Source: a virus. From it: a stretch of 62,006 nt of DNA. Position 1 is the first letter of the stretch. Each line of letters starts with the position of its first letter. The notes beneath the pieces are model-generated. The model saw nothing but the letters and a program-made list of their open reading frames with translations. It had not been told where the DNA came from and ran no database searches. Of this stretch, positions 1 to 62,006 are shown piece by piece. The translations under genes were made by a program, and so were the position numbers. The stretch spans positions 1 to 62,006 of IMG/VR virus record IMGVR_UViG_3300028394_000083. One strand, written 5' to 3'.

Positions 1-69
1 TAGTTGGTATCACGTAATGAGAGAAAATTAATAATTTACACCTACAAAATATTTTACTACATTTTATTA

Positions 70-819
70 ATGAAAACTGATTGGTTATTTCAAGAACCCA
101 TAGATTTAGAGCACAAACAATATGTGCTTTTAGATTATCTACAAAAGTTAGATAAAAATCTAAATAATTTAAAATTATATCCCCAATTCCAAGAGATATC
201 GTTACACCTGGCTAGTATTAATCTTTTAATTGAAAAAGGTCAATATTTAACAATGAACAGAACGTTAAAGGATCCCGATGATGAGATATTAATATCTGAC
301 TTAATACCGGTTGATTGCCCACTCCTTACAAAAGAAGAGATACTTGAAATTTATCATATCTGTAAATATACAACCGATAAATTAAAAGACTACTTCAACC
401 ACGCAAAGGCGATATGGGACATCGTTAACGATGCGGTATCAATAGATCCGATACAAAACTCAAAAAATATTGACCCCAAACAAGGGCTTTTCTTTTTAGA
501 TTATAAAGATAAAACCTACCTATATGAGTTTATGGTTAAATTAATTAAAAAGGGTAATTTAGAAACAAAATGTCACATAAAAAAAATATGTGAATGTCCT
601 AAAGGAGATTTTAATGAAAAATTAAAAGAAGTAAAAAGACCACTTATCAAAGATCTAAAAGACGATAATATTCATAGTAAGTTAATTGTTTTTAGGGTTA
701 AACACAACAACAATTACCCCCTTAAAGAAACTTTGCTTCCTATCGCAAAAAGAAAAATAATGAATTATATGATTCAATCAAAAATTATTAGACATAAAAA
801 TTTGACTAATATATCTTAG
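70..819 (+). CDS. hypothetical protein
   Basis: A 249-aa reading frame from ATG 70 (MKTDWLFQEP); the frame stays open to the window edge upstream, but only this ATG follows the ATTTTATTA sequence seen before other late-type genes. The protein is lysine-rich and mostly helical in appearance, with a few cysteines near residue 175. I recognise no domain. It stands apart from the next cluster by a 26-nt A/T-rich gap. Start choice and function are uncertain. Confidence 0.6.
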   Translation: MKTDWLFQEPIDLEHKQYVLLDYLQKLDKNLNNLKLYPQFQEISLHLASINLLIEKGQYLTMNRTLKDPDDEILISDLIPVDCPLLTKEEILEIYHICKYTTDKLKDYFNHAKAIWDIVNDAVSIDPIQNSKNIDPKQGLFFLDYKDKTYLYEFMVKLIKKGNLETKCHIKKICECPKGDFNEKLKEVKRPLIKDLKDDNIHSKLIVFRVKHNNNYPLKETLLPIAKRKIMNYMIQSKIIRHKNLTNIS

Positions 820-845
820 TTTTTTATTATTAAAATAAAAAAGTC

Positions 846-1040
846 ATGGTAGTAAAACAAAGATCATTAAACGAGTTAAGACAAGAAAAAGAGTTTGGAT
901 ACAAACATTCAGACAATCAAAAGAAAAAAATTAATGTTGACCCACAACACATAATCAATTTGGTTAGAAAATACCCAAATGATATGGATCTTGGAAAAAA
1001 AGTAAGAGGTTATTTATTGGAATTAGGGATTTATGAGTAA
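846..1040 (+). CDS. small hypothetical protein
   Basis: A 64-aa basic protein (MVVKQRSLNELRQEK...). It overlaps the next gene by 8 nt, so the two are probably translated together. The C-terminal half (NLVRKYPNDMDLGKKVR) looks helical. No family recognised. Confidence 0.65.
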   Translation: MVVKQRSLNELRQEKEFGYKHSDNQKKKINVDPQHIINLVRKYPNDMDLGKKVRGYLLELGIYE

Positions 1041-1251
1041 GGAACAAGTAAACCACCCAAAACATTATGGGGGATCGGAGAACGTATATGAAGCAATCAA
1101 GGTGATTGATGCGTGGGAACTTGGATTTAGTCTAGGAAATACTGTTAAATACATCTCAAGAGCCGGTAAGAAAGATAGTGATAAAGAATTACAGGACCTT
1201 AAAAAGGCGTTGTGGTACTTGCAACATCACATTAAAACATTGGAAAAATAA
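1033..1251 (+). CDS. DUF3310 family protein
   Basis: A 72-aa protein that fits the short DUF3310 family common in phages: an N-terminal VNHPKHYGG block, then EAIKVIDAW, LGFSLGNTVKYISRAGKK and DLKKALWYLQHHI. These are the family's signature blocks in the normal order and at normal length. The biochemical role of the family is not established. The stop overlaps the next ATG (TAATG), so it belongs to a tight operon with the lipoprotein and methyltransferase downstream. Confidence 0.88.
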   Translation: MSKEQVNHPKHYGGSENVYEAIKVIDAWELGFSLGNTVKYISRAGKKDSDKELQDLKKALWYLQHHIKTLEK

Positions 1252-1901
1252 TGAGATATCTATATTTTTGTCTAATATTATTTTTGACATCCTGTATTGA
1301 AATAATTGAAGACTTAAAGTTTAATTTGGATGGGTCGGGTACCTTTAAATATGTTATAAATCTTAGTGGTAGTAAAACCAAAGTAACATCCATACTCGCT
1401 TTAGATAGTTTATACGGAGAAAAAGTTCCAAAGGTATCAGACATTAGAACTAAGATCGGAGAGTTTAAAAGAACCTTACAAGAACAAGAAGGTATTAGTA
1501 ATGTACTAATAACGGAAGACTACACCAACTACATCATTAAATTTCAGTGTGATTTTAAAAGTGTTGAGAATTTAGAACAGGCACTCAAAAACTCAATTAA
1601 AAAACTATACCAAAACAACTATTACGAATATGATTGGGTTTCTTTTAAAGGTAAGGTATTAACAAGAAAAACGCCTATTTTTTATTTAGATGATATTAGG
1701 AAGTTTGGTGATAGAGATATTGATAAACTAAAGACGGGTACCTATACTTCAGTGACTAGGTTTCCAACTAAAATAGATACGTTTGAGAATAAAAATTCGT
1801 TAAGATCAAAAAGTAATATGGCTTTAATGATTAAAACAACACCCGATCTACTTTTAAACGACCAAACCATATTAAATAATAAAATAATATTAAAAAAATG
1901 A
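1251..1901 (+). CDS. phage-encoded lipoprotein
   Basis: A 216-aa protein with a signal peptide II: MRYLYFCLILFLTSC ends in a lipobox LTSC with the acceptor cysteine at residue 15. The mature part begins IEIIEDLKFNLDGSGTFKY, resembling Bacteroidota lipoproteins of unknown function. It should be exported and lipid-anchored in the host envelope. A role in altering the infected cell surface, such as superinfection exclusion, is only inference. It overlaps the methyltransferase by 4 nt (ATGA). Confidence 0.75.
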   Translation: MRYLYFCLILFLTSCIEIIEDLKFNLDGSGTFKYVINLSGSKTKVTSILALDSLYGEKVPKVSDIRTKIGEFKRTLQEQEGISNVLITEDYTNYIIKFQCDFKSVENLEQALKNSIKKLYQNNYYEYDWVSFKGKVLTRKTPIFYLDDIRKFGDRDIDKLKTGTYTSVTRFPTKIDTFENKNSLRSKSNMALMIKTTPDLLLNDQTILNNKIILKK

Positions 1902-2749
1902 TAGAAACAGGAAAAATAATAAATGGGGATTGTATTGAGGTAATGAAAACCTTACCGGAAGGGTCTGTGGACTTAATTTGCACATCGCCGCCATATGGCG
2001 TGGGTATTGCGTATGATGTTCACGATGATGATGTTAACTTTGAGGAATATTTGGTATTTGCAAGAAATTGGTTAACTGAGGCGTATAACGTATTGAAAGA
2101 TGACGGACGTATAGCGTTAAACATACCCTATGAAATTAACAGACAAAAGAAAGGAGGGAGAATCTTCTTTGTTTCAGAGATGTATCAGATAATGAAAGAA
2201 ATAGGATTTGGATTCTTTGGTATTGTTGATTTAGAAGAACAATCACCTCATCGTAGTAAGACCACAGCATGGGGATCTTGGATGAGTCCATCCAGCCCGT
2301 ATATCTATAACCCAAAAGAGTGTGTGATATTGGCTTACAAAAAACTACACATCAAAAAGGTTAAAGGAGAACCACAATGGAAAGGAGTTCCTACTGACAT
2401 AGAACAAGAAGATGGGACATTTAAGAAAAAAGTAGTATACGAGGAACAAGACAAGAAAGAATTTATGGAGTTAGTCTTTGGTCAGTGGAACTATTTTGCA
2501 GATACAAAGAGTTTAACTAAGGCTACTTTTAGTTTAGACATACCCTTAAAGGCGATTAAAATTTTATCATATAAAAATGATATTGTCCTTGATCCTTTCG
2601 CTGGTAGCGGAACTAGTTTAGTTGCTGCGGAAATCTTGGGAAGACGGTGGTTGGGGATAGAACTATCACCAAACTACACTGAAGTTGCAAAAACAAGGGT
2701 TGAATATTTTAAAACACTACAAGAAGTATCAGAAGAAAACCAACAGTAA
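1898..2749 (+). CDS. DNA methyltransferase (N4-cytosine/N6-adenine type)
   Basis: A 283-aa amino-methyltransferase. The catalytic motif IV appears early as TSPPYG (about residues 29-34), and the S-adenosylmethionine-binding motif I appears late as DPFAGSGT (about residues 230-237). This is the permuted order of the class with motif IV before motif I, and the length is normal. No restriction endonuclease is adjacent, so it is an orphan enzyme. It would modify phage or host DNA, plausibly to block host restriction. Target base and site cannot be read from the sequence. Confidence 0.9.
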   Translation: MIETGKIINGDCIEVMKTLPEGSVDLICTSPPYGVGIAYDVHDDDVNFEEYLVFARNWLTEAYNVLKDDGRIALNIPYEINRQKKGGRIFFVSEMYQIMKEIGFGFFGIVDLEEQSPHRSKTTAWGSWMSPSSPYIYNPKECVILAYKKLHIKKVKGEPQWKGVPTDIEQEDGTFKKKVVYEEQDKKEFMELVFGQWNYFADTKSLTKATFSLDIPLKAIKILSYKNDIVLDPFAGSGTSLVAAEILGRRWLGIELSPNYTEVAKTRVEYFKTLQEVSEENQQ

Positions 2750-2763
2750 AATGTTGGTTTTTT
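2738..2763 (+). terminator. intrinsic terminator after methyltransferase
   Basis: A 6-bp stem CCAACA/TGTTGG with a short loop is followed by six T. The stem's left arm lies in the last codons of the methyltransferase. Confidence 0.75.
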
Positions 2764-2775
2764 AGTTTTATGTGG

Positions 2776-2787
2776 TATTTATTTATT
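2776..2787 (+). promoter_or_regulatory. late-promoter-like TATTTATT box abutting the start codon
   Basis: TATTTATTTATT sits directly before ATG 2788. The first T is at -12 from the A of the start codon, as at many other virion-type genes here. If it acts as a -10 element, the mRNA begins at or next to the AUG. Confidence 0.5.
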
Positions 2788-4701
2788 ATGAGAAGATTAA
2801 TAAATGAATCAGGTATCCGTGACATAAATAATATCGCAAAAAGATACAAAAAAGCAAAAATATACTTTCATCAGGATTTGGATGGTGTCACAACCGGATT
2901 GGCAATGAAAAACTACCTTGAAAAATACGGTATTGAAGTTGTTGATGCTGAAGTAATACAATATGGATCTAAAGAATTTGCCATTAAAAAACCGGAAGGT
3001 GAAGGTGAAGTAATGCCGGTTCTTGTTGATTTTGCTCACGGAAAACCAATGTTTGTTATTCATACCGATCACCACGATACACAAGCTGGTGTTGAAAAAG
3101 ATACAGCAACGAATTTTAAATCATCAAGATCAAACGTGGAAACTATATCACAAGTGGTATCACCGAAAGAGATTTTTCCATCCGACGACATTTTATTAAT
3201 ATCAACTGTAGATTCAGCAAACTTTGCGGTAAATCAAATAACACCAGAAATGGTTATGAATTACCTATACAAATACGATAAAGATAGTTCACTAAAAAGA
3301 AACAAAATGTTAATGGGGTTAGTTGTAAACAAACTATTATTAGCCTATAAAAACAAACCAAGATTTTTGGAAAACCTTGTGTTAAACTCACAACCATCTC
3401 TTTTAAGTATTTTAAATAATATTAAAAAAGAAGCGATTGAAAAGGGGTATGCCGATCCTGAACAACTAACAAAAAACAAGGAAAATTACATACAAAGTAG
3501 AAAAGAAAAGGGTGTAGAAACTCTTGGTAATATTATCTCTCAATATGGATTTGGTAGCACAACAAAGTCAGGTGCTTATGATAGATACACACCATTTAAA
3601 AACAATCCAGATTCCGATTTCCTTGTAACGGGAATGCCGATGGGTATGGTTCAGGCATCCTGCAACCCATTTAAAGAAGATAGAGCACTCAAAGGGGTAA
3701 ATTTAGGTGAAATAAAAGATGAGGTATTAGATGTATTTAGAAAAGAATTTGAAGGTTTAAAAATAACCTTTGGTGTTATAAAAAGGGTTGCGGAACAAGA
3801 AGCTGATTTTAGTTCAGTTGGTTTTACCTTTAAAGATATGGAGGCGATCTATGGTGAAAGCCCATCTTATAAAATAGACGGAGGAGAAAACTTAAAAGAG
3901 ATTTTAAACAACATATCCTCCAAACTTTATAGGGGATTATCTCAAAAACAAAAAGAATTATTGGATAAAGTTTCTGTTAATGGGTTTGACGTTATAAGAG
4001 CAAACTCAGGAGGACACAAATGTATAACCAACATTTCAGGTATAAATTTTTTATATAGGGATAATAAAGGAGGTAAAACAGATAAAATTTCTAGTGAGTT
4101 ATTACCAATCGCTAACTATTCAGGAAAAAATTCATTTTTAAATGACATTAAGTCAAAATTGTTAACTTACGGTAGATTGTCAGACAAACAAATTGAGATG
4201 GCAATGAATCAGATTAAAAAGGAAGGGGGATCATCGACATCAACTGAAACAGTCGATTCACAATCAAACAAAACTTTTGTTGATGTTGTAAAACAGATCC
4301 AACAGGAATTTGTGAATATTTTAAATAATAAAATAAAATCACAATCCGAAAACATAACCGAAAGTGTTGTTAAGAATAAAAACGTGGAGTCACTATTAAA
4401 GAACCACATCAAGGGACACAATGTTCTTTCAGAACAAGACTGGAAATATGTTATGTCTAAACTTAGTTGTGTTACCGATAATAGAGGACAATGGGATCAC
4501 CCAGAAAAATGCACAATGATTGAGAGTGATAGAATAACAATGAAAAACGTAAATTATCCTTTGGTTGGTATTGACAATACGGGACATTTAAAGTTGATGC
4601 TACCTGAAAATGATTATAAATTTCCAGGAAAAAAAGTGTTTGAAATACCACTTAAAGGGAAATATAAAAATTTAGGTATAAAATTATTAAAATTTTTATA
4701 A
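2788..4701 (+). CDS. DHH-family phosphoesterase, probably packaged
   Basis: A 637-aa protein. I place the start at ATG 2788 (MRRLINESG) rather than the in-frame ATG 18 nt upstream, because the upstream codons lie inside the promoter-like box. The N-terminal domain has DHH-superfamily metal-binding signatures: HQDLDGVTTG (DxDG type, about residues 29-38) and TDHHDT (about 92-97). This superfamily includes RecJ-like exonucleases and nanoRNA phosphatases. The rest, up to the C-terminal GKYKNLGIKLLKFL, is unassigned. The start RRLINE matches the cassette with an I/L-x-E end found on many genes here, which suggests head packaging. The substrate is unknown. Confidence 0.75.
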   Translation: MRRLINESGIRDINNIAKRYKKAKIYFHQDLDGVTTGLAMKNYLEKYGIEVVDAEVIQYGSKEFAIKKPEGEGEVMPVLVDFAHGKPMFVIHTDHHDTQAGVEKDTATNFKSSRSNVETISQVVSPKEIFPSDDILLISTVDSANFAVNQITPEMVMNYLYKYDKDSSLKRNKMLMGLVVNKLLLAYKNKPRFLENLVLNSQPSLLSILNNIKKEAIEKGYADPEQLTKNKENYIQSRKEKGVETLGNIISQYGFGSTTKSGAYDRYTPFKNNPDSDFLVTGMPMGMVQASCNPFKEDRALKGVNLGEIKDEVLDVFRKEFEGLKITFGVIKRVAEQEADFSSVGFTFKDMEAIYGESPSYKIDGGENLKEILNNISSKLYRGLSQKQKELLDKVSVNGFDVIRANSGGHKCITNISGINFLYRDNKGGKTDKISSELLPIANYSGKNSFLNDIKSKLLTYGRLSDKQIEMAMNQIKKEGGSSTSTETVDSQSNKTFVDVVKQIQQEFVNILNNKIKSQSENITESVVKNKNVESLLKNHIKGHNVLSEQDWKYVMSKLSCVTDNRGQWDHPEKCTMIESDRITMKNVNYPLVGIDNTGHLKLMLPENDYKFPGKKVFEIPLKGKYKNLGIKLLKFL

Positions 4702-4779
4702 TATTTTTAGTCTTTACGTAATTTAAGGTATATTTATATACTACCTCTGATAAAATTTCTATATTTTTTATTAATTTAC

Positions 4780-4810
4780 TTGATTAAATAAAAATAAATT
4801 TATAAATTTG
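4780..4810 (+). promoter_or_regulatory. Bacteroidota-type promoter
   Basis: TTG at 4780-4782 and TAAATTTG at 4803-4810, with 20 nt between. It would drive the 47-aa gene at 4863. Confidence 0.5.
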
Positions 4811-4862
4811 TAAAACAATTAGGAAACGTTCTAATTTGTATAAAAAATTGATTTATTAATAT

Positions 4863-5006
4863 ATGTCTGAAATTACAAACGAAGTAGTTGAGATCTATGC
4901 CTACTTTGATGACAAAGGTCAAAAAGTGTACACACCAAACGTAGAGTTTGCTGAGATAATGGCTAAGAAATACGGAACAAACGATGTTTACGTAGAAAAA
5001 AACTAA
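4863..5006 (+). CDS. small acidic protein, 47 aa
   Basis: A 47-aa frame (MSEITNEVVEIYAYFDDKGQ...) with a plausible promoter 50 nt upstream. Sequence YAYFDDKGQKVYTPNVEFA looks like a small beta-hairpin fold. The frame ends just before the promoter of the large non-coding RNA. No family recognised. Confidence 0.6.
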   Translation: MSEITNEVVEIYAYFDDKGQKVYTPNVEFAEIMAKKYGTNDVYVEKN

Positions 5007-5025
5007 AAAAAAACAACAAAGGACT

Positions 5026-5055
5026 TGTCTAATTGAAAAAAAAGACTTAACTTTG
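5026..5055 (+). promoter_or_regulatory. promoter of the large non-coding RNA
   Basis: TTG at 5026-5028 and TAACTTTG at 5048-5055, about 19 nt apart, fit the Bacteroidota -33/-7 pattern. Transcription would start near 5061. Confidence 0.55.
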
Positions 5056-5083
5056 TAAAACAAATCAGGAAAAGACCTGAAAC

Positions 5084-5096
5084 GTTCTTTGAAAAT
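5084..5096 (+). promoter_or_regulatory. boxA-like antitermination element
   Basis: GTTCTTTGAAAAT lies about 25 nt after the predicted RNA start. The same element precedes tRNA/RNA clusters at 15119, 20832, 21312 and 23892. It resembles the boxA region of Bacteroidota rRNA leaders. Confidence 0.5.
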
Positions 5097-6031
5097 CTAA
5101 ATCCGACCGAAACAGTCGTCACAGTTAAAAAAAGCGAAGTAACACCTCCCTTTCTTTATATGTGAAACTAAATTAAGTCATTGGGCCGTGTATGGTCCAT
5201 TAAAATAAACCACGAAAGTGGGATAAAGTGAACCCTTAGTGTGTTGGGTTTGCGTCTTGGTGAGTTTTCGGACTTGTCGAGATTGAGTACACAAGCGGGA
5301 TACCGTTTAACCTTTAGTACCGAGGGCAACGCTGTAGGGAAAGTGGTTATACGAACTGGCAATGTGGGTTGTCAGTTTGAGATGGGAACATCAATAGGAA
5401 TAACCCGTAGGAATATTGCAAAAAATAAGATTATCCGATTTTATTATTGCGTGTTCCATTATGATAGGATACTTAAAACCGAAAGGTATGTTAACGTACA
5501 AGTGGTGTTGTTATTAACCTTGACCGTTCCCTACCAAGGGTTCGATCTCGAAGTAGTCTTGAAATATGGAAATGGGGACATTTCACGGGGTAGTTTGGTA
5601 TTTCGTTGTTCAAAAGATAACGAATCTAAAGACGGACCACTACTTCGATCAATCCACAACACCAAACTTATGGAGATTTAATTCCAATTAAAATTACATT
5701 AAGCAAAAGTGTCCGTCACGATATAACGGAAGTTACCCACCTATTCACTGGCAGTCAGTGGAACGTGATAACCGCAAGTTTGACCGTATTTTTATGAAAA
5801 ATCTCTAAGTCGTCGAAGACTGAATCAGGACGCAATCTTGAGGAGACAGGAGTAGTAAGAGAGTAGTTATGTCGTCAAGAAGTGATTGGTCTAACCAATC
5901 GGTAATGAGTGTTACAGGACAAAATCCTGTGGATAAGAGTAGAATCAATAATGACTCGAAAGACACTTACAAAAACTGTAATCTCAGGTTTTTATTTTTT
6001 AAATGAAACTTATTAAGTTAAAAAAATTAAT

Positions 6032-6057
6032 GGGACAATTTATTGTCCCTTTTTTTG
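6032..6057 (+). terminator. intrinsic terminator
   Basis: GGGACAAT/ATTGTCCC is an 8-bp stem with a 2-nt loop followed by TTTTTTT. The converging HNH gene ends at 6060, so it may serve both strands. Confidence 0.85.
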
Positions 6058-6059
6058 TT

Positions 6060-6737
6060 TTATAATATTTTGTTACTCTTTTTTAAATTATCTTCAGCCC
6101 ATAATGGTTGGAGATTTGTGTAATGACATAAACCGTATAATTCTTCTTCTGTTTTTGCCGATGATAATGGAATTATGTGATCAATATGCCACTCACTCCT
6201 GTTATCCCAACTCATACCAACAACAAATTGGGTTTCTAAATGTTCTTTAAGGGATTCCGGTGAACAACCAACAATATCAAAGGTTTTACAATTTTTATTG
6301 TGTTTAGTTATTTTTAAAAATGAGTTTAATCTATTTCTAACATTTTGTGATAATTTAAAAATAATATCATTTTTATATTTTTCTTTTCGTTTGGTGTAAA
6401 ATAATTCTTTATTTCTTTTTTGCCAAGATTCTGTAGATTTAATTTTTTTTGATAAAGAATTGTTTGTTAGTTTTTTTTCTTTATGTAACCTGTTCCTTAA
6501 CAGTTCTTTATCTCTATTATTTAAATAATATTGTCTTTGATTTTCGTTTAATTTAGTTCTATTTTTTTCTCTATAGTTTCTATGACACTCATTTAAAATG
6601 TCTTTAGACTTTAATTTATTATTTTTTTTTGAACATTCAGAACACTCACTGCGATAACCATCCTTTGAATATTTGTTTTTCTGAAAACCACAAAGGTCCT
6701 TAGATTCCTTACATTTAGAACATATTTTTGTCTCCAT
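6060..6737 (-). CDS. HNH homing endonuclease
   Basis: A 225-aa protein starting at METKICSKCKESK; an alternative start lies 24 nt upstream. The N-terminus has a CxxC...CxxC zinc knuckle, the middle is a highly basic coiled region, and the C-terminus has the HNH core WHIDHIIPLSSA followed by CHYTNLQPLWAEDNLKKSNK. This is a free-standing endonuclease of the homing type. It is a clear paralogue of the gene at 51841: same ends, different middle. It converges on the large RNA's terminator, so it may have targeted that locus; that is inference. Confidence 0.88.
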   Translation of the reverse strand: METKICSKCKESKDLCGFQKNKYSKDGYRSECSECSKKNNKLKSKDILNECHRNYREKNRTKLNENQRQYYLNNRDKELLRNRLHKEKKLTNNSLSKKIKSTESWQKRNKELFYTKRKEKYKNDIIFKLSQNVRNRLNSFLKITKHNKNCKTFDIVGCSPESLKEHLETQFVVGMSWDNRSEWHIDHIIPLSSAKTEEELYGLCHYTNLQPLWAEDNLKKSNKIL

Positions 6738-6917
6738 AGTAATTTGATAAAAGTTTCTCAATTAGTTTTGATTTATTAACGATATCTTTTTCTAATCTTT
6801 TATTAATTTCTTGACTGAGAGTTATTGATATTTTAACCCTCTTTTCGTTTTCTTTTAATTTTGGTCTCATAAAAATAAATATTCATAAAATACGTAAAAT
6901 ACTGATTTTTATATTTT

Positions 6918-6948
6918 TTTGTGCGTTAAATTTTTTTGCATATCTTTG
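6918..6948 (+). promoter_or_regulatory. Bacteroidota-type promoter with very short leader
   Basis: TTTG at 6918-6921 and TATCTTTG at 6941-6948, 19 nt apart. ATG follows only 4 nt after the -7 box, so the mRNA may be leaderless. Confidence 0.7.
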
Positions 6949-6952
6949 TTGT

Positions 6953-7363
6953 ATGAAAAATGATAACAAAATAGGTAAAGCGATTACAGACAAACACATT
7001 AAGATTGTTAAAAAAATCACTAAAGATATGGTGATTAGTGTATATACAAATCACAACTATTATGTGGATAGAGACCTATTAGATTCAGTCATTAAAATCT
7101 CATCAATTAGAAAATATAAACACGAAAAAACACAGTGGTCTGATAATAAAGAACTATATACATATGAGATAGATGTGATTGTTGATATGCGTTCTAATAT
7201 GAGTTGGAAAAATAACAATTATTGTCAACGAAATTCAAGAAAATATAATAGATATTATAGTAGTAGTATCCATAATTCAGTTTTAGAATATTTAAAATAT
7301 TTTGGAATTGATAGAACAGATAACCCCACTATTTCAAAAATACAGTACAAAGATATTGTCTAA
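6953..7363 (+). CDS. hypothetical protein
   Basis: A 136-aa basic protein, rich in Lys, Asn and Tyr, with a central YTYEIDVIVDMRSNMSW segment that suggests a beta-sheet and a polar NNYCQRNSRKYNRYYSSS stretch. It has its own promoter directly upstream. No domain recognised. Confidence 0.7.
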   Translation: MKNDNKIGKAITDKHIKIVKKITKDMVISVYTNHNYYVDRDLLDSVIKISSIRKYKHEKTQWSDNKELYTYEIDVIVDMRSNMSWKNNNYCQRNSRKYNRYYSSSIHNSVLEYLKYFGIDRTDNPTISKIQYKDIV

Positions 7364-7378
7364 TTAAAAAAAAAGTAT

Positions 7379-7386
7379 TACATTTG
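7379..7386 (+). promoter_or_regulatory. TACATTTG promoter box
   Basis: A TAnnTTTG match 14 nt before ATG 7401. Confidence 0.45.
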
Positions 7387-7400
7387 TATAAATAAAAGAT

Positions 7401-7667
7401 ATGGCAACACTAAAACACATAATGATCGTCCACCCTAAGTTTGGTGAAGTTTTAAATGAAACTTTTATGGATGAGGTACAGTTTAAAATATTTTTGAATA
7501 TGGTCCACTCATCTATTGAGTTGAATCAAAACCTATCAACGTTTAATGGTAAAGACTTTTTAGTTCACGTACCAAGTTCAATATTAAAAGAATGTTTGGT
7601 TATTGGTAATAGTAAAGAGATGTCAATGGCTGAGGTTGTTATGGCAAAATCTAAGTTGGAGGGATAG
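7401..7667 (+). CDS. hypothetical protein
   Basis: An 88-aa protein (MATLKHIMIVHPKFGEVLNE...) that alternates predicted strand and helix and ends in a helical EMSMAEVVMAKSKLEG. It has its own -7 box. Its 3' flank carries a strong terminator. Not recognised. Confidence 0.65.
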   Translation: MATLKHIMIVHPKFGEVLNETFMDEVQFKIFLNMVHSSIELNQNLSTFNGKDFLVHVPSSILKECLVIGNSKEMSMAEVVMAKSKLEG

Positions 7668-7733
7668 TTTCTTTGTTTCTCTTTAAAACAAAGTGGTGGC
7701 AGTTTGTATCACAATCCGTGATCGACCCAAATT

Positions 7734-7759
7734 AGGTGAGGGTTTCCTCACCTTTTTTT
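7734..7759 (+). terminator. intrinsic terminator
   Basis: AGGTGAGG/CCTCACCT forms an 8-bp stem with a 4-nt loop, followed by seven T. The 66 nt between the 7401 gene and this stem hold no gene. Confidence 0.85.
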
Positions 7760-7769
7760 ATTTAGCGTA

Positions 7770-7780
7770 TATTTATTAGT
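7770..7780 (+). promoter_or_regulatory. late-promoter-like TATTTATTA box
   Basis: TATTTATTAGT ends at the base before ATG 7781, with the first T at -11. Confidence 0.5.
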
Positions 7781-8167
7781 ATGAAGATACAATTAACCGA
7801 ATCTGAACTAATATCGTTGATAGAATCCATAATTGGTAAATCAAACGATTTTTTATATGAAGACATTTACGGATCAGTAGAATCCGTTGATAATTACCTA
7901 AACGAGGCTGAGTATCAGGGAAGAAAAGTTCAACTTGGAAAAATAATGCAAGGAGACATTAAAAAATTCAAAGTTTATGTCAAAAACGATAAAGGGAAGG
8001 TCGTTAAGGTAAATTTTGGTTTTGGAGGTAAATCGGCTAAAGGGAAAAGAATGGTTATTAAAAAAAATAATCCTGAAAGAAGAAGATCTTTCAGAGCAAG
8101 ACATAATTGTGATAATCCTGGACCAAGATGGAAACCAAGATTTTGGAGCTGTAGGACTTGGAATTAA
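7781..8167 (+). CDS. small basic virion-type protein
   Basis: A 128-aa protein. The N-terminus MKIQLTESELISLIE is a divergent copy of the shared cassette. Residues 44-128 form a basic, Cys-containing domain with blocks GKIMQGDIKKFKVYVKN, RRRSFRARHNC and GPRWKPRFWSC. From memory, closely similar blocks occur in proteins of aquatic myoviruses, where they also sit behind variable N-termini; I cannot name a function. LNE at residues 40-42 (before AEYQG) would suit prohead-protease cleavage. The last 4 nt overlap a convergent endonuclease. Confidence 0.75.
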   Translation: MKIQLTESELISLIESIIGKSNDFLYEDIYGSVESVDNYLNEAEYQGRKVQLGKIMQGDIKKFKVYVKNDKGKVVKVNFGFGGKSAKGKRMVIKKNNPERRRSFRARHNCDNPGPRWKPRFWSCRTWN

Positions 8168-9057
8168 AATTTTATCACCCAGTCTCTATATGATTTAAAT
8201 CTCCCTTTAATCATTCTTAAAAAAGTAGAATAATTATAATTTTCAGAAACACAAAACGAATAAACTTCTGATTTTTTTAATTTTTTTATTTCATTAGTAA
8301 CTCTGTTATAAATTTTTATTTCACTATTATAATGATTATCTAGTTCCGTGATTAATTTTAATATATCATTATCGCTTTGACCTTTATCTGTAAAACAATA
8401 ATATCCATAGTATCTTTTTATTTTTTTACCATTATCTAAATTTTTACTAATACGACTAAAATTACCACTACATAAACCTAAAGTTTTAAAATATTCATCT
8501 TTACCTGTCACCCTAATGATATTATTATCGTTATTAACGATTATCCATTTTTTCTTAGAGTTTTCATTGTATAAAAGTACCCGATCTTTATTTTTTTCCC
8601 ATATCTTATCCTTATGTTCTTGAGTAAATTTTTTACCCTTACCCCAACCACTAAAATTACTTTTCATTTTTTTCTTATACTCTTCACTATTTATTATTTT
8701 ATTCCATTTTTCGGAGTTTTTTAAACCTTCTGAAATTCTTAATCTTAATTCTTTAGTTGATATTAATTTTTTACCTTGACCCCCACCCGTTAAGTTATAT
8801 CCGTTAGGTGATACTGAATTATAGAAATTAATCCAAAATATTTCTTTTTCATTTAATTCTTCTAAATTACTTGCCGAATCAATTACCTCAAAAATAAAAT
8901 TATCTAAACCATATTTTTTTAATGACATTAAAAATGGTCGTTTTATGTTATTTTTAGATTCCTTTAGATGGTTTTTTATTCTTTTATCTAAATCTTGTGT
9001 AGTTTGACCTATATAAATTTTTTTGTCAATTTTATTGGTGGATTTATAAATAATCAT
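8164..9057 (-). CDS. GIY-YIG homing endonuclease
   Basis: A 297-aa protein. The N-terminal GIY-YIG domain shows MIIYKSTN, KKIYIGQT, the arginine/histidine helix DLDKRIKNHL and a glutamate in ELNEKEIFWI, then NLTGGGQGK. The C-terminal part (from about residue 110) contains repeated basic segments such as WGKGKKFTQEHKDKIWEKNK of the NUMOD type that bind DNA. It reads toward the 7781 gene, and ATATTTATA lies 22 nt before its start. It is a free-standing mobile endonuclease, and the size is usual for phage GIY-YIG enzymes. Confidence 0.88.
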   Translation of the reverse strand: MIIYKSTNKIDKKIYIGQTTQDLDKRIKNHLKESKNNIKRPFLMSLKKYGLDNFIFEVIDSASNLEELNEKEIFWINFYNSVSPNGYNLTGGGQGKKLISTKELRLRISEGLKNSEKWNKIINSEEYKKKMKSNFSGWGKGKKFTQEHKDKIWEKNKDRVLLYNENSKKKWIIVNNDNNIIRVTGKDEYFKTLGLCSGNFSRISKNLDNGKKIKRYYGYYCFTDKGQSDNDILKLITELDNHYNSEIKIYNRVTNEIKKLKKSEVYSFCVSENYNYSTFLRMIKGRFKSYRDWVIKF

Positions 9058-9137
9058 ATTTTACTTTTTAATATAAATATTTCTATTTTTATTATTGGAC
9101 TTATTAATTATGGTGAAATTTATTTTATTTTTAATTA

Positions 9138-9149
9138 TATTTATATGTT
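9138..9149 (+). promoter_or_regulatory. late-promoter-like TATTTATA box
   Basis: TATTTATATGTT directly precedes ATG 9150, with the first T at -12. Confidence 0.45.
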
Positions 9150-9449
9150 ATGAGCAAAATTATAGTAACAGAAAAACAGTTAGAGGATATCGTTAAAATG
9201 GTAAAAGAAAATAACGAGCAAGGTTCTTATATGGCAAAACAACAGTTGTTTACCATCGCAACACTAGCATATAAAATGTGGGAAATGATGGAAGACGGAG
9301 AACAATTGGAAGATTGGATGGAAACAAAGATCGCACAATCAGAGCAATCTGTAACTGCGGTTGTTAAGTCTTTTATGTACGATGATGTTGAGGATAGAAT
9401 GAAAGGTAATGGTGGTGTTGACTTAGATAGTTTAATTATTGGAATGTAG
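9150..9449 (+). CDS. cassette protein, probable packaged head protein
   Basis: A 99-aa protein starting MSKIIVTEKQLEDIVKMVKE, a copy of the shared N-terminal cassette with V-K-E at residues 18-20. The mature part would be an acidic all-helical protein of about 79 residues ending LDSLIIGM. Function unknown; packaging is inferred from the cassette. A terminator follows. Confidence 0.7.
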   Translation: MSKIIVTEKQLEDIVKMVKENNEQGSYMAKQQLFTIATLAYKMWEMMEDGEQLEDWMETKIAQSEQSVTAVVKSFMYDDVEDRMKGNGGVDLDSLIIGM

Positions 9450-9468
9450 CCAAACAAAATTTACATTA

Positions 9469-9502
9469 AACCCCCCTTTCTTAGTTGACTGGGGGATTTT
9501 TA
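9469..9502 (+). terminator. intrinsic terminator
   Basis: CCCCCC and GGGGGA arms separated by about 14 nt are followed by a T-rich tract. Confidence 0.65.
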
Positions 9503-9527
9503 TTTTATATCATTATTAAAAAAAGAT

Positions 9528-9707
9528 ATGTACGTAATAATTAAACACATCAAAATGAATGATAACAAAAAAAGAGTTCCTGTTATCATATTAAATAGTG
9601 AGTCTGAAATATTGGAATTTGATTCACTTGAAAATGCCGAAAAAATGAGAGACATTTTTGAATTAAATTCAGATTCGGGTCACACTTACGAGGTTAAGAA
9701 GATATAA
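9528..9707 (+). CDS. small hypothetical protein, 59 aa
   Basis: A 59-aa frame (MYVIIKHIKMNDNKKR...) with two predicted strands and a helix (SLENAEKMRDIFEL). It sits between a terminator and the tRNA-Arg gene, 6 nt before the tRNA. Not recognised; coding likelihood rests on composition and position. Confidence 0.55.
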   Translation: MYVIIKHIKMNDNKKRVPVIILNSESEILEFDSLENAEKMRDIFELNSDSGHTYEVKKI

Positions 9708-9713
9708 TAATAT

Positions 9714-9786
9714 GGTCCTATGATGTAAATGGATAACATATTTCTCTTCTAAAGAAATTTTTCAGGTTCAAACCCTGATAGGACTA
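9714..9786 (+). tRNA. tRNA-Arg(TCT)
   Basis: The acceptor stem GGTCCTA/TAGGACT pairs over 7 bp with one G-U. The anticodon arm is TTTCT-CTTCTAA-AGAAA and the T-arm is TCAGG-TTCAAAC-CCTGA. No CCA is encoded. The anticodon reads AGA, the favoured Arg codon of this AT-rich DNA. Confidence 0.92.
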
Positions 9787-9848
9787 CAAAAAAAATTATA
9801 GATATTGGTTCGTTTTTACTTATATGTGATATTTATAAATAAAAGACC

Positions 9849-10487
9849 ATGGCTATCGATGACAAATACAAAAAAGAGGATCTTATTAGATTAATTTTTA
9901 CTGAAAATAAATCATATAGAGAGATTGGTAGGATTTACTCGGTTAGTGACACATATATAAAAAAAGTCGCTAATAAATTAGGTATTAGTTTAAAAAAAAG
10001 AAAAAATTTACCTGATGGGTTTAAACCACACAATTATGGAAATTTAAAAAAAAATAATTGTAAAAATTGTAACAAAGAATTTATACCTTACAATAAAAAA
10101 CATTTATCCTGTTCAATGGCATGCGATAATGAACATAAGGTTTTAAAAAAATATGAAGATTATTTAGAAAACCAAGAAAAGTATTGTTATGATAGGGACA
10201 TGAGGTTTTTAAAAAAACACATACTAAATGAACAAAATAGTGGTTGCGGTGTTTGTGGTATAAAAAATATATGGAACGAAAAAGAATTAATTTTTGTGTT
10301 GGATCATATAGATGGAGACGCATCAAATAATATGAGAAATAACTTACGTTTAGTTTGTCATAATTGTGATTCACAATTAGATACATATAAATCAAAAAAT
10401 AAAAACTCAGCAAGGAAAGATAGATATATTAAAAATTATAAAAACAATGGAAAACACCTTAGAACAATTACACCAAGAATTTATTAA
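9849..10487 (+). CDS. HNH endonuclease with N-terminal helix-turn-helix
   Basis: A 212-aa protein. Residues 1-50 look like a helix-turn-helix (SYREIGRIYSVSDTYIKKVANKLGI). A CKNCNKEF...CSMACDN zinc finger follows, and the C-terminal HNH core reads FVLDHIDGDASNNMRNN then CHNC. It is placed just after tRNA-Arg, as other endonucleases here are placed beside tRNAs. TATTTATAAATA lies 19 nt upstream. It is probably a free-standing homing endonuclease. Confidence 0.87.
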   Translation: MAIDDKYKKEDLIRLIFTENKSYREIGRIYSVSDTYIKKVANKLGISLKKRKNLPDGFKPHNYGNLKKNNCKNCNKEFIPYNKKHLSCSMACDNEHKVLKKYEDYLENQEKYCYDRDMRFLKKHILNEQNSGCGVCGIKNIWNEKELIFVLDHIDGDASNNMRNNLRLVCHNCDSQLDTYKSKNKNSARKDRYIKNYKNNGKHLRTITPRIY

Positions 10488-10554
10488 TTCAGAAGAGTAT
10501 ATAAAATATTTAAAAGAACTTGATGAATATTCGGAAAAATATGTATCTTTGTAA
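10447..10554 (+). CDS. possible 35-aa acidic peptide
   Basis: A 35-aa frame (MENTLEQLHQEFINSEEYIK...) overlaps the end of the HNH gene by 41 nt in another frame. It is entirely helical and acidic, and its last codons contain the promoter of the next gene. Coding status is uncertain. Confidence 0.4.
   Translation: MENTLEQLHQEFINSEEYIKYLKELDEYSEKYVSL
10544..10551 (+). promoter_or_regulatory. TATCTTTG promoter box
   Basis: A -7 match 14 nt before ATG 10566. Confidence 0.6.
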
Positions 10555-10565
10555 AAACAATACAT

Positions 10566-10865
10566 ATGAACAAAGAAATGATCTCCCTATTTTTCTCAAT
10601 GACTCACGAATCTGACGAACTACTTGAAGTATTCAATAAGAAACAACTATTAGATTTTTACATCAATGGATGTGAGTTAAGACTTCGTATGGAAGGTCGT
10701 TTGGAGAATTTTGAAAAGTTTAATAAAGAAACGGGTGTTGAGTTCAGTGCTTTGATCTCAAACAAATTTCACTTGGCAAAACAACTTAACGTTTTAAAAA
10801 ACGCATTAGAAAAACTTGGAGTAAAAGGAATTGAAGAAAACCAATACATAATATTAAATAATTAA
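10566..10865 (+). CDS. hypothetical protein
   Basis: A 99-aa all-helical protein (MNKEMISLFFSMTHESDELL...). Its stop overlaps the A of the next start (TAATG), so the pair is co-translated. Not recognised. Confidence 0.7.
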   Translation: MNKEMISLFFSMTHESDELLEVFNKKQLLDFYINGCELRLRMEGRLENFEKFNKETGVEFSALISNKFHLAKQLNVLKNALEKLGVKGIEENQYIILNN

Positions 10866-11155
10866 TGAAAACATTCAAAGACATAGAATTTAAACCACAC
10901 TCTTTTGGTGAAGGGTTACACGGACTATTATTTTTTCCTAATGGATACGGTGTATCTGTTGTTAGGTATAAAAATCCAATAAGCGAAACGTATAGTTCAT
11001 ACACATCCAACGAGGATGAATGGGAAGTTGCCGTATTATACGGAGACGAAAACGAATGGAATATCACTTACAATACACATATAACAGATGATGTTATAGG
11101 TCACTTATCGGAAGGTGGGGTTGAACAAATAATTACGTTAGTTCAGGATTTATAA
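10865..11155 (+). CDS. hypothetical protein
   Basis: A 96-aa acidic protein (MKTFKDIEFKPHSFGEGLHG...), mostly beta-strand in appearance with aromatic residues (SYTSNEDEWEVAVLYGDENEW). Second gene of a two-gene unit. Not recognised. The 190 nt after it hold a TATTTATAAATA motif and a broken tRNA. Confidence 0.7.
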   Translation: MKTFKDIEFKPHSFGEGLHGLLFFPNGYGVSVVRYKNPISETYSSYTSNEDEWEVAVLYGDENEWNITYNTHITDDVIGHLSEGGVEQIITLVQDL

Positions 11156-11268
11156 ATTAAGATATTTATAAATAACCTCTCAGGGATTTTGATATTTTTA
11201 CCCTTTTGTCTAATACTCGGCCGTAAAAGCAATAAAGAAAAAATAGATCGGTAGTTGAGAACAACAAA

Positions 11269-11334
11269 GGAATCCGTGTGGTGTAATTGGTTAGCATAAT
11301 TTTTGGTGTGGGTTTGATTCCCGCCACGGTTTCT
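11269..11334 (+). pseudogene. broken tRNA-like gene lacking the anticodon arm
   Basis: The D-arm (GTGTAATTGGTTAGCAT), T-arm (GTGGG-TTTGATT-CCCGC) and most of an acceptor stem (GGAATCC with GGTTTCT) are present. Only about 10 nt separate the D- and T-arms, where at least 20 are needed, so the anticodon arm is missing. It is either a decayed tRNA or a deliberate tRNA-like element. Confidence 0.6.
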
Positions 11335-11351
11335 TTTTTTAGTCTTTGATG

Positions 11352-11363
11352 TATTTATTATGT
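11352..11363 (+). promoter_or_regulatory. late-promoter-like TATTTATTA box
   Basis: TATTTATTATGT ends directly before ATG 11364, with the first T at -12. This spacing decides the start of the zinc-finger gene. Confidence 0.5.
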
Positions 11364-12323
11364 ATGGGATTAGAGTTTAAACAAATATGGAAGACCTCAA
11401 GGACATTAGCGGGGATAGTTAAAGAAGAATCTAACGATAAAGTCATTACAAAAGGTAAAATTAAATCAATTGCAACCTCTGACCATTTCGGTCAAGTCTT
11501 ATTATCAACAGCCAAAACTTTAGCTGATAAAATAAAAATCCTACAAACAACTTGGTTTATAATCAATAGACCGAATTACACGCCAGAAAAAATATATAAA
11601 ATCATAAACGACTTCTATGTTTTAGAGGTTGATTTCTATGTTGAAGAAACAACAAAAACTGAAACGTGTGGTGAATGTGATAATGGGTATGTTGAATGTA
11701 ATAGTTGTGACGGGGATGGTAAACAAGATTGTAGGTATTGTGATGGTGAAGGAACTCTAGAGTGCGATACTTGTGATGGTGAAGGAACCCAAGACTGTAG
11801 GTATTGTGATGGTAAAGGAACTGAAACTGAAACAGAAGAAGATGATGAAGGTGAAGAAGTTGAAGTTGAAGTAGAATGTGTTCATTGTGATGGTGGAGGT
11901 AAGGAATACTGTCGTGATTGTGGTGGACAAGGAAATTTTGAATGTGATACTTGTGACGGTGAAGGAACCGAAGGATGCGATGAATGTGGAAGTACAGGGT
12001 TCGAAGGATGTGGTGAATGTGGTGGAAGTGGAGACGTTGAAAGTTATGAATCATATTATAGTATTGAAAGAACCTTTATGGTTGTGAATGGAGATTCTAT
12101 GCAGAAATACATAGACAAACCATTAACAAAAGATGTGTTTGATGATATTGAAGGCGAAGATCCGGCTTTTGATTTTTATATGATATTAAAAAGACAAGAT
12201 TATATGAGTGATAATACGGCAGAAGATGAAAGGGAGAACAACGAAATGGAAGATGATTTTGTAATAGTACAAGATTTGATAAAACTTGAAGATTCAAATC
12301 TAAGAGTACCCGGACTTTCCTAA
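11364..12323 (+). CDS. DnaJ-like cysteine-rich zinc protein with cassette-like N-terminus
   Basis: A 319-aa protein. Residues about 98-222 carry ten CxxC units, many as CxxCxGxG (CDTCDGEG, CRYCDGEG, CGECGGSG), the pattern of the DnaJ zinc-binding region, but with ten units instead of four. An acidic spacer (ETEEDDEGEEVEVEVE) splits the array into 5+5. There is no J-domain. The N-terminus MGLEFKQIWKTSRTLAGIVKE ends in V-K-E before ES, as in packaged proteins here. I infer a chaperone-like or scaffold zinc protein acting in the head; function unproven. Confidence 0.75.
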   Translation: MGLEFKQIWKTSRTLAGIVKEESNDKVITKGKIKSIATSDHFGQVLLSTAKTLADKIKILQTTWFIINRPNYTPEKIYKIINDFYVLEVDFYVEETTKTETCGECDNGYVECNSCDGDGKQDCRYCDGEGTLECDTCDGEGTQDCRYCDGKGTETETEEDDEGEEVEVEVECVHCDGGGKEYCRDCGGQGNFECDTCDGEGTEGCDECGSTGFEGCGECGGSGDVESYESYYSIERTFMVVNGDSMQKYIDKPLTKDVFDDIEGEDPAFDFYMILKRQDYMSDNTAEDERENNEMEDDFVIVQDLIKLEDSNLRVPGLS

Positions 12324-12332
12324 CCATTAACA

Positions 12333-12342
12333 TATTTATTAA
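12333..12342 (+). promoter_or_regulatory. late-promoter-like box of the five-gene cassette operon
   Basis: TATTTATTAA, 21 nt before ATG 12354. The next four genes lack their own copy and are spaced 2-20 nt apart, so this box probably serves all five. Confidence 0.5.
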
Positions 12343-12353
12343 TAAAAACAATA

Positions 12354-12851
12354 ATGAAAAGAATAATTAGACTTACAGAATCAGATTTAGCAAGAATTGT
12401 TAGACGTGTGATTAAAGAAAACGAAGAAGAATTTGACACACAAAGTTTTTTTGATGCTCAGTTTATAATTTTAAAAGAGTTTTTAACAAATTTGGGTTAT
12501 ATTTACATGGATGGTGAAAAACCACCTTATTCTAAAAAAGGAAGATTAGGTGTTTTTGAAAAAATTTCACATACGGAATCCGGCGAAAATGAACCTGGAA
12601 CAAGTGGGTTAAAAGATGACTATTTATTTAGGGTAAAAATAGAGTTGGATTATAATATTTACGGAACAAGAGAAAATAAGTCGTCTATTTCTATATCTAA
12701 GTTTACATATGGTGATTCTGATTGGAAAGTTTTAGTCAATTCAAATGTACCTTGGGTATTAGGTAAACCTAATTATACAAAAATATTACAAGAGTTCAAA
12801 AAAATGGGTGAAGAAGCGCCAGGACTTTATTGTGAATTTAATAAATGTTAA
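12354..12851 (+). CDS. cassette protein 1, probable packaged head protein
   Basis: A 165-aa protein. Residues 1-22 are the consensus cassette (MKRIIRLTESDLARIV, then RRVIKE), and the predicted cut follows I-K-E. The remaining 143 residues are a mixed alpha/beta domain with EKISHTESGENEPGTSG and a C-terminal APGLYCEFNKC. No family recognised. It is first of five tandem genes with near-identical starts. Confidence 0.8.
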   Translation: MKRIIRLTESDLARIVRRVIKENEEEFDTQSFFDAQFIILKEFLTNLGYIYMDGEKPPYSKKGRLGVFEKISHTESGENEPGTSGLKDDYLFRVKIELDYNIYGTRENKSSISISKFTYGDSDWKVLVNSNVPWVLGKPNYTKILQEFKKMGEEAPGLYCEFNKC

Positions 12852-12861
12852 TAAAAAAATA

Positions 12862-13101
12862 ATGAAAAAAACCATAAGACTTACAGAATCAGATTTAGCA
12901 AGAATTGTTAGACGAACATTAAAAGAAGACAAGGATAAAAATCCACTTTATAACGATATAAAAGATCTTTTACGGGATTCATACGAATCAAAAGAATCTA
13001 AAGTTTATATGTTAAGACAAATTGCTGACGAAATAGAAAGTGATATGAAATTAAGAAACGATGTTTCAAAAAGATGGTCAAAAGAAAAAGAGGGCCGATA
13101 A
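12862..13101 (+). CDS. cassette protein 2, probable packaged head protein
   Basis: A 79-aa protein. ATG 12862 is chosen because the cassette MKKTIRLTESDLARIV begins there; the open frame upstream overlaps the previous gene. After RRTLKE (L-K-E) the mature peptide would be 57 charged helical residues. Function unknown. Confidence 0.78.
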   Translation: MKKTIRLTESDLARIVRRTLKEDKDKNPLYNDIKDLLRDSYESKESKVYMLRQIADEIESDMKLRNDVSKRWSKEKEGR

Positions 13102-13121
13102 ATAGATTTTAATAGATAATA

Positions 13122-13655
13122 ATGAAAAGAATAATTAGACTTACAGAATCGGATTTAGCAAGAATTGTTAGACGAGTGATTAAAGAAAACGAAGAAGAAT
13201 GGATTTCACAATCTGAAGATATGGAATCGGATGTCGATTTTTCAAAAATGGAACTTGAACAAAGTAGTAAAGAGGCTACAGAACAATTAAGTCCTGAAGA
13301 GCAAGATATGTTACGTGATTTTATAGAAAGTAACGGCATTGAATCTTTACAATCAATAGTTAAAGATTCTTTGGAGTCTGTATTGACGGAAGAGGATGAA
13401 AATGAAATGGGTGATAATGAATACGAAATAAGAAGTATTATTGATAAAATTATTGGTTATAGTTCAGTTGGTGCCGCATTAGCGATTGTTCCGGCAGCAA
13501 TGTTTATAAGTGGTGGAATTGCTGCTGCTTTAGGTGTTTATGCTTTAGCAAGTAATACTCTTAGAGACGCAGCTTGGTTTAAAAGAAAAGGTTATGATAA
13601 ATACCAATCAGGACACCATTACGGAAAGTCCGATAAAAGTAGAAATAATAGATAA
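13122..13655 (+). CDS. cassette protein 3 with hydrophobic segments
   Basis: A 177-aa protein with the consensus cassette and an I-K-E cut site, then an acidic helical region, then a hydrophobic stretch at about residues 112-144 (SVGAALAIVPAAMF, GGIAAALGVYALA) that looks like a helical hairpin for membranes, and a basic tail. If it is packaged and released, it could act on the host inner membrane during DNA entry; this is inference. Confidence 0.78.
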   Translation: MKRIIRLTESDLARIVRRVIKENEEEWISQSEDMESDVDFSKMELEQSSKEATEQLSPEEQDMLRDFIESNGIESLQSIVKDSLESVLTEEDENEMGDNEYEIRSIIDKIIGYSSVGAALAIVPAAMFISGGIAAALGVYALASNTLRDAAWFKRKGYDKYQSGHHYGKSDKSRNNR

Positions 13656-13657
13656 TC

Positions 13658-14005
13658 ATGAAAAGAATAATTAGACTTACAGAATCAGATTTAGCAAGAA
13701 TTGTTAGACGAACCATTAATGAAAACATGGATAACGACACCGCATTAAATGTTTATAGAAAATTAAAACATAACGGTGAAATTATGGACGAAACGTATAA
13801 AAAAATTAAAAATATTAGAGAAGATCTTGATATGTTGGTAACGAGACATGTTAGAGGTGGAACTGCTGATACTATATTTGATAATAACAAAAGAACGCCT
13901 AGAGAAGTTTCTGATAATGTCCAACAACTATCTAGAAAAATAAATGAACTTGAAGGACTTTTAGATCAATACAAAAGATTTGTTAAAGGATCGATATCTA
14001 ATTAA
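13658..14005 (+). CDS. cassette protein 4, probable packaged head protein
   Basis: A 115-aa protein with the cassette MKRIIRLTESDLARIV and RRTINE (I-N-E). The mature part is a helical, coiled-coil-like protein (VQQLSRKINELEGLLDQYKRF). It starts 3 nt after the previous stop. Function unknown. Confidence 0.78.
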   Translation: MKRIIRLTESDLARIVRRTINENMDNDTALNVYRKLKHNGEIMDETYKKIKNIREDLDMLVTRHVRGGTADTIFDNNKRTPREVSDNVQQLSRKINELEGLLDQYKRFVKGSISN

Positions 14006-14024
14006 AATATTAAATGAAAAAATA

Positions 14025-14750
14025 ATGAAAAGAATAATAAGACTTACAGAATCGGATTTAGCAAGAATTGTTAGACGTGTGATTAAAGAAAACGAATATG
14101 AAGAAGATGAATATGACGAAGATGACGAAGATTATAAAGCATTTATAGATTCATATAGTGATGAACCTATAAATACCCCTAAAACACGAATGGCCGATTT
14201 TAATGAACCATACGATTCAATTGGAGGACATTCCGTAAACGATTTAAAAAGGGCGTTTAATAAGACGAAGAGGGAAGATGAAGAGTGGGGACAAACAGAC
14301 GCAGGTAAACAACAATCACAGGACTTAATTAATATGGCAATAGATATATTAGAAGACGAATACGGTTATGATGGGGATGAACTTAACGAAATGAATGAGA
14401 TGGATATTGTTGAATCTTTATATGAAGAGGGCGAAGACGATTTGGCATCACAAATAGAATACCTATTAGATGAAGAAGGTATTGGTGAAAGAAGTGGAGG
14501 TGAATTAGGTGAGGGTTTTGATGATGATCTTACCAAACGTAGATTTAAAGATTATAATCCGGCTAACTTTAGAAGAATACCAAAAGACGCATTAAGAACA
14601 GGAATGAGAGACTTTGAAGGAACGGAGTTAATGGGTGCTGAAGAAGATCCATTTGACGACTATAAAGATCTAAGTATGTATAACCCATATTATGGTACGA
14701 ATGATGATGATTTTGAAGATGAAGACTTTGACGACGAAGAATTTGTATAA
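14025..14750 (+). CDS. cassette protein 5, very acidic
   Basis: A 241-aa protein starting at ATG 14025, where the cassette begins; the open frame extends 45 nt upstream. After VIKE comes an extremely Asp/Glu-rich protein, with runs such as EYEEDEYDEDDEDY and a C-terminal DDDFEDEDFDDEEFV. It could mimic DNA charge or fill the head with counter-charge; no domain is recognised. Confidence 0.78.
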   Translation: MKRIIRLTESDLARIVRRVIKENEYEEDEYDEDDEDYKAFIDSYSDEPINTPKTRMADFNEPYDSIGGHSVNDLKRAFNKTKREDEEWGQTDAGKQQSQDLINMAIDILEDEYGYDGDELNEMNEMDIVESLYEEGEDDLASQIEYLLDEEGIGERSGGELGEGFDDDLTKRRFKDYNPANFRRIPKDALRTGMRDFEGTELMGAEEDPFDDYKDLSMYNPYYGTNDDDFEDEDFDDEEFV

Positions 14751-14769
14751 TTAAAAATAATAAAAACAC

Positions 14770-14799
14770 TTGTCAATTTAAAAAAAATACCTATATTTG
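14770..14799 (+). promoter_or_regulatory. Bacteroidota-type promoter of the tRNA-leader unit
   Basis: TTGTCA at 14770-14775 and TATATTTG at 14792-14799. A second TATATTTATA lies 15 nt further on. Confidence 0.55.
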
Positions 14800-14844
14800 T
14801 AGGGTAATTAAAACTTTTAGAAAAAACTATATATTTATAACAAG

Positions 14845-14955
14845 ATGAAAACAACTAATAAACATATGAACATTTGTAACCCGAGCATTCAGTGGTCGTT
14901 TAACGTGTATCGTACGCTTAAGTCGCATATTAGGGCATTTTCATTTATGAGTTGA
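14845..14955 (+). CDS. 36-aa leader-type ORF before the tRNA array
   Basis: A frame of 36 codons (MKTTNKHMNICNPSIQW...) ends 33 nt before a terminator, at the head of the tRNA array. It has its own promoter. Basic and aromatic, it may be a small peptide, a leader ORF or simply part of a short RNA. Compare the 24-aa ORF at 20702 in the same setting. Confidence 0.4.
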   Translation: MKTTNKHMNICNPSIQWSFNVYRTLKSHIRAFSFMS

Positions 14956-14987
14956 TAAAGATTAACAAAAATAAAAAGGAATATAAG

Positions 14988-15017
14988 ACCCGAACTAAAA
15001 ACAGTTCGGGTTTTTTT
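14988..15017 (+). terminator. intrinsic terminator
   Basis: CCCGAACT/AGTTCGGG forms an 8-bp stem followed by seven T. It would end the 14.8-kb leader transcript before tRNA-Thr. Confidence 0.85.
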
Positions 15018-15031
15018 ATACCCAAAAATTT

Positions 15032-15104
15032 GGTTCCTTAGTATAGTTTGGTAATATCCCGGCTTTGTAACCCGGAGTCATCAGTTCGACCCTGATAGGA
15101 ACCT
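15032..15104 (+). tRNA. tRNA-Thr(TGT)
   Basis: Acceptor GGTTCCT/AGGAACC. The anticodon loop TTTGTAA gives TGT; the anticodon stem CCGGC/CCCGG has one C-C mismatch next to the loop. T-arm ATCAG-TTCGACC-CTGAT. No CCA. Confidence 0.85.
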
Positions 15105-15118
15105 CAAAAAAAGAAAAA

Positions 15119-15133
15119 GTTCTTTGACATATT
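15119..15133 (+). promoter_or_regulatory. boxA-like element
   Basis: GTTCTTTGACATATT, between tRNA-Thr and tRNA-Ser. It is the copy closest to the Bacteroidota rRNA-leader sequence. Confidence 0.5.
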
Positions 15134-15144
15134 GGCTTCATTAA

Positions 15145-15228
15145 GGAGAGATAATCACAGCGGCTTGTGACACCGTCTTGAAAACGGTTGGTACTGAAAG
15201 GTATGGGGATCGGCACCTCATCTCTCCT
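15145..15228 (+). tRNA. tRNA-Ser(TGA)
   Basis: Acceptor GGAGAGA/TCTCTCC, anticodon arm ACCGT-CTTGAAA-ACGGT and a long variable arm as expected for serine. The T-arm is imperfect. No CCA. Confidence 0.85.
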
Positions 15229-15236
15229 CTGTAAAT

Positions 15237-15321
15237 TGCGGGGTAGACGAATTAGGCAAAGTCACCAGGTTTTGACCCTGGAGGTAAATTACCATTGGAG
15301 GTTCGATCCCTCCCCCCGTAG
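15237..15321 (+). tRNA. tRNA-Gln(TTG) with a long variable arm
   Basis: Acceptor TGCGGGG/CCCCGTA with a U1-A72 pair and discriminator G, both known glutamine identity features. Anticodon arm CCAGG-TTTTGAC-CCTGG; T-arm GGAGG-TTCGATC-CCTCC. The variable region (AGGTAAATTACCATT) can form its own stem, normally a class II (Leu/Ser/Tyr) feature. Confidence 0.85.
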
Positions 15322-15333
15322 CAAAAAAATAAC

Positions 15334-15402
15334 GAGTGTGTGGTGTAATGGTTGCACAGGATGTTTGGGACATTCGGGAGACGTTCGATTCGTACACATT
15401 CG
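15334..15402 (+). tRNA. tRNA-Pro(TGG)
   Basis: Acceptor GAGTGTG/CACATTC and anticodon arm GGATG-TTTGGGA-CATTC. The T-stem is short and weak (about 3-4 bp), so the molecule is 69 nt. Confidence 0.75.
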
Positions 15403-15454
15403 ACAATCGTATAAAAAGATTTTGACTAAAAGTGATTTTTACGACAAATACAAA

Positions 15455-15465
15455 TATTTATTAAT
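15455..15465 (+). promoter_or_regulatory. late-promoter-like TATTTATTA box
   Basis: TATTTATTAAT directly precedes ATG 15466, with the first T at -11. Confidence 0.45.
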
Positions 15466-15999
15466 ATGGAGATAGATATTATAAAAAACAGTAAAACAAA
15501 ATCACAAGCAGTTCGTTCTATATATGGATACGATAATGGGACATCAAGAAGAAAGTTTGAAAAACTTATTAAAGAAAATGAGATTGATATTTCACATTTA
15601 ACTAAACAACCTTTTATCTATGAAAGAAAAATAAAAGATTGTCCTGTTTGCGGAAATAAATTTGAAACAATGGTTAATCATAAACGAGAAAAAACTACCT
15701 GTTCATACTCTTGTTCAAACACGTATTTTAGATCAGGAGAAAATAACCCAAATTATGGTAATTTGTCAGGGGAAAAAAATCATTACAGAAGAATCTGTTT
15801 TGAATACCATAAAAAAGAATGTGTTGTCTGCGGAGAAAATAAAATAGTTTCAGTACATCATTATGATGAAAACCATAATAACAACTCAATTGATAATTTA
15901 ATACCTTTATGTCCGACACATCATCAGTACGTTCATTCAAGATATAAAGATGAGGTTATAGAAAAAATTGATGATTATAGAAATAAAATAAACAAATAA
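15466..15999 (+). CDS. HNH homing endonuclease in the tRNA array
   Basis: A 177-aa protein. A helical DNA-binding N-terminus (SQAVRSIYGYDNGTSRRKFEKL) is followed by a CPVCGNKF...CSYSC zinc finger and an HNH core: CVVCG, VSVHHYDENHNNNSIDNL, CPTHHQYVHSRY. It lies between tRNA-Pro and tRNA-Lys, so it is probably a mobile endonuclease homing to a tRNA locus. Confidence 0.87.
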   Translation: MEIDIIKNSKTKSQAVRSIYGYDNGTSRRKFEKLIKENEIDISHLTKQPFIYERKIKDCPVCGNKFETMVNHKREKTTCSYSCSNTYFRSGENNPNYGNLSGEKNHYRRICFEYHKKECVVCGENKIVSVHHYDENHNNNSIDNLIPLCPTHHQYVHSRYKDEVIEKIDDYRNKINK

Positions 16000-16039
16000 A
16001 AATAAGTGTTATGGAAAGTGACAAGTATGACAAACAGAA

Positions 16040-16112
16040 CCCCTCGTAGCTTAGTCGGGAAAGCACCATACTTTTAATATGGGGAGAGTCGGATCGTAAC
16101 CGGCCGGGGGGA
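16040..16112 (+). tRNA. tRNA-Lys(TTT)
   Basis: Acceptor CCCCTCG/CGGGGGG, anticodon arm CCATA-CTTTTAA-TATGG, T-stem GTCGG/CCGGC. The T-loop is ATCGTAA, with A where T54 is expected. Confidence 0.88.
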
Positions 16113-16182
16113 CAAAAAAAATTTAGTAAAAAAGAACGATAATTACCAAAAAATGGTTATCTTCGTTCCAAGAAACTAAAAC

Positions 16183-16256
16183 ACACTCTTAGCTCAGATG
16201 GTAGTAGCGGTAGTATTACAAACTACAGGTCACAGGTTCGATCCCTGTAGAGTGTA
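16183..16256 (+). tRNA. tRNA-Val(TAC)
   Basis: Acceptor ACACTCT/AGAGTGT, anticodon arm GTAGT-ATTACAA-ACTAC, T-arm ACAGG-TTCGATC-CCTGT. Confidence 0.9.
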
Positions 16257-16260
16257 CAAA

Positions 16261-16341
16261 GGGTACCAAAAGTCGTTCGGATACGGCAGCGAAACTGTAA
16301 ATTTCGTCCTCACGGGAGTGGTTCGAGTCCACTGGGACCCA
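16261..16341 (+). tRNA. tRNA-Tyr(GTA)
   Basis: Acceptor GGGTACC/GGGACCC with one mismatch, anticodon arm CGAAA-CTGTAAA-TTTCG, a class II variable arm and T-arm AGTGG-TTCGAGT-CCACT. Confidence 0.88.
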
Positions 16342-16349
16342 CAATAAAT

Positions 16350-16422
16350 GGACAAGTAGCTCAATTGGTAGAGCAATCGGCTGTTAACCGATAGGTTGTA
16401 GGATCGTACCCTTCCTTGTCCG
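16350..16422 (+). tRNA. tRNA-Asn(GTT)
   Basis: Acceptor GGACAAG/CTTGTCC and anticodon arm ATCGG-CTGTTAA-CCGAT. The T-loop is ATCGTAC, with A at position 54. Confidence 0.9.
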
Positions 16423-16428
16423 CAATAA

Positions 16429-16501
16429 GTTCACGTAGCTCAATTGGTAGAGTGTTTGTCTGATACGCAAAAGGTAATGGGATCGTAACCCGTCGTGAAC
16501 A
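16429..16501 (+). tRNA. tRNA-Ile(GAT)
   Basis: Acceptor GTTCACG/CGTGAAC and anticodon arm TTTGT-CTGATAC-GCAAA. T-loop ATCGTAA, again with A54. Confidence 0.9.
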
Positions 16502-16559
16502 CAAAAAGGGGAGTAACTTGTGTGGGTGCCCTAACTACTGCAGGAGTACCACACTCTAT

Positions 16560-16645
16560 GGAAGATAAACCTTGATGGAGATAGGGTCCGCCTGCTAAGC
16601 GAGACGTACCCGTAAGGGTATTTGGTTCGATTCCAATGTCTTCCT
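16560..16645 (+). tRNA. tRNA-Ser(GCT)
   Basis: Acceptor GGAAGAT/GTCTTCC, anticodon loop CTGCTAA, long variable arm GTACCCGTAAGGGTAT and T-arm TTGG-TTCGATT-CCAA. The 58 nt between tRNA-Ile and this gene contain a TGTGG/CCACA pairing but no recognisable gene. Confidence 0.87.
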
Positions 16646-16751
16646 CGATTAAAATCCGGAAATTTTCCGGATAGGATGACTTTTTTTCCGGATAGACATC
16701 TACAATTGAATAATCTATTAGGAAAATTTCCGGATAGATATAAAACAACAA

Positions 16752-16819
16752 CCCGTATGATCAGGGATCAAAGTTGGCTCATATCCGACTTGAGGTTGGT
16801 TCAAGTCCAACATACGGGA
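16752..16819 (+). tRNA. tRNA-Met(CAT), elongator or Ile2
   Basis: Acceptor CCCGTAT/ATACGGG and anticodon arm GTTGG-CTCATAT-CCGAC. C1 is paired, unlike the initiator at 21435, so this is an elongator Met tRNA or an Ile2 tRNA needing lysidine. The T-arm is TTGG-TTCAAGT-CCAA; 68 nt. Confidence 0.8.
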
Positions 16820-16827
16820 CTTATATG

Positions 16828-16900
16828 GTGTATGTAGCTCAGTTGGTAGAGTGCCGTTCTGTGAAAGCGGAGGTCGTGGGATCGTGACCCATCATACACA
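16828..16900 (+). tRNA. tRNA-His(GTG)
   Basis: Acceptor GTGTATG/CATACAC, anticodon arm CCGTT-CTGTGAA-AGCGG and a G just before position 1. T-loop ATCGTGA with A54. Confidence 0.88.
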
Positions 16901-16904
16901 CAAA

Positions 16905-17077
16905 AGATGATAAGAAGCGTAGAATGACAGACGTGGAGAGACGTGTCGTAAGGGTACACACTAAGGATAGGTGTCCAATCTTAATTGTATTGATGTAATA
17001 ACCCAACTCTCTAATGGTGTGTGAAGCTTTGATAGAAGTAGCGGGATTCCTGATAAAGTCATTCATCATCTTTTTTT
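16905..17077 (+). ncRNA. unassigned structured RNA with long-range closing stem
   Basis: AGATGAT (16905) and GAATGAC (16922) pair with GTCATTC (17058) and ATCATCT (17065), enclosing about 130 nt. The helix runs straight into TTTTTTT, as in a terminator. The interior has no T-arm or credible ORF. It could be a separate small RNA or a processed spacer of the tRNA transcript. Confidence 0.45.
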
Positions 17078-17116
17078 GACATCCGAAGTCGGTCCCGAGC
17101 TAGGTCGGGCACTACT

Positions 17117-17188
17117 GCAAGACTAGTGTAATGGCTAACACGGATGATTCCAAACCATCAAATTTCTGTTCGACTCGGAAGTTTTGCG
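17117..17188 (+). tRNA. tRNA-Trp(CCA)
   Basis: Acceptor GCAAGAC/GTTTTGC with one G-U. Anticodon loop TTCCAAA gives CCA, with a GATG/CATC stem plus one mismatch. T-arm TTCTG-TTCGACT-CGGAA. Confidence 0.82.
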
Positions 17189-17260
17189 CAAATTTTTCAA
17201 AAAAAATACATTAGAGTTCGATTTTGTTAAAGTGTGTGATATTTATATATAAAGGGTATT

Positions 17261-18169
17261 ATGTTTATATATAATTGTAAATTTTGTGGGGAAGTTGAAA
17301 TCAAAAGTTCTAAGCACGCGGGATCTCACGTAACTAATTGTTTAAAAAACCCAAATAGAGGTAAGTCATTTGAAAAACTTAAAGTTGCTGGAAAAACTAA
17401 TTCAATCGAAAAAAGAAACGATGCAATTATTAAATACAACAAAAACCCAAAAAAATGTAAGAATTGTGAATTACCAATATCTTACGACAAAAAAAATAAT
17501 AACTACTGCGGACATTCTTGTAGTGCTTCATATACAAATAAAAATAGAAAAACAAAAAAATATCAATTATCTGAAAAGGGATTGGAAAGTTTAAAACTTT
17601 CAGCAGAGAAGAGAAGAAAAAAATTAATAGAATTTTATAAAAAAAATCCAGAAAAGAAAAAACAGATAATAAAAAATTTAATAGAAAAAAACACCAAAAC
17701 AAGAGTTGAATTTATTTGTCCTGTTTGTGGTAAAATCTTAATGGTAACTGAAAATGAATTTAAAAAACGAAAATACTGTGGAGGTACTTGTAGAAATAAA
17801 ATAAATAATAAACAAATTTTTGGTACAAGATCGAAAGCTGAAGTTTATTTGGAAGAAACTTTGAAAAACAAATTTCCAAATTTAATGATGATGTTTAATG
17901 ATAGGGAACTATTAAATGGTAAAGAACTTGATGTTTATATCCCAAGTTTAAATTTAGCAATAGAATGGAATGGAATTTATCATTATAAAAAAATAAGGGA
18001 TGATGAATCTTTTGAAAAAACCACAAATAAAGACAAACAAAAAATATCTGATTGTGTCAAATTGAATATTGAACTATATGTGGTTAAAGATTTAACAAGT
18101 GGTAAGAAATTTATTAAAGAAGAAACAGAAAAAATTATTAAATTTGTAAAACAAAAAATACAAGAGTAG
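17261..18169 (+). CDS. homing endonuclease with PD-(D/E)xK/Vsr-like domain
   Basis: A 302-aa protein. Four zinc-knuckle pairs (CKFC at the start, CKNCELP...CGHSC, CPVCG...CGGTC) precede a nuclease-like C-terminus: GTRSKAEVYLEE, ELDVYIPSLNLAIEWNGIYHY. This E...D...ExxGxxxH arrangement resembles the EDxHD/Vsr-type homing endonucleases. A similar protein lies at 22054. Its stop codon falls inside the next tRNA-like gene, so it has inserted right at that RNA. TATTTATATATA lies 21 nt before the start. Confidence 0.78.
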   Translation: MFIYNCKFCGEVEIKSSKHAGSHVTNCLKNPNRGKSFEKLKVAGKTNSIEKRNDAIIKYNKNPKKCKNCELPISYDKKNNNYCGHSCSASYTNKNRKTKKYQLSEKGLESLKLSAEKRRKKLIEFYKKNPEKKKQIIKNLIEKNTKTRVEFICPVCGKILMVTENEFKKRKYCGGTCRNKINNKQIFGTRSKAEVYLEETLKNKFPNLMMMFNDRELLNGKELDVYIPSLNLAIEWNGIYHYKKIRDDESFEKTTNKDKQKISDCVKLNIELYVVKDLTSGKKFIKEETEKIIKFVKQKIQE

Positions 18170-18243
18170 TATAATGGTAAAACATTGGGGCCCGCGACCC
18201 CGAAGATACGACGTAGAGTTTGGTTCGATTCCCGTCTCTTGTG
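18160..18243 (+). tRNA. tRNA-like gene, anticodon uncertain (CGC by position)
   Basis: Acceptor ACAAGAG/CTCTTGT pairs perfectly and the anticodon stem is TGGGG/CCCCG, but the loop CCCGCGA lacks U33 and the T-stem is weak around TTCGATT. Position suggests anticodon CGC (Ala). It overlaps the end of the endonuclease gene. It may be decayed. Confidence 0.5.
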
Positions 18244-18249
18244 CAAAAA

Positions 18250-18325
18250 GGAACTATGGTGTAAGCATGGTGTGTCACGCTGGACTGAAAATCCAGAGGT
18301 TAGAGTTCGACTCTCTATGGTTCCG
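18250..18325 (+). tRNA. tRNA-Phe(GAA)
   Basis: Acceptor GGAACTA/TGGTTCC, anticodon arm CTGGA-CTGAAAA-TCCAG, T-arm TAGAG-TTCGACT-CTCTA. The D-region is a few nt longer than usual. Confidence 0.9.
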
Positions 18326-18341
18326 CAAACAAATAGAAATA

Positions 18342-18797
18342 ATGAACAGAGTATTTAGAACGGTTAACGGTGAAACAATTCCTGATGTGGTAAAACATAC
18401 CTTAGATGTTCTGAAAGAATGTCCCTGGGTGGAAGTACACATCGGTACAGACTCACAAAACCACAGAAGAAGTACCGTGTATGTTACGGTAATAGCTTAT
18501 AGGTATGGGAATAGAGGTGTCCATTATATTCTTCACAAACAAAAAGTGAAAAAAATAAGAGATAAGTGGACACGTCTTTGGAATGAAGCCGATTATTCAA
18601 TTGAGGTTGCCGAATGGTTAACCAAAAAAGTAAAGGTGCAAGTTGAGATTGACTTAGATTATAATAGTCAAGAAAAACATTTCAGTTCAAAATTGGTTCA
18701 ACCAGTTGTTGGGTGGGCAACATCGTTGGGGTATAAAACAAACATTAAACCCGACAATCAAATTGCAACAAAGGCGGCAGATCACCACTGCCGTTAA
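18342..18797 (+). CDS. RNase H-like protein (DUF458/YkuK type)
   Basis: A 151-aa protein from ATG 18342 (MNRVFRTVNGETIPD); the frame stays open upstream through tRNA-Phe, which cannot be coding. The core VEVHIGTDSQNHRRSTVYVTVIAYRY matches the DUF458 (YkuK-like) RNase H-fold family, with D in GTDSQ and a later acidic EIDLDYN and D in IKPDNQ. It lies between tRNA-Phe and tRNA-Cys. A role in RNA or DNA processing is inferred from the fold only. Confidence 0.8.
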   Translation: MNRVFRTVNGETIPDVVKHTLDVLKECPWVEVHIGTDSQNHRRSTVYVTVIAYRYGNRGVHYILHKQKVKKIRDKWTRLWNEADYSIEVAEWLTKKVKVQVEIDLDYNSQEKHFSSKLVQPVVGWATSLGYKTNIKPDNQIATKAADHHCR

Positions 18798-18802
18798 TAT
18801 AA

Positions 18803-18874
18803 GGACCTATGGCCGAGAGATTTAGGTGCCGGTCTGCAAAACCGGTTAGATTGGTTTGATTCCAATTAGGTCCT
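18803..18874 (+). tRNA. tRNA-Cys(GCA)
   Basis: Acceptor GGACCTA/TAGGTCC, anticodon arm CCGGT-CTGCAAA-ACCGG, T-arm ATTGG-TTTGATT-CCAAT. Confidence 0.92.
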
Positions 18875-18883
18875 CAATAAAAT

Positions 18884-18964
18884 GCCTTCGTGGTGGAATG
18901 GTAGACACATCCGGCTTAGACCCGGATTCCGAAAGGAGTGAGAGTTCGAGTCTCTCCGAAGGTA
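18884..18964 (+). tRNA. tRNA-Leu(TAG)
   Basis: Acceptor GCCTTCG/CGAAGGT, anticodon arm ATCCGG-CTTAGAC-CCGGAT, short class II variable arm, T-arm AGAG-TTCGAGT-CTCT. Confidence 0.92.
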
Positions 18965-18975
18965 CAAAAAAGATT

Positions 18976-19014
18976 AATCCGTTATATGTTGTGAAACATT
19001 TGACGGATTTTTTT
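18976..19014 (+). terminator. terminator of the first tRNA block
   Basis: AATCCGT/ACGGATT with an inner ATGTT/AACAT pairing, followed by a T-run. Confidence 0.7.
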
Positions 19015-19049
19015 ATATATTGATATATTTATATATAAAATAAAAAATT

Positions 19050-19556
19050 ATGAGAAAAATTATTAAATTAACAGAATCAGATTTAACAAGGATTGTTAAA
19101 CGTGTAATGAATGAAGGTGGGTACGCATCTATTGAAAAAGAAATGAAAACAAGCAGAATGGCATCTAAAGGGGTTACAGGTCTTTTTGGAATGATTGGTA
19201 AACTAATGATTGGGTTTGGTAAATTGAAAACAATGTTAAAAGGAGATTCATTTGAACATGCACAATATGAAATTGCTAGTGAATTAATGGATGATTGTTT
19301 AGATCTTAGAGAAACTTTGAGTATTTTAAAACAATTGGTTTCTTCATTTGAAAAAAGAGATATGAAATTACACAAAAGTGATTTTGAAGATTATGGTATT
19401 GATCTTGAATTTTTGTTAAATAGTTTAGAAAAAATCTACGATAAAGTTAGAGAGTTAGAAGAAATGGCTGAAGACGACGCAACAATAAAAAATCTTGGAG
19501 TGTTAGAAAGATCGTTGGATAAAATAGTAGATTTACTTGATAGTATTGAAGACTAA
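19050..19556 (+). CDS. cassette protein 6, probable packaged head protein
   Basis: A 168-aa protein. The cassette MRKIIKLTESDLTRIV is followed by KRVMNE (M-N-E) and GG. The body is helical, with a glycine-rich segment GVTGLFGMIGKLMIGFGKL and a coiled-coil-like C-terminus. TATTTATATATA precedes by 24 nt. First of four cassette genes in a row. Confidence 0.77.
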   Translation: MRKIIKLTESDLTRIVKRVMNEGGYASIEKEMKTSRMASKGVTGLFGMIGKLMIGFGKLKTMLKGDSFEHAQYEIASELMDDCLDLRETLSILKQLVSSFEKRDMKLHKSDFEDYGIDLEFLLNSLEKIYDKVRELEEMAEDDATIKNLGVLERSLDKIVDLLDSIED

Positions 19557-19567
19557 AATAAAATATT

Positions 19568-20023
19568 ATGAATAGAAGTTTCAGTAAAATAAGACACATC
19601 CAAGAATCCAATCTTAGATTAGAAAAAAGACTATTAAAAGAAGAGACTGATGAATTAAAAGATGATAAGTTGCAACAGATTATTGACATGGACCAAGAGT
19701 TTGATAACGACCCAACCTATAAAAGATACGAAAAGGTTTATACCAATAATAAATTAATGGGTATGATGAAAACTAGAATGGGTATGAGTTTAGATGATAT
19801 GGATGAAGACCAACTACTATCAATGCTCAAAACGGTTACATCGATGATGGGTGGTCGTGAAAAGAAAGAAAAACCTGAAATGACTCGTGAAATGATACTT
19901 AATCGTAAAGAAAGTATAATGGATATTGTAAGTCAGATAGAAGAAATGGCCGTTGAGGACAATGAGTTTGAATTGGCATCAAAATTAAGGGATTATAATA
20001 ATTTACTACAAAATTATAATTAA
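19568..20023 (+). CDS. cassette-like protein with UVR-type motif
   Basis: A 151-aa protein. The start MNRSFSKIRHIQESNLRLEK is divergent, but KRLLKE ends in L-K-E at residues 24-26. The C-terminal IEEMAVEDNEFELASKLRDY is the helical hairpin pattern of the UVR motif of UvrB/UvrC. No nuclease domain is attached. Possibly a packaged adaptor; uncertain. Confidence 0.7.
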   Translation: MNRSFSKIRHIQESNLRLEKRLLKEETDELKDDKLQQIIDMDQEFDNDPTYKRYEKVYTNNKLMGMMKTRMGMSLDDMDEDQLLSMLKTVTSMMGGREKKEKPEMTREMILNRKESIMDIVSQIEEMAVEDNEFELASKLRDYNNLLQNYN

Positions 20024-20041
20024 TAAAATAAAAACAAAATT

Positions 20042-20305
20042 ATGAATAGATTAACAGAAAGAGACTTGTCAAGAATTGTTAGACAAGTTATTAAAGAAGA
20101 CAAAGATAAAAAAACTATGAATGACATACCTGATAGTTTTTTTAAAAGTTTTTTATCAAAAACTAGTGATATAATGACAAGTGAGGAGTTTTCTGAAATT
20201 GAAGATATTTTAGGAAAGAGAGTTGGTGCTAATGGTCAAGGTATGGGAGATGTTTTTGAAAAAATATTCATAGAAGCAAGAACAAGAACAAGAAGAAGAG
20301 ATTAA
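20042..20305 (+). CDS. cassette protein 8, probable packaged head protein
   Basis: An 87-aa protein: MNRLTERDLSRIVRQVIKE, cut site I-K-E, then 68 charged residues ending in an Arg/Thr run (TRTRRRD). Function unknown. Confidence 0.75.
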   Translation: MNRLTERDLSRIVRQVIKEDKDKKTMNDIPDSFFKSFLSKTSDIMTSEEFSEIEDILGKRVGANGQGMGDVFEKIFIEARTRTRRRD

Positions 20306-20306
20306 T

Positions 20307-20645
20307 ATGAAAAAAATAGTAAGACTAACAGAATCACAATTGATTAATGTGATTGAAAAAGTAATTAAAGAAGGGTCAATAGATAAATCAACAAAAGAAA
20401 AAGATCTTGATGTTAAAATGGAAAATATTAGAGATAAGATCAAAAATTTTATTAAATCAAAAGACTGTAAAGTAAAACAAGTTGGGACCGATTTTGAGAT
20501 ACATTGCGATGGAGAACATGTAGGACAAGTTATGTTTAGAAGAAATGCAATCACAATCAAAAAAGAAGGTAATAAATTCGGAAAAGATTTTAAATTCAAC
20601 GAAATGGGTGAAATTAAATCCGAACTTTCAAAAATTATTAAATAA
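20307..20645 (+). CDS. cassette protein 9, probable packaged head protein
   Basis: A 112-aa basic protein: MKKIVRLTESQLINVIEKVIKE, then GS. The body is an alpha/beta domain (DFEIHCDGEHVGQVMFRRN). It starts 1 nt after the previous stop. Function unknown. Confidence 0.75.
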   Translation: MKKIVRLTESQLINVIEKVIKEGSIDKSTKEKDLDVKMENIRDKIKNFIKSKDCKVKQVGTDFEIHCDGEHVGQVMFRRNAITIKKEGNKFGKDFKFNEMGEIKSELSKIIK

Positions 20646-20648
20646 AAC

Positions 20649-20680
20649 TTGACACTTTTAAAAAGTATCATATATTTATA
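20649..20680 (+). promoter_or_regulatory. promoter of a short leader unit
   Basis: TTGACA at 20649-20654 and TATATTTATA at 20671-20680. The TATATTTA box lies between the host-type and late-type patterns. Confidence 0.4.
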
Positions 20681-20701
20681 ACAAAACAAATAAAAACGCA
20701 A

Positions 20702-20776
20702 ATGAAAAATTTACATATCATACTATTAGGCGGATTGGCGATAGCTGAGGATCGTTCCTTTAGGGAGGTGGTATGA
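20702..20776 (+). CDS. 24-aa leader-type ORF
   Basis: A 24-codon frame (MKNLHIILLGGLAIAEDRSF...) between a promoter and a terminator, at the head of the second tRNA block. The peptide is hydrophobic then polar. It may be a leader ORF or part of a short RNA. Confidence 0.35.
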   Translation: MKNLHIILLGGLAIAEDRSFREVV

Positions 20777-20801
20777 TAATTTAATACATAATAAATTTTG
20801 A

Positions 20802-20831
20802 AACCCATCTCCAAAAGAGGTGGGTTTTTTT
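20802..20831 (+). terminator. intrinsic terminator
   Basis: ACCCATCTC/GAGGTGGGT stem followed by seven T. Confidence 0.8.
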
Positions 20832-20846
20832 GTTCTTTGAAATATT
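20832..20846 (+). promoter_or_regulatory. boxA-like element
   Basis: GTTCTTTGAAATATT directly after the terminator, before the promoter at 20870. Confidence 0.45.
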
Positions 20847-20869
20847 GGTGGAAAAAAGTTTAAAAAAGA

Positions 20870-20901
20870 TTTGGCAGATCAAAATAGATTACATATCTTT
20901 G
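20870..20901 (+). promoter_or_regulatory. Bacteroidota-type promoter
   Basis: TTTGG at 20870 and TATCTTTG at 20894-20901, 20 nt apart. The whole stretch is nearly identical to the promoters at 21259, 22869 and 23183. Confidence 0.8.
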
Positions 20902-20917
20902 TAGAAATAAAAAACAT

Positions 20918-21271
20918 ATGGGGATTTATATCTATACTTACAAGAAAAAATTTGATAAAAACGCAACACTCAATGGTGAGAAGGTTGTTGTTGGAGTGGC
21001 GACATTTCTTTGCAAATCAACTATGGGTGGTAACTACACACCGGCTGAGAATCGTGAGATGAATAGAGCATGGAATCTTACAAAGGATTTCCAACCTGAG
21101 TATATCACGTTTGATGGTGAGAACGTATACAAAAACAACAAGTTCGGTATGTGGAATGATGGTTCAGGTTTTTATGGTGGTATTAATCACGAAAATGATT
21201 TTGTTGGGGTATTAAAAAAAATAGGTAGAAAATATGTTGTAAAAAATCTTACAAAAGTTTTGGCAAATTAA
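20918..21271 (+). CDS. hypothetical protein
   Basis: A 117-aa protein (MGIYIYTYKKKFDKNATLNG...), basic and rich in Gly, Asn and Tyr, with GMWNDGSGFYGGINHENDFVG near the end. It has its own strong promoter. Its last codons contain the next promoter. Not recognised. Confidence 0.7.
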   Translation: MGIYIYTYKKKFDKNATLNGEKVVVGVATFLCKSTMGGNYTPAENREMNRAWNLTKDFQPEYITFDGENVYKNNKFGMWNDGSGFYGGINHENDFVGVLKKIGRKYVVKNLTKVLAN

Positions 21272-21290
21272 AAGAGATTACATATCTTTG
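21259..21290 (+). promoter_or_regulatory. Bacteroidota-type promoter of second tRNA block
   Basis: TTTGG at 21259 and TATCTTTG at 21283-21290, spacer 20. It drives the boxA-like element and tRNA-fMet. Confidence 0.78.
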
Positions 21291-21311
21291 TAAGACAAAT
21301 AAGGAAAAAAG

Positions 21312-21326
21312 GTTCTTTGAAATATT
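21312..21326 (+). promoter_or_regulatory. boxA-like element
   Basis: GTTCTTTGAAATATT, 22 nt after the -7 box and upstream of tRNA-fMet: the promoter-boxA-stable RNA order of an rRNA leader. Confidence 0.55.
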
Positions 21327-21434
21327 AAAAATATGTGGTTGTAAGAAACGGGAAACTCGTAAAGTGCATTAACCTGTTGACTCAAGATGGTGAAACGAGA
21401 GTTTGAGTCAACTACTAAACTACAAATGGTATAT

Positions 21435-21506
21435 CGCAGGATAGAGCAGTGGTAGCTCGCAAGGCTCATAACCTTGAGGTCGGAGGTTCGAACCCTTCTC
21501 CTGCAA
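21435..21506 (+). tRNA. initiator tRNA-fMet(CAT)
   Basis: Acceptor CGCAGGA/TCCTGCA has the C1-A72 mismatch that marks bacterial initiators. The anticodon arm is CAAGG-CTCATAA-CCTTG, and the D-arm GAGCAGTGGTAGCTC matches the initiator pattern. Confidence 0.92.
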
Positions 21507-21577
21507 CAACTAATAGCCAACCAAGCTTTACTACGATACGGGTAATACCTGTGGGTTAGGGGTGACGGTCAGGAGAG

Positions 21578-21670
21578 ACTGACGATTACGCTGACGTACC
21601 GGTGGATGCTTATATCATCTATGCCCGTAGAGGAAAGTTTTAAACGTTGGTTCGAGTCCAACCGTCAGTA
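21578..21670 (+). tRNA. probable tRNA-Ile(TAT), oversized
   Basis: Acceptor ACTGACG/CGTCAGT (7 bp) and T-arm GTTGG-TTCGAGT-CCAAC are clear. The best anticodon arm is GGATG-CTTATAT-CATCT, giving TAT, which reads ATA. About 25 nt lie between it and the T-arm and the D-arm is irregular, so the assignment is tentative. Confidence 0.55.
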
Positions 21671-21886
21671 CGGGAGTGTATACAGTAGAGTTCAACTTGA
21701 GAAGGATGTTAACACACTTAAAAGGGGGTAACAAGAGATCAGGTCGTTTAGTAGTTTTGACGAGAAAAACTGACGTTTTGTGGAGATAGTTTGTCGGACA
21801 AACTTACACCCGTGATGTTAGTAGGTTTGATCACCTCATTCACGTAAACAGTGACGAAACAAATCCCAACGAAGTAGTCACACTTT
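21671..21886 (+). other. 216-nt spacer with hairpins, no gene seen
   Basis: Holds AGTTTGTC/GACAAACT (about 21789-21805) and a GTGAC/GTCAC pairing near 21851-21881. No ORF or tRNA is supported; it may be a processed spacer or a small structured RNA. Confidence 0.4.
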
Positions 21887-21958
21887 GCAGGTATCGTATA
21901 ATGGTTATTACTCCAGACTTCCAATTTGGAGATGAGTGTTCGATTCATTCTACCTGCA
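21887..21958 (+). tRNA. tRNA-Gly(TCC)
   Basis: Acceptor GCAGGTA/TACCTGC, anticodon arm CCAGA-CTTCCAA-TTTGG, T-arm TGAG(T)-TTCGATT pattern with ATTC. Confidence 0.87.
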
Positions 21959-22042
21959 CGATGAGTAATATCCTATTGGTTATTTTTTTTAATATTTAAC
22001 TAAAAGTTTTGGTTATAAACTGATTTTTAACTCATTTCCAGA

Positions 22043-22053
22043 TATTTATATAT
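22043..22053 (+). promoter_or_regulatory. late-promoter-like TATTTATA box
   Basis: TATTTATATAT directly precedes ATG 22054, with the first T at -11. Confidence 0.45.
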
Positions 22054-22881
22054 ATGAGATGGGATAAAAATAAAGAAGAAATTTTGAAGAAATTAATTTC
22101 AGATGGTAAAACATATAAAGAAATTAGTGAAATAATGGTTACCACATTTAGATCTATAACTAATAAATGTCTTAGGCTAGGTATTAAAAGTAAGAAAGTA
22201 GAATCTAATGAGATTGTTAATTGCAATAACTGCGGTAAAAGTTTTATATCATATAAAAGAGATAATAGAAAATTTTGTAATTATAGTTGCAGTGCTCAGT
22301 TTAATAATACCGGTAGAGTTTTATCCAATGAAACTAAAAATAAAATCACTGATGGTGTAAAAAAATATAATAAAGAAAATAACATTGAAAAAGAAAGGTC
22401 AAGTTGCTTGACTTGTGGTAAAAAAGTTAATAAACCACACAACATATATTGTTCTCGTGAATGTAAAGACAAATGCCCAATTTATAAAGAAAAATTGAGT
22501 AAAAATATGAGGGATAAATTTAAATTAAATCCTGAATTACATCCGAATAGGTTGTGTGCTGGAATTAAGGAGTCTTACCCCGAACAATTTTTTAGGGAGT
22601 TTTTAGAAAAAAATGGACTTGTAAAAAATTTAGATTTTATACAACAATATAAAATTAGTTTATATTACGTTGATTTCTTTTTTCCGAAATTGAATCTATG
22701 TGTTGAAATTGATGGTGAAAGATTTCACGATGAGAAAAATGTTAAGGAAATTTTAAGAGAAAAGTACATAAAAGAAAAATACGAACTTAAAAGATATAAA
22801 GTTAAAATTTTACTAAAAAAAGAATATGAAAATGATATTTTATATATCATTAATAATGTAAAAAAAGATTTGGTAGATTGA
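22054..22881 (+). CDS. homing endonuclease with PD-(D/E)xK/Vsr-like domain
   Basis: A 275-aa protein. An N-terminal helix-turn-helix (TYKEISEIMVTTFRSITNKC) is followed by two zinc knuckles (CNNCGKSF...CNYSC, CLTCGKK...CSREC) and a nuclease domain with YPEQFFREFLEKNG, YVDFFFPKLNLCVEIDGERFH. The E...D...ExDGxxxH set fits the EDxHD/Vsr-like type. It lies between tRNA-Gly and tRNA-Ala and is related in architecture to the gene at 17261. Confidence 0.82.
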   Translation: MRWDKNKEEILKKLISDGKTYKEISEIMVTTFRSITNKCLRLGIKSKKVESNEIVNCNNCGKSFISYKRDNRKFCNYSCSAQFNNTGRVLSNETKNKITDGVKKYNKENNIEKERSSCLTCGKKVNKPHNIYCSRECKDKCPIYKEKLSKNMRDKFKLNPELHPNRLCAGIKESYPEQFFREFLEKNGLVKNLDFIQQYKISLYYVDFFFPKLNLCVEIDGERFHDEKNVKEILREKYIKEKYELKRYKVKILLKKEYENDILYIINNVKKDLVD

Positions 22882-22900
22882 AATAAAATACCTATCTTTG
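22869..22900 (+). promoter_or_regulatory. Bacteroidota-type promoter of an RNA unit
   Basis: TTTGG at 22869 and TATCTTTG at 22893-22900, spacer 20. No ORF follows; a structured RNA does. Confidence 0.75.
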
Positions 22901-22906
22901 TATTAC

Positions 22907-23090
22907 AAATAAACCTTACAGAAGTCCGAATAGCGCGGATGAAAGGAACCTTGGCTCTCATAGGATCGCAACCTTTACGGAGAGTTTGAATGTCCCAAAG
23001 TACTCTGTTTAGGACCCTGCTCTGATGTGCACGTCAACAGGTGATGGGGAACAAACCATCAGTAAAATCCGTAAAAACGTTTTATTTTTT
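22907..23090 (+). ncRNA. unassigned structured RNA transcription unit
   Basis: This runs from a strong promoter to a T-rich tract (AACGTTTTATTTTTT). Hairpins include TCCG-AATAGCG-CGGA (22926-22940) and TGATGG-GGAACAAA-CCATCA (23042-23061). No tRNA arms or ORF are convincing. Probably a separate small RNA of about 180 nt, or the leader of tRNA-Ala. Confidence 0.5.
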
Positions 23091-23092
23091 AT

Positions 23093-23162
23093 GGGCCTGA
23101 TGCCGACGGCAGGCTGACTGATTTGCGATCAGATCATTTGGGTTCGATTCCCACAGTGTCCA
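23093..23162 (+). tRNA. probable tRNA-Ala(TGC), poor acceptor stem
   Basis: The D-stem GCC/GGC, anticodon loop TTTGCGA in a CTGA/TCAG stem and T-arm TGGG-TTCGATT-CCCA are present. The acceptor arms GGGCCTG and AGTGTCC pair only in part (two mismatches). Anticodon TGC would supply alanine. Confidence 0.55.
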
Positions 23163-23182
23163 CAAAAAAAGTTTGAAAAAGA

Positions 23183-23214
23183 TTTGGCAGATTGAAATAG
23201 ATTACATATCTTTG
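23183..23214 (+). promoter_or_regulatory. Bacteroidota-type promoter
   Basis: TTTGG at 23183 and TATCTTTG at 23207-23214, spacer 20. Confidence 0.8.
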
Positions 23215-23234
23215 TAGAACAAAAATAAAGAACT

Positions 23235-23516
23235 ATGACAAACACAGAGACAATTAAAACCGTAGGTTTAAAAATTACAAAAATTGAAGGATACGATTAT
23301 TGTTTGACAGGGTACCCAAACAAAAACACAATCCGTAATTGGGAAGATGCGTATGAGTTTGAAAGTTTTGTACAAGATGTTTTAAAGATTGAAGGTGAGT
23401 TTGATTCTGAAAGTGGTCAGTTCTACGTGTACTTCAAAACTAAACAAAAGGCAACTGCCGCTTTGAATAAGATTGAAAAACATTTCAAAAAAGTTGGTGA
23501 AATGTTAGGTTTGTAA
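23235..23516 (+). CDS. hypothetical protein
   Basis: A 93-aa protein (MTNTETIKTVGLKITKIEGY...), alpha/beta, ending in a helix NKIEKHFKKVGEMLGL. It has its own promoter; tRNA-Glu follows 8 nt after the stop. Not recognised. Confidence 0.68.
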   Translation: MTNTETIKTVGLKITKIEGYDYCLTGYPNKNTIRNWEDAYEFESFVQDVLKIEGEFDSESGQFYVYFKTKQKATAALNKIEKHFKKVGEMLGL

Positions 23517-23524
23517 GAGTTAAT

Positions 23525-23598
23525 CGCCCGTTGGACAAGTGATTGAAGTCGCTTCCCTTTCACGGAAGAGATCATGGGTTTGAATCCCATACGGGTGA
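23525..23598 (+). tRNA. tRNA-Glu(TTC)
   Basis: Acceptor CGCCCGT/ACGGGTG with one G-U, anticodon arm CTTCC-CTTTCAC-GGAAG, T-arm ATGGG-TTTGAAT-CCCAT. Confidence 0.9.
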
Positions 23599-23604
23599 CA
23601 ATGA

Positions 23605-23787
23605 GTGAGAGATACTCAAGATGTTTTTAAGTTCATACAAAACTTAACGGAGCTGGTACTATCCACGTTAAGGGGTACTCTTTGGGAATCAGGCTGGAAG
23701 ATCCTCCTCGCCCCCAAGTAAGGGTTGACTTTTAAGTGGTAAGACACGTTGGGTTTTCAAATAGAAAAACTGTGAATATCTACTCAC
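23605..23787 (+). ncRNA. unassigned structured RNA domain
   Basis: GTGAGAGATA (23605-23614) pairs with TATCT-A-CTCAC (23777-23787), closing about 160 nt that include the hairpin TTAAGTT/ACTTAA. No ORF or tRNA arms. It sits directly before tRNA-Asp. Confidence 0.45.
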
Positions 23788-23812
23788 CATTAATCTCAGG
23801 TGGGGAAACTTT

Positions 23813-23883
23813 GGTCCATTGGTGAAATATTATCATATCTGACTGTCTATCAGAAGTCCTCGGAGAGTAACCGGGATGAACCG
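23813..23883 (+). tRNA. tRNA-Asp(GTC) with unusual T-loop
   Basis: Acceptor GGTCCAT/ATGAACC (one mismatch), D-stem GTGA/TCAT, anticodon arm TCTGA-CTGTCTA-TCAGA. The T-stem CTCGG/CCGGG holds the loop AGAGTAA instead of TTCrAnY. The gene is enclosed by an 11-bp inverted repeat (23798-23808 with 23917-23927). Confidence 0.75.
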
Positions 23884-23891
23884 CACAAAGT

Positions 23892-23907
23892 GTTCTTTTA
23901 AAATATT
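23892..23907 (+). promoter_or_regulatory. boxA-like element, variant
   Basis: GTTCTTTTAAAATATT, a one-base-changed, one-base-longer form of the other copies. Confidence 0.4.
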
Positions 23908-24046
23908 GATAGTGGTTTTCCCCACCTCAACGGATGTCGACAATCCAGAGTGGATCAGGAATTCATCACCCTTTCTGCCGGGGCCCTGATAAAAGTCAGA
24001 AGAAGCAGTTAAGATTGGAGCGAGAAGGGTACTCCATCACTATCAA
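23906..24046 (+). ncRNA. unassigned structured RNA domain
   Basis: TTGATAGTG (23906-23914) pairs with CACTATCAA (24038-24046), closing a 120-nt domain that overlaps the right arm of the inverted repeat around tRNA-Asp. The two helices may be alternatives. No ORF. Confidence 0.4.
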
Positions 24047-24053
24047 AATATTT

Positions 24054-24168
24054 AGTCAGGTGGCGGAATGGTAGACGCTAAGAAAGAGATGAACTTTGTA
24101 TCTAAGTGTAAACACATGATGATACGCTAAAGCATAATCTCATACAGGTTCGAGTCCTGTCCTGACTA
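24054..24168 (+). tRNA. tRNA-Leu-like gene with about 30-nt internal excess
   Basis: Acceptor AGTCAGG/CCTGACT, D-arm GCGGAATGGTAGACGC and T-arm ACAGG-TTCGAGT-CCTGT are perfect and typical of tRNA-Leu. The 65 nt between D- and T-arms exceed the roughly 35 expected and no clean anticodon arm appears. The ends are identical to those of the gene at 33277. Confidence 0.6.
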
Positions 24169-24320
24169 CGTGGGAAAGATCTATCCCGAAAACAGAACAT
24201 GGATCACAAACACGTAAACCTAAGTACCTGTACAGCGGTGAGTAACGGGCTAAGTTATATACAATTCCTCGGAGCTGGGAGTAGAATGCTTAGGAGCGTG
24301 TTTTTAAAATATAAAAAACT
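24169..24320 (+). other. structured spacer, no gene seen
   Basis: Contains CGTGGGA/TCCCG and a domain closed by CACG/CGTG plus CCTAAG/CTTAGG (about 24213-24303). No tRNA or ORF is supported. Confidence 0.4.
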
Positions 24321-24383
24321 ATGACACCATTATTGTTTCTATTATTTATTATGTTTATCTTTTTAGTAAGAAAACGAAGATAA
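24321..24383 (+). CDS. possible 20-aa membrane peptide
   Basis: MTPLLFLLFIMFIFLVRKRR: one hydrophobic helix with a basic tail, preceded by an A-rich sequence. A plausible micro-protein, but it is too short to be sure. Confidence 0.35.
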   Translation: MTPLLFLLFIMFIFLVRKRR

Positions 24384-24394
24384 AATTATTGGTT

Positions 24395-24510
24395 GGTCAG
24401 GAGTGTAATGAGGCACGGTGCCGAGTCCCCAAGACCAATAGTCCCAGACACTTGTGGGTTCTATGGAGTCGTAAGGTTGCTCATTGTGGGTTCGACTCCC
24501 ACCCTGACAA
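24395..24510 (+). tRNA. tRNA-like gene with about 47-nt internal excess
   Basis: GTCAGG/CCTGAC acceptor pairs, D-arm GTGTAATGAGGCAC and T-arm GTGGG-TTCGACT-CCCAC are clear. The centre is about 70 nt, contains CCCA/TGGG and CCAATAG/CTATGG pairings and shows no standard anticodon arm. Identity unassigned. Confidence 0.5.
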
Positions 24511-24551
24511 CACTTGACATTATTAAATTAATGCCTTATTATTATACAAAA

Positions 24552-24624
24552 CCGGGTAGCTCAGCTGGTAGAGCAATCCTTTTTAAACAGGACGTGTCAT
24601 TGGTTCAATCCCTTTCCCGGTTTT
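24552..24624 (+). tRNA. tRNA-Lys-like gene, TTT loop
   Basis: The sequence from ACCGGGTAGCTCAGCTGGTAGAGCAATCC to GGTTCAATCCCTTTCCCGGTT has acceptor AACCGGG/CCCGGTT (24551-24557 and 24617-24623), D-arm GCTCAGCTGGTAGAGC, anticodon region ATCCT-TTTTAAA-CAGGA and T-arm with TTCAATC. Loop TTTTAAA gives TTA/TTT depending on the frame; a stem with one mismatch favours TTA at 34-36 or Lys TTT. I call the tRNA firmly but the isotype loosely. Confidence 0.7.
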
Positions 24625-24647
24625 TTTATTTATAAAATTAAAATATT

Positions 24648-24854
24648 ATGAAAAAGTTTCTTTTATTGGTTTTGTCTTATGTTCTGTCATTCAGTATTGT
24701 TTGGATTGGTTTGGGGTTGTTCAAATACTATTTGGAATCAGAATCATCAATCGGAACTTTTTTAATTGGATTAGTTGGTTTTTTCGTTGCCATTAATCCC
24801 GCGATGGATGTTTGGGAAAAATTATTCAAACGCTGGTTTAAAATCAAAGAATAA
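24648..24854 (+). CDS. small membrane protein
   Basis: A 68-aa protein with two hydrophobic helices (LLLVLSYVLSFSIVWIGLGL and IGTFLIGLVGFFVAINPA) and a basic tail WEKLFKRWFKIKE. It precedes the lysis genes but differs from the holin candidate at 26818. A role in lysis or membrane change is possible, not shown. Confidence 0.65.
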   Translation: MKKFLLLVLSYVLSFSIVWIGLGLFKYYLESESSIGTFLIGLVGFFVAINPAMDVWEKLFKRWFKIKE

Positions 24855-24928
24855 TAATTTAATAGTATGATCCACTCAAGAGGAGTGTTGGAACGGAGTT
24901 TGTTAATCTATTTATTAAAAAAAACATT

Positions 24929-25012
24929 ATGGAAGTAATTATCGCATGTTTAGTACCGATCGCGTTGATAGGTATTATGGTAGTATCTTATTTGACCTAC
25001 AAGGGGAGATAA
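24929..25012 (+). CDS. 27-aa single-helix membrane peptide
   Basis: MEVIIACLVPIALIGIMVVS followed by a short basic tail: one transmembrane helix. TATTTATTA lies 19 nt upstream. The terminator follows directly. Probably a real micro-protein. Confidence 0.5.
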   Translation: MEVIIACLVPIALIGIMVVSYLTYKGR

Positions 25013-25014
25013 AA

Positions 25015-25034
25015 AAAGGGACCGAAGTCCCTTT
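25015..25034. terminator. bidirectional terminator
   Basis: AAAGGGAC-CGAA-GTCCCTTT, 8 bp with an A-tract on one side and T on the other, between convergent genes. Confidence 0.8.
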
Positions 25035-25037
25035 ATG

Positions 25038-25646
25038 TTATTTGATATCTGTTGACTCTATTAGAGTATATGAAAACTTGTTTCCGTGAATTTTAGATGC
25101 CTTCTTACATAAAGACATAAACACATCAAAGTCTTTTACTCTTTTAAATACTTGACAACCCTCACTCCAATTTTCAACCCAAGTTGAGTCTTGACCTGCT
25201 TTGTGAATGTTAATACCAAACATACCCGTATCTTTAAGTATTTCATCAAAAGTAAGATCTTTATTACCGTCTCTCCAAACAGTCACATTACCTAATCTTT
25301 GACAAAGAGCGTCATACTTACCTTGATGTTTATCAATCGCCCATACACTTCTGTACTGACCCGGTACTAATCTAGCAACCCCCTTTTTGTTATGGAATTG
25401 TTGAACCCCTTTTTTACCAGGATCGGTGGTTGCCATCCAACAATAGAATTGTTCTACACCTTTCTCATCTTTAAATGTTAATGTAAGACAATCGTCAAAC
25501 ACATTTGTTACTTTTTTTGCAACTGACGGTGAGTTATTTCTTACCCCTACGATATTCACATCGTAACCTTTGTTTGCGGTATCTTCAAACCATTTATATC
25601 CTTTGGATTTAACTGACGTTTCAATTTGTTCTTTTGTATAACACAT
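25038..25646 (-). CDS. L,D-transpeptidase-like cell wall enzyme
   Basis: A 202-aa protein. The C-terminal FGINIHKAGQ...WSEGCQVF has the H...G...S-x-G-C order of YkuD-type L,D-transpeptidases, with Cys in the predicted catalytic position (about residue 169). The N-terminal domain (NNSPSVAKKVTNVFDDCLTL) is compatible with the family's larger phage/Bacteroidota relatives. No signal peptide is seen. Beside the amidase and holin, it probably cuts or trims host peptidoglycan during lysis rather than making cross-links. A late-type TATTTATAG lies 23 nt before its start. Confidence 0.7.
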   Translation of the reverse strand: MCYTKEQIETSVKSKGYKWFEDTANKGYDVNIVGVRNNSPSVAKKVTNVFDDCLTLTFKDEKGVEQFYCWMATTDPGKKGVQQFHNKKGVARLVPGQYRSVWAIDKHQGKYDALCQRLGNVTVWRDGNKDLTFDEILKDTGMFGINIHKAGQDSTWVENWSEGCQVFKRVKDFDVFMSLCKKASKIHGNKFSYTLIESTDIK

Positions 25647-25716
25647 AATAATTAATTTTACTATAAATATTATCTATTTTGAAAAGTAAAACATATTTAT
25701 TAAGTAAAGATTATAT

Positions 25717-25848
25717 ATGTCTAGTTGGGTTGAGTTAGGTGTTGATTATACAAAAAATAAAACACAATTAGACGATGATGTGATAAATAATGTTATGATT
25801 CATGTGTCATCGATAGGTGGAGTTTTAACTAACCACTTAGAACATTAA
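25717..25848 (+). CDS. 43-aa ORF similar to the C-terminus of the 27058 protein
   Basis: MSSWVELGVDYTKNKTQLDD..., with C-terminal VMIHVSSIGGVLTNHLEH matching LLVHATSLGGVLMTHLQQ at the end of the 27058 product. It is either a remnant of a duplicated gene or an independent small copy of that tail. It sits between two minus-strand lysis genes, with TATTTATTA 23 nt upstream. Confidence 0.5.
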   Translation: MSSWVELGVDYTKNKTQLDDDVINNVMIHVSSIGGVLTNHLEH

Positions 25849-25849
25849 A

Positions 25850-26728
25850 TTATAGACTTAATAACATATCTATTAACTCCTGTTGAGGGAACATATCCAC
25901 CTTACCACGAATAACGTTTGTGTGTGAATACATACCTGGTGTTGAGTTGGCTTTTGCTAAATCTAAAACATCAAATCCGTCAGCCCCTTTTTCTTTTACC
26001 CATTGGACTAACCCAACTCTTGGATCTATGTTATATTTATTAGCACAATATAAAATCCAATTTCTTAATACTCTAATTTGTTCGTCTGAGTAACGGTGCC
26101 AAAATTGAAAACCTCTAAACGGTTTTGCTAATTTTACGATTTGTGATGGATCTGCTGGTGTATTTACATATGTCTTACCATTTACAATCTGACCCATATT
26201 ACATACTTCGATAGCCACAGAATTTCTGTGCATTACTGAGTTACCTGTACCGGTGTGCCATCCATATCCTCCTTCAGGAAAACATTGGATTAACTCACCA
26301 TCAAATTTTATATCTCCATTTTTAACCGATTGACCACCTAATATAAATTCTGTAGCGACATTACCTCTATTATCTCTTGCCCACATATCAGCGACTTGAT
26401 ATGGGTTTTCCCATCCTGCCGTGTGGTGTAAAAATATCCATTGTTTTTTAACTGGACCTTTAAAGTACGTGTCTTCAGGCATGTAATGTTTAATAATTTG
26501 TAATGCGGATTGTACTTCACTATTTTCAGCATTATCTGTATTTAAAATTCCCATAACCAACCACGTATTTTTTCCTACAACACCATCTACTGTTAACCCC
26601 GATTTCTTTTGAAACGATTTAACCGCAGTTTCAGTTTTTGATCCAAAGTCACCATCAACCGTGATTTTTAAAAATTCTTGTAAGGTTCTTACGGATTCCC
26701 CTTTACTCCCTTTTTTTAATACTTCCAT
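25850..26728 (-). CDS. N-acetylmuramoyl-L-alanine amidase endolysin
   Basis: A 292-aa protein. Residues about 5-60 are a PG_binding_1 domain (GSKGESVRTLQEFLKI, VDGDFGSKTETAVKSFQ, LTVDGVVGKNTW). Residues about 95-260 are an Amidase_2 domain with zinc ligands in IFLHHTAG, YGWHTGTG and the later FWHRYSDEQ, plus AIEVCNMG. It cleaves the bond between N-acetylmuramate and L-alanine. With the transpeptidase-like protein and holin it forms the lysis cassette. No signal peptide, so it depends on the holin. Confidence 0.92.
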   Translation of the reverse strand: MEVLKKGSKGESVRTLQEFLKITVDGDFGSKTETAVKSFQKKSGLTVDGVVGKNTWLVMGILNTDNAENSEVQSALQIIKHYMPEDTYFKGPVKKQWIFLHHTAGWENPYQVADMWARDNRGNVATEFILGGQSVKNGDIKFDGELIQCFPEGGYGWHTGTGNSVMHRNSVAIEVCNMGQIVNGKTYVNTPADPSQIVKLAKPFRGFQFWHRYSDEQIRVLRNWILYCANKYNIDPRVGLVQWVKEKGADGFDVLDLAKANSTPGMYSHTNVIRGKVDMFPQQELIDMLLSL

Positions 26729-26817
26729 AATAATAAGTTTTTATATAATTATCTATTATTTTAAAATTTTATAAAGAGTCAATATTTATTAATAAATAAA
26801 CTTTTAAATTTTCAATT

Positions 26818-26985
26818 ATGAAACTTACAAAAGAACAAGTATTAGGGATCGTTAGACACACATTAACATTTGTTGGTGGTATTGTTGTAATGAAAGGTCT
26901 TGTTGATGAGACGGTCGTTACTGAAATCATCGGTGGTGTTATGACGTTAGTCGGAACTATTTGGTCAGTTATTAACAAAAAATAA
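26818..26985 (+). CDS. holin-like protein (Pam3-gp28 type)
   Basis: A 55-aa protein: MKLTKEQVLGIVRHTLTFVG, a first hydrophobic helix, a charged turn (GLVDETVVTE), a second helix IIGGVMTLVGTIWSVI and a basic NKK tail. Size, two-helix layout and position next to the amidase match the Pam3-gp28-type holin family. It would open the inner membrane to release the endolysin. TATTTATTAATA lies about 35 nt upstream. Confidence 0.8.
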   Translation: MKLTKEQVLGIVRHTLTFVGGIVVMKGLVDETVVTEIIGGVMTLVGTIWSVINKK

Positions 26986-27004
26986 TTTTGTTAAATTAAT
27001 ACTT

Positions 27005-27032
27005 AACCCCCATAAATAGTGGGGGTTTTTTA
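27005..27032 (+). terminator. intrinsic terminator after holin
   Basis: AACCCCCA/TGGGGGTT-type stem followed by TTTTTT. Confidence 0.85.
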
Positions 27033-27042
27033 ATTTATAATA

Positions 27043-27051
27043 TATTTATTA
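27043..27051 (+). promoter_or_regulatory. late-promoter-like TATTTATTA box
   Basis: TATTTATTAA, 15 nt before ATG 27058. Confidence 0.45.
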
Positions 27052-27057
27052 ATTAGT

Positions 27058-27666
27058 ATGGAAAATTATGTAGGAATAGTGATCGCATTTATAACAGGTG
27101 TGATAGGACCAATCTTGGTTCTTTATATAAAGAGTAAGTTGGAGAAGAAGGAGAAACCTGATATGGTTAAGGAAACTTTAAGGGTTTCGGAGTTGGTTAC
27201 AAACAAAATAGAACATATAAAAGAAGAGTTTAATGCCGATAGAGTTTGGATAACTCAGTTTCACAACGGAGGAAATTTTTATCCAACAGGTAAATCAATG
27301 GCAAAGTTTTCAATCATGTATGAAACGGTACATCCAGGTGTTCAATCAGTACAAAGTAACTTTCACAATATACCCGTTAATTTATTTTCAAAATCAATCA
27401 ACCAACTATTAAGTAACGACGTTATAGAAATACCGGACTATAAAGACGAGACAATTGCGACTTATGGTTTAAAATATATTGCAGAAGATACTGGATGTAA
27501 ATCAGGTTATTTATTTGCTATTAAAACTATTGATGATAGATTTATTGGGACTTTAGGTGTTGAATATACAAAAAGAAAAACGAAATTAAATATTGAATCA
27601 ATAAATCATTTATTAGTACACGCAACATCACTTGGTGGTGTTTTAATGACTCACTTACAACAATGA
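27058..27666 (+). CDS. membrane-anchored GAF-like protein
   Basis: A 202-aa protein. One N-terminal transmembrane helix (GIVIAFITGVIGPILVLYI) is followed by a basic KSKLEKKEK and a soluble domain (DRVWITQFHNGGNFYPTG... GYLFAIKTIDDRFIGTLGVEYT) that resembles a GAF-type sensor fold. Its C-terminus is repeated in the 43-aa ORF at 25717. It overlaps the next gene by 4 nt. Function unknown. Confidence 0.7.
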   Translation: MENYVGIVIAFITGVIGPILVLYIKSKLEKKEKPDMVKETLRVSELVTNKIEHIKEEFNADRVWITQFHNGGNFYPTGKSMAKFSIMYETVHPGVQSVQSNFHNIPVNLFSKSINQLLSNDVIEIPDYKDETIATYGLKYIAEDTGCKSGYLFAIKTIDDRFIGTLGVEYTKRKTKLNIESINHLLVHATSLGGVLMTHLQQ

Positions 27667-28316
27667 GACAACAAATTATAGAATCACTTATTGGTAGAAT
27701 TACAAACCGGTTAATCAACGAAAGAAAGTCAGATGAGTTATCAATAAAACTTTCCCGAATGGTTATCAAGCAATTTAAAAAAGATGAGGACTTTGAGTTG
27801 TATGATTTAAGATTTGACAGGGGAGATGAGTATGCGGTCTTTGATTTCAAGTGTTATTTTTTGGAGGATATTGATTTGGACGATCCATTCTCAATACATG
27901 CTGAAGCAGATATGGAAGAGATATATATGGAGATTACATTCAACCCACAACATTTTCCTGAGAGTATGAGTGATTTGGTTGCTGAAGTGAAAGAAACCAT
28001 TGAACACGAGTTAGAACACGTTGAGCAACAAAATTTTGAGGATATGGAATTTGAACGTGAAGATGATATTGAGGACGATGAAGAATACAATTTTAAATAC
28101 CTGACATCTAACATAGAAATACCGGCATATGTAAGAGGGTTAATCAAAAGAGCCAACACCAAAAAAATATCATTATCTGATGCTATGGAAGAATGGTTTA
28201 AAGAAAACAAAAGAAATTTTAAAGAGTCTAAAAAAGATTGGCCAAGAGTTAAAAAAGTTTGGATGAAATATGCTTCTGAAATGAGAGGAAAAGAAAAAAT
28301 CAAAAAATTTAAATAA
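27663..28316 (+). CDS. cassette protein with HExxH motif (metallopeptidase-like)
   Basis: A 217-aa protein. The start MRQQIIESLIGRITNRLINE ends in I-N-E. HELEH at residues 115-119, in a helix (VKETIEHELEHVEQQ), is the zinc-binding signature of zincins. The C-terminus is basic. If it is packaged like other cassette proteins, it could be a protease acting in the head or in the new host. Two other HExxH proteins are encoded here (40436, 57436). Confidence 0.72.
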   Translation: MRQQIIESLIGRITNRLINERKSDELSIKLSRMVIKQFKKDEDFELYDLRFDRGDEYAVFDFKCYFLEDIDLDDPFSIHAEADMEEIYMEITFNPQHFPESMSDLVAEVKETIEHELEHVEQQNFEDMEFEREDDIEDDEEYNFKYLTSNIEIPAYVRGLIKRANTKKISLSDAMEEWFKENKRNFKESKKDWPRVKKVWMKYASEMRGKEKIKKFK

Positions 28317-28342
28317 TATTTGTTTATTCAAAAAAGGTTTTA

Positions 28343-28350
28343 TATATTTG
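28343..28350 (+). promoter_or_regulatory. TATATTTG promoter box
   Basis: A -7 match 19 nt before ATG 28370, at the head of the accessory-gene run. TTTATTC is the poor -33 candidate. Confidence 0.5.
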
Positions 28351-28369
28351 TTATAATAAAAAAAATCAT

Positions 28370-28795
28370 ATGACAAAGTTTAAAAAATGGGTAAGACGCA
28401 AAATCAAAAGGTTAAAGGTTAAATACCTTATTTGGTGTAGAGGATATAAGTGGTTTAAAACTCCTGAAGATATTACGGGGTATGAAAACATCACAACCGC
28501 AATCATTAGAAAAATGATTAATCACCCCGATTCTAAATTTACAATTGCACCACTTTCCGGTAAAAGATACATTGTAAATAAAACGTTAGACATATTTGTT
28601 ATAATGGAAGACAGTAAAATAGAAATTACTAACCACGTCTATCACTATGTCTCTACTTTAGGACAAAGAGACGTTGAAAAAATTACAAAACTTTATGACA
28701 CGAAAGTTGAAGATCAAAGAATCAGCTATGAATATCAAATCAAGTCTCAAATATCAAACACCTTACAATCAATTTATGACAAAATATCCAAATAA
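28370..28795 (+). CDS. hypothetical basic protein
   Basis: A 141-aa protein with an extremely basic N-terminus (KKWVRRKIKRLKVKYLIWCR). The middle is mixed alpha/beta. It overlaps the next gene by 20 nt. Not recognised. Confidence 0.65.
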   Translation: MTKFKKWVRRKIKRLKVKYLIWCRGYKWFKTPEDITGYENITTAIIRKMINHPDSKFTIAPLSGKRYIVNKTLDIFVIMEDSKIEITNHVYHYVSTLGQRDVEKITKLYDTKVEDQRISYEYQIKSQISNTLQSIYDKISK

Positions 28796-28988
28796 TCTTC
28801 CGGTAATTAATACACCAAAGGGTGTTGGGCAAATTGAAAATCTTTACGTGTCTGAACTTGGATTTTTGATGGTAAGGGTTTATTTTGATAACGGCACGTA
28901 CACAACCTATAATATGGGAAAACACGATATTCAAAACAACCTGATCACCAACCAATTATTTGAAGATGAAAGTAGAACTTTTGATTGA
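28776..28988 (+). CDS. hypothetical protein
   Basis: A 70-aa protein from ATG 28776 (MTKYPNNLPVINTPKGVGQI); earlier in-frame ATGs lie deeper inside the previous gene. A small beta-rich fold (LYVSELGFLMVRVYFDNGTY) is suggested. Overlaps both neighbours. Confidence 0.55.
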   Translation: MTKYPNNLPVINTPKGVGQIENLYVSELGFLMVRVYFDNGTYTTYNMGKHDIQNNLITNQLFEDESRTFD

Positions 28989-29115
28989 TAACGAGATCAT
29001 TGAGGGAGTCGTTGAGATTGATGAAAGATTTTATGGTGGTAAAAAAGTAATTTATCAAGATAAAGAAAAAAGAATGTGTGTTATATCAATAAATTTAGTT
29101 ACTATTGTATTATGA
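28966..29115 (+). CDS. small protein, 49 aa
   Basis: MKVELLIDNEIIEGVVEIDE..., a beta-rich 49-aa frame that fills the gap between overlapping genes and ends in ATGA with the next start. Confidence 0.55.
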   Translation: MKVELLIDNEIIEGVVEIDERFYGGKKVIYQDKEKRMCVISINLVTIVL

Positions 29116-29360
29116 AGAAAATTATTTATATATTTGTTCTGTGGTTGGTAACGAGTTGTTCTAACTGGGAATATAAGGAATTTACATATTTAAGATGTAA
29201 AAAGTTGGATAAAGTTCACGTTCATTTGTATTATCACGAAACGTGTGAGTGGAATTGTTTGACTATGAGTGAAACCCACTCTATTGTTTTTGACACAGCA
29301 AATGTTAAATATAAAACAGATAAAAAAGGAAATATTAAACAAATAAAGATAATAAAATGA
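29112..29360 (+). CDS. small lipoprotein
   Basis: An 82-aa protein from ATG 29112 (MKKIIYIFVLWLVTSCSNW): a signal peptide with lipobox VTSC, Cys at residue 17. The mature part has four more cysteines (RCKKL, TCEWNC). First of two consecutive lipoproteins; start and stop codons overlap (ATGA). Confidence 0.72.
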   Translation: MKKIIYIFVLWLVTSCSNWEYKEFTYLRCKKLDKVHVHLYYHETCEWNCLTMSETHSIVFDTANVKYKTDKKGNIKQIKIIK

Positions 29361-29620
29361 AGAAAGTATTTTTGGCGATTTTAATGGGTGTTATGGTAAC
29401 ATCTTGTACAGAAAACGAAAGAGTGAAGAGTTTTGGTGGAGAAGGAACTATCAACTTACCAAAAGGTCGTAAATTAGTGACCGTTACTTGGAAAGAAACT
29501 CAGGTTTGGTATTTGACACGTCAGATGGATTCTAACGATGTGGCACAGACATACCAATTCCACGAAGAATCATCTTGGGGTGTAATTGAAGGAACTTATA
29601 ACATTGTAGAGACTAAATAA
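29357..29620 (+). CDS. small lipoprotein
   Basis: An 87-aa protein; MKKVFLAILMGVMVTSC is a lipoprotein signal peptide (Cys 17). The mature part (TINLPKGRKLVTVTWKETQVWYL) is beta-rich. It would be anchored in the host envelope; a superinfection-exclusion role is a guess. Confidence 0.75.
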   Translation: MKKVFLAILMGVMVTSCTENERVKSFGGEGTINLPKGRKLVTVTWKETQVWYLTRQMDSNDVAQTYQFHEESSWGVIEGTYNIVETK

Positions 29621-29621
29621 T

Positions 29622-29879
29622 ATGACAGAAAGAGAATTAATACTTTTAGGGTTTAAAAGTGAGGAAATGAGGGAACACGATGAAGACGAGTCTTATTACT
29701 ACGTTCTTGATATCGTTGACGGATTAACCTTTATTACGACATCCAATGAGGAGATAAAGGAAGACAATTGGTATGTTGATTTTTTCAATACTGATCCACT
29801 TGTTAGATTTCACGATTTCGGAGAAGTTCAAGGACTGATAAACCAACTAACAAAAGCAATAGTAAAAAATGGAAAATAA
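29622..29879 (+). CDS. small acidic protein
   Basis: An 85-aa protein (MTERELILLGFKSEEMREHD...) with YYVLDIVDGLTFITTSNEE and FNTDPLVRFHDFGEVQGLI. The pattern resembles small conserved phage proteins of unknown role. Overlaps the next gene by 11 nt. Confidence 0.65.
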   Translation: MTERELILLGFKSEEMREHDEDESYYYVLDIVDGLTFITTSNEEIKEDNWYVDFFNTDPLVRFHDFGEVQGLINQLTKAIVKNGK

Positions 29880-30045
29880 AAGATTATTATACGATAGTTT
29901 GTCAAACCAACATAGATTAATTACTAATCAAATTGGTGATATAAAGGCAAAAAACTTTGAACTAACTGAGGAAGACAAGAAAGAAATCCAAAAGTTAGAA
30001 ACAAGAATGATTGAGATAACGAACCAACTTAAAAGTTTGTTTTAA
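29869..30045 (+). CDS. 58-aa coiled-coil protein
   Basis: MENKRLLYDSLSNQHRLITN... is one continuous charged helix with heptad spacing. It ends 1 nt before the next start. Confidence 0.6.
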   Translation: MENKRLLYDSLSNQHRLITNQIGDIKAKNFELTEEDKKEIQKLETRMIEITNQLKSLF

Positions 30046-30046
30046 G

Positions 30047-30418
30047 ATGAGAAGTATACCAACACACGATCCACAGACCGGAGAGCTTAATCCCTATTAC
30101 GAAGAACTAACCGGTGAGAAAAATCCATTATCAAAAGATGTAGAAAATGAAAGTTTTGATATTCCAAGATTTGTCGGTAGAAAATTTAGGTATAATGGAA
30201 AATACGGGTTATCAACATGGACCGACACAGTTAAAAGGATATCATATAGACAAGGGATAGTATTTGATCCACCATTTGATTTAAAAGCAATAGGAATAGG
30301 TAAAAACTTTAAGGCGGAAAAATTAAACATTATAGGATATAACATTGAATTAGATGTAATCTCTTCAAGATCCGGACAAGTTTATGAGTTTGATAAGTGT
30401 GTATTTATTAACGATTAA
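30047..30418 (+). CDS. hypothetical protein
   Basis: A 123-aa protein (MRSIPTHDPQTGELNPYYEE...), beta-rich with FVGRKFRYNGKYGLSTWTD. Not recognised. Confidence 0.68.
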   Translation: MRSIPTHDPQTGELNPYYEELTGEKNPLSKDVENESFDIPRFVGRKFRYNGKYGLSTWTDTVKRISYRQGIVFDPPFDLKAIGIGKNFKAEKLNIIGYNIELDVISSRSGQVYEFDKCVFIND

Positions 30419-30421
30419 AAT

Positions 30422-30652
30422 ATGGAAAAAAGAAGTACACACTACGGAGACGTATCAAAATGGATTAAAAAAATAATTGATTCTTGCGAGACGTATCAAC
30501 AGACATTTACTGCTAAAAAATTGATTAGTAATTTTGCAAAACAATTAAGGACTAAATCTTCAGATAAATACTGGAACAGTTATCAATACACAGTTATTGA
30601 CCCACTTAAAGAGAGGGTAGAAAATAAAAGAAAAGAATTATCAAAATTATAA
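30422..30652 (+). CDS. hypothetical protein
   Basis: A 76-aa basic helical protein (MEKRSTHYGDVSKWIKKIID...), resembling small phage proteins that begin with a tyrosine-rich patch. Not assigned. Confidence 0.62.
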   Translation: MEKRSTHYGDVSKWIKKIIDSCETYQQTFTAKKLISNFAKQLRTKSSDKYWNSYQYTVIDPLKERVENKRKELSKL

Positions 30653-30665
30653 AAGAAAAGAAAAT

Positions 30666-30854
30666 ATGAACAACAACCCATTTGATCCAAATATGTTTAA
30701 AAATTTGGAAAACGTAATGAAAGGTTTTCAACAACCACAAAACAATAACGGATTTTTTAATTTTAATAAGATTAAAAAATATTTAATAACATTTATTGTT
30801 TCAATATTTGTGTCAGGATTTGCGTTAGGATTGGCGATTGGATTATTATTTTAA
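30666..30854 (+). CDS. single-pass membrane protein
   Basis: A 62-aa protein with a polar Asn/Gln-rich N-terminus and one transmembrane helix (YLITFIVSIFVSGFALGLAI). Not recognised. Confidence 0.62.
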   Translation: MNNNPFDPNMFKNLENVMKGFQQPQNNNGFFNFNKIKKYLITFIVSIFVSGFALGLAIGLLF

Positions 30855-30857
30855 ACG

Positions 30858-31106
30858 ATGTTAGATAATATAGTAGAATATTACCAAGACGAGGAGATCT
30901 TAAAGGCTGATGGGTTTGATGATGCGGTTATTGGTATTGAAGGTGGTACTATGAGACTAATATATTCTGTACGAATGTGTATTGAAATATTGGTATTGGA
31001 TGGTATGGATATGGTTGATGCTATAGAACATTTTGATTATAATGTTAGAGGATCATATGTGGGCGAAAAAACACCAATATGGTGCGATGATATGTTTGAA
31101 ATTTAA
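30858..31106 (+). CDS. hypothetical acidic protein
   Basis: An 82-aa protein (MLDNIVEYYQDEEILKADGF...) with DDAVIGIEGGTMRLIYSVRMC and GMDMVDAIEHFDYNVRGSYVG. This looks like a widespread small phage protein, but I cannot name it. Confidence 0.65.
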   Translation: MLDNIVEYYQDEEILKADGFDDAVIGIEGGTMRLIYSVRMCIEILVLDGMDMVDAIEHFDYNVRGSYVGEKTPIWCDDMFEI

Positions 31107-31117
31107 TATGAAAAAAA

Positions 31118-31438
31118 ATGAAAAAAGAAAAAGTAATTGAGGTGAATTTAGGGGTTGGAATGAATATGTTATTCCCCGAAACAGTAAAGATCGTTATTGA
31201 AGACGATACAGATTATGAAAAACTTAAAAAATCTTATGAAAGATATCTTGAGTTTTGTAAAACATTGGAAGAACCAGATTATGATTATTTGATGGACGAC
31301 CCAAACGAGCATAAAGTAAGAGAATTTACATTGGAAGAATTTATTGAAATCATTGAAAAAGATAAAAAGTTTCAAGAAAAATTTGCATCTAAAAAATCAA
31401 GTAAGGTTAAACCTGAAATAGAAATTGAGAAAGAATAA
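31118..31438 (+). CDS. hypothetical acidic protein
   Basis: A 106-aa acidic, helical protein (MKKEKVIEVNLGVGMNMLFP...) with a Lys/Glu-rich C-terminus. Not recognised. Confidence 0.62.
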   Translation: MKKEKVIEVNLGVGMNMLFPETVKIVIEDDTDYEKLKKSYERYLEFCKTLEEPDYDYLMDDPNEHKVREFTLEEFIEIIEKDKKFQEKFASKKSSKVKPEIEIEKE

Positions 31439-31441
31439 TAT

Positions 31442-31723
31442 ATGTCATTTTACAGAATTAAAATAGAAGAAAAAAATAACGGAGAAAAACGTTATATACC
31501 ACAAGTTGGGACACCTAAGTTGAGAACGGGTAGAACCATTTGGTTGTACACCAATTGGGAAAATATACTTACACATCACAATCGTTATATAGCATTAAAT
31601 GGTATGACAGAATCACATAATACCGAAGAAGGAGCTCTTAATGTGATTGAAGGGTTTAAAAAAAGTATTTTAGAAGAGGAGGGTAATAAAGTTAAATCCA
31701 CAACTTATAAAACAATTGACTGA
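31442..31723 (+). CDS. hypothetical protein
   Basis: A 93-aa protein (MSFYRIKIEEKNNGEKRYIP...) with PKLRTGRTIWLYTNWENIL and TEEGALNVIEGFKKSI. Ends TGATG with the next ORF. Confidence 0.65.
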   Translation: MSFYRIKIEEKNNGEKRYIPQVGTPKLRTGRTIWLYTNWENILTHHNRYIALNGMTESHNTEEGALNVIEGFKKSILEEEGNKVKSTTYKTID

Positions 31724-31809
31724 TGAAAAAAGTTTATATATTTTTTTGGTGGTTACGGAATTATCCAGAAATAGTTTGGATGAAAATTAAATCAAAATTT
31801 AAAAGATGA
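31723..31809 (+). CDS. 28-aa basic aromatic peptide
   Basis: MKKVYIFFWWLRNYPEIVWM..., overlapping its neighbours by 1 and 4 nt. The tight coupling supports translation. Confidence 0.45.
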   Translation: MKKVYIFFWWLRNYPEIVWMKIKSKFKR

Positions 31810-31946
31810 CGGAAGAAGAAAAGGATATTAGAATAAAAGAACTTGAGGAATTTCTTGAAGATGTTATTGAACATCCTTATATGTACGGATCACCAATATG
31901 GGAAGAAGGTTGTAAATTACTAAACAAAGATGAAGATGACGAATAA
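31806..31946 (+). CDS. 46-aa acidic protein
   Basis: MTEEEKDIRIKELEEFLEDV..., helical and acidic. It overlaps the previous ORF by 4 nt and the next by up to 17. Confidence 0.55.
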   Translation: MTEEEKDIRIKELEEFLEDVIEHPYMYGSPIWEEGCKLLNKDEDDE

Positions 31947-32115
31947 AATGAAAGAGTTTCTTGATAAAGTGGATAAAATTTGTTATGAATATCGTTATGA
32001 AATAAAACCCACCCATCCTGTTCCAGATGATGAATATCCCACTTTAACAATTATAGGTGATGGTGAAACGGTAAAGTTAACATACATTGACGGAGAGGGA
32101 ATTGGTATTAAATAA
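31930..32115 (+). CDS. small hypothetical protein
   Basis: 61 aa from ATG 31930, or 55 aa from ATG 31948 (MKEFLDKVDKICYEYRYEI). Beta-rich C-terminus (TLTIIGDGETVKLTYIDGEG). Not recognised. Confidence 0.58.
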   Translation: MKMTNKMKEFLDKVDKICYEYRYEIKPTHPVPDDEYPTLTIIGDGETVKLTYIDGEGIGIK

Positions 32116-32139
32116 CAAAATCAAATCAATTGGAACATT

Positions 32140-32970
32140 ATGAATAAAGCCGATAAATATTATATCCAAAATCTATCAAATATTATGTCAGATGGATCTT
32201 GGGATGAAAATCCAAGACCAAAATATCCTGATGGAATACCGGCAAATTCAAAATTTATTACAGGAGTTTTTGAAGAGTATGACATATCAAAAGAAGAATT
32301 TCCAATTCCAACATTAAGAAATACTGCAATTAAAACCGGTATTAAAGAAATTTTATGGATATATCAAAAACAAACTTCATCATTGAGTGTGGCTCGTGAA
32401 ATGGGTATTAACTGGTGGGAAGAATGGAATATTGGTGATGATACAATCGGACAAAGATATGGCGCAACAATCGGAAGATACAATCTAATTGATAGATTAT
32501 TGGTGGGATTAATTGATGATCCGTTTGGTAGAAGACATATCATCAATATGTTTCAGTATCACGATTTATTTGAAACAAAAGGTTTATTTCCTTGTGCGTA
32601 CGAAATACTATTCTCGGTAAGAAGAAATAATGGAGAATTAACTCTTGATATGACACTTATCCAACGTAGCAACGATTTTATTACTGCCGGCTATATTAAC
32701 AAAATTCAATATACGGCACTTTTAATGATGGTTGCGGGACATTGTGGTTATAAAGTTGGTAAGTTTTGTCATTTGGTTCAGAATCTACATATATACGATA
32801 GACATTTTGATGGTGTTTCAGAACTATTAAACAAGGAACCATTAGACATACAACCAAAGTTAATTTTAAAAGAAAATAAAAACTTCTACGACTACACAAT
32901 TGATGATTTTGAGATTACCGGAATTGACAGTATAACTAAAATAAATTCAAAATTAGAGTTGGCAATTTAG
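32140..32970 (+). CDS. thyA: thymidylate synthase
   Basis: A 276-aa ThyA-type enzyme that makes dTMP from dUMP with methylene-tetrahydrofolate. Visible family blocks: LRNTAIKTGIKEILWIYQKQ, GQRYGATIGRYNLIDRL (dUMP/folate site), FPCAYE with the catalytic Cys in place of the usual PPCH, then QRSNDFITAGYINKIQY and HIYDRH. Length is normal. The FPCAYE variation around the cysteine (Ala-Tyr instead of His) is notable. It supplies thymidine nucleotides for phage DNA. Confidence 0.95.
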   Translation: MNKADKYYIQNLSNIMSDGSWDENPRPKYPDGIPANSKFITGVFEEYDISKEEFPIPTLRNTAIKTGIKEILWIYQKQTSSLSVAREMGINWWEEWNIGDDTIGQRYGATIGRYNLIDRLLVGLIDDPFGRRHIINMFQYHDLFETKGLFPCAYEILFSVRRNNGELTLDMTLIQRSNDFITAGYINKIQYTALLMMVAGHCGYKVGKFCHLVQNLHIYDRHFDGVSELLNKEPLDIQPKLILKENKNFYDYTIDDFEITGIDSITKINSKLELAI

Positions 32971-32990
32971 TATTTACACCGATTCCCGTA

Positions 32991-33011
32991 GGGGTTTACC
33001 CCCATTTTAAC
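32991..33011 (+). terminator. weak terminator
   Basis: GGGG-TTTA-CCCC followed by CATTTT. Confidence 0.4.
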
Positions 33012-33043
33012 TAAAAATACTTTTCAAATCAAAATAAATTGTT

Positions 33044-33051
33044 TAAGTTTG
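33044..33051 (+). promoter_or_regulatory. TAAGTTTG promoter box
   Basis: A -7 match 27 nt before ATG 33079, with TTTTC near -33. Confidence 0.5.
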
Positions 33052-33078
33052 TATAAGAAATTAAAAAATAAAAAAAAT

Positions 33079-33267
33079 ATGAAAACAGCAGTAGAATGGT
33101 TGGTTGAGCAGTTGAATTTACATGAATATGAAGATGTAATTGAACAAGCCAAAGAAATGTTTGAAGATCAGATAATGGAGGCTTTTAATGATGGAGTAAA
33201 TGATGAATGTATAGGAGGGAATAAAACTCCTGAACAATACTACAAAGAAACCTTTAAATCAGAATAG
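33079..33267 (+). CDS. small conserved phage-type protein
   Basis: A 62-aa protein from ATG 33079 (MKTAVEWLVEQLNLHEYEDV). The pattern of an N-terminal TAVEWLVEQL, a central helix with QAKEMFEDQIMEAFNDG and a C-terminal PEQYYKETF is common in phages; its role is unknown to me. Confidence 0.72.
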   Translation: MKTAVEWLVEQLNLHEYEDVIEQAKEMFEDQIMEAFNDGVNDECIGGNKTPEQYYKETFKSE

Positions 33268-33276
33268 AATCAAAAT

Positions 33277-33394
33277 AGTCAGGTGGCGGAATGGTAGACG
33301 CACTAGAAGAAACACTTGGTAGATTCCAAAACTGTTTAATTCAGTTATGTACTTGGAATTGTACGGAATACAGGTTCGAGTCCTGTCCTGACTA
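33277..33394 (+). tRNA. tRNA-Leu(TAA)-like gene with about 30-nt insertion
   Basis: Acceptor, D-arm and T-arm are the same as in the gene at 24054. AACTG-TTTAATT-CAGTT (33329-33345) is a good anticodon arm for TAA, and GTAC-TTGGAATT-GTAC a class II variable arm. This leaves about 27 extra nt between the D-arm and the anticodon arm. Confidence 0.65.
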
Positions 33395-33415
33395 CAAAAA
33401 TTAAAAAAGTAGAAT

Positions 33416-33619
33416 ATGAAAACAGAAGAATTAGTAAAAAAATGTCAGGACAGAATGAAGTCCATAAGAGATAAAATTGAAACTAAAAGAAAATCTAAAA
33501 AAGTGTACAGTGAGGAAGAAGTGTTAGAATTTGCTAATTGGTTAAAACAATCATTAACTGCTAAACAATTCTATTCTACTGATACAGAATATTTACTTGA
33601 ACAATTTAAAAAGAAGTAG
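33416..33619 (+). CDS. small hypothetical protein
   Basis: A 67-aa basic protein (MKTEELVKKCQDRMKSIRDK...); the C-terminal half EEEVLEFANWLKQSLTAKQF resembles small phage proteins. Function unknown. Confidence 0.62.
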   Translation: MKTEELVKKCQDRMKSIRDKIETKRKSKKVYSEEEVLEFANWLKQSLTAKQFYSTDTEYLLEQFKKK

Positions 33620-33620
33620 T

Positions 33621-33935
33621 ATGGAAGGAAAATACCTAATAACAACAGAAAAATACTTTACAGCACCAGATGGATTATCCTATCAAGCGGTTTGGGGTGA
33701 TGTTAAAATCGTGGAAGACGCAATCCTTGGAGTTAAAACCAACAGGAATAGTGCCAACTGGTATGCGGTTGTTGGTGGAAATGGTAAAGAAATTATAATT
33801 GCGGGATGTCAGATCTTTTATGCGATTAAATGTGAAGAGAAACCAAACACCGGTAGAGTAATGGAATGGCACAGTTCAGACAACGGAAGTGTTGTTGAGA
33901 ATGAAAGACCAACTAAAATTTATATTGCCCAATAA
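33621..33935 (+). CDS. hypothetical protein
   Basis: A 104-aa beta-rich protein from ATG 33621 (MEGKYLITTEKYFTAPDGLS), placed 1 nt after the previous stop. The blocks SYQAVWGDVKIVEDAILGV and NSANWYAVVG resemble a small conserved phage family. Not assigned. Confidence 0.68.
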   Translation: MEGKYLITTEKYFTAPDGLSYQAVWGDVKIVEDAILGVKTNRNSANWYAVVGGNGKEIIIAGCQIFYAIKCEEKPNTGRVMEWHSSDNGSVVENERPTKIYIAQ

Positions 33936-33936
33936 T

Positions 33937-34185
33937 ATGATACACCAAATAAAAACCTTTGATGATAAGACCCTTGTGGAACTGAAAATTATTGATCACG
34001 GAACAGAATTTTATACTTCAAACGAACTTTCCGTTCTTAAACAAAAAATTATGGATGCAAACCAAGAACACGGTTTACAATTTGAGAATGACTTCTCATA
34101 TTTAAATGGAATTAAAGAAGAAACAATAAACGATAAATTCACTGAGATAAGTGAAAAATGGGGATTAACTTACGAAAAGGTTTAA
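33937..34185 (+). CDS. hypothetical protein
   Basis: An 82-aa protein from ATG 33937 (MIHQIKTFDDKTLVELKIID), 1 nt after the previous stop; the longer frame upstream overlaps that gene. Not recognised. Confidence 0.6.
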   Translation: MIHQIKTFDDKTLVELKIIDHGTEFYTSNELSVLKQKIMDANQEHGLQFENDFSYLNGIKEETINDKFTEISEKWGLTYEKV

Positions 34186-34187
34186 CT

Positions 34188-34400
34188 ATGAAAGAACTAT
34201 CAAATAGACATAAAAACGCACTTAAAAACACATTTCCTGACCTTGAAATTCAAAAGGAAGTTGAACCACAAACACAACTTGATGAACTAAACGACTATTT
34301 GAGGTTATTAGCCGATATGGATAATATTGGTATTAGAAGAAAACTTTTTCTTCTTGAGGGATATATGAATAAAGTTATAAATAAATTAAAAAATAAATAA
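34188..34400 (+). CDS. hypothetical helical protein
   Basis: 70 aa from ATG 34188 (MKELSNRHKNALKNTFPDLE), helical and charged. Not recognised. Confidence 0.58.
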   Translation: MKELSNRHKNALKNTFPDLEIQKEVEPQTQLDELNDYLRLLADMDNIGIRRKLFLLEGYMNKVINKLKNK

Positions 34401-34401
34401 A

Positions 34402-34746
34402 ATGAACAGAAGACAAAGAGAACGATTAGAGGAGCTAGGAAGGGCATTTCACGACGCAGTTGAAAGTATTATTAACCTAGAAGAATCTATCCTGGTTGAA
34501 GAACCCGCACTTAAAGCATATGATAGAGAAGAAGATTGCAGACCAATGCCTGTTGTAGACATGAATGATAAATTAGCTCAATATGATGTAACCATTAAAC
34601 ACGTACATAATGGGTTTATTGTTAGTGTTGGTTGTCAAACATTTGTATTTGAATCATTTGATAAATTGGCAAAGTATATGGCAATATATTATGATAATCC
34701 AAGTGAGGTTGAGGATAAACACCGAAAAGGAACATTCATTATTTAA
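34402..34746 (+). CDS. hypothetical protein
   Basis: 114 aa. The N-terminal half is helical; the C-terminal half (DVTIKHVHNGFIVSVGCQTFVFESFDKLAKYM) is a small beta-beta-alpha unit seen in many phage proteins of unknown role. Confidence 0.65.
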   Translation: MNRRQRERLEELGRAFHDAVESIINLEESILVEEPALKAYDREEDCRPMPVVDMNDKLAQYDVTIKHVHNGFIVSVGCQTFVFESFDKLAKYMAIYYDNPSEVEDKHRKGTFII

Positions 34747-34768
34747 ATAAAATTAAAAAATAAATAAA

Positions 34769-35086
34769 ATGAAACTAGGAGAATTTATAGAAAAATTTAG
34801 TCATAATAATTTGATTAGATTACATTACAAGATAAAAGGTGGAAACCGACTTGTTTTAGAAGATTGGAATGATGTATCAATGGACTGGGAAGTTAATAAA
34901 GCAAAAGGAAAATTTAGACATTATGTAAACAATGAAGTTTTGGGGTTAGCATCAATACTTCTTTATGGTACTAAAGGTCAATCCTACCCAGAAGCAATTA
35001 ACATCGTAATTGAAGAATTGGGAAATCAACCTATGATTGATGAGGTTGAAGACGATATAACAAATATGTGTGAATCAGTAGAGTAA
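34769..35086 (+). CDS. hypothetical protein
   Basis: 105 aa; MKLGEFIEKFSHNNLIRLHY with MDWEVNKAKGKFRHYVNNEVLGLASI. The pattern of a LGxFI start and a V-L-GIxxI end is common in phage accessory operons. Function unknown. Confidence 0.68.
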   Translation: MKLGEFIEKFSHNNLIRLHYKIKGGNRLVLEDWNDVSMDWEVNKAKGKFRHYVNNEVLGLASILLYGTKGQSYPEAINIVIEELGNQPMIDEVEDDITNMCESVE

Positions 35087-35087
35087 T

Positions 35088-35171
35088 ATGAAAAAACTAT
35101 TCAAATTTTTAGGTTGGTTAGAACAACAAAGAATAAACGCGATGTCACAATCAAGTAGAGGGTGGGGATAA
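35088..35171 (+). CDS. 27-aa basic peptide
   Basis: MKKLFKFLGWLEQQRINAMS... begins 1 nt after the previous stop and overlaps the next gene by 10 nt. Translation is plausible. Confidence 0.45.
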   Translation: MKKLFKFLGWLEQQRINAMSQSSRGWG

Positions 35172-35398
35172 AAAGAATACACGTTAACCAACACAACGTC
35201 AGGTCCAATAAAACAAAGGACACAGATCTTCCAGTTATTACAATTAAGGAAGGTAAAACAAATACGTACTGCAATGAAGTTGAAATACTTGGACCGAGTA
35301 TAATAAAGTATTGTGGTAGCGGAGATAAGAAACCATTATTAAGTTGTGGAGCAAGAGTGGTTATTGAAACAGAAAGTGAGATAAAAATAATAAGTTAA
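35162..35398 (+). CDS. conserved phage-type small protein
   Basis: 78 aa from a GTG start. Blocks IKRIHVNQHNVRSN, PVITIKEGKTN, EVEILGPSIIKY and PLLSCGARVVIET recall a small beta-sheet protein widespread in phages, to my recollection without known function. Confidence 0.75.
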   Translation: MGIKRIHVNQHNVRSNKTKDTDLPVITIKEGKTNTYCNEVEILGPSIIKYCGSGDKKPLLSCGARVVIETESEIKIIS

Positions 35399-35399
35399 T

Positions 35400-35723
35400 A
35401 TGACAGATAAAGACATTTTAAAATACGGAGAAATACAATATCTTAAAGGTAGATTAGATGAATTATTCAAAGCATTACCAACGGTTTCCGATTTAAGTAG
35501 AAGTAGGAAATTAGACCAAAGAGTTGAAAAATATTTACACAAACTTAAAAATGTGGATGAGGTTGCGTATTACTCGTACCAAGTGGAATTACAATCAAGA
35601 CATAAATCCAAAGATAGGTCCAAAAGAGAAATTAAAGATCTTTTAGATCAAATTTTAATTAATGAAAATATAATGAATGAAGATATTCTTGAAAGAATCA
35701 AACAACAAATTGATAAATATTAA
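35400..35723 (+). CDS. hypothetical helical protein
   Basis: 107 aa, all-helical, basic (KSKDRSKREIKDLLDQILIN). Not recognised. Confidence 0.62.
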   Translation: MTDKDILKYGEIQYLKGRLDELFKALPTVSDLSRSRKLDQRVEKYLHKLKNVDEVAYYSYQVELQSRHKSKDRSKREIKDLLDQILINENIMNEDILERIKQQIDKY

Positions 35724-35734
35724 AATAAAATTTG

Positions 35735-35742
35735 TATCTTTG
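35735..35742 (+). promoter_or_regulatory. TATCTTTG promoter box with short leader
   Basis: Ends 4 nt before ATG 35747. Confidence 0.65.
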
Positions 35743-35746
35743 TATT

Positions 35747-36451
35747 ATGAAAATGAGAATCACATTTATTAGCGACACACATACTAAACACGATAAATTA
35801 AATGGTTTTTTACCTGGCGGTGATTTGTTACTGCACTCTGGAGATTTATCTAGTAGAGGTTATATCACTGAACTTGAAGCCTTCTTCAAATGGTATGATA
35901 AAATAGATAACTACGACACAAAGGCTTTCATATGTGGTAATCACGACTTTGGTTTTCAAGATGATGCTGAAAAAGTAAAAGGATTACTTACTGGTTATAA
36001 AACCATAGATTATCTACAAGATGATTGGATGGGTGTTGGTGAAGATATGGATAACATGGTTAAAATATGGGGTAGTCCTTGGCAACCTGAGTTTCATAAT
36101 TGGGCATTCAATCTTCCTCGTGGTGAGAAATTAAAAGAGAAGTGGGATATGATACCTGCTGATGTTGATATATTGGTGACTCACGGACCACCTTTTGGTA
36201 AATTGGACTACATACCGTATGATGGAAAAAATGTTGGATGTGAAGAATTATTGTTAAAAGTCCAAGAAATCAAACCTAAAATCCACGTTTTTGGGCACAT
36301 CCACGAAGGTTACGGATATGTGTTTGATGGAAATACCCACTACATCAATGCTGCGGTCTTAAACGGACGATATGAGTTCCGAAACAAACCAATAACTGTT
36401 GATTGGGATCCTGAAACAAATGAGTTGGAATTTGTTGATAATGCAGGTTAA
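35747..36451 (+). CDS. metallophosphoesterase
   Basis: A 234-aa calcineurin-like phosphoesterase. Metal ligands appear in order: ISDTHTKHD, HSGDLS, GNHDFG, VTHGPP, FGHIHEGYG. This is the full five-block set of the fold, of usual length. The substrate (nucleotide, cyclic phosphate or other) is not visible. Its 3' end overlaps the convergent gene by 4 nt. Confidence 0.92.
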   Translation: MKMRITFISDTHTKHDKLNGFLPGGDLLLHSGDLSSRGYITELEAFFKWYDKIDNYDTKAFICGNHDFGFQDDAEKVKGLLTGYKTIDYLQDDWMGVGEDMDNMVKIWGSPWQPEFHNWAFNLPRGEKLKEKWDMIPADVDILVTHGPPFGKLDYIPYDGKNVGCEELLLKVQEIKPKIHVFGHIHEGYGYVFDGNTHYINAAVLNGRYEFRNKPITVDWDPETNELEFVDNAG

Positions 36452-36906
36452 TTGATCTGCATTATTTCTATTACGTCAACACCAAACCCTTTATTCTTTA
36501 ATGTGACCTCCTGTTCGTTAGGATATAAAATGTTATTCTTTATTGATTCGTAATTATCTATTAGTTGTTTTTGTGCTTTAACTTTTATCACATAACAATT
36601 ATCACCATAACTACTACCCCTTAAAGATGTGTAGTGACTATCTAATAAATCTTTCTTATCCATCGCGAAGTGTGAACCTGGATATTGAGTATCAATTTCA
36701 TCTTTACTACCGGCAAATAATATTCTGTAAAGTAATATTGTTTCAGGTAAATTATCGTAGAAATCTGTAATGTCGTTTAGTTCATATAACGCATCATCAT
36801 TATCAAAACCCATCTCATATAAATAACCAAGTAAATTATCGGTGTTGTCCTCACTTAATCTTATATAACTCTCTTCTTTTAATATTTTTCTAATTAGTTC
36901 TTTCAT
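36448..36906 (-). CDS. cassette protein with ADP-ribosyltransferase signature (Alt-like role)
   Basis: A 152-aa protein. The cassette MKELIRKILKEES gives an L-K-E cut. The body has the R-S-E layout of arginine-type mono-ADP-ribosyltransferases: LLYR (Arg 61), a serine in PGSHFA (78) and NEQEVTL, with the E-x-E at 131-133. T4 Alt is a head-packaged, injected ADP-ribosyltransferase that carries a capsid-targeting sequence and modifies host RNA polymerase; this small gene has the same two parts. The assignment rests on motif reading, so moderate confidence. Last gene of a four-gene minus-strand operon. Confidence 0.68.
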   Translation of the reverse strand: MKELIRKILKEESYIRLSEDNTDNLLGYLYEMGFDNDDALYELNDITDFYDNLPETILLYRILFAGSKDEIDTQYPGSHFAMDKKDLLDSHYTSLRGSSYGDNCYVIKVKAQKQLIDNYESIKNNILYPNEQEVTLKNKGFGVDVIEIMQIN

Positions 36907-37367
36907 AAAAATGCTTTAACAAGTGGTTCAAAAACTTTATCTAATATATAGTCAGGTAATCTTCTAAGTGGTGCAAGATAGTCATCATACATATCATCAA
37001 GCATATTACCATCTTCGTCAAATTCAAAAACCCTTACTTTTACAAATCCCTCACTAACAGAAGTAATAAATTCCTCATAGGTATAATTATCATCTGCATT
37101 ATAACTATCAACAGGACCTAATGAAATATCATCTCCAAGTATTTCATAAAAATGTATATGACCATCAGGATCATTATCATTAACAAGTTCATTAATCAAA
37201 TCTATTTTATGTTCGTTACTATCAAAGTAATTGGGTAATATCTCATTAAAAATATCAAAACCACCAATCATTTTTATTGTTTCCAGAACTCCAAGTTCAG
37301 GAATATAATCCATTATAGTTTGTTTTAAACTTTCTTCTTTTAATATTTTTTTAATCAGTCGCTTCAT
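36903..37367 (-). CDS. cassette protein (MKxLIKKILKE type)
   Basis: 154 aa, start MKRLIKKILKEES with L-K-E. An acidic alpha/beta body (PDGHIHFYEILGDDISLG) with no recognised fold. Overlaps both neighbours by 4 nt. Confidence 0.72.
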   Translation of the reverse strand: MKRLIKKILKEESLKQTIMDYIPELGVLETIKMIGGFDIFNEILPNYFDSNEHKIDLINELVNDNDPDGHIHFYEILGDDISLGPVDSYNADDNYTYEEFITSVSEGFVKVRVFEFDEDGNMLDDMYDDYLAPLRRLPDYILDKVFEPLVKAFL

Positions 37368-37918
37368 TTTGTTTCTAACTTATCTATAATTTTTTGAACA
37401 TCATCTTTTTCCATTCTTCCGTAAAAGGTGGGTGCATTATTCATATTTATACCATTGATTTCTACTAAGGTAAGATAATTATCAGATCCTTTTTTTTCTA
37501 ATTCGGGACAATCAAAATGAGCAATCTCAAAAGAACCTGATATTTCAAAACTATCTATTATATATGCGTTGAAGAAGTTTATTTCTTCTTCTGTTAGTTT
37601 AGACTCATCGTATTTAACATTTATATCTGCCCAACTGTTAGTTCTCCATTTGTTCCAATGTTCATTTATAATATCAAAATCTAAAGTTATACAAGGACAA
37701 TTTTCAAGAGTATAATTAATATTAACTTTTCCGTTTGCACCTCCGATTCTTTTTAAAATATTTGGATTATCCTTGAATATGGTTTTTAAATTATCAACTC
37801 CTCCAACATATACTAACACAGAAAACAACCCATCTTCTTTAATCATATCATAAAGGCTTTGTTGAATGCTTTTTTTTAAACTTTCCTCTTTTAATATTTT
37901 TCTAATTATACTTTTCAT
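37364..37918 (-). CDS. cassette protein (MKxIIRKILKE type)
   Basis: 184 aa from the ATG at 37918, where the cassette MKSIIRKILKEES starts. The body includes CPCITLDFDII and EIAHFDCPELEKKGSDNYLT. Not recognised. It may be related to the 37920 product (both continue ESLK... with VKEDG/IKEDG). Confidence 0.72.
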   Translation of the reverse strand: MKSIIRKILKEESLKKSIQQSLYDMIKEDGLFSVLVYVGGVDNLKTIFKDNPNILKRIGGANGKVNINYTLENCPCITLDFDIINEHWNKWRTNSWADINVKYDESKLTEEEINFFNAYIIDSFEISGSFEIAHFDCPELEKKGSDNYLTLVEINGINMNNAPTFYGRMEKDDVQKIIDKLETK

Positions 37919-37919
37919 A

Positions 37920-38333
37920 TTACACGTAAATACCAAATAAAGTTTTTATTTCAATCCCGTGACGATCAAACAACCAATCTTTAAGTACCCGTTTTGCGCC
38001 ATTCGGACTAAGTTTAAATCCATTAAATAAAAACATAGAAAGTTCATAGTCAACCTCAACTACCTTTAGATTAAAAGGTATATCTAAAAATGGTCTACCT
38101 TCATTATTAGAAAAATAAATGGAAGTCCTACCATAATGTCTTCTTAACCCCAGCGAATCAATAAATTCCATTGGATCATTGTTAAACGCAAGTTTTGCCA
38201 AATCTTTAGGACCATTAACTAAATCTGCAGCAAATTCCCACCCATCTTCTTTAACGGTTTGTTTTAAAGTTTGTTTTAGATTTTCTAGTTTTAAACTCTC
38301 TTCTTTTAATATTTTTCTAATCAGTTGTTTCAT
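37920..38333 (-). CDS. cassette protein (MKxLIRKILKE type), first of minus-strand operon
   Basis: 137 aa from the ATG at 38333 (MKQLIRKILKEESLKLENLK). The frame is open upstream, but the cassette sets the start. Late-type TATTTATAA lies 16 nt upstream on the minus strand. Unknown fold. Confidence 0.72.
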   Translation of the reverse strand: MKQLIRKILKEESLKLENLKQTLKQTVKEDGWEFAADLVNGPKDLAKLAFNNDPMEFIDSLGLRRHYGRTSIYFSNNEGRPFLDIPFNLKVVEVDYELSMFLFNGFKLSPNGAKRVLKDWLFDRHGIEIKTLFGIYV

Positions 38334-38340
38334 AATAATA

Positions 38341-38349
38341 TTATAAATA
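38341..38349 (-). promoter_or_regulatory. late-promoter-like TATTTATAA box, minus strand
   Basis: 16 nt before the ATG of the first cassette gene of the minus operon, in the divergent region with the 38375 promoter. Confidence 0.45.
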
Positions 38350-38374
38350 GTTTGATTAAATAAAAAAATAAACA

Positions 38375-38382
38375 TATCTTTG
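38375..38382 (+). promoter_or_regulatory. TATCTTTG promoter box with short leader
   Basis: Ends 3 nt before ATG 38386; TTTG at 38351-38354 is the -33 match (20 nt away). Confidence 0.7.
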
Positions 38383-38385
38383 ACT

Positions 38386-39345
38386 ATGGAAAAAATGAAG
38401 CGGATATTGTTTGAAGAATTGGATTACCAAATACAAGGTGCGGACATATACAACACCAAAACGTCTAAATGGTTGATATTTACCGATAGTAAAAAATGGG
38501 TTTTAGAATATACAAACTCAAATACTCTTTGGTATAATTATACGTTTTTTAACAACACTCTTATTTTTTTTGGTATGGATTGTGCCGATGCCGATTCAAA
38601 AGATATGATTAAAGAATGGTTTGAATCAAGATTTTTAGAAAAAAATATTGCTCATGTTGCTGCTGGAACATCTTATATACCGTACTCAATAGTTGAAAAC
38701 GTAGTTCAAAATGGGGTGAAGCACACCTACAAAAAGAAAATTACGCGATTAAATGAAGTTGAAGATACCATTCAAAATGGAGTTAAATTAACGTTGGATT
38801 TATACAATCGGCGTGAATTTGAGGTTGAAGACACAGTTCAAAATGGGGTGAAATTAACTGAATTATACAAAGGAGTTAGACCATCCGCAGTTGAAGATAC
38901 CATTAAAAATGGTGTTAAAACTATGATGTCAGGAAGTGAGTGGTATCATAAAGATGAAGTTGAAGAGATTATTCAAAAGGGTGTAAAGGAGACTATTGGA
39001 ACACTACGACGAACTAAACTTGGGGTCGATGATATTATTAAAAATGGAGTAAAAGACACAGGTGCTAGACATCTTCGTATAAATCGTAAAGTTGATGATG
39101 CTATTGAAAATGGTGTTAAAGAAGTTAAAACACCCGGTGATGGGGACATTGAATCTACAATGGATTTTATGAACGAAAATAATACATTGGATGTCCAAAA
39201 ATTACTTGATGATGTAATTGAAAATGGTGTTAAAGAAGTTAAACATAGGTTGATAGAAAGTTATGAACAAAAAGATCATCAAGTAACCACATTAGAAATA
39301 TCACAGAATATTAAAAACGCAATTGAAAACGGAGTAAAAGAATAA
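38386..39345 (+). CDS. 22-residue-repeat protein (VEDxIxNGVK repeats)
   Basis: A 319-aa protein. Residues 1-95 form a globular domain (KWLIFTDSKKWVLEY...). From residue 103, nine copies of a core [VIL]-[ED]-[DEN]-x-[IV]-x-[NK]-G-V-K occur at 103, 125, 147, 169, 192, 214, 236, 274 and 309, the first seven with a 22-23-residue period. The linkers between are unrelated and variable. Such conserved short motifs on variable linkers suggest repeated binding sites for one partner. No family recognised. Own promoter of host type, so probably early. Confidence 0.82.
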   Translation: MEKMKRILFEELDYQIQGADIYNTKTSKWLIFTDSKKWVLEYTNSNTLWYNYTFFNNTLIFFGMDCADADSKDMIKEWFESRFLEKNIAHVAAGTSYIPYSIVENVVQNGVKHTYKKKITRLNEVEDTIQNGVKLTLDLYNRREFEVEDTVQNGVKLTELYKGVRPSAVEDTIKNGVKTMMSGSEWYHKDEVEEIIQKGVKETIGTLRRTKLGVDDIIKNGVKDTGARHLRINRKVDDAIENGVKEVKTPGDGDIESTMDFMNENNTLDVQKLLDDVIENGVKEVKHRLIESYEQKDHQVTTLEISQNIKNAIENGVKE

Positions 39346-39354
39346 AAAAATTAT

Positions 39355-39362
39355 TATATTTG
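39355..39362 (+). promoter_or_regulatory. TATATTTG promoter box with short leader
   Basis: Ends 4 nt before ATG 39367. Confidence 0.6.
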
Positions 39363-39366
39363 CATT

Positions 39367-39759
39367 ATGGAAAAAATATTATACTGTGTTAGAGGGGTTG
39401 CAGGATCAGGAAAATCAACATTTGCTAAAACATTAGGTGGGAGACACTACGAAGCTGATATGTTTTTTATTGATCCAATTTCGGGAGAATATAAATTTGA
39501 CGGATCCAAAATTAAACTAGCACACGAATGGTGTCAAAACCGAGTAGAGGGGGATATGATATTAAATATGGATAAAATTGTTGTTTCAAACACCTTCACA
39601 CAGTTCTGGGAAATGGAACCATACTTTGAACTTGCAAAGAAGTATGGGTATAAAACTTTCAGTATTGTTGTGGAAAACAGACACGGAGGTGTAAACCAAC
39701 ACGGAGTACCTGAAGAAAAAGTAGAGCAAATGCGTAATCGTTTTGAAATAAAATTATGA
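39367..39759 (+). CDS. P-loop kinase (N4BP2-like / polynucleotide-kinase type)
   Basis: A 130-aa protein. Walker A RGVAGSGKST at residues 9-18, then ADMFFID, FDGSKIKLAHEWC, VVSNTFTQFWEM and NQHGVPEEKVEQMRNRFE. This series matches the AAA_33/N4BP2L1-like kinase group, related to polynucleotide kinases. With the RNA ligase at 43811, it could heal 5'-OH RNA ends. It overlaps the next phosphoesterase by 4 nt. Confidence 0.85.
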   Translation: MEKILYCVRGVAGSGKSTFAKTLGGRHYEADMFFIDPISGEYKFDGSKIKLAHEWCQNRVEGDMILNMDKIVVSNTFTQFWEMEPYFELAKKYGYKTFSIVVENRHGGVNQHGVPEEKVEQMRNRFEIKL

Positions 39760-40409
39760 GTTTTAAAAAATTATTAACAACAGGAAAAGTGTGGATTACA
39801 AGTGATAATCACTACGGGCACAAAAACATTTGTCGTGGTGTAACAAACTGGCGAACACAAGATGGTGAAATACCTGTTGATTCAACAAGGGACTTTCAAA
39901 CAATTGAACAGATGAACCAAAGACTTGTTGATGGTATTAACCACTTTGTTGGTCAAGATGATACTTTAATTATGTTGGGTGATGTTTCATTTGGAGGATT
40001 TGATAACATTGGTATTTTTCTTGAAAGACTGGTATGTCATAACATTCATTTAATACTTGGAAATCATGATACGCATATTGAGAGAGACCGCGATTTTGTT
40101 AGAGGAAGATTTTTAAGTGTTCAACACTACTTGGAAGCAAATATTGAAGGTCGTGACTTTGTATTATGTCATTATCCTTTACAAAGTTGGCACGGACTTA
40201 ACAAAGGTGTGATCCACCTTCACGGGCACGTACATTTACCACCACACCGTAGATTTGGTAACGGAAAAAGGATGGATGTTGGTGTGGATGGAAACGGAAT
40301 GGATCCATACAGTATTTCTGAAATAATCAAAATTATGGATAAAATACCTGTTGGTTCTGATATGTCAGGTGATCACCATTTGGACGGGTTAGTTGGTGTT
40401 GTAGGTTAA
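39756..40409 (+). CDS. calcineurin-like metallophosphoesterase
   Basis: 217 aa. Metal-site blocks: ITSDNHYGHKNI, MLGDVSFGG, ILGNHDTH, LCHYPLQSWHG, HLHGHVH. A complete phosphoesterase set. Pairing with an upstream kinase on overlapping codons suggests joint action on nucleic-acid ends. The substrate is not visible. Confidence 0.9.
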   Translation: MSFKKLLTTGKVWITSDNHYGHKNICRGVTNWRTQDGEIPVDSTRDFQTIEQMNQRLVDGINHFVGQDDTLIMLGDVSFGGFDNIGIFLERLVCHNIHLILGNHDTHIERDRDFVRGRFLSVQHYLEANIEGRDFVLCHYPLQSWHGLNKGVIHLHGHVHLPPHRRFGNGKRMDVGVDGNGMDPYSISEIIKIMDKIPVGSDMSGDHHLDGLVGVVG

Positions 40410-40421
40410 ATTACAACACCA
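40389..40421 (+). terminator. stem over the gene end, possible terminator
   Basis: TTGGTGTTGTAG/TTACAACACCAA pairing spans the stop codon. It lacks a T-run. Confidence 0.4.
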
Positions 40422-40424
40422 ATA

Positions 40425-40435
40425 TATTTATTATT
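40425..40435 (+). promoter_or_regulatory. late-promoter-like TATTTATTA box
   Basis: TATTTATTATT directly precedes ATG 40436, with the first T at -11. Confidence 0.5.
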
Positions 40436-41662
40436 ATGAAAATCATTATAACAGAAAGTCAATTAAAGTTAATCAAAGAAGCGGTAGGTGTGCCAGAAGG
40501 AATTATGGACGCAGCCGAAGAATTATATGAGGTAATCTCAAATCACCTTAAAACAATTGAAGATAGGGAAGATGAATATAAATTTGTGACGGATGATATT
40601 AATTTAACTATTTCTGATTTTAATTTAGAAAGGATGAATCTAACTGTTGGTACTCAAGTCTATGATGGTTATGATGGTGATCCGGTTATTGCATCAATGG
40701 GTGTTGGTAATAGTTTTCGTTTTGACGATTCAATCTTAATGCAAGTTAATTTTCAGGACAATGAGTTGGATATTATGGTTAATTACGTGGTATCTGAAGA
40801 TTGGGAACCTGAAGAGTTATACGATACATTCACCAACGACGAAAACCACGTTATATCTGTTATGGCTCACGAATTAAAGCATAGGTTTGATAGATCAAAG
40901 AAAAGAACAAGTTTGGTTGGTAACTCCGCTCAATATCAAGCATTTTCTTCAGGAAGGTTAGATTTTGGTATTCCGGTAATCAGTGATTTTATGAGATATA
41001 GTTATTATATTCAATTAACAGAAAATTTGGTTAGACCAACGGAAGTTGCAACAAGAATGATAAAAAAGGGCATCACAAAAGAAAAATTTTATGATTTTAT
41101 AATGAATGATGAGGCGATGGTTGAGTTAAAGAAAATACAAAATTTTTCATATGATTATTTGATTGAACAATTATATGAACAAATGGATAGAATTAATGCG
41201 TTAATTAGTTACGCAGGAGGCAATCCAAATGAAATGGGAGATCAAGAAAAAGTAGTAAAAATATTGGAATTGGTGTATATTAATATAGCAAACCTCAAAG
41301 TAGATATATTTGATGAGTATATTGACAACAATAATGACAGTTTTGAAAGTGCGATTAGTCGTTTGTTTGGTGGTAGTATTACCAGTAAAAGAAATGAAGA
41401 AAAAGATAATGTTAGACGAAAATTTGTTAACTTTGTATCAAAATACCAAAATAGAGAAATAGACTTCTTTAAAGACGAATGTGAAAGATTTAATTACGAA
41501 GCAACAAAACTTATGAAAAAAATATCCAAAATATACTCATTGATTCCTGATGAGAAAGAACAAACAAACGAATCTATATTAAATTGGGACCTACACCAAA
41601 AACTTATGGAAAAAAGATATGGTAAAAGACCAATAGAAACTTCCTATAAATACAAAAAATAA
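40436..41662 (+). CDS. cassette protein with HExxH motif (metallopeptidase-like)
   Basis: A 408-aa protein. The cassette MKIIITESQLKLIKE ends in I-K-E before AVG. HELKH at 145-149, in ISVMAHELKHRFDRSKKR, is a zincin signature; a candidate third ligand region follows around residues 186-206. The C-terminal half is helical and basic. Probably a packaged metallopeptidase. Related in plan to the middle part of the 57436 polyprotein. Confidence 0.78.
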   Translation: MKIIITESQLKLIKEAVGVPEGIMDAAEELYEVISNHLKTIEDREDEYKFVTDDINLTISDFNLERMNLTVGTQVYDGYDGDPVIASMGVGNSFRFDDSILMQVNFQDNELDIMVNYVVSEDWEPEELYDTFTNDENHVISVMAHELKHRFDRSKKRTSLVGNSAQYQAFSSGRLDFGIPVISDFMRYSYYIQLTENLVRPTEVATRMIKKGITKEKFYDFIMNDEAMVELKKIQNFSYDYLIEQLYEQMDRINALISYAGGNPNEMGDQEKVVKILELVYINIANLKVDIFDEYIDNNNDSFESAISRLFGGSITSKRNEEKDNVRRKFVNFVSKYQNREIDFFKDECERFNYEATKLMKKISKIYSLIPDEKEQTNESILNWDLHQKLMEKRYGKRPIETSYKYKK

Positions 41663-41686
41663 TTTGTTTAATCAAATTTAATTTCC

Positions 41687-41694
41687 TACCTTTG
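41687..41694 (+). promoter_or_regulatory. TACCTTTG promoter box with short leader
   Basis: Ends 4 nt before GTG 41699, supporting that unusual start. Confidence 0.6.
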
Positions 41695-41698
41695 TAAG

Positions 41699-41878
41699 GT
41701 GAAAAAACCCTGTAAAGAATGTCCCCACTTTATTCGTAATCGTCACAACGATACTATTGTTGATTTTGCCAACAGAACCGGTAAGAAACACAATTGTCAT
41801 ATGACAGAAGGAAAAAAAGATTTGTGGAATGTTAAAGATAAAAAATTAGAATGTTATGGATCAAGAAAAAATAACTAA
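41699..41878 (+). CDS. Cys-rich small protein with GTG start
   Basis: 59 aa from GTG 41699. KKPCKECPHFIRN, HNCHMTEG and LECYGSRKNN hold four or five Cys/His positions typical of small zinc proteins found in many phages. The promoter box 4 nt upstream decides the start. Function unknown. Confidence 0.68.
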   Translation: MKKPCKECPHFIRNRHNDTIVDFANRTGKKHNCHMTEGKKDLWNVKDKKLECYGSRKNN

Positions 41879-42218
41879 ATTTGGAACTTACGTGGAAACT
41901 GAAAGTGCAACAAAAATAACCGGTGATAAGATCACAAGGTTTGTTGAGAGATTGAAAAAAATTGGTATTGATGTAAAACTATCAGGAAACTTTCCTTGGG
42001 TTTATATTGATGAAATCTGTGGTAAAAGAGTAACTGAAAAGTTTGAGGCAAATCACGGATTTACTTTAATATTTCTTCCAGGAAGAAACGATAGTCCACC
42101 ATCTGAATTTACGGATATTACAGAGATATTCAAACTTATACGAAAGTATTCAAGAGAAGCAAGATTGATTCAAATGATGAAAGATGATGAAGAAAATGGA
42201 TTTTATGAAGAATTGTAA
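41856..42218 (+). CDS. hypothetical protein
   Basis: 120 aa (MDQEKITKFGTYVETESATK...), alpha/beta; resembles small phage proteins with VYIDEICGKRV. Overlaps both neighbours. Not assigned. Confidence 0.66.
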   Translation: MDQEKITKFGTYVETESATKITGDKITRFVERLKKIGIDVKLSGNFPWVYIDEICGKRVTEKFEANHGFTLIFLPGRNDSPPSEFTDITEIFKLIRKYSREARLIQMMKDDEENGFYEEL

Positions 42219-42618
42219 ACTTTTTTTAGATGATGTGCGTTCACCAAAAGACGCAATAGGATTGGTTCCTGATAAACATAATAAGTTTTATTGGGAGAAT
42301 GATTGGGATGTAGTAAGAAACTATGATGAGTTCGTACAATACTTAGAAGTTAATGGTGTTCCTGAGTTTGTATCGTTTGATCACGATCTTGGTGATACTG
42401 CAATGGATGAATATTTTAGAAATGTTGCAACCAAAGGAACTTTGGACTACGACAATATCAAAGAGAAAACCGGTTTTGACTGTGCAAAATTCCTTGTTGA
42501 ATATTGTATGGACGAAAACCAACCATTACCAGAGTATTTAATTCATAGTGCAAATCCTGTTGGTAAAAAAAATATTGAATTATTTTTGGAAAACGCAAAA
42601 AAACATTTATCTTTGTGA
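42205..42618 (+). CDS. cyclic-phosphate-processing receiver-domain protein
   Basis: 137 aa from ATG 42205 (MKNCKLFLDDVRSP); starts at 42184/42187 are possible. Receiver-like blocks LFLDDVR, VRNYDEF, EFVSFDHDLGD, a cluster GFDCAKFLVEY and a terminal HSANPVGKKNI match the receiver-like domain predicted to process cyclic phosphates in RNA-repair systems (cPPhr). Suits removal of 2',3'-cyclic ends before ligation. Confidence 0.82.
   Translation: MKNCKLFLDDVRSPKDAIGLVPDKHNKFYWENDWDVVRNYDEFVQYLEVNGVPEFVSFDHDLGDTAMDEYFRNVATKGTLDYDNIKEKTGFDCAKFLVEYCMDENQPLPEYLIHSANPVGKKNIELFLENAKKHLSL
42608..42615 (+). promoter_or_regulatory. TATCTTTG promoter box with short leader
   Basis: Lies in the last codons of the previous gene and ends 4 nt before ATG 42620. 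Confidence 0.6.
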
Positions 42619-42619
42619 T

Positions 42620-42871
42620 ATGAAACTAATTAAATTAACATCCCATAAAGACGATAGTTTCATTTACGTTAATATTAATGAAATTGGACATTTTTACGAA
42701 GTAAAGGAAAGTCAAATGTGGCATCAAGGAGAACCAACAACAAAAAAACATACTGTGGTTGGTGTAACAACACATAATAACGGAGGATTCAAAGTTAAAG
42801 AAACACCAGAAGAAATAATTGAAAAAATTAGAATGATACGTAATCTTTCACCAACATACATAATAATATGA
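42620..42871 (+). CDS. small conserved-type protein
   Basis: 83 aa from ATG 42620 (MKLIKLTSHKDDSFIYVNIN). KLT...IYVNINEIGHFYEV...TVVGVTTHNNGGFKVKETPEEIIEKI is the pattern of a small beta-fold family common in phages and Bacteroidota, with no known role. The longer frame overlaps the previous gene. Confidence 0.72.
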   Translation: MKLIKLTSHKDDSFIYVNINEIGHFYEVKESQMWHQGEPTTKKHTVVGVTTHNNGGFKVKETPEEIIEKIRMIRNLSPTYIII

Positions 42872-43389
42872 ACTTAGATAAACTAACAATGGACGAACTT
42901 ATTTCACTACGAAATAAAATTGAATATAAAATAAATTCTTATGAAGATGGGTATTTGTATATCTGTTCTGTCCGTCAGTTCGGTAGTGTCTGGGAAGAAA
43001 GACCAAGTAATATATATGCTTTAAGAGAACTTTGTGATTCATATTATGGTGACAATGGTATTGTTGATGTCTATACCAACAATCCAAATTTAGAATTTCC
43101 TGAAATGGAGTTTGAAAACTATGGTGATGTTATGTTTATTAAATCTGAGGATGATTACAGAGAGTGGATTAAACACACTAAGGCTAAAAATCTTATTGAA
43201 GATGTAACACAACGACTTGATGAGTGGGATGAAAGTAAAAATTTACCATTTAAGTACCGTCCTTCTTTTGCTCCACATTGGACAAGAGAAGATGTTAGTG
43301 AATGGGTTACAGAGTTTGAAAGTAAGAAGTGGGATTTTACTGAACCAAGATCTATGAAGATAAATTATCTTGAAGACGACGTTGAATAA
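42868..43389 (+). CDS. conserved-type hypothetical protein
   Basis: 173 aa, acidic, with DEWDESKNLPFKYRPSFAP near residue 120. Overlaps the previous stop (ATGA). Not assigned. Confidence 0.68.
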   Translation: MNLDKLTMDELISLRNKIEYKINSYEDGYLYICSVRQFGSVWEERPSNIYALRELCDSYYGDNGIVDVYTNNPNLEFPEMEFENYGDVMFIKSEDDYREWIKHTKAKNLIEDVTQRLDEWDESKNLPFKYRPSFAPHWTREDVSEWVTEFESKKWDFTEPRSMKINYLEDDVE

Positions 43390-43404
43390 TTAAAAAATAA
43401 TTAT

Positions 43405-43412
43405 TATATTTG
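43405..43412 (+). promoter_or_regulatory. TATATTTG promoter box with short leader
   Basis: Ends 4 nt before ATG 43417. Confidence 0.55.
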
Positions 43413-43416
43413 TGAT

Positions 43417-43548
43417 ATGAAATATTTAGGAATTGGTTTGATTTATTTAGGGTTCTTTGGATTGATAGGAACCGCAATTTACTTTACAGGAAGTGGACAC
43501 TGTCTTTGGGCTTTATTATTAACACCTAGTTTAAAAATGAATGACTGA
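43417..43548 (+). CDS. 43-aa membrane peptide
   Basis: MKYLGIGLIYLGFFGLIGTA... has one or two hydrophobic helices with GSGHC between. TGATG overlap with the next gene supports translation. Confidence 0.6.
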   Translation: MKYLGIGLIYLGFFGLIGTAIYFTGSGHCLWALLLTPSLKMND

Positions 43549-43808
43549 TGGAATTAGAAAAATTTGAACAAGCAAAAAAAGTTAAAGAAACCCTTGATAG
43601 GTTGGAAACACAAAAGTCTAAATTAGAATATGCACTCAAATCTTGTTCTTTGGGTGCAACAATAACATACTCAAGAGGTGGAGAATTCCGAAGTAAAGGT
43701 GAAGTTAATATTTATAACACAGGATCAATTAGGGAGATGTTAACTAAAGAACTTGAGAGATTGAAAGAAGAAATGGATTTAGTAAAAGAAGAATTTGAAA
43801 ATATATAA
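43548..43808 (+). CDS. coiled-coil protein
   Basis: 86 aa with two charged helices (VKETLDRLETQKSKLEYAL; EMLTKELERLKEEMDLVKEE) joined by a Gly-rich hairpin. Two nt before the RNA ligase. Confidence 0.62.
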   Translation: MELEKFEQAKKVKETLDRLETQKSKLEYALKSCSLGATITYSRGGEFRSKGEVNIYNTGSIREMLTKELERLKEEMDLVKEEFENI

Positions 43809-43810
43809 AA

Positions 43811-44938
43811 ATGGAAAATCAAAATAGCGTAGCATACGTAGGAATAATAGGTTCAGTATCTGAAATACCAGGTGCTGACAACATAGAATTAGTTACTGTT
43901 GGTGGATGGAACGCCATAACTAAAAAAGGCGAATATAAAGTTGATGACCTTGTTATTGTTGCGACTACTGATGCGGTAATACCACAAAAATTATCTGATG
44001 GGTTAGGTGTTACTTCTTATTTAAGGAAGGGACAAAGAGTACGTACTGTTAAACTTCGTGGTGTTTATAGTGAGTGTTTAATAATACCGATGACTTCCTT
44101 GTCAGGTAAAGGGGCTAAATACATACCTGGCACTGATTTAATGCAAACACTGGATATAACTAAATACGAACCTCCAGTTAAAACCGTACAGTTAAGTGTC
44201 GGTGGACGTAAAGTAAAATACCATCAAAATCCTAACTTCAAAGTTTACTACAAGTTTCCTAACCAAAAGAATGTACCGGATATGTTCAGTGAAGAAGATG
44301 AGGTTGTTATAACTCGTAAGTTACACGGAACAAATACCAGATATGGAATAGTTAGAAAGAAGAGACTATCATTGTGGGATCGTGTTAAAATGTTATTTGG
44401 AAATCAGTGGGCGGCATTTGAATACGTTTTGGGTAGCCATAATGTTGAGAAAGGATCTGATTCACAAGGTTTTTATGATACCAACGTATGGGAAGAAGTG
44501 GCTATAAAATACAACATACGTCAAAAATTGTGGGATCACGTAAAAGATACTTACGAACCATTTGACTTGAGTGAAGGTGTTGTTATATACGGTGAGATAT
44601 ATGGTGCTGGTATACAAAAAAATTATGATTACGGATTAACCGATATAAAATTTGCCGGATTTGATGTCCAAGTTGATGGGGCATACCAACCGTACATAAA
44701 TGAAACTGTACATTTTGATTGTCTTCAATTACCACAAGTTGAGTTACTATACCAAGGTAATTGGTCCAAAGAGGAGCAAGATAAATATGTGTTTAATAAC
44801 AACATAGAAGGCACCAAAGTACCACACGAAGGTGTTGTTGTTAAATCGGTATCAGGTAACCGAGGAAAGGTGTCAAAATGTATAAATCCTGACTACAGCA
44901 TATTCAGTGAAAAAAATAACGTAGGTGACTCTCATTAA
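43811..44938 (+). CDS. RNA ligase
   Basis: A 375-aa ATP-dependent RNA ligase of the type with an N-terminal OB-like domain (Deinococcus DraRnl-like, Rnl5). Nucleotidyltransferase motif I is TRKLHGTN (K-L-H-G, catalytic Lys about residue 169); motif III/IIIa VVIYGEIYGAG and FAGFDVQVDG; motif IV HEGVVVKS; motif V GKVSKCINPDY. It joins RNA ends. Kinase (39367), receiver domain (42205) and HAD (49212) nearby complete an RNA-repair set. Confidence 0.92.
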   Translation: MENQNSVAYVGIIGSVSEIPGADNIELVTVGGWNAITKKGEYKVDDLVIVATTDAVIPQKLSDGLGVTSYLRKGQRVRTVKLRGVYSECLIIPMTSLSGKGAKYIPGTDLMQTLDITKYEPPVKTVQLSVGGRKVKYHQNPNFKVYYKFPNQKNVPDMFSEEDEVVITRKLHGTNTRYGIVRKKRLSLWDRVKMLFGNQWAAFEYVLGSHNVEKGSDSQGFYDTNVWEEVAIKYNIRQKLWDHVKDTYEPFDLSEGVVIYGEIYGAGIQKNYDYGLTDIKFAGFDVQVDGAYQPYINETVHFDCLQLPQVELLYQGNWSKEEQDKYVFNNNIEGTKVPHEGVVVKSVSGNRGKVSKCINPDYSIFSEKNNVGDSH

Positions 44939-44960
44939 CTTGATGGAGTCACTTTTTTTT
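44925..44960 (+). terminator. terminator overlapping the ligase stop
   Basis: GTGACTC/GAGTCAC, 14-nt loop, followed by eight T. Confidence 0.85.
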
Positions 44961-44984
44961 ATTAACTTTATAAAAAATTAAATT

Positions 44985-45251
44985 ATGCCTTACATAAATG
45001 TAAAAGTGGATTTGGATGAGGTTTACGACCAAATGGGTACGTACGATAAACACGATATGGCTGAATGGTTGTACGAAGATGGAATATTAGACAAACACCC
45101 AAACTCTGAAATAAGAAAAATGGTTAGGGGTAACGAAGAATCAAATGGAGAAAAAGAGTTAAGAGATAACCTAAGTAAATTATGGAACTCCCATTACCAA
45201 CTAACAAATGAAGAAGAATTATTAATAAAACAAATAGCAAATAGATTATGA
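44985..45251 (+). CDS. hypothetical protein
   Basis: 88 aa (MPYINVKVDLDEVYDQMGTY...), acidic, with DKHDMAEWLYEDGIL; resembles small phage proteins. Overlaps the next gene by 4 nt. Confidence 0.68.
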   Translation: MPYINVKVDLDEVYDQMGTYDKHDMAEWLYEDGILDKHPNSEIRKMVRGNEESNGEKELRDNLSKLWNSHYQLTNEEELLIKQIANRL

Positions 45252-45490
45252 TACAACCAGCAAGGGAAATTATTTATGGGGTATGTGATAAAACAGGAAA
45301 TTGTGATTCATACTTCGGATTCTTCAAAAGTTATGAAGATGCCCAAAAAGAAGTTAAAGTACAATCCGATAGATTAAAAGAGGATCTTGGATTGATGGAA
45401 ATTGAAGTTAAAGAAGATCGTGCGGTCTTAATGAAAACGGATAGGGTAGAAACGGTAGTAATAATAATTCACAGTTATGTCCTTAGATAA
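45248..45490 (+). CDS. hypothetical protein
   Basis: 80 aa with YGVCDKTGNCDSYFGFFKSYED. Alpha/beta. Not recognised. Confidence 0.62.
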   Translation: MIQPAREIIYGVCDKTGNCDSYFGFFKSYEDAQKEVKVQSDRLKEDLGLMEIEVKEDRAVLMKTDRVETVVIIIHSYVLR

Positions 45491-45689
45491 AGAAAAAGAC
45501 CCAATAGGGTTAAAGATCACAAAGTTTATAGTTGCAAACGTTTTTTGGTATTTGTTATTTTCTATAATTTATTGGAATATTGATTGTACTGAATGGTGGT
45601 TAGCTAAAGGTGCTTGGGGTAGATTTGTGCTTGTGGTATTAGAATTATTAATTTATGGAGGTATATTTTTAAATGGAAAAAAAAGTTGA
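45477..45689 (+). CDS. small membrane protein
   Basis: 70 aa with two hydrophobic helices (FIVANVFWYLLFSIIYW and WGRFVLVVLELLIYGGIFL). Overlaps both neighbours. Confidence 0.62.
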   Translation: MSLDKEKDPIGLKITKFIVANVFWYLLFSIIYWNIDCTEWWLAKGAWGRFVLVVLELLIYGGIFLNGKKS

Positions 45690-45876
45690 AGTTTTAGTTA
45701 GATTTGCTAACGAAAGTGTTTATTATAGTAAAATACTAATAGATCCATTAAAAATAGAAGATCCAATGATTTTTATTGATGAGGTGTTCTTTACTATAGA
45801 CGGTATTAGGGTAGCAATGAAAAAAGAAGATTGGAATACGTTAGAACAATGGAAAGAAACTGGAGAAGAGAATTAA
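45673..45876 (+). CDS. hypothetical protein
   Basis: 67 aa, beta-rich (MEKKVEVLVRFANESVYYSK...). Overlaps the membrane protein by 17 nt. Confidence 0.58.
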   Translation: MEKKVEVLVRFANESVYYSKILIDPLKIEDPMIFIDEVFFTIDGIRVAMKKEDWNTLEQWKETGEEN

Positions 45877-45899
45877 AAGAAATATTAAAAAAAAATAAT

Positions 45900-46877
45900 A
45901 TGAGTGAAGAATATATTGAAGATACGGTAGAATATACTGATGACGAAAGAATGGATGAGCCTATTATCAGTACTATCGGTAAAATGCTTGTGGAGAAAGA
46001 AGTTGATAGTGATATTCCTTCTTGTTGGAGTAATTTAAAAAATAATGAATACGCCCCTGCGTACCCGACAGTACCAAAGGTTCCTGCTGGTGTTTATGAA
46101 ATAGGGTGGAATGCTAGTCTATCAACATATACAGTTAAGAAACAACCATTCAAGACAGATGAGTTATACCACTTACCATCATATGAAATTACAGACATTT
46201 TAAAAGACATTGATAATTTTTGGGATAGGGCTGACAACTATAAGAAGTATAACTACATCCACAAAAGAGGGATTTTAATGTATGGTGAACCAGGTTGCGG
46301 TAAATCAGGTATCATCCAATTAATATCACAACAAATAATTGAAAAAGATGGTATTGTAATCAATGTTAAAGATGAAGAAGATGTTGAAAGGTTTACATCA
46401 TTCATTGCAACATTCAGAAAAGTTGAACCTAAAAGACCATTAATTGTTTTATTAGAAGATATTGATTCACTTGCTGGTGAAGGTAGAAGTCAGACCGCAA
46501 GACTATTAAACATTTTAGATGGTGTAAAACAAATTGAGGGTGTTGTTTATATCGCAACAACAAACTACCCTGAAAAACTACAGGAACGTATTACAAACAG
46601 ACCGTCTCGTTTTGATAGAAGATACAAAGTAGAACTACCAAATGAGGATATCAGAAGAGCTTACATCCAACATAAATTAAATGACGATGATTTAGATAAT
46701 ATCAATATTGAAGAATGGATTGAAAAAACTGAAGGAATGTCTTTGTCACATCTAAAGGAAGTTGTGATTTCGGTTATTGTTATGGGTAGAACGTTTGAGG
46801 AAACGATTGACAACCTTGAAGGATTGAAGACCGCACCAAGAATTAAAGGATCAAATAGTATGGGGTTTGGAAAATAA
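45900..46877 (+). CDS. AAA+ ATPase
   Basis: 325 aa from ATG 45900 (MSEEYIEDTVEYTDDE), preceded by an A-rich leader; ATG 45849 is the alternative. Walker A GEPGCGKSG (about residues 123-131), Walker B IVLLEDIDSLAGEG, sensor 1 IATTNYPEKL and an arginine finger region NRPSRFDRRY match the single-ring AAA ATPases of the BCS1/FtsH-related type. No protease or helicase domain is attached. It probably remodels a protein complex. Confidence 0.87.
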   Translation: MSEEYIEDTVEYTDDERMDEPIISTIGKMLVEKEVDSDIPSCWSNLKNNEYAPAYPTVPKVPAGVYEIGWNASLSTYTVKKQPFKTDELYHLPSYEITDILKDIDNFWDRADNYKKYNYIHKRGILMYGEPGCGKSGIIQLISQQIIEKDGIVINVKDEEDVERFTSFIATFRKVEPKRPLIVLLEDIDSLAGEGRSQTARLLNILDGVKQIEGVVYIATTNYPEKLQERITNRPSRFDRRYKVELPNEDIRRAYIQHKLNDDDLDNINIEEWIEKTEGMSLSHLKEVVISVIVMGRTFEETIDNLEGLKTAPRIKGSNSMGFGK

Positions 46878-46881
46878 AATT

Positions 46882-47067
46882 ATGAAAACATATAAAAAAG
46901 TTACTTGGGAATGTTTAAGTTGTAATAAACAACACGAATCACAATCTAATAAAAGATGGGATATGCAAGTTTGTGAATGTGGTAAAAGTGGTTATGACTT
47001 GGAGGAGTATTACTCAAGAACAATGGGGGAAATAAAGATAATAAAAGAAGAAGTGTTTGAAAAATGA
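46882..47067 (+). CDS. small zinc-ribbon protein
   Basis: 61 aa from ATG 46882 (MKTYKKVTWECLSCNKQHES); CxxC and CxC pairs (ECLSCNK, VCECGK) form a likely zinc ribbon. Ends with ATGA overlap. Confidence 0.65.
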   Translation: MKTYKKVTWECLSCNKQHESQSNKRWDMQVCECGKSGYDLEEYYSRTMGEIKIIKEEVFEK

Positions 47068-47492
47068 GACATCACGCAAATTTTTATACAAACAGATTGG
47101 TTAAGGAATGGTTAAAGAACGGTAAGATAATAATTGCTTGTGATCTTGACGACACCATCATACCTTACAACGAAGAAATCAAAGAGAATTGTAAAAAAAT
47201 GGTTAATTTGATTTTGGACTGTCAAAAAGAAGGTATTATATTTTTGGTAAACACCGCAAGAAGCGAACACCAATTAGAGAAAGCAAAACAACAAGTTGAA
47301 GAACTTGGTATTGTTGTTCACGGAGTAAATGAAATGCACCCTGAATGGGATAAACCTTACGGTATTAATGGAAAGTTATATGCCAATATATTCCTTGATG
47401 ATAGGGGAGGTTTTTGGGACACGTATTGGACTTTATCAAATGCTTTAAGTATTGTTAGACACCAAAGAAAAGATGGGAGTAAGGATGAATGA
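47064..47492 (+). CDS. HAD-like hydrolase
   Basis: 142 aa. Motif I is ACDLDDTIIP (D-x-D-D-T) at about 24-33, motif II LVNTARSE, motif III by Lys in QLEKAKQQ and motif IV IFLDDRGG. A small phosphohydrolase like those acting on nucleotides or sugar phosphates. It overlaps the next gene by 8 nt. Confidence 0.85.
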   Translation: MRHHANFYTNRLVKEWLKNGKIIIACDLDDTIIPYNEEIKENCKKMVNLILDCQKEGIIFLVNTARSEHQLEKAKQQVEELGIVVHGVNEMHPEWDKPYGINGKLYANIFLDDRGGFWDTYWTLSNALSIVRHQRKDGSKDE

Positions 47493-48036
47493 TAATCATA
47501 GAACCGATCAGGAGTTTGAAAACTTTTTAAACACAATCAGTGGAGTTACGATTTCACACAAACCACATTTGGGACCAATTACAGAAAGAAGATATTTTGG
47601 TGTTGGTAATGGATGGTTGGGAATTGTTCAGAGATTATTTGAAACGCTGATTGATCTTGGTTGGGATAAGAGTTTCATCAATGTTAAAGAAAAGTTTGGC
47701 GGTATGAGTATTTTTATTGACAACATACCTGAAAATGGGTTTAATTTTATAATAGAAGCAGAACGAGAAACATTCCAAGTATGTGAAGTTTGTGGTGAAG
47801 ATGGTGGGCAACATAATATAAACGGTTGGATCCATACACTTTGTGACGAACATAAAGACGAAAAACTATATGTTGAATATCAGGGAAAAACATATTTGAC
47901 AAAATTATTGGAACCAATTAATAACGGTGATTTATATTATAACGCCAAAACTAATGAGATTATGGTTTGTGATGTTAATAATTTTTTTGATCCCTGGTCT
48001 CTAAAAGTGGTTGAAGTTATAAAAAATAATGATTAA
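47485..48036 (+). CDS. conserved phage-type protein with Cys pair
   Basis: 183 aa from ATG 47485 (MNDNHRTDQEFENFLNTISG). VKEKFGGMSIFID and VCEVCGEDG...GWIHTLCDEH match a protein type common in phages, with a CxxC...C-H possible zinc site. Role unknown. Confidence 0.75.
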   Translation: MNDNHRTDQEFENFLNTISGVTISHKPHLGPITERRYFGVGNGWLGIVQRLFETLIDLGWDKSFINVKEKFGGMSIFIDNIPENGFNFIIEAERETFQVCEVCGEDGGQHNINGWIHTLCDEHKDEKLYVEYQGKTYLTKLLEPINNGDLYYNAKTNEIMVCDVNNFFDPWSLKVVEVIKNND

Positions 48037-48045
48037 ATTTTTTGT

Positions 48046-48387
48046 ATGAGTAAGTTTGAAAAAAAGATTATTGAAAAAGAAAATGAAAGACTTTCAAAGA
48101 TGAAGGAAAGAATTATAGACCTTTCATATTTTACAAGTGAGGAAACCGCAAAAAAATACCAAGAAAAAAAAGAAGTTGATGACAATTTTGTACCAATGAC
48201 ATTTAAAATTAACCCAAAGGAGGTTGAAAAACTTAATAAATGGATGGGAAATATTATAGGTGTTTATGGTAAATACGGTAACTTTGAATATACATTTAAA
48301 TCAACCGGTGGTTTAGGTTGGGATATTTGGGTTTATAACGATTTAGCAAAAACAGAAATATGTTTAACGGAAGACGCTGACTATTAA
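48046..48387 (+). CDS. hypothetical protein
   Basis: 113 aa; basic N-terminal helix then alpha/beta (MTFKINPKEVEKLNKWMGNI; GYVYGKYGNFEYTF-like strand set). A terminator follows. Confidence 0.65.
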   Translation: MSKFEKKIIEKENERLSKMKERIIDLSYFTSEETAKKYQEKKEVDDNFVPMTFKINPKEVEKLNKWMGNIIGVYGKYGNFEYTFKSTGGLGWDIWVYNDLAKTEICLTEDADY

Positions 48388-48410
48388 ATTTTTAACTAAA
48401 CTATATTAAG

Positions 48411-48436
48411 CCCCACCCACAAAGTGGGGTTTTTTG
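48411..48436 (+). terminator. intrinsic terminator
   Basis: CCCCAC/GTGGGG with six T. Confidence 0.85.
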
Positions 48437-48472
48437 GTATTGTAATTGTATTCCATAACGAAAATAATAGTT

Positions 48473-49174
48473 ATGGAAAAGAAAAGTAATCACAATTTAG
48501 AAGAAAAAAAATTTAGTAATTTTATGGTTGGGTTTTGTTTTATGAGTGCAGTTGTTTTAGCTGCGGTTTCATACGGAAAAACAGAACCAATAGAAAAAAA
48601 ATTCAAAAGATCATCACCCGAAAACACCAATTTATTGGTTGACGCAACCGAAAAACCACCAGTCGTTGAACCACCAAAAGAACAACCACAACCACAATCA
48701 GCAACACAAAAAGATGAGACTTTGGATTTAAATAGTGATGTTGACACTACATCAAATACGGGTCCCATTAACAATAACCCATTTGTTGATTTAGGACTAC
48801 CAAAGGGAGATACAACCATACTTACTAAGGTTGATCCTGTACCTGTTGTTGTTCCTGATAAGGTTGAAGATTTCCCTGATATTGAAGCAGAATTTCCAGG
48901 GGGTTATGATGGTTGGAAACAATACCTTTTAAACGAATTAAAATACCCTGAAATTGCAATTCAAAATGGAGATCAAGGGACTGTTTATGTTGTATTCATA
49001 ATTGAAATGGACGGTAGTATTGGCGATGTTAAAATAACAAGGGGTGTTAGTTTTGAAGTAGATAGAGAAGCAAGAAGAGTAATTAAAAATTCACCTAAAT
49101 GGATTCCAGGTAGAATTAATAAAATGAATGTTAGAACAAGATTGAATATACCGATTAAGTTTAATATCTATTAA
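48473..49174 (+). CDS. TonB-like protein
   Basis: A 233-aa protein. One N-terminal transmembrane helix (FMVGFCFMSAVVLAAVSYG, about 17-35), a Pro-rich spacer (PPVVEPPKEQPQPQ), then a TonB_C domain from about residue 140: FPGGYDGWKQYLLNELKYPE, GTVYVVFIIEMDGSIGDVKI, REARRVIKNSPKWIPG, RLNIPIKFNIY. It has the full plan of a Bacteroidota energy transducer (inner-membrane anchor, periplasm-spanning spacer, receptor-binding domain). A host-derived gene; it may rewire TonB-dependent receptors. Confidence 0.88.
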   Translation: MEKKSNHNLEEKKFSNFMVGFCFMSAVVLAAVSYGKTEPIEKKFKRSSPENTNLLVDATEKPPVVEPPKEQPQPQSATQKDETLDLNSDVDTTSNTGPINNNPFVDLGLPKGDTTILTKVDPVPVVVPDKVEDFPDIEAEFPGGYDGWKQYLLNELKYPEIAIQNGDQGTVYVVFIIEMDGSIGDVKITRGVSFEVDREARRVIKNSPKWIPGRINKMNVRTRLNIPIKFNIY

Positions 49175-49198
49175 TTTGTAAAATCAAATTTAATTTAT

Positions 49199-49206
49199 TA
49201 TCTTTG
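49199..49206 (+). promoter_or_regulatory. TATCTTTG promoter box with short leader
   Basis: Ends 5 nt before ATG 49212. Confidence 0.65.
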
Positions 49207-49211
49207 TTATT

Positions 49212-49757
49212 ATGAAAGTTTTATTTTTAGATTTTGATGGAGTTTTGGCTCTATCTTCTGAATGGGGTGGACGACACAAGAAAAAAGGGTTTGACTCAAA
49301 TCCTGAAACTCCTATGGACATACGAATGGATAACTTCAATCAAAAAGCGGTTAAAGTATTAAATGAGATCATAGAAAAAACCGGTTGTGAATTAGTTATT
49401 TCATCTGATTGGAAACGACATGGAACTTTGGACCAAATAAAAGAAATGTTTGTTACTCGTGGAATTAAACCACCAATTGATATAACACCATTTTGTAGGG
49501 TTTTATTTCGTGAAGGCAAATTACCAGATGATTTTGTTTTACCACATTTTAATAAAACAGAGTATGAACGACATATTGAAATTTTACATTGGTTAAAAGA
49601 ACATCCTGAAGTAACTCATTGGGTTGCGGTTGATGATCTTGATATGTCAAAACGAGATGGTTGGGGACTTGAAAACTTTGTTCACTGTAAACGACCTAAT
49701 CTTGAGGGAATTAAACAATCTGGACTTAAAGAAAAAATATTAAAGTTTTTGGAATGA
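49212..49757 (+). CDS. HAD-like protein of the RNA-repair type
   Basis: 181 aa. Motif I FLDFDGVLA, motif II VISSDWKRHG and an acidic motif IV AVDDLDM. The series LFLDFDGVL..KTGCELVISSDW..ITPF..WVAVDD matches HAD domains described in 'Swiss Army Knife' RNA-repair proteins. May act as a phosphatase on RNA ends; joins the RNA-repair set here. Overlaps the next ORF by 4 nt. Confidence 0.82.
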   Translation: MKVLFLDFDGVLALSSEWGGRHKKKGFDSNPETPMDIRMDNFNQKAVKVLNEIIEKTGCELVISSDWKRHGTLDQIKEMFVTRGIKPPIDITPFCRVLFREGKLPDDFVLPHFNKTEYERHIEILHWLKEHPEVTHWVAVDDLDMSKRDGWGLENFVHCKRPNLEGIKQSGLKEKILKFLE

Positions 49758-50068
49758 AAAACATAAAACAACTATTTCGTAGACGACCTGATCTTCTTGA
49801 AAAACCTGAAGTTCAAGAACTTATTGGATATACCCAAGAACTTGAAGGTCAGGTAATGGAAAGAAAAGTTGAAGACACATACAACAAAGAACATATGTTA
49901 AGATCAATGCTTTCAGACATCCTCTCAAGTTGTAGGGAGTATGAAGAGAATAAACTACTTCAAGATAGATATCCAGAATTATATGAAAAAGTTGATGCCG
50001 ATTCTTTAGTTAAAAATTTAATGGATTATATTTTAACTATGAACGCTAAAAACGATTTGAGGTTATGA
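49754..50068 (+). CDS. hypothetical helical protein
   Basis: 104 aa, acidic, all-helical (MKNIKQLFRRRPDLLEKPEV...). Overlaps both neighbours by 4 nt. Confidence 0.65.
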   Translation: MKNIKQLFRRRPDLLEKPEVQELIGYTQELEGQVMERKVEDTYNKEHMLRSMLSDILSSCREYEENKLLQDRYPELYEKVDADSLVKNLMDYILTMNAKNDLRL

Positions 50069-50385
50069 AAGAATTAATATTAATGGAGAATTGTTTCGGA
50101 CCTGACGTGATTATTGACGGTGAGTCATTATTTATCCACGAGTATGATAACAGAGACCCAAAGGTTATTGAAGACATACAAGATAACCTAATTACAAAAC
50201 TACACGAATTAAAAGGTGGAATGGGGATGAATGATTGGTACGCAATTGTTGAAATGATTACTCAACTATCCAACGAATACGAATATCAAGTTGATCAATC
50301 TGATGAAGGAACATCTTGCGATGAGTGTGGAAACTATAATCATAAGTATGTATATAAAAAAATAAAAAATGGAACAGACGTTTAA
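50065..50385 (+). CDS. hypothetical protein with CxxC
   Basis: 106 aa, with SCDECGNYNHKYVYKK near the end suggesting a metal-binding CxxC...H site. Overlaps the next ORF by 17 nt. Not recognised. Confidence 0.64.
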   Translation: MKELILMENCFGPDVIIDGESLFIHEYDNRDPKVIEDIQDNLITKLHELKGGMGMNDWYAIVEMITQLSNEYEYQVDQSDEGTSCDECGNYNHKYVYKKIKNGTDV

Positions 50386-50680
50386 GATATTTGTAATACA
50401 AAATGAACCATATCTAACAATAAATGAGGATGTTAAAGTTGGGGACAAGGCGATTGTTACCGTTGGAGAGTTATATCCGACATTGGTTGAATGTATAAAC
50501 GAAGACCAAATTAATTTATTTCAGAAACCAAAAACATCAATGACCAAAAGACATAAGGTTGTTATGATGGGTGAAGACCTTGTTTTAGAAAATGAAATTT
50601 TATCATTATTAAGTGAAAAGGAAGGACCATTAACTGTAACATACGAAAACGGTAATATGAAAGTCGTTACAGAAATGTAA
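50369..50680 (+). CDS. hypothetical protein
   Basis: 103 aa, beta-rich (MEQTFKIFVIQNEPYLTINE...). Last gene before the late-type region. Confidence 0.6.
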   Translation: MEQTFKIFVIQNEPYLTINEDVKVGDKAIVTVGELYPTLVECINEDQINLFQKPKTSMTKRHKVVMMGEDLVLENEILSLLSEKEGPLTVTYENGNMKVVTEM

Positions 50681-50682
50681 TA

Positions 50683-50693
50683 TATTTATTTGT
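50683..50693 (+). promoter_or_regulatory. late-promoter-like TATTTATTT box
   Basis: TATTTATTTGT directly precedes ATG 50694, with the first T at -11. Confidence 0.5.
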
Positions 50694-51050
50694 ATGGGAA
50701 TTACAAGTCCAATTAAAGAGTTCATAAAGGAGTTTTATGTTGTTAGTTATAACCCAAAACAAAAACAAATAACACTCCACGACCAATTAGACCGACTCCA
50801 CAATAAAAATACGTATATTGATATTGGTAGGGTTGGTAAAGTAAAGATCACATTATGTTGGGGGATTGTTGAGGAATTTACAGGTATTCAATATCACCAC
50901 AAAGAATACCAATCTGAACTATCAAAATTCTTTTTTGAATTGATAACGGAAAAAAAATCAAAAGAATTTTTTAAATTACTATTAGAGGAAAACATTAAAG
51001 TTGATTTTTTGTTAAACGAGGTTATTGAACAATTTCCATTATTGGGTTAG
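50694..51050 (+). CDS. probable packaged or virion-type protein
   Basis: 118 aa. MGITSPIKEFIKEFYVVSYN: no standard cassette, but I-K-E at 11-13. Body alpha/beta. Late-type box directly upstream. Confidence 0.6.
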   Translation: MGITSPIKEFIKEFYVVSYNPKQKQITLHDQLDRLHNKNTYIDIGRVGKVKITLCWGIVEEFTGIQYHHKEYQSELSKFFFELITEKKSKEFFKLLLEENIKVDFLLNEVIEQFPLLG

Positions 51051-51054
51051 TATA

Positions 51055-51065
51055 TATTTATAGAT
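51055..51065 (+). promoter_or_regulatory. late-promoter-like TATTTATA box
   Basis: TATTTATAGAT directly precedes ATG 51066, with the first T at -11. Confidence 0.5.
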
Positions 51066-51422
51066 ATGAAAAGATTTTTAATTACAGAAGATGAAAAAAC
51101 CAATATCTCTGATCAACACGATGATATAGATAGAAAACTTATGAACTTTTTATTAAGACGTGTTGAAAAAAAAGAAAGACAAATAGGTTACGGAGACGAG
51201 TACGCATTTACTGTTATTGAAATATCCTTCAGCGATTTACCCGGTTATGGATTTAACACGTTCAGTAGTAGAAAGGATATGGAAAGGAAAATGTTAGAGA
51301 TGATAGAAGAAAACGACATTGTAGATGTAGGTGAATATAATCCTGGTATTTTAGATACTGACAGACAAAAATTAGTCAAAACTGTAAGAGCATTTTTAAA
51401 TTTCATAATGCCAAGAAAATGA
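51066..51422 (+). CDS. divergent cassette protein
   Basis: 118 aa. The start MKRFLITEDEKTNISDQ carries the MKxxxITE core without the usual I-x-E end; L-x-E cut sites do not appear until later. Basic/acidic mixed body. Overlaps the next gene by 4 nt. Confidence 0.65.
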   Translation: MKRFLITEDEKTNISDQHDDIDRKLMNFLLRRVEKKERQIGYGDEYAFTVIEISFSDLPGYGFNTFSSRKDMERKMLEMIEENDIVDVGEYNPGILDTDRQKLVKTVRAFLNFIMPRK

Positions 51423-51811
51423 TAAACACCGACACAAAATTAATAAATACATTAAAAAGACTATATGAAGGTCAAGAATACTCAACAACTTTTGAGGATG
51501 AGGTAACTTCTTGGGACGAAGATGTTGAGGTGTATTTTGAAGAATGGGAAATAAAGTATTATTTAAAGTTAAACCAAGTGTTAGGTGAAGGGTTAAAGGC
51601 AATAGTGAGTTTTGATGTTATCATTACCGATATTATTGTTGATGGAGATAGTAGATACTATATTTGGAAAGAAGCCGATTATTATCAAGATGAATGGTAT
51701 CTTTTAAAGGTTGAAAAAGATTTATATAACACGATAGGTAACGATTTTCCTTTGTCATTTTATTTTAATTTTTATGGTGAAGAGGAATACAATAATTTAC
51801 CTTCTGCATAA
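51419..51811 (+). CDS. hypothetical acidic protein
   Basis: 130 aa (MINTDTKLINTLKRLYEGQE...). LYE|GQE at 15-17 is a possible cut site. The body is acidic and aromatic with ITDIIVDGDSRYYIWKEADYY. Not recognised. Confidence 0.66.
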   Translation: MINTDTKLINTLKRLYEGQEYSTTFEDEVTSWDEDVEVYFEEWEIKYYLKLNQVLGEGLKAIVSFDVIITDIIVDGDSRYYIWKEADYYQDEWYLLKVEKDLYNTIGNDFPLSFYFNFYGEEEYNNLPSA

Positions 51812-51840
51812 AAAGCCTTATAATTAAATCAAAAAATATT

Positions 51841-52608
51841 ATGCAAACAAAAGTATGTAGTAAGTGCAAACTTGAAAAAGATGTTTGCGAATTTCATAAA
51901 GAACCAAAAAAAATAGGTACTTATCGTGCTAAATGTAAACTTTGTATAAATGAGGAAAGTAGAAACTATTCTAAAAATAACAGAGAAAAAAGAAACCAAA
52001 TACAAAAAAATTGGAGAAAAGAAAACCAAGAAAAAGTAAAAAATTATAGAAAAAAATATTATGATATAAATCCTAAAAAATTTATTTTAATAAGTAGAAA
52101 TTATAGATTACATAATAATGAAAAAATAAAAATTCAGTTAAGAAACTATTATATAAAAAATTTAAATTATCATAAAGAAAGATTAAAAAAATGGAAAGAG
52201 ATAAATAAAATATTTAATAAAGAAAGATTAAAAAAATGGAGAGAGATAAATAAAGAGAATATTAAAAAATACAAAAAATTAAGATATGAAAATGATTTGT
52301 CATATAAATTAGTGACTAATTGTAGAAATAGAATTAATGGGTTTTTAAAAACTAAAAATCTATCAAAATATAATAAAACATTTGAATTTATAGGTTGTAG
52401 TACCGAAGATCTTAAACTTCATTTAGAAAAACAATTTAAACACGGTATGAGTTGGGATAATAGGGGTGAGTGGCATATTGACCATATAATACCATTATCT
52501 TCTGCAAATACAGAAGAAGATGTATTTAAACTTTGTCATTACACTAACTTACAACCACTATGGGCTAAAGAAAATTTACAAAAATCAAATAAAATAATTA
52601 AAAATTAA
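51841..52608 (+). CDS. HNH homing endonuclease
   Basis: 255 aa. N-terminal CSKCKLEKDVCEF...CKLC zinc knuckles, a long basic coiled spacer with internally repeated ERLKKWKEINK-type units, and the C-terminal HNH core WHIDHIIPLSSA...CHYTNLQPLWAKENLQKSNK. Paralogue of the minus-strand gene at 6060. It interrupts a run of virion-type genes. Confidence 0.88.
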   Translation: MQTKVCSKCKLEKDVCEFHKEPKKIGTYRAKCKLCINEESRNYSKNNREKRNQIQKNWRKENQEKVKNYRKKYYDINPKKFILISRNYRLHNNEKIKIQLRNYYIKNLNYHKERLKKWKEINKIFNKERLKKWREINKENIKKYKKLRYENDLSYKLVTNCRNRINGFLKTKNLSKYNKTFEFIGCSTEDLKLHLEKQFKHGMSWDNRGEWHIDHIIPLSSANTEEDVFKLCHYTNLQPLWAKENLQKSNKIIKN

Positions 52609-52612
52609 AATT

Positions 52613-52966
52613 ATGGCACACCCTATACTTCATGCAAAAAGCTCAGCAAAAAAATTCGGAGGAAAATGGGAAGATTATATTCATCTACATAATTGGCTTG
52701 ACGAGACTAAGGGATGGCATGGTCATTCGTTTCATCGTATGTGGAGACACCACTCAGAAGGTATATTTGAAGGAGAAGAAAGGTTTGGTACACACTTTAT
52801 AAATTCTGAAGGTAAAACCGTTTATACGAGATATTGCCTTGAACAACACGTAAAAGAAGATTGTGATGGATACATACCAACGGCAAGAGAATGGTTCCTA
52901 ATTGTGGAAAATAAGCAAAGACCTCTATGGGCAACAAGAACTCAGAAGTTAGAGTTTGAGGATTGA
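52613..52966 (+). CDS. DUF6915-like protein
   Basis: 117 aa. MAHPILHAKSSAKKFGGKWE, IHNWLDETKGW-type block (HLHNWLDETKGWHGH), HRMWRHHSEGIF and YIPTAREWF match a short conserved phage/bacterial family (DUF6915-like). His-rich; function unknown. Confidence 0.78.
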   Translation: MAHPILHAKSSAKKFGGKWEDYIHLHNWLDETKGWHGHSFHRMWRHHSEGIFEGEERFGTHFINSEGKTVYTRYCLEQHVKEDCDGYIPTAREWFLIVENKQRPLWATRTQKLEFED

Positions 52967-52968
52967 TA

Positions 52969-52979
52969 TATTTATTATT
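52969..52979 (+). promoter_or_regulatory. late-promoter-like TATTTATTA box
   Basis: TATTTATTATT directly precedes ATG 52980, with the first T at -11. Confidence 0.5.
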
Positions 52980-53723
52980 ATGAATCAATTAGAAAAAATT
53001 ATACAATCAGAACTATCAGGTAATTTAAGATCATCATTTAACAGATTTTGTTTACTATTACAGGCGTATTCCGACGCAACTATTTGGTCATACCAGTGTG
53101 ATTTTAATTTGGATGATACTATATATTGGCAGAATGATTTTTACGTTTATGGTGGAGGATTTGCTCAGGAAATGGATGAACCAATAAAGGATTTGGTTAA
53201 AAATACTATTCAAAAATACATAACTGTTGATTTTTTATTTGATGAAATATCTGACGACACCACTAAAGAAATAACAAATCAGGGGTGGTTTCATTTTAAT
53301 ATCTATCCATATAGTAAGAAATTAGAAATTGAGATATCATACGATATATATAATACCGAAGATAGAAACCACCAGTCGTCTATTTCAGAATTGGTTAATG
53401 AGAGTAATCTACAAGATAGAATGGTTGATCAATTGAATGATTGGGATAAACAAGGGGCGGTTTTTACCATATACTATGAAGGTGATGATGGGGAAAGTCG
53501 TTTTGATGATGTTTGTGAAAGTAACGTCGGAATTAATAAAATACCAGAGGTTTTGGCTAATTTGGGTTGGGATATGATTGATAATTATGAGAGTGGATAT
53601 TACTACGATGAGGGAGGTAGAGGATCTATGGATTTCAATTTTAAAGAAGATACTATTTATATGAACCATATTGAATACTCAACAGGGAGTGTGGATAAAA
53701 CGTTGGCAGAAGTAAAACTATGA
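52980..53723 (+). CDS. virion-type protein, paralogue of the next gene
   Basis: 247 aa from ATG 52980 (MNQLEKIIQSELSGNLRSSF); the frame upstream runs through the promoter-like box. The C-terminus (YYEGDDGESRFDD, LGWDMIDNYESGYYYDEGGRGSMDFNF) parallels that of the 53720 product. Late-type box adjacent; overlaps the next gene by 4 nt. Function unknown. Confidence 0.72.
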   Translation: MNQLEKIIQSELSGNLRSSFNRFCLLLQAYSDATIWSYQCDFNLDDTIYWQNDFYVYGGGFAQEMDEPIKDLVKNTIQKYITVDFLFDEISDDTTKEITNQGWFHFNIYPYSKKLEIEISYDIYNTEDRNHQSSISELVNESNLQDRMVDQLNDWDKQGAVFTIYYEGDDGESRFDDVCESNVGINKIPEVLANLGWDMIDNYESGYYYDEGGRGSMDFNFKEDTIYMNHIEYSTGSVDKTLAEVKL

Positions 53724-54472
53724 GAAAATACGAACTAACAGAAGATCAAAGAAAATATTTTAATAAGTTTAGTCTTTATTTAGATGCTATTTTTGGTAGT
53801 GACGGGATTCAATGGGAGTTGGGTCTTGGAAATGAATATTTTGACATTGAAGAGTTATACGGACCAATACCTTCAGGTCAATTTAATAGAGGTCGTGAAA
53901 AAGACATGCCAAATAACGATGATCCTGGAATGGTTTTTTTAGATACTATCGTTTCTAAATTTATTGAAGATAATATAGATGATATAACTAGTTATTTTGA
54001 TTGTGATGAATGTGGTGGTGATGGGTATATGATTGTTAAGTATAATCCAGAGAATAAAAACCTAACATTTAATTTAGGTGTTAATTTAACCTTGTCTAAT
54101 AATGAGGAACATATGTTAACGTTTAATGATTTAATAAATGCCCCACAACCACAATGGGGACGACCTTATCAGGAGTTAAAAAAATTACAATACGATGAAT
54201 TTATTAATAAATATAAATCTGAGTTAGGGAATGAAATTGTAATGGAGTATAATGGTGGTGGAGACGATGGACAAATAAATAATGATTATCCAGATGAAAT
54301 TATACATTTAGGTTACGAAATTATAGATGTTTATTATTCGGGTTGGGAAAATAACGAAGGTGCCGATGGAAGTATCGTTATTAATTTTGATGAAAAAATG
54401 GTATATCTTACCCATAATGGTTATTATGGTGATACGGATAATGTCCATATAGAAACTATAGAATTTGTTTAA
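53720..54472 (+). CDS. virion-type protein, paralogue of the previous gene
   Basis: 250 aa. MRKYELTEDQRKYFNKFSLY carries an LTEDQ cassette core. CDECGGDGY around residue 92 resembles a CxxCxGxG unit, and the C-terminus (GGGDDGQINNDY, LGYEIIDVYYSGWENNEGADGSIVINF) matches its neighbour. A tandem duplication, now diverged. Confidence 0.72.
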   Translation: MRKYELTEDQRKYFNKFSLYLDAIFGSDGIQWELGLGNEYFDIEELYGPIPSGQFNRGREKDMPNNDDPGMVFLDTIVSKFIEDNIDDITSYFDCDECGGDGYMIVKYNPENKNLTFNLGVNLTLSNNEEHMLTFNDLINAPQPQWGRPYQELKKLQYDEFINKYKSELGNEIVMEYNGGGDDGQINNDYPDEIIHLGYEIIDVYYSGWENNEGADGSIVINFDEKMVYLTHNGYYGDTDNVHIETIEFV

Positions 54473-54475
54473 AAT

Positions 54476-55357
54476 ATGGCACAGATTAAATTACAAGAAA
54501 ATATAGAAAGAATTAAAGAATTGATGTTGGTTGAAAACGACGAACAACTTTCTTTATTTGTTGATGAGAGTGATCCCGTTAGTATAAACGATAGCGTGTT
54601 TACAAAAAAATTTAAAGAAAAGGTATATTTTATTTTAAGAGACTTATATAAATCAAATTGGGATAAAGATAACAGTCGAGGACCTGGAGGTGGTGGAGGT
54701 GTTGTTAACGTACATACCGTCTATGAATTGTTACAGAAAAAAGGTTTAACCGATTATGATCCACAAGGTGGGGATTGGTCAATACTAAACTACTTTGATA
54801 CAAATCCAAAAGTTAGGGAAACAATCGTTGGTCTTTATGAGACGGAAACAGGAAACGTAATAAACAATACCAACATAATGGAAGACTTTATTACGTGGAT
54901 GTCAAAAAACCGTAATAAACTATTTAAAGATGGTCCGATACTTAACCAATTGATTGAAAAAAATATAGAATCACTATATAGTGGTGAGTTAAACGAGAGA
55001 AAGGCGTATGACTACCTTACTGAAGTGTTAAAAAATTTAGATGGTTGGTCACTTAAAGGGAGATCGGTTCCAGGATCAAAAACGGATAGGGAAGGTGTGG
55101 ATTTCGTTATGGTTAATGAAAAAACAGGTAAAGAAGGTAAATTCCAAGTTAAACCACTTACGTTTTTTGTAAAAACTAAAAACGGGTATAAAGTAAAAAG
55201 TTATAACATTTCAGGATTGGATAAAAAGCCTGTTGATTATTTTGTTTTTGCTTCCAGAGATAAAGATGATGTATTTATATTTAGAAACACGAAGAATAAA
55301 TACGTAATTTTAGATAAAAACACGGTTCAGTTTGAGGAACCACCTATTAAATTTTAA
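54476..55357 (+). CDS. cassette-like protein with nuclease-type C-terminus
   Basis: 293 aa. MAQIKLQENIERIKELMLVE ends in L-V-E before ND. A Gly-rich hinge (GPGGGGGVVN) precedes a C-terminal region with GVDFVMVNEKTGKEGKFQVKPL, where D...(Q/E)-x-K spacing is like a PD-(D/E)xK nuclease core. No close family recognised. It may be an injected nuclease. Confidence 0.62.
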   Translation: MAQIKLQENIERIKELMLVENDEQLSLFVDESDPVSINDSVFTKKFKEKVYFILRDLYKSNWDKDNSRGPGGGGGVVNVHTVYELLQKKGLTDYDPQGGDWSILNYFDTNPKVRETIVGLYETETGNVINNTNIMEDFITWMSKNRNKLFKDGPILNQLIEKNIESLYSGELNERKAYDYLTEVLKNLDGWSLKGRSVPGSKTDREGVDFVMVNEKTGKEGKFQVKPLTFFVKTKNGYKVKSYNISGLDKKPVDYFVFASRDKDDVFIFRNTKNKYVILDKNTVQFEEPPIKF

Positions 55358-55359
55358 AA

Positions 55360-56394
55360 ATGGCAAACGAAACGGCTAGAGACTTATTGGACGAATTTAA
55401 TAACGGCGGATGGGACGATATAAAGGCGTATTTTGGTGATGACCTTAATACATTCTTAGATTATTTAGGTAAATACGGTTTAGATAGTGAAATTGATTAC
55501 GACAACATTGATGAAGAGTATAAAAACCTACTTCTATTATCCAATTTAGAAAAAAACCCAACAGAAACTCTAAAATATATTACCGATCAATTAATAATGG
55601 ATGTTTACCCAAGACAGGGAGGGTATTATCTTTTTTTAAGAGATAGAGACGAACTCGCAGAACTATTTAAAACATACGGAAGAGAGACTAGCCCAAGAGA
55701 TGTTGCAAAATCTATGTTAAGTGAAGATTATTGGGAACCATTTTATGATACAACATACGATGTATATAGAGACGTAATTGATGAATTGGATGAAGCAAAC
55801 AAAAATATATTATCACATTACATTATTAAAAATATCGGAAATCAAGAATTACCACTTGATGATTATGAATCCGATTTATTTAATGATTTTTCGGATGAAC
55901 AAGGAACAGAAGGTATTTTTCAAATAACAAGTGAAAATGTTATGGAATTGATTAATGACGAAGATGCGATGAATGTGTTACTAAAAGAAGACCTAAGTGA
56001 TTTAAAAAATGATCTATACTCAATTCATGATAATGCTTACAATACCGCATATTCTGATGAAATATATAAGGGAGTATGGGGAGAGCTTTCAACATACTTT
56101 AATGTGGAAGATTGGATACACGAAACAAAAGAAACTCGTGCCGGAAAAAAAGTAACACACGAATACATTAAAATTAATAATTTTTACCAAGACGTTTATG
56201 ACTTTTTATCTAATAACGCAACACCTCAATGGAGAGAACAATATTTAGGGTATAATGAAAGTTATTGTGGATTTATTGGAGGAATGATGGATGATGGTCA
56301 AAAAGAATGGTTATCTTTTAGAATACCGGACTACCCTGATTGGACAAGAACTAAGAAAAACATAAATGAAATGTTTACAGACTATGTAGGATGA
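55360..56394 (+). CDS. hypothetical virion-type protein
   Basis: 344 aa (MANETARDLLDEFNNGGWDD...), very acidic, helical. No cassette. Located inside the late block and overlapping the next cassette gene by 4 nt. Not recognised. Confidence 0.68.
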   Translation: MANETARDLLDEFNNGGWDDIKAYFGDDLNTFLDYLGKYGLDSEIDYDNIDEEYKNLLLLSNLEKNPTETLKYITDQLIMDVYPRQGGYYLFLRDRDELAELFKTYGRETSPRDVAKSMLSEDYWEPFYDTTYDVYRDVIDELDEANKNILSHYIIKNIGNQELPLDDYESDLFNDFSDEQGTEGIFQITSENVMELINDEDAMNVLLKEDLSDLKNDLYSIHDNAYNTAYSDEIYKGVWGELSTYFNVEDWIHETKETRAGKKVTHEYIKINNFYQDVYDFLSNNATPQWREQYLGYNESYCGFIGGMMDDGQKEWLSFRIPDYPDWTRTKKNINEMFTDYVG

Positions 56395-57050
56395 AAATAG
56401 TAATTACAAAAGACCAATTAAAAACAATAAGAGAGAACGCATCAAAAGAGTTTAATTGTGAGAAATGCGAACACAGTTGGGAAATTGAAACAAAAGACAA
56501 ACACCCATACCTTTGTCATATGTGTGGTTACGATTCAAATAAGAAAACACATAATTATGATGAGTTAGAAAACTTTTGGAAAAACTATAAAAAAGAAGAA
56601 GTCACCGAAAAGTGGTCAGAAAAATATAAAAAAAGTATTAACTGTAATTCACCAAAAGGATTTTCACAAAAAGCTCATTGCCAAGGTAAAAAGAAATCAC
56701 TAAAAGAATCAACTGTATTGTATGGCTACAACCTTGAAGAAATAAAAAAAGCATTAAAAATATTATCATCAGTTTCTGATACGATGGGTGATAAAATACC
56801 TTTAGATTTTAAACTATATGGGTATCACCCATATCAAAGTGAGTATGGGTTTAGACGATTAGAATTATACATTGATGTTGACAGTGAGGACGGAACTTAT
56901 AATAATTTACCAAGTGAGATGAGGTATAGATTCTCAATGGAACTACTTGATATTTTTGAGATGATGGGTCTTTACAGCCATAGATCAATGCATCCATCTT
57001 ATAATTTTTATTTTAATAAAAGATCATTAGAAGGTATAACAATTATTTGA
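56391..57050 (+). CDS. cassette protein with zinc ribbon and Cys-rich linker
   Basis: 219 aa. The cassette MKIVITKDQLKTIRE ends in I-R-E. Next come a zinc ribbon (CEKCEHSWEIE...YLCHMCGYD), a basic short unit KYKKSINCNSPKGFSQKAHC and, after LKE, a separate alpha/beta domain of about 105 residues (LYGYNLEEIKKALKILSSV...). The zinc ribbon and KSINCN units look like reusable virion modules. LKE|S at about 103-105 could be a second cut site. Confidence 0.75.
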   Translation: MKIVITKDQLKTIRENASKEFNCEKCEHSWEIETKDKHPYLCHMCGYDSNKKTHNYDELENFWKNYKKEEVTEKWSEKYKKSINCNSPKGFSQKAHCQGKKKSLKESTVLYGYNLEEIKKALKILSSVSDTMGDKIPLDFKLYGYHPYQSEYGFRRLELYIDVDSEDGTYNNLPSEMRYRFSMELLDIFEMMGLYSHRSMHPSYNFYFNKRSLEGITII

Positions 57051-57069
57051 TTATTTAAAAAAGAATATA

Positions 57070-57077
57070 TATATTTG
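57070..57077 (+). promoter_or_regulatory. TATATTTG promoter box
   Basis: A host-type -7 box 36 nt before ATG 57113, standing out inside the late-type block. Confidence 0.5.
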
Positions 57078-57112
57078 TACTATTATAAATCATTAAAAAA
57101 TAAACAAAAATT

Positions 57113-57364
57113 ATGGGAACAAAAACAGGAAACAAAGGACGTTACATTTGTAAAGTTGGTTATTTGGATATCTACGCTAAAGATAGTCTAAAACCTAAAA
57201 AAGAAACTAAACATAAGTTTGTTAAAGCGGATGTTAAATCAACGGTTTATAATATCCTACACGGTAAAAAATTAACCACAGTCAATTTAAAAACTAAAGA
57301 CGAGGCGGTTACCAAGGCGATAGAATTGATGGGTGACAAGGCGGCACTTTACGGGTTAATCTAA
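57113..57364 (+). CDS. hypothetical basic protein
   Basis: 83 aa (MGTKTGNKGRYICKVGYLDI...), basic, alpha/beta. Own host-type promoter and own terminator. Not recognised. Confidence 0.66.
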   Translation: MGTKTGNKGRYICKVGYLDIYAKDSLKPKKETKHKFVKADVKSTVYNILHGKKLTTVNLKTKDEAVTKAIELMGDKAALYGLI

Positions 57365-57388
57365 ACCCATCTATTATATAATACAAAG

Positions 57389-57413
57389 GTCAGGATTAAC
57401 TCCTGACTTTTTT
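57389..57413 (+). terminator. intrinsic terminator
   Basis: GTCAGGA-TTAAC-TCCTGAC, followed by six T. Confidence 0.85.
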
Positions 57414-57424
57414 GTTTATATTGG

Positions 57425-57435
57425 TATTTATTATT
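57425..57435 (+). promoter_or_regulatory. late-promoter-like TATTTATTA box
   Basis: TATTTATTATT directly precedes ATG 57436, with the first T at -11. Confidence 0.5.
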
Positions 57436-60423
57436 ATGGAGTTTAAGAAAAAAGAATTAATGATTGAAGATAAGCGCGAGGAAGGAATCGTAAAAAAAGT
57501 CTTATCTAAAATGAAAGATATTAAAGACAGGGCAAGTTCTGAAGTAAAAGAGACTGGTGCGTTGGTTAGAATATTAACACACGCTGTTAAGTCGTATACT
57601 AAAACTAGGGGGTTTGATCTTAATGATGAAGATAGAGAATTCATAAAAGGCCAATCTGTTGACGTAGTAAGGGGATTAATATTAACGATAATCGCTATGG
57701 TACCTTTACCAATACCACTCACACCTTTTCTAATAATATTTGGTAAAAAAATTGGAATAGATTTAACACCAAAAGAACACGATATACCAAATAAAGGAAA
57801 ATCAAAAAAAGAAAAATTAGAAGAGAGTAAAAAATTAAATATTATTTTAACTGAAGATCAATATAAAAAATTAATAGTTACAAATAATAAAAACCAACAA
57901 CACAACAAAAACTATTTGAAAGAATCTACAACTGCGGTAGAAATGAATAAACCTAGTGGTAATAAATTAGAGTGGCCCAAATGTCTCGAAGGACAATACT
58001 GGGATATTGTTAAAAAAAAATGTGTTGACTATGGGTTTAGTGAGGACTTAACACCTAAAATTTATAAAGATACATATAGTGGTATAGATGATACATTTAA
58101 ACAACAACAAAAATTATTTTATCAAGAACTTAATGATAAGAAAAATTCTGATAGAATAAAAATTGCCCCATTATTAGAACAGGCAAAAGATTGGTGGAGA
58201 AAATGGTTAAACGATCCAATAACTATAAGTAAACACCAAAAACAATTTAATTTAACTGATGAACAAACTAAGGATAAATTTAAAAATTATTTAAAGGTTA
58301 TTGATAATATTGAATTAGTGGTAATGAATAGATATGGGGATAATAGAAATGATTATGCATTTATTCTAAATGCCTATATCGATTCTAATCTCAATGATTC
58401 AAGTTTGGGACATATTTTTGACAAAGAATATGATGTACTCATACAAAATGGTAGTAATGAAATCGCTGCGTGGTTAGGGGGTTTAGTTTCTACTGCTTCA
58501 GGGGGTAATAACATAAATGATTGCAGGGTTTTTGTACCATCTCCTTTAATAGGAGAAATCTCTAATTATGAACAAACTTTTGCACACGAAATACAGCATA
58601 TGTTAGAAAATAGGGTAGGACTTTTAACGTCTAAGGATGTTATGTCTAAATCATTCCCAAAGCCAATTGAAGGTGGTGTTTCAATAGACGATATAAAAAA
58701 ATCAACTAATGTGTTATATGGTGTTTCTGATTCAGATGTGGAAAATAAAGAAATAAATACCTCTGAAGAGTCAAAATTAGATTTAAATAAAGGGATAAAA
58801 GATCTTATGAAATTAACATTTTCTACTTCTAAAGGAGAGGAAAAAACCATACCAGAAAATCGTGCTAAAAATATGTTAACACAGTTATTATCCCATATGT
58901 CAGTTAATGATAAAAAAGATTATGATTGTGATCACGGAGAAAAAACGGCTAACCTTACTGAGTTAAGGAGTGAGTTAAGATTAAAACCTGGTGAAACATT
59001 AGATTGGAATGGGGTTGTTTTATCTTATTGGAATAATGGATCGGTTCCAGGAGGTAGATACATAAACACACGGCCCGTTTATAGAATTTTAGCTTGTTGG
59101 ACTTGGAATAATTTTACCCCCGATTTAAAAACTTTATTTGAAAATCTTAATAATTTTGCTATGAGTAAGGAAAATAAAGGAACAACCCCTACATCATCAT
59201 TAAATAATAAAAATTTAGAGTTATCACATTTTATAAGGAAAAATAATAAAAACTTTTTATCTGAGAGGAATAATAATTTACCGATTGAAAAAAAATTAAA
59301 AGAATCAAAATTAAATATTATTTTAACTGAAGATCAATATAAAAAACTTAATGAAATGGTGCAAAAATATGAAAGCATAATTCATAAATTATGTGTAACT
59401 CAAAAACCCGATAGCCCATTTTGTCGTTTATATAAAATGAGAGATGATTTAATAGGGGATGATAAAGTTGATTTAGATGTATCAATAGAGGTGTTAGATG
59501 ATTATTTTAGGTTTAAAAACGTTGGAATGTTTCCACGTATTGTTGAGTTAGCACTCCAAGATGAGGGTAGAACTTCAACTTATTTAAAATTAATTGCTGA
59601 CTTTATTGAAGACGATACGTTTGATAAAACAAAAACAAAAAAAGTATTAAACAAACAAAGAAACTCCGAAGAAATACCAGCGGACTTGGAAGATCTGTTA
59701 AAAATGGCAAGAACATTAGAACATCAAAAATATGAGGAGAGTTTTGTTGGTGACCATTTTGATAAACATGCAACATTTTTAAGTTTAAGGTATAGTTGTG
59801 ATGATGATATTAAGGAGACGTTATTCACGATACTAACAAAGGTGAAATCTAAAGAAAGAACACTTGATCTTGTTTTTGAGAAAATGATACAGTGTATTCA
59901 AAAATCATTAACACAAGGAATTTATTATTTAAAGTCAGATCTTGTCACTAAAAAAGATTTAGTGTTTGATGACGAAGTGATATTCCCATCAGGAACATTC
60001 TTTGAGGTTAAAAAAATGGATCCATTCATAGATAGTTATTTATCTGAGTTCTTCTCAATATTTAAACAAAGCGATAAAGCCAAATTTAAGGGAGAGTATG
60101 TTGGTATTTATAATGAACTAATACAAAGGGTATATGAATGGTTAGTAAATAGTAAGGAAGCTAAAGATTATTTAGATAAAGTAAAATTACAAATTGGTGG
60201 GATAATTTATGAGTATAACACCATAGTACCTATTGAATATATAGATCTATATTGGTCTAATAAAGGACAAAGGGGTTGTGATGAAAAACGACTATCAATA
60301 AGATTTAGAATAATGCCAGGGGTTAATGAAATAAAAACCTTTAGATTTAAAAAAGAAGACGAATTAGATGTAGTCGTTAAACCTGTAACGAATAATGAAA
60401 AAGAAAAAGTTATATGTCAATGA
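57436..60423 (+). CDS. 995-aa probable polyprotein with two internal cassettes
   Basis: Starts at ATG 57436 (MEFKKKELMIEDKREEG); the open frame upstream crosses the promoter-like box. Module 1 (1-131) has a hydrophobic stretch with GLILTIIAMVPLPIPLTPFL and GKKIGIDLTPKEHD, reminiscent of LETM1-type membrane segments. LNIILTEDQYKKL occurs at 134-146 and again at 626-638, each preceded by L-x-E-S (LEES, LKES). Module 2 contains HEIQH at 384-388 (zincin signature, FAHEIQHMLENR). Module 3 (about 640-995) is unassigned. The layout suggests one chain cut into three packaged proteins. Confidence 0.78.
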   Translation: MEFKKKELMIEDKREEGIVKKVLSKMKDIKDRASSEVKETGALVRILTHAVKSYTKTRGFDLNDEDREFIKGQSVDVVRGLILTIIAMVPLPIPLTPFLIIFGKKIGIDLTPKEHDIPNKGKSKKEKLEESKKLNIILTEDQYKKLIVTNNKNQQHNKNYLKESTTAVEMNKPSGNKLEWPKCLEGQYWDIVKKKCVDYGFSEDLTPKIYKDTYSGIDDTFKQQQKLFYQELNDKKNSDRIKIAPLLEQAKDWWRKWLNDPITISKHQKQFNLTDEQTKDKFKNYLKVIDNIELVVMNRYGDNRNDYAFILNAYIDSNLNDSSLGHIFDKEYDVLIQNGSNEIAAWLGGLVSTASGGNNINDCRVFVPSPLIGEISNYEQTFAHEIQHMLENRVGLLTSKDVMSKSFPKPIEGGVSIDDIKKSTNVLYGVSDSDVENKEINTSEESKLDLNKGIKDLMKLTFSTSKGEEKTIPENRAKNMLTQLLSHMSVNDKKDYDCDHGEKTANLTELRSELRLKPGETLDWNGVVLSYWNNGSVPGGRYINTRPVYRILACWTWNNFTPDLKTLFENLNNFAMSKENKGTTPTSSLNNKNLELSHFIRKNNKNFLSERNNNLPIEKKLKESKLNIILTEDQYKKLNEMVQKYESIIHKLCVTQKPDSPFCRLYKMRDDLIGDDKVDLDVSIEVLDDYFRFKNVGMFPRIVELALQDEGRTSTYLKLIADFIEDDTFDKTKTKKVLNKQRNSEEIPADLEDLLKMARTLEHQKYEESFVGDHFDKHATFLSLRYSCDDDIKETLFTILTKVKSKERTLDLVFEKMIQCIQKSLTQGIYYLKSDLVTKKDLVFDDEVIFPSGTFFEVKKMDPFIDSYLSEFFSIFKQSDKAKFKGEYVGIYNELIQRVYEWLVNSKEAKDYLDKVKLQIGGIIYEYNTIVPIEYIDLYWSNKGQRGCDEKRLSIRFRIMPGVNEIKTFRFKKEDELDVVVKPVTNNEKEKVICQ
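57831..57870 (+). repeat. 40-bp direct repeat, copy 1 (internal cassette)
   Basis: Identical over 40 nt to 59307-59346, 1476 nt downstream and in the same reading frame. It encodes LNIILTEDQYKK. Confidence 0.85.
59307..59346 (+). repeat. 40-bp direct repeat, copy 2 (internal cassette)
   Basis: Second copy; see 57831. Identity at third codon positions implies recent copying. Confidence 0.85.
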
Positions 60424-61388
60424 AAATAATAATAACAGAAAACCAGTATAAAAAATTAATGGAGGGATTGGCGGATGATGACGTATTTAGAGATACCATT
60501 AAAGGTTATGAATCTACAGTTATAGATTCAAGTGGACAACACTATACTTTTGATGATAAAGACCCAAAAAATCCGAAGACGTTTGTTAAATCATCTGCAG
60601 ATAAAAAAGGTGGAACACTAACAATTGGTTGGGGACATACAGGAGAAAACGCAAAACCAGGTAAAAAAATTTCAAATCAAAAGGCTGAAGAATTATTAAC
60701 AAGTGATATAACAAAAGAAGAAAATAAGGCAAAAACAATTTTTCCTAAGTATACTTCATATCCACTATATGTACAAAGAGCGTTAGTAAACGCCGTTTAT
60801 AGAGGTGAGGCTAAAAGCACATATGAATGGGTTAAGTCGATAAATTCGGGTAAATGGAGTACCGCAGCAACACAATATTTAGAAGGTTGGAACATAAATT
60901 TTTCCCAAGCAAATGACCCAAAATACAAAGGAGGGGTTGCTGACAGAATGGTAACCAATCAAAAGGCCTTTAAACAATATGCGGAAGAATTAAAAAAAGG
61001 TAAAACAACCACAACCACAACCACCACAAAAAAAGAAACCACTACAACTGAATTAAAATATGAAACAGATGAATTAAGTTTTACGTATTTAGAGTTTGAA
61101 TTAGATAATCTTACTCAAAACACTACATATAAATTACATCAATTTCCTAAATCGGACCCTGTAAATTATAGATTAGAAGTAGGACCATATCCGCCAGCAC
61201 AAAGAGAAGGTAGATATTTAGTTTTTTTTAGAAATGGAAACATTAAATGGTATAATGGCAATGAGTTCTCATCTTATGTTGGCAAATGGGGATATAACAC
61301 AGAAAATGATGATTGGAAAATAATTGGTAAAAACGGTAAAATAAGTTTATCAACAGCATTAAACCAACCAGTAAATAATTTTGCATAA
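60420..61388 (+). CDS. cassette-tagged GH24-type lysozyme
   Basis: 322 aa from ATG 60420 (MKIIITENQYKKLMEG), overlapping the polyprotein by 4 nt. L-M-E at 14-16 is the likely cut. The domain at about 20-190 is a T4-type (GH24) lysozyme: catalytic Glu in KGYES, then GGTLTIGWGHTGE, NAVYRGEA and NSGKWSTAATQYLEGW. A Thr-rich linker (KTTTTTTTTKK) leads to a C-terminal beta domain of about 110 residues. A lysozyme tagged for the head, not the tail or cytoplasm, would be unusual. Confidence 0.85.
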   Translation: MKIIITENQYKKLMEGLADDDVFRDTIKGYESTVIDSSGQHYTFDDKDPKNPKTFVKSSADKKGGTLTIGWGHTGENAKPGKKISNQKAEELLTSDITKEENKAKTIFPKYTSYPLYVQRALVNAVYRGEAKSTYEWVKSINSGKWSTAATQYLEGWNINFSQANDPKYKGGVADRMVTNQKAFKQYAEELKKGKTTTTTTTTKKETTTTELKYETDELSFTYLEFELDNLTQNTTYKLHQFPKSDPVNYRLEVGPYPPAQREGRYLVFFRNGNIKWYNGNEFSSYVGKWGYNTENDDWKIIGKNGKISLSTALNQPVNNFA

Positions 61389-61392
61389 TAAA

Positions 61393-61962
61393 ATGAAAAT
61401 AATATTAACAGAAGACCAATATAACGAACTAAATGTGAAAACGTTTAAGGAATTTTTATATAAGTTTTGGGATAGTGAGAAAAAACGAGGAGAAGAACCA
61501 ACACTTGACGATATTGTTTACCAAATGAGTGGAGTAAAAAAAGGTAGTGAAGAGGATAACCGAACAATACGACCTATATGGTATGACTATAACGGAGGGC
61601 ATGAGAAGTTGGTTGAAAAATTAAAAAAAGAAATATTATATAAAGAATTAAGTTTTGAAGGTAACCAAAACTTAAAACTAACATTTATGGTGGATCAGAT
61701 AGAATCCTATGGTGATGGAAGATGGAAAGGTGAGGTTGATATTAGTTGTGTTTTGTTAAATGGGACTGTTGATGGGTATGTTTATAATTATAACAGTGAC
61801 GAGATGGTTATGAAACCAAATATGGATATTGGAGATCAGTACGCTGAATTGGAATATGATACACAAGATTTTGAATATTTTTTAAAAGACGAGATACAAA
61901 GTTTTTTGGATCCCATAATGGAAAGGTATGGAATACCTTATCATCTTGAAATGCTTGTATAA
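61393..61962 (+). CDS. cassette protein
   Basis: 189 aa from ATG 61393 (MKIILTEDQYNELNVKTFKE). The cassette core ILTEDQY is followed by NEL and FKE. Body alpha/beta, acidic; GDGRWKGEVDISCVLLNG. Not recognised. Its stop overlaps the next start (TAATG). Confidence 0.72.
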   Translation: MKIILTEDQYNELNVKTFKEFLYKFWDSEKKRGEEPTLDDIVYQMSGVKKGSEEDNRTIRPIWYDYNGGHEKLVEKLKKEILYKELSFEGNQNLKLTFMVDQIESYGDGRWKGEVDISCVLLNGTVDGYVYNYNSDEMVMKPNMDIGDQYAELEYDTQDFEYFLKDEIQSFLDPIMERYGIPYHLEMLV

Positions 61963-62006
61963 TGAAAATAATAATAACAGAGAGTCAGTATAGAATATTA
62001 CAAGAA
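61962..62006 (+). CDS. cassette gene, cut off by the window end
   Basis: Only 15 codons: MKIIITESQYRILQE, a full cassette ending I-L-Q-E. The payload lies beyond the window. Confidence 0.7.
   Translation, partial: MKIIITESQYRILQE

Follow-up and report, generated by a model that had tools for sequence, protein, structure and literature searches.

The question raised by this locus is why a single reading frame should carry, twice in its interior, a peptide that elsewhere in the same DNA stands at the start of genes. The window, meaning the whole stretch of DNA analyzed, comes from an uncultured virus (IMG/VR record), of which it represents a 62-kb fragment. Its open reading frame of 995 aa begins with an ATG at 57436 and stops at 60423, and a TTG 24 bases upstream of the ATG is a possible alternative start. 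It encodes a three-module chain, M1-tag-M2-tag-M3, and all features of it given below lie on the plus strand. The initial annotation had described a 995-aa chain with two cassette copies at residues 134 and 626 within 40-bp repeats, L-x-E-S just ahead of each copy, a membrane-type segment and an HExxH domain. These observations held. The peptide LNIILTEDQYKKL occurs exactly at residues 134-146 and 626-638, inside identical 40-bp repeats, and is preceded by LEES (128-131) and LKES (621-624), respectively; a hydrophobic stretch was located within M1 at residues 80-103 (57673-57744), and the HExxH motif is HEIQH at residues 384-388 (58585-58599).

The chain opens with a tag-like N-terminus, MEFKKKELMIE|D (57436-57468), a putative capsid-targeting peptide with phi-x-E at residues 9-11, for which relatives have the variants LLLSE|N and LVTE|D. 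M1 follows (57469-57825) and ends at the putative cut site LEE|S (residues 128-131; 57817-57828), replaced in relatives by IKES, LKES or VEES. The first 40-bp repeat (57831-57870) encodes internal tag 1 (57835-57873), which lacks a Glu at position 15; a second putative site, LKE|S (residues 161-164; 57916-57927), precedes M2 and has LITE|S as its equivalent in standalone relatives. M2 (57925-59250) may be a zinc metalloprotease-like domain, an inference from the HEIQH motif only; the role of its product is unknown. Beyond it lie the putative sites LSE|R (residues 608-611; 59257-59268), just past the point at which standalone M2 proteins end, and LKE|S (residues 621-624; 59296-59307). Repeat copy 2 (59307-59346) encodes internal tag 2 (59311-59349), at the end of which is the putative site LNE|M (residues 638-641; 59347-59358), a phi-x-E at tag positions 13-15. 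The conserved domain M3 (59356-60420; about residues 626-995) completes the chain. Only three [LIVM]xES sites exist in the 995 residues (128, 161, and 621), all of them at joints. Both internal tags open with TTA (Leu) rather than ATG, and hidden internal start codons were therefore ruled out.

The same peptide, beginning with Met, forms the real N-terminus of genes elsewhere in the window (40436, 56391, 60420, 61393, and 61962). Of 56 nonredundant N-terminal tags, 57% have phi-x-E at residues 13-15; at later positions the average is about 3%.

Comparison with relatives reveals that M2 and M3 also exist as separate tagged genes, the ends of which match the joints of the window chain. M3 is found at 76 IMG/VR loci. 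It stands alone with a tag at its N-terminus in over 20 of these (e.g., MKIIISESQLIRLQE|S in L095) and is fused in about 52, as zincin-like+SOD+M3 (39), SOD+nuclease-like+M3 (5), M1+M3 (5), or SOD+M3 (3). The SOD module is a Fe/Mn superoxide dismutase according to Pfam (E about 1e-40), and in L015 it and M3 are adjoining separate genes. M2 is a standalone gene of 477 aa at three loci (L017-L019), including a 254-kb T4-like phage, where it carries a nonhomologous tag of a different type (MKNLxEEIQKIKKMMGIINED...LITES). The mature start of the standalone protein corresponds to the position following YLKES in the window chain, and its C-terminus coincides with the start of the NFLSE...LKES linker (J2). 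Modular fusion and the module boundaries are thus shown, and, of the two readings offered by the initial annotation, that of a fusion of formerly separate tagged genes is upheld. Boundaries in relatives fall at the repeats; relatives without them, the outcome that would have refuted the annotation, did not turn up.

The modules themselves remain largely unidentified. Neither M1 nor M2 gave a Pfam match above the cut-off; M1 found no relatives as a single-sequence query, these being recovered only with an alignment as the query. The AlphaFold model of M2 was unusable (pLDDT 36), and matches of its profile to nucleoporins in PDB (E 0.001-0.02) were rejected as chance, being weak and derived from three sequences. 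For M3, Pfam and PDB sequence searches returned nothing above the cut-off and GTDB genomes contained no match; a tblastn search of INPHARED phages with M2 and M3 found no match among the sequenced isolates searched. The M3 model was usable (pLDDT 78) and had no fold match in PDB and one match in BFVD, a marine phage protein. Assignment of M3 to the PD-(D/E)XK group on the basis of D210...E232-V-K234 (alignment A1 numbering) was considered and is no more than a weak guess.

The fusion is further supported by five contigs (L054, L055, L056, L057, and L094) which, among the same neighboring genes as in the window, possess M1-tag-M3 without M2; L056 and L057 look like one virus, and in them TDES rather than phi-x-E-S precedes the tag. 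From these M2-less intermediates we infer that, in the window, M2 entered at the tag of an M1-tag-M3 gene and left the tag duplicated. The identity of the two 40-bp copies suggests that this was recent, and the three-module arrangement was seen in one contig only. A sixth contig, L147, has M1-NIDE|A-X-PSLNE|S-Y at the same locus. In L094 (4578-5955) the M1-tag-M3 gene is broken within M3 by a frameshift or deletion.

The neighboring tagged gene (56391-57050, plus strand) is likewise a fusion of two modules. SLKE|S forms the joint, where relatives carry other modules. The version in L054 has an extra module between KLNEE and IVSES, and module X of L147 also lies inside the L094 version (blastp E 2e-11). 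From these comparisons we conclude that modules move between chains at joints. The window gene is laid out as a tag, a zinc-ribbon-like plus KGFSQ[KR]AHC module, SLKE|S, and a second domain; its relatives are at L054:3183-4220, L094:3283-4218, and in L147, and in G005 the end of the first module closes a separate gene.

The joints are strongly enriched for one kind of site. The motif [LIV]xE[ST] occurs within 30 aa in 27 of 36 unique joints, compared with 3.1% of control windows. The shorter phi-x-E is present in 36/36; this three-residue motif is also found inside folded modules (41% of control windows), which limits its weight. In a separate comparison, 24 of 30 joints contained [LIV]xE[STA], where shuffled linkers gave 3.6 ± 1.8 (maximum 11 in 2000 shuffles). 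The joints of related chains are mutually dependent, so that nominal P-values overstate the case, yet the feature is common to at least eight types of joint. Directly ahead of the SOD domain, phi-x-E is found at the same position in 20/20 distinct sequences, a count covering both settings of the domain, after an N-terminal tag (N-terminal SOD) and after a zincin module (internal). The internal tag of the SOD-M3 chains is decayed and their linker varies in length, and L[NK]ES is kept in most of them; this is what would be expected if cutting were selected once targeting by that tag was no longer needed.

Sites of this type have a counterpart in the capsid protein of these phages. In seven genomes, the residues of the gp23-type major capsid protein that correspond by homology to the T4 gp23 cut read [LI][LI]NE|[SA]. 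This motif was identified independently of the joints and is inferred by homology, the cut itself not having been observed; the joint motif matches it as [LI]NE|[SA]. Flavobacterium phage immuto, whose capsid protein places it among the nearest annotated isolates, carries the capsid site IVSE|A, and none of these tags was found in the 150 of its 160 kb that were scanned. An S77 (gp21-type) prohead protease is encoded in six related records (G002, G004, G005, G009, G011, and G018), G009 being a contig which also bears M1-tag-M3; none was detected in the window, itself a fragment. HExxH occurs in M2 and in the zincin-SOD-M3 chains. A protease-like module is missing from the M1-M3, SOD-M3, and SOD-NUC-M3 chains, which nevertheless keep their sites. 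Self-processing is therefore unlikely to be general, and a protease that acts in trans would fit these chains. A HExxH match in L054 (HEIPH at the end of M1) was judged to be chance.

In phage T4, gp21 cleaves behind a glutamate and so takes off both the propeptides of capsid proteins and the N-terminal peptides used for targeting (PMC9026906, PMC5694885), and CTS fusions get packaged and processed (PMC9026906). We consider it likely that the chains described here arose from shuffled, tagged head-cargo genes and are cut by the prohead protease. The ancestors of M2 and M3 would have been individual genes. Each would have carried a short tag at its N-terminus that acted like the T4 capsid-targeting sequence, a peptide of 10-22 residues which recruits a protein to the core of the prohead and which the prohead protease then cleaves off behind phi-x-E. 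Fusion through tag-coding DNA would have converted the old N-terminal tags to internal linkers retaining phi-x-E|S sites. The whole chain would then enter the prohead as a single polypeptide, where the gp21-type protease is predicted to cut at LEE|S (after residue 130), LKE|S (163), LSE|R (610), LKE|S (623), and LNE|M (640), yielding M1, M2, and M3 for ejection into the host. Modules, boundaries, fusion, site statistics, and the protease and capsid sites of relatives belong to the part that is shown; packaging, cutting, ejection, and module roles are inferred, no virion proteomics being available. The alternative offered by the initial annotation, a true polyprotein, is accordingly strongly supported by the comparison, through the protease-type sites found at joints, at N-terminal tags, and in the major capsid protein, and through the presence of a gp21-type protease, and is not shown in the absence of virion peptide data. 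A bolder inference, which we consider somewhat more likely than not, is that one class of T4-like jumbo phages fills the head with polyproteins, in which once-separate cargo enzymes, shuffled and joined by capsid-targeting tag cassettes, would be cut apart in the prohead by the capsid maturation protease.

The best surviving rival holds that the chains are fused, packaged, and left whole as multidomain "polyvalent" injected proteins, that they lose no more than the first N-terminal tag, and that their joint sites are relics of former N-termini. In its favor, the gene fusion is certain, multidomain injected proteins of phages are known (PMC5512222), and the internal tags themselves resemble relics. 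Against it, L[NK]ES outlasts the decayed tag in most SOD-M3 chains despite the variable linker, [LIV]xES also stands ahead of the internal tags, a placement that a relic N-terminus does not account for, and the sites persist across at least eight types of joint. We regard this rival as unlikely. Less credible still, indeed very unlikely, is that the tags have another role (e.g., host-side localization or as a translation leader) and that Glu-rich linkers merely resemble cut sites. No experiment links the tags to heads, and one tagged protein, a lysozyme, could act at lysis; however, the fixed-position phi-x-E of the tags is the same as the site that the capsid protein of these phages carries, and the motif rarely arises in shuffled joints. 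That the three-module frame is an assembly chimera formed at the 40-bp repeat, as its single contig and the exact repeat flanking M2 might suggest, is highly improbable, since the genes of both flanks match the M1-tag-M3 locus of relatives, standalone M2 has no J2 linker (NFLSERNNNLPIEKKLKES), which lies in frame here, and a 40-bp repeat is much shorter than typical short reads and the final k-mers of assemblies.

The favored reading, that of cargo chains cut by the prohead protease, builds on a known arrangement, since a targeting sequence and a prohead protease are already established in the T4 system. Three features of T4-type CTS/gp21 substrates are present, namely a short N-terminal phi-x-E peptide, an S77 protease (in relatives), and a gp23-type capsid protein with a matching site (PMC9026906). 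As with the gp21-processed proteins IPI-IPIII and Alt (PMC9026906), a short N-terminal peptide removable at phi-x-E precedes variable cargo; T4 cargo, however, is encoded by single genes with one tag each, whereas here several are joined, with internal tags and sites. The prohead-protease substrates of SPN3US and phiKZ (PMC5694885, PMC10052503) are similar in that many packaged proteins are ejected and cuts follow x-x-E, sometimes at several sites within one propeptide. Those multiple cuts strip the propeptide and do not free several cargo proteins, and the SPN3US motif is A-x-E compared with L/I-x-E here. Polyvalent proteins of phages and conjugative elements (PMC5512222) also combine several unrelated domains per delivered polypeptide, have invited the polyprotein analogy, and in some cases carry metalloprotease domains; the criterion of several disparate domains per phage protein (Iyer et al. 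2017) is met by M1, M2, and M3 and by the SOD, nuclease-like, and zincin-like modules. They were proposed to process themselves through a built-in metalloprotease, whereas several chain types here have none, and unlike them the present chains carry head-protease sites and repeated targeting tags. P1 DarB (PMC9024508) is comparable in being a large injected protein with a packaging signal at its N-terminus, but internal tags or joint cut sites are not reported in the relevant sections. The literature searched contained no multi-cargo chains in which internal tags recur and interdomain sites are conserved, and the string RLTESDL was also absent from it. What would be new is cargo packaged as one chain and then cut in the head, to our knowledge not a loading route of any bacterial virus.

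If this is true, tailed phages possess a polyprotein strategy of their own, in which one targeting event delivers several cargo proteins at a fixed ratio, and the part played by viral proteases in RNA viruses falls, for cargo, to the head protease. The combination of a tag and a phi-x-E|S joint provides a sequence-only means of flagging likely head cargo among the unknown proteins of uncultured jumbo phages; the joints also show how cargo is shuffled and suggest a natural template for packing several foreign proteins into phage heads. Among the candidates so flagged is Fe/Mn superoxide dismutase, which is predicted, without virion proteomics, to be head cargo of T4-like phages. Its loci, with phi-x-E directly ahead of the domain, are L015:4452-5999, L120-L124, and L058-L093. 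In L009, L005, and L015 the M3/SOD genes lie among structural genes, between helicase-like and head-tail adaptor-like genes; the placement of the M3 gene in the window differs, not being among structural genes.

Other tagged genes were noted in the window. Adjoining the chain is a phage lysozyme domain (PF00959) with an N-terminal tag (60420-61385), distinct from the peptidoglycan-binding-like gene at 25850-26728. A second tag type, MKRIIRLTESDLARIVRRVIKEN, opens genes at 12354-14750 and 19050-19556; its DNA is nearly identical across five neighboring genes with different bodies, as if, possibly, it were spreading as a DNA cassette. A third, short type, MK(x)(L/I)I(R/K)KILKEES, is found in four adjacent genes on the minus strand (36448-38375). 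About 20 tRNA genes are located at 9714-24624, some of them among tagged genes.
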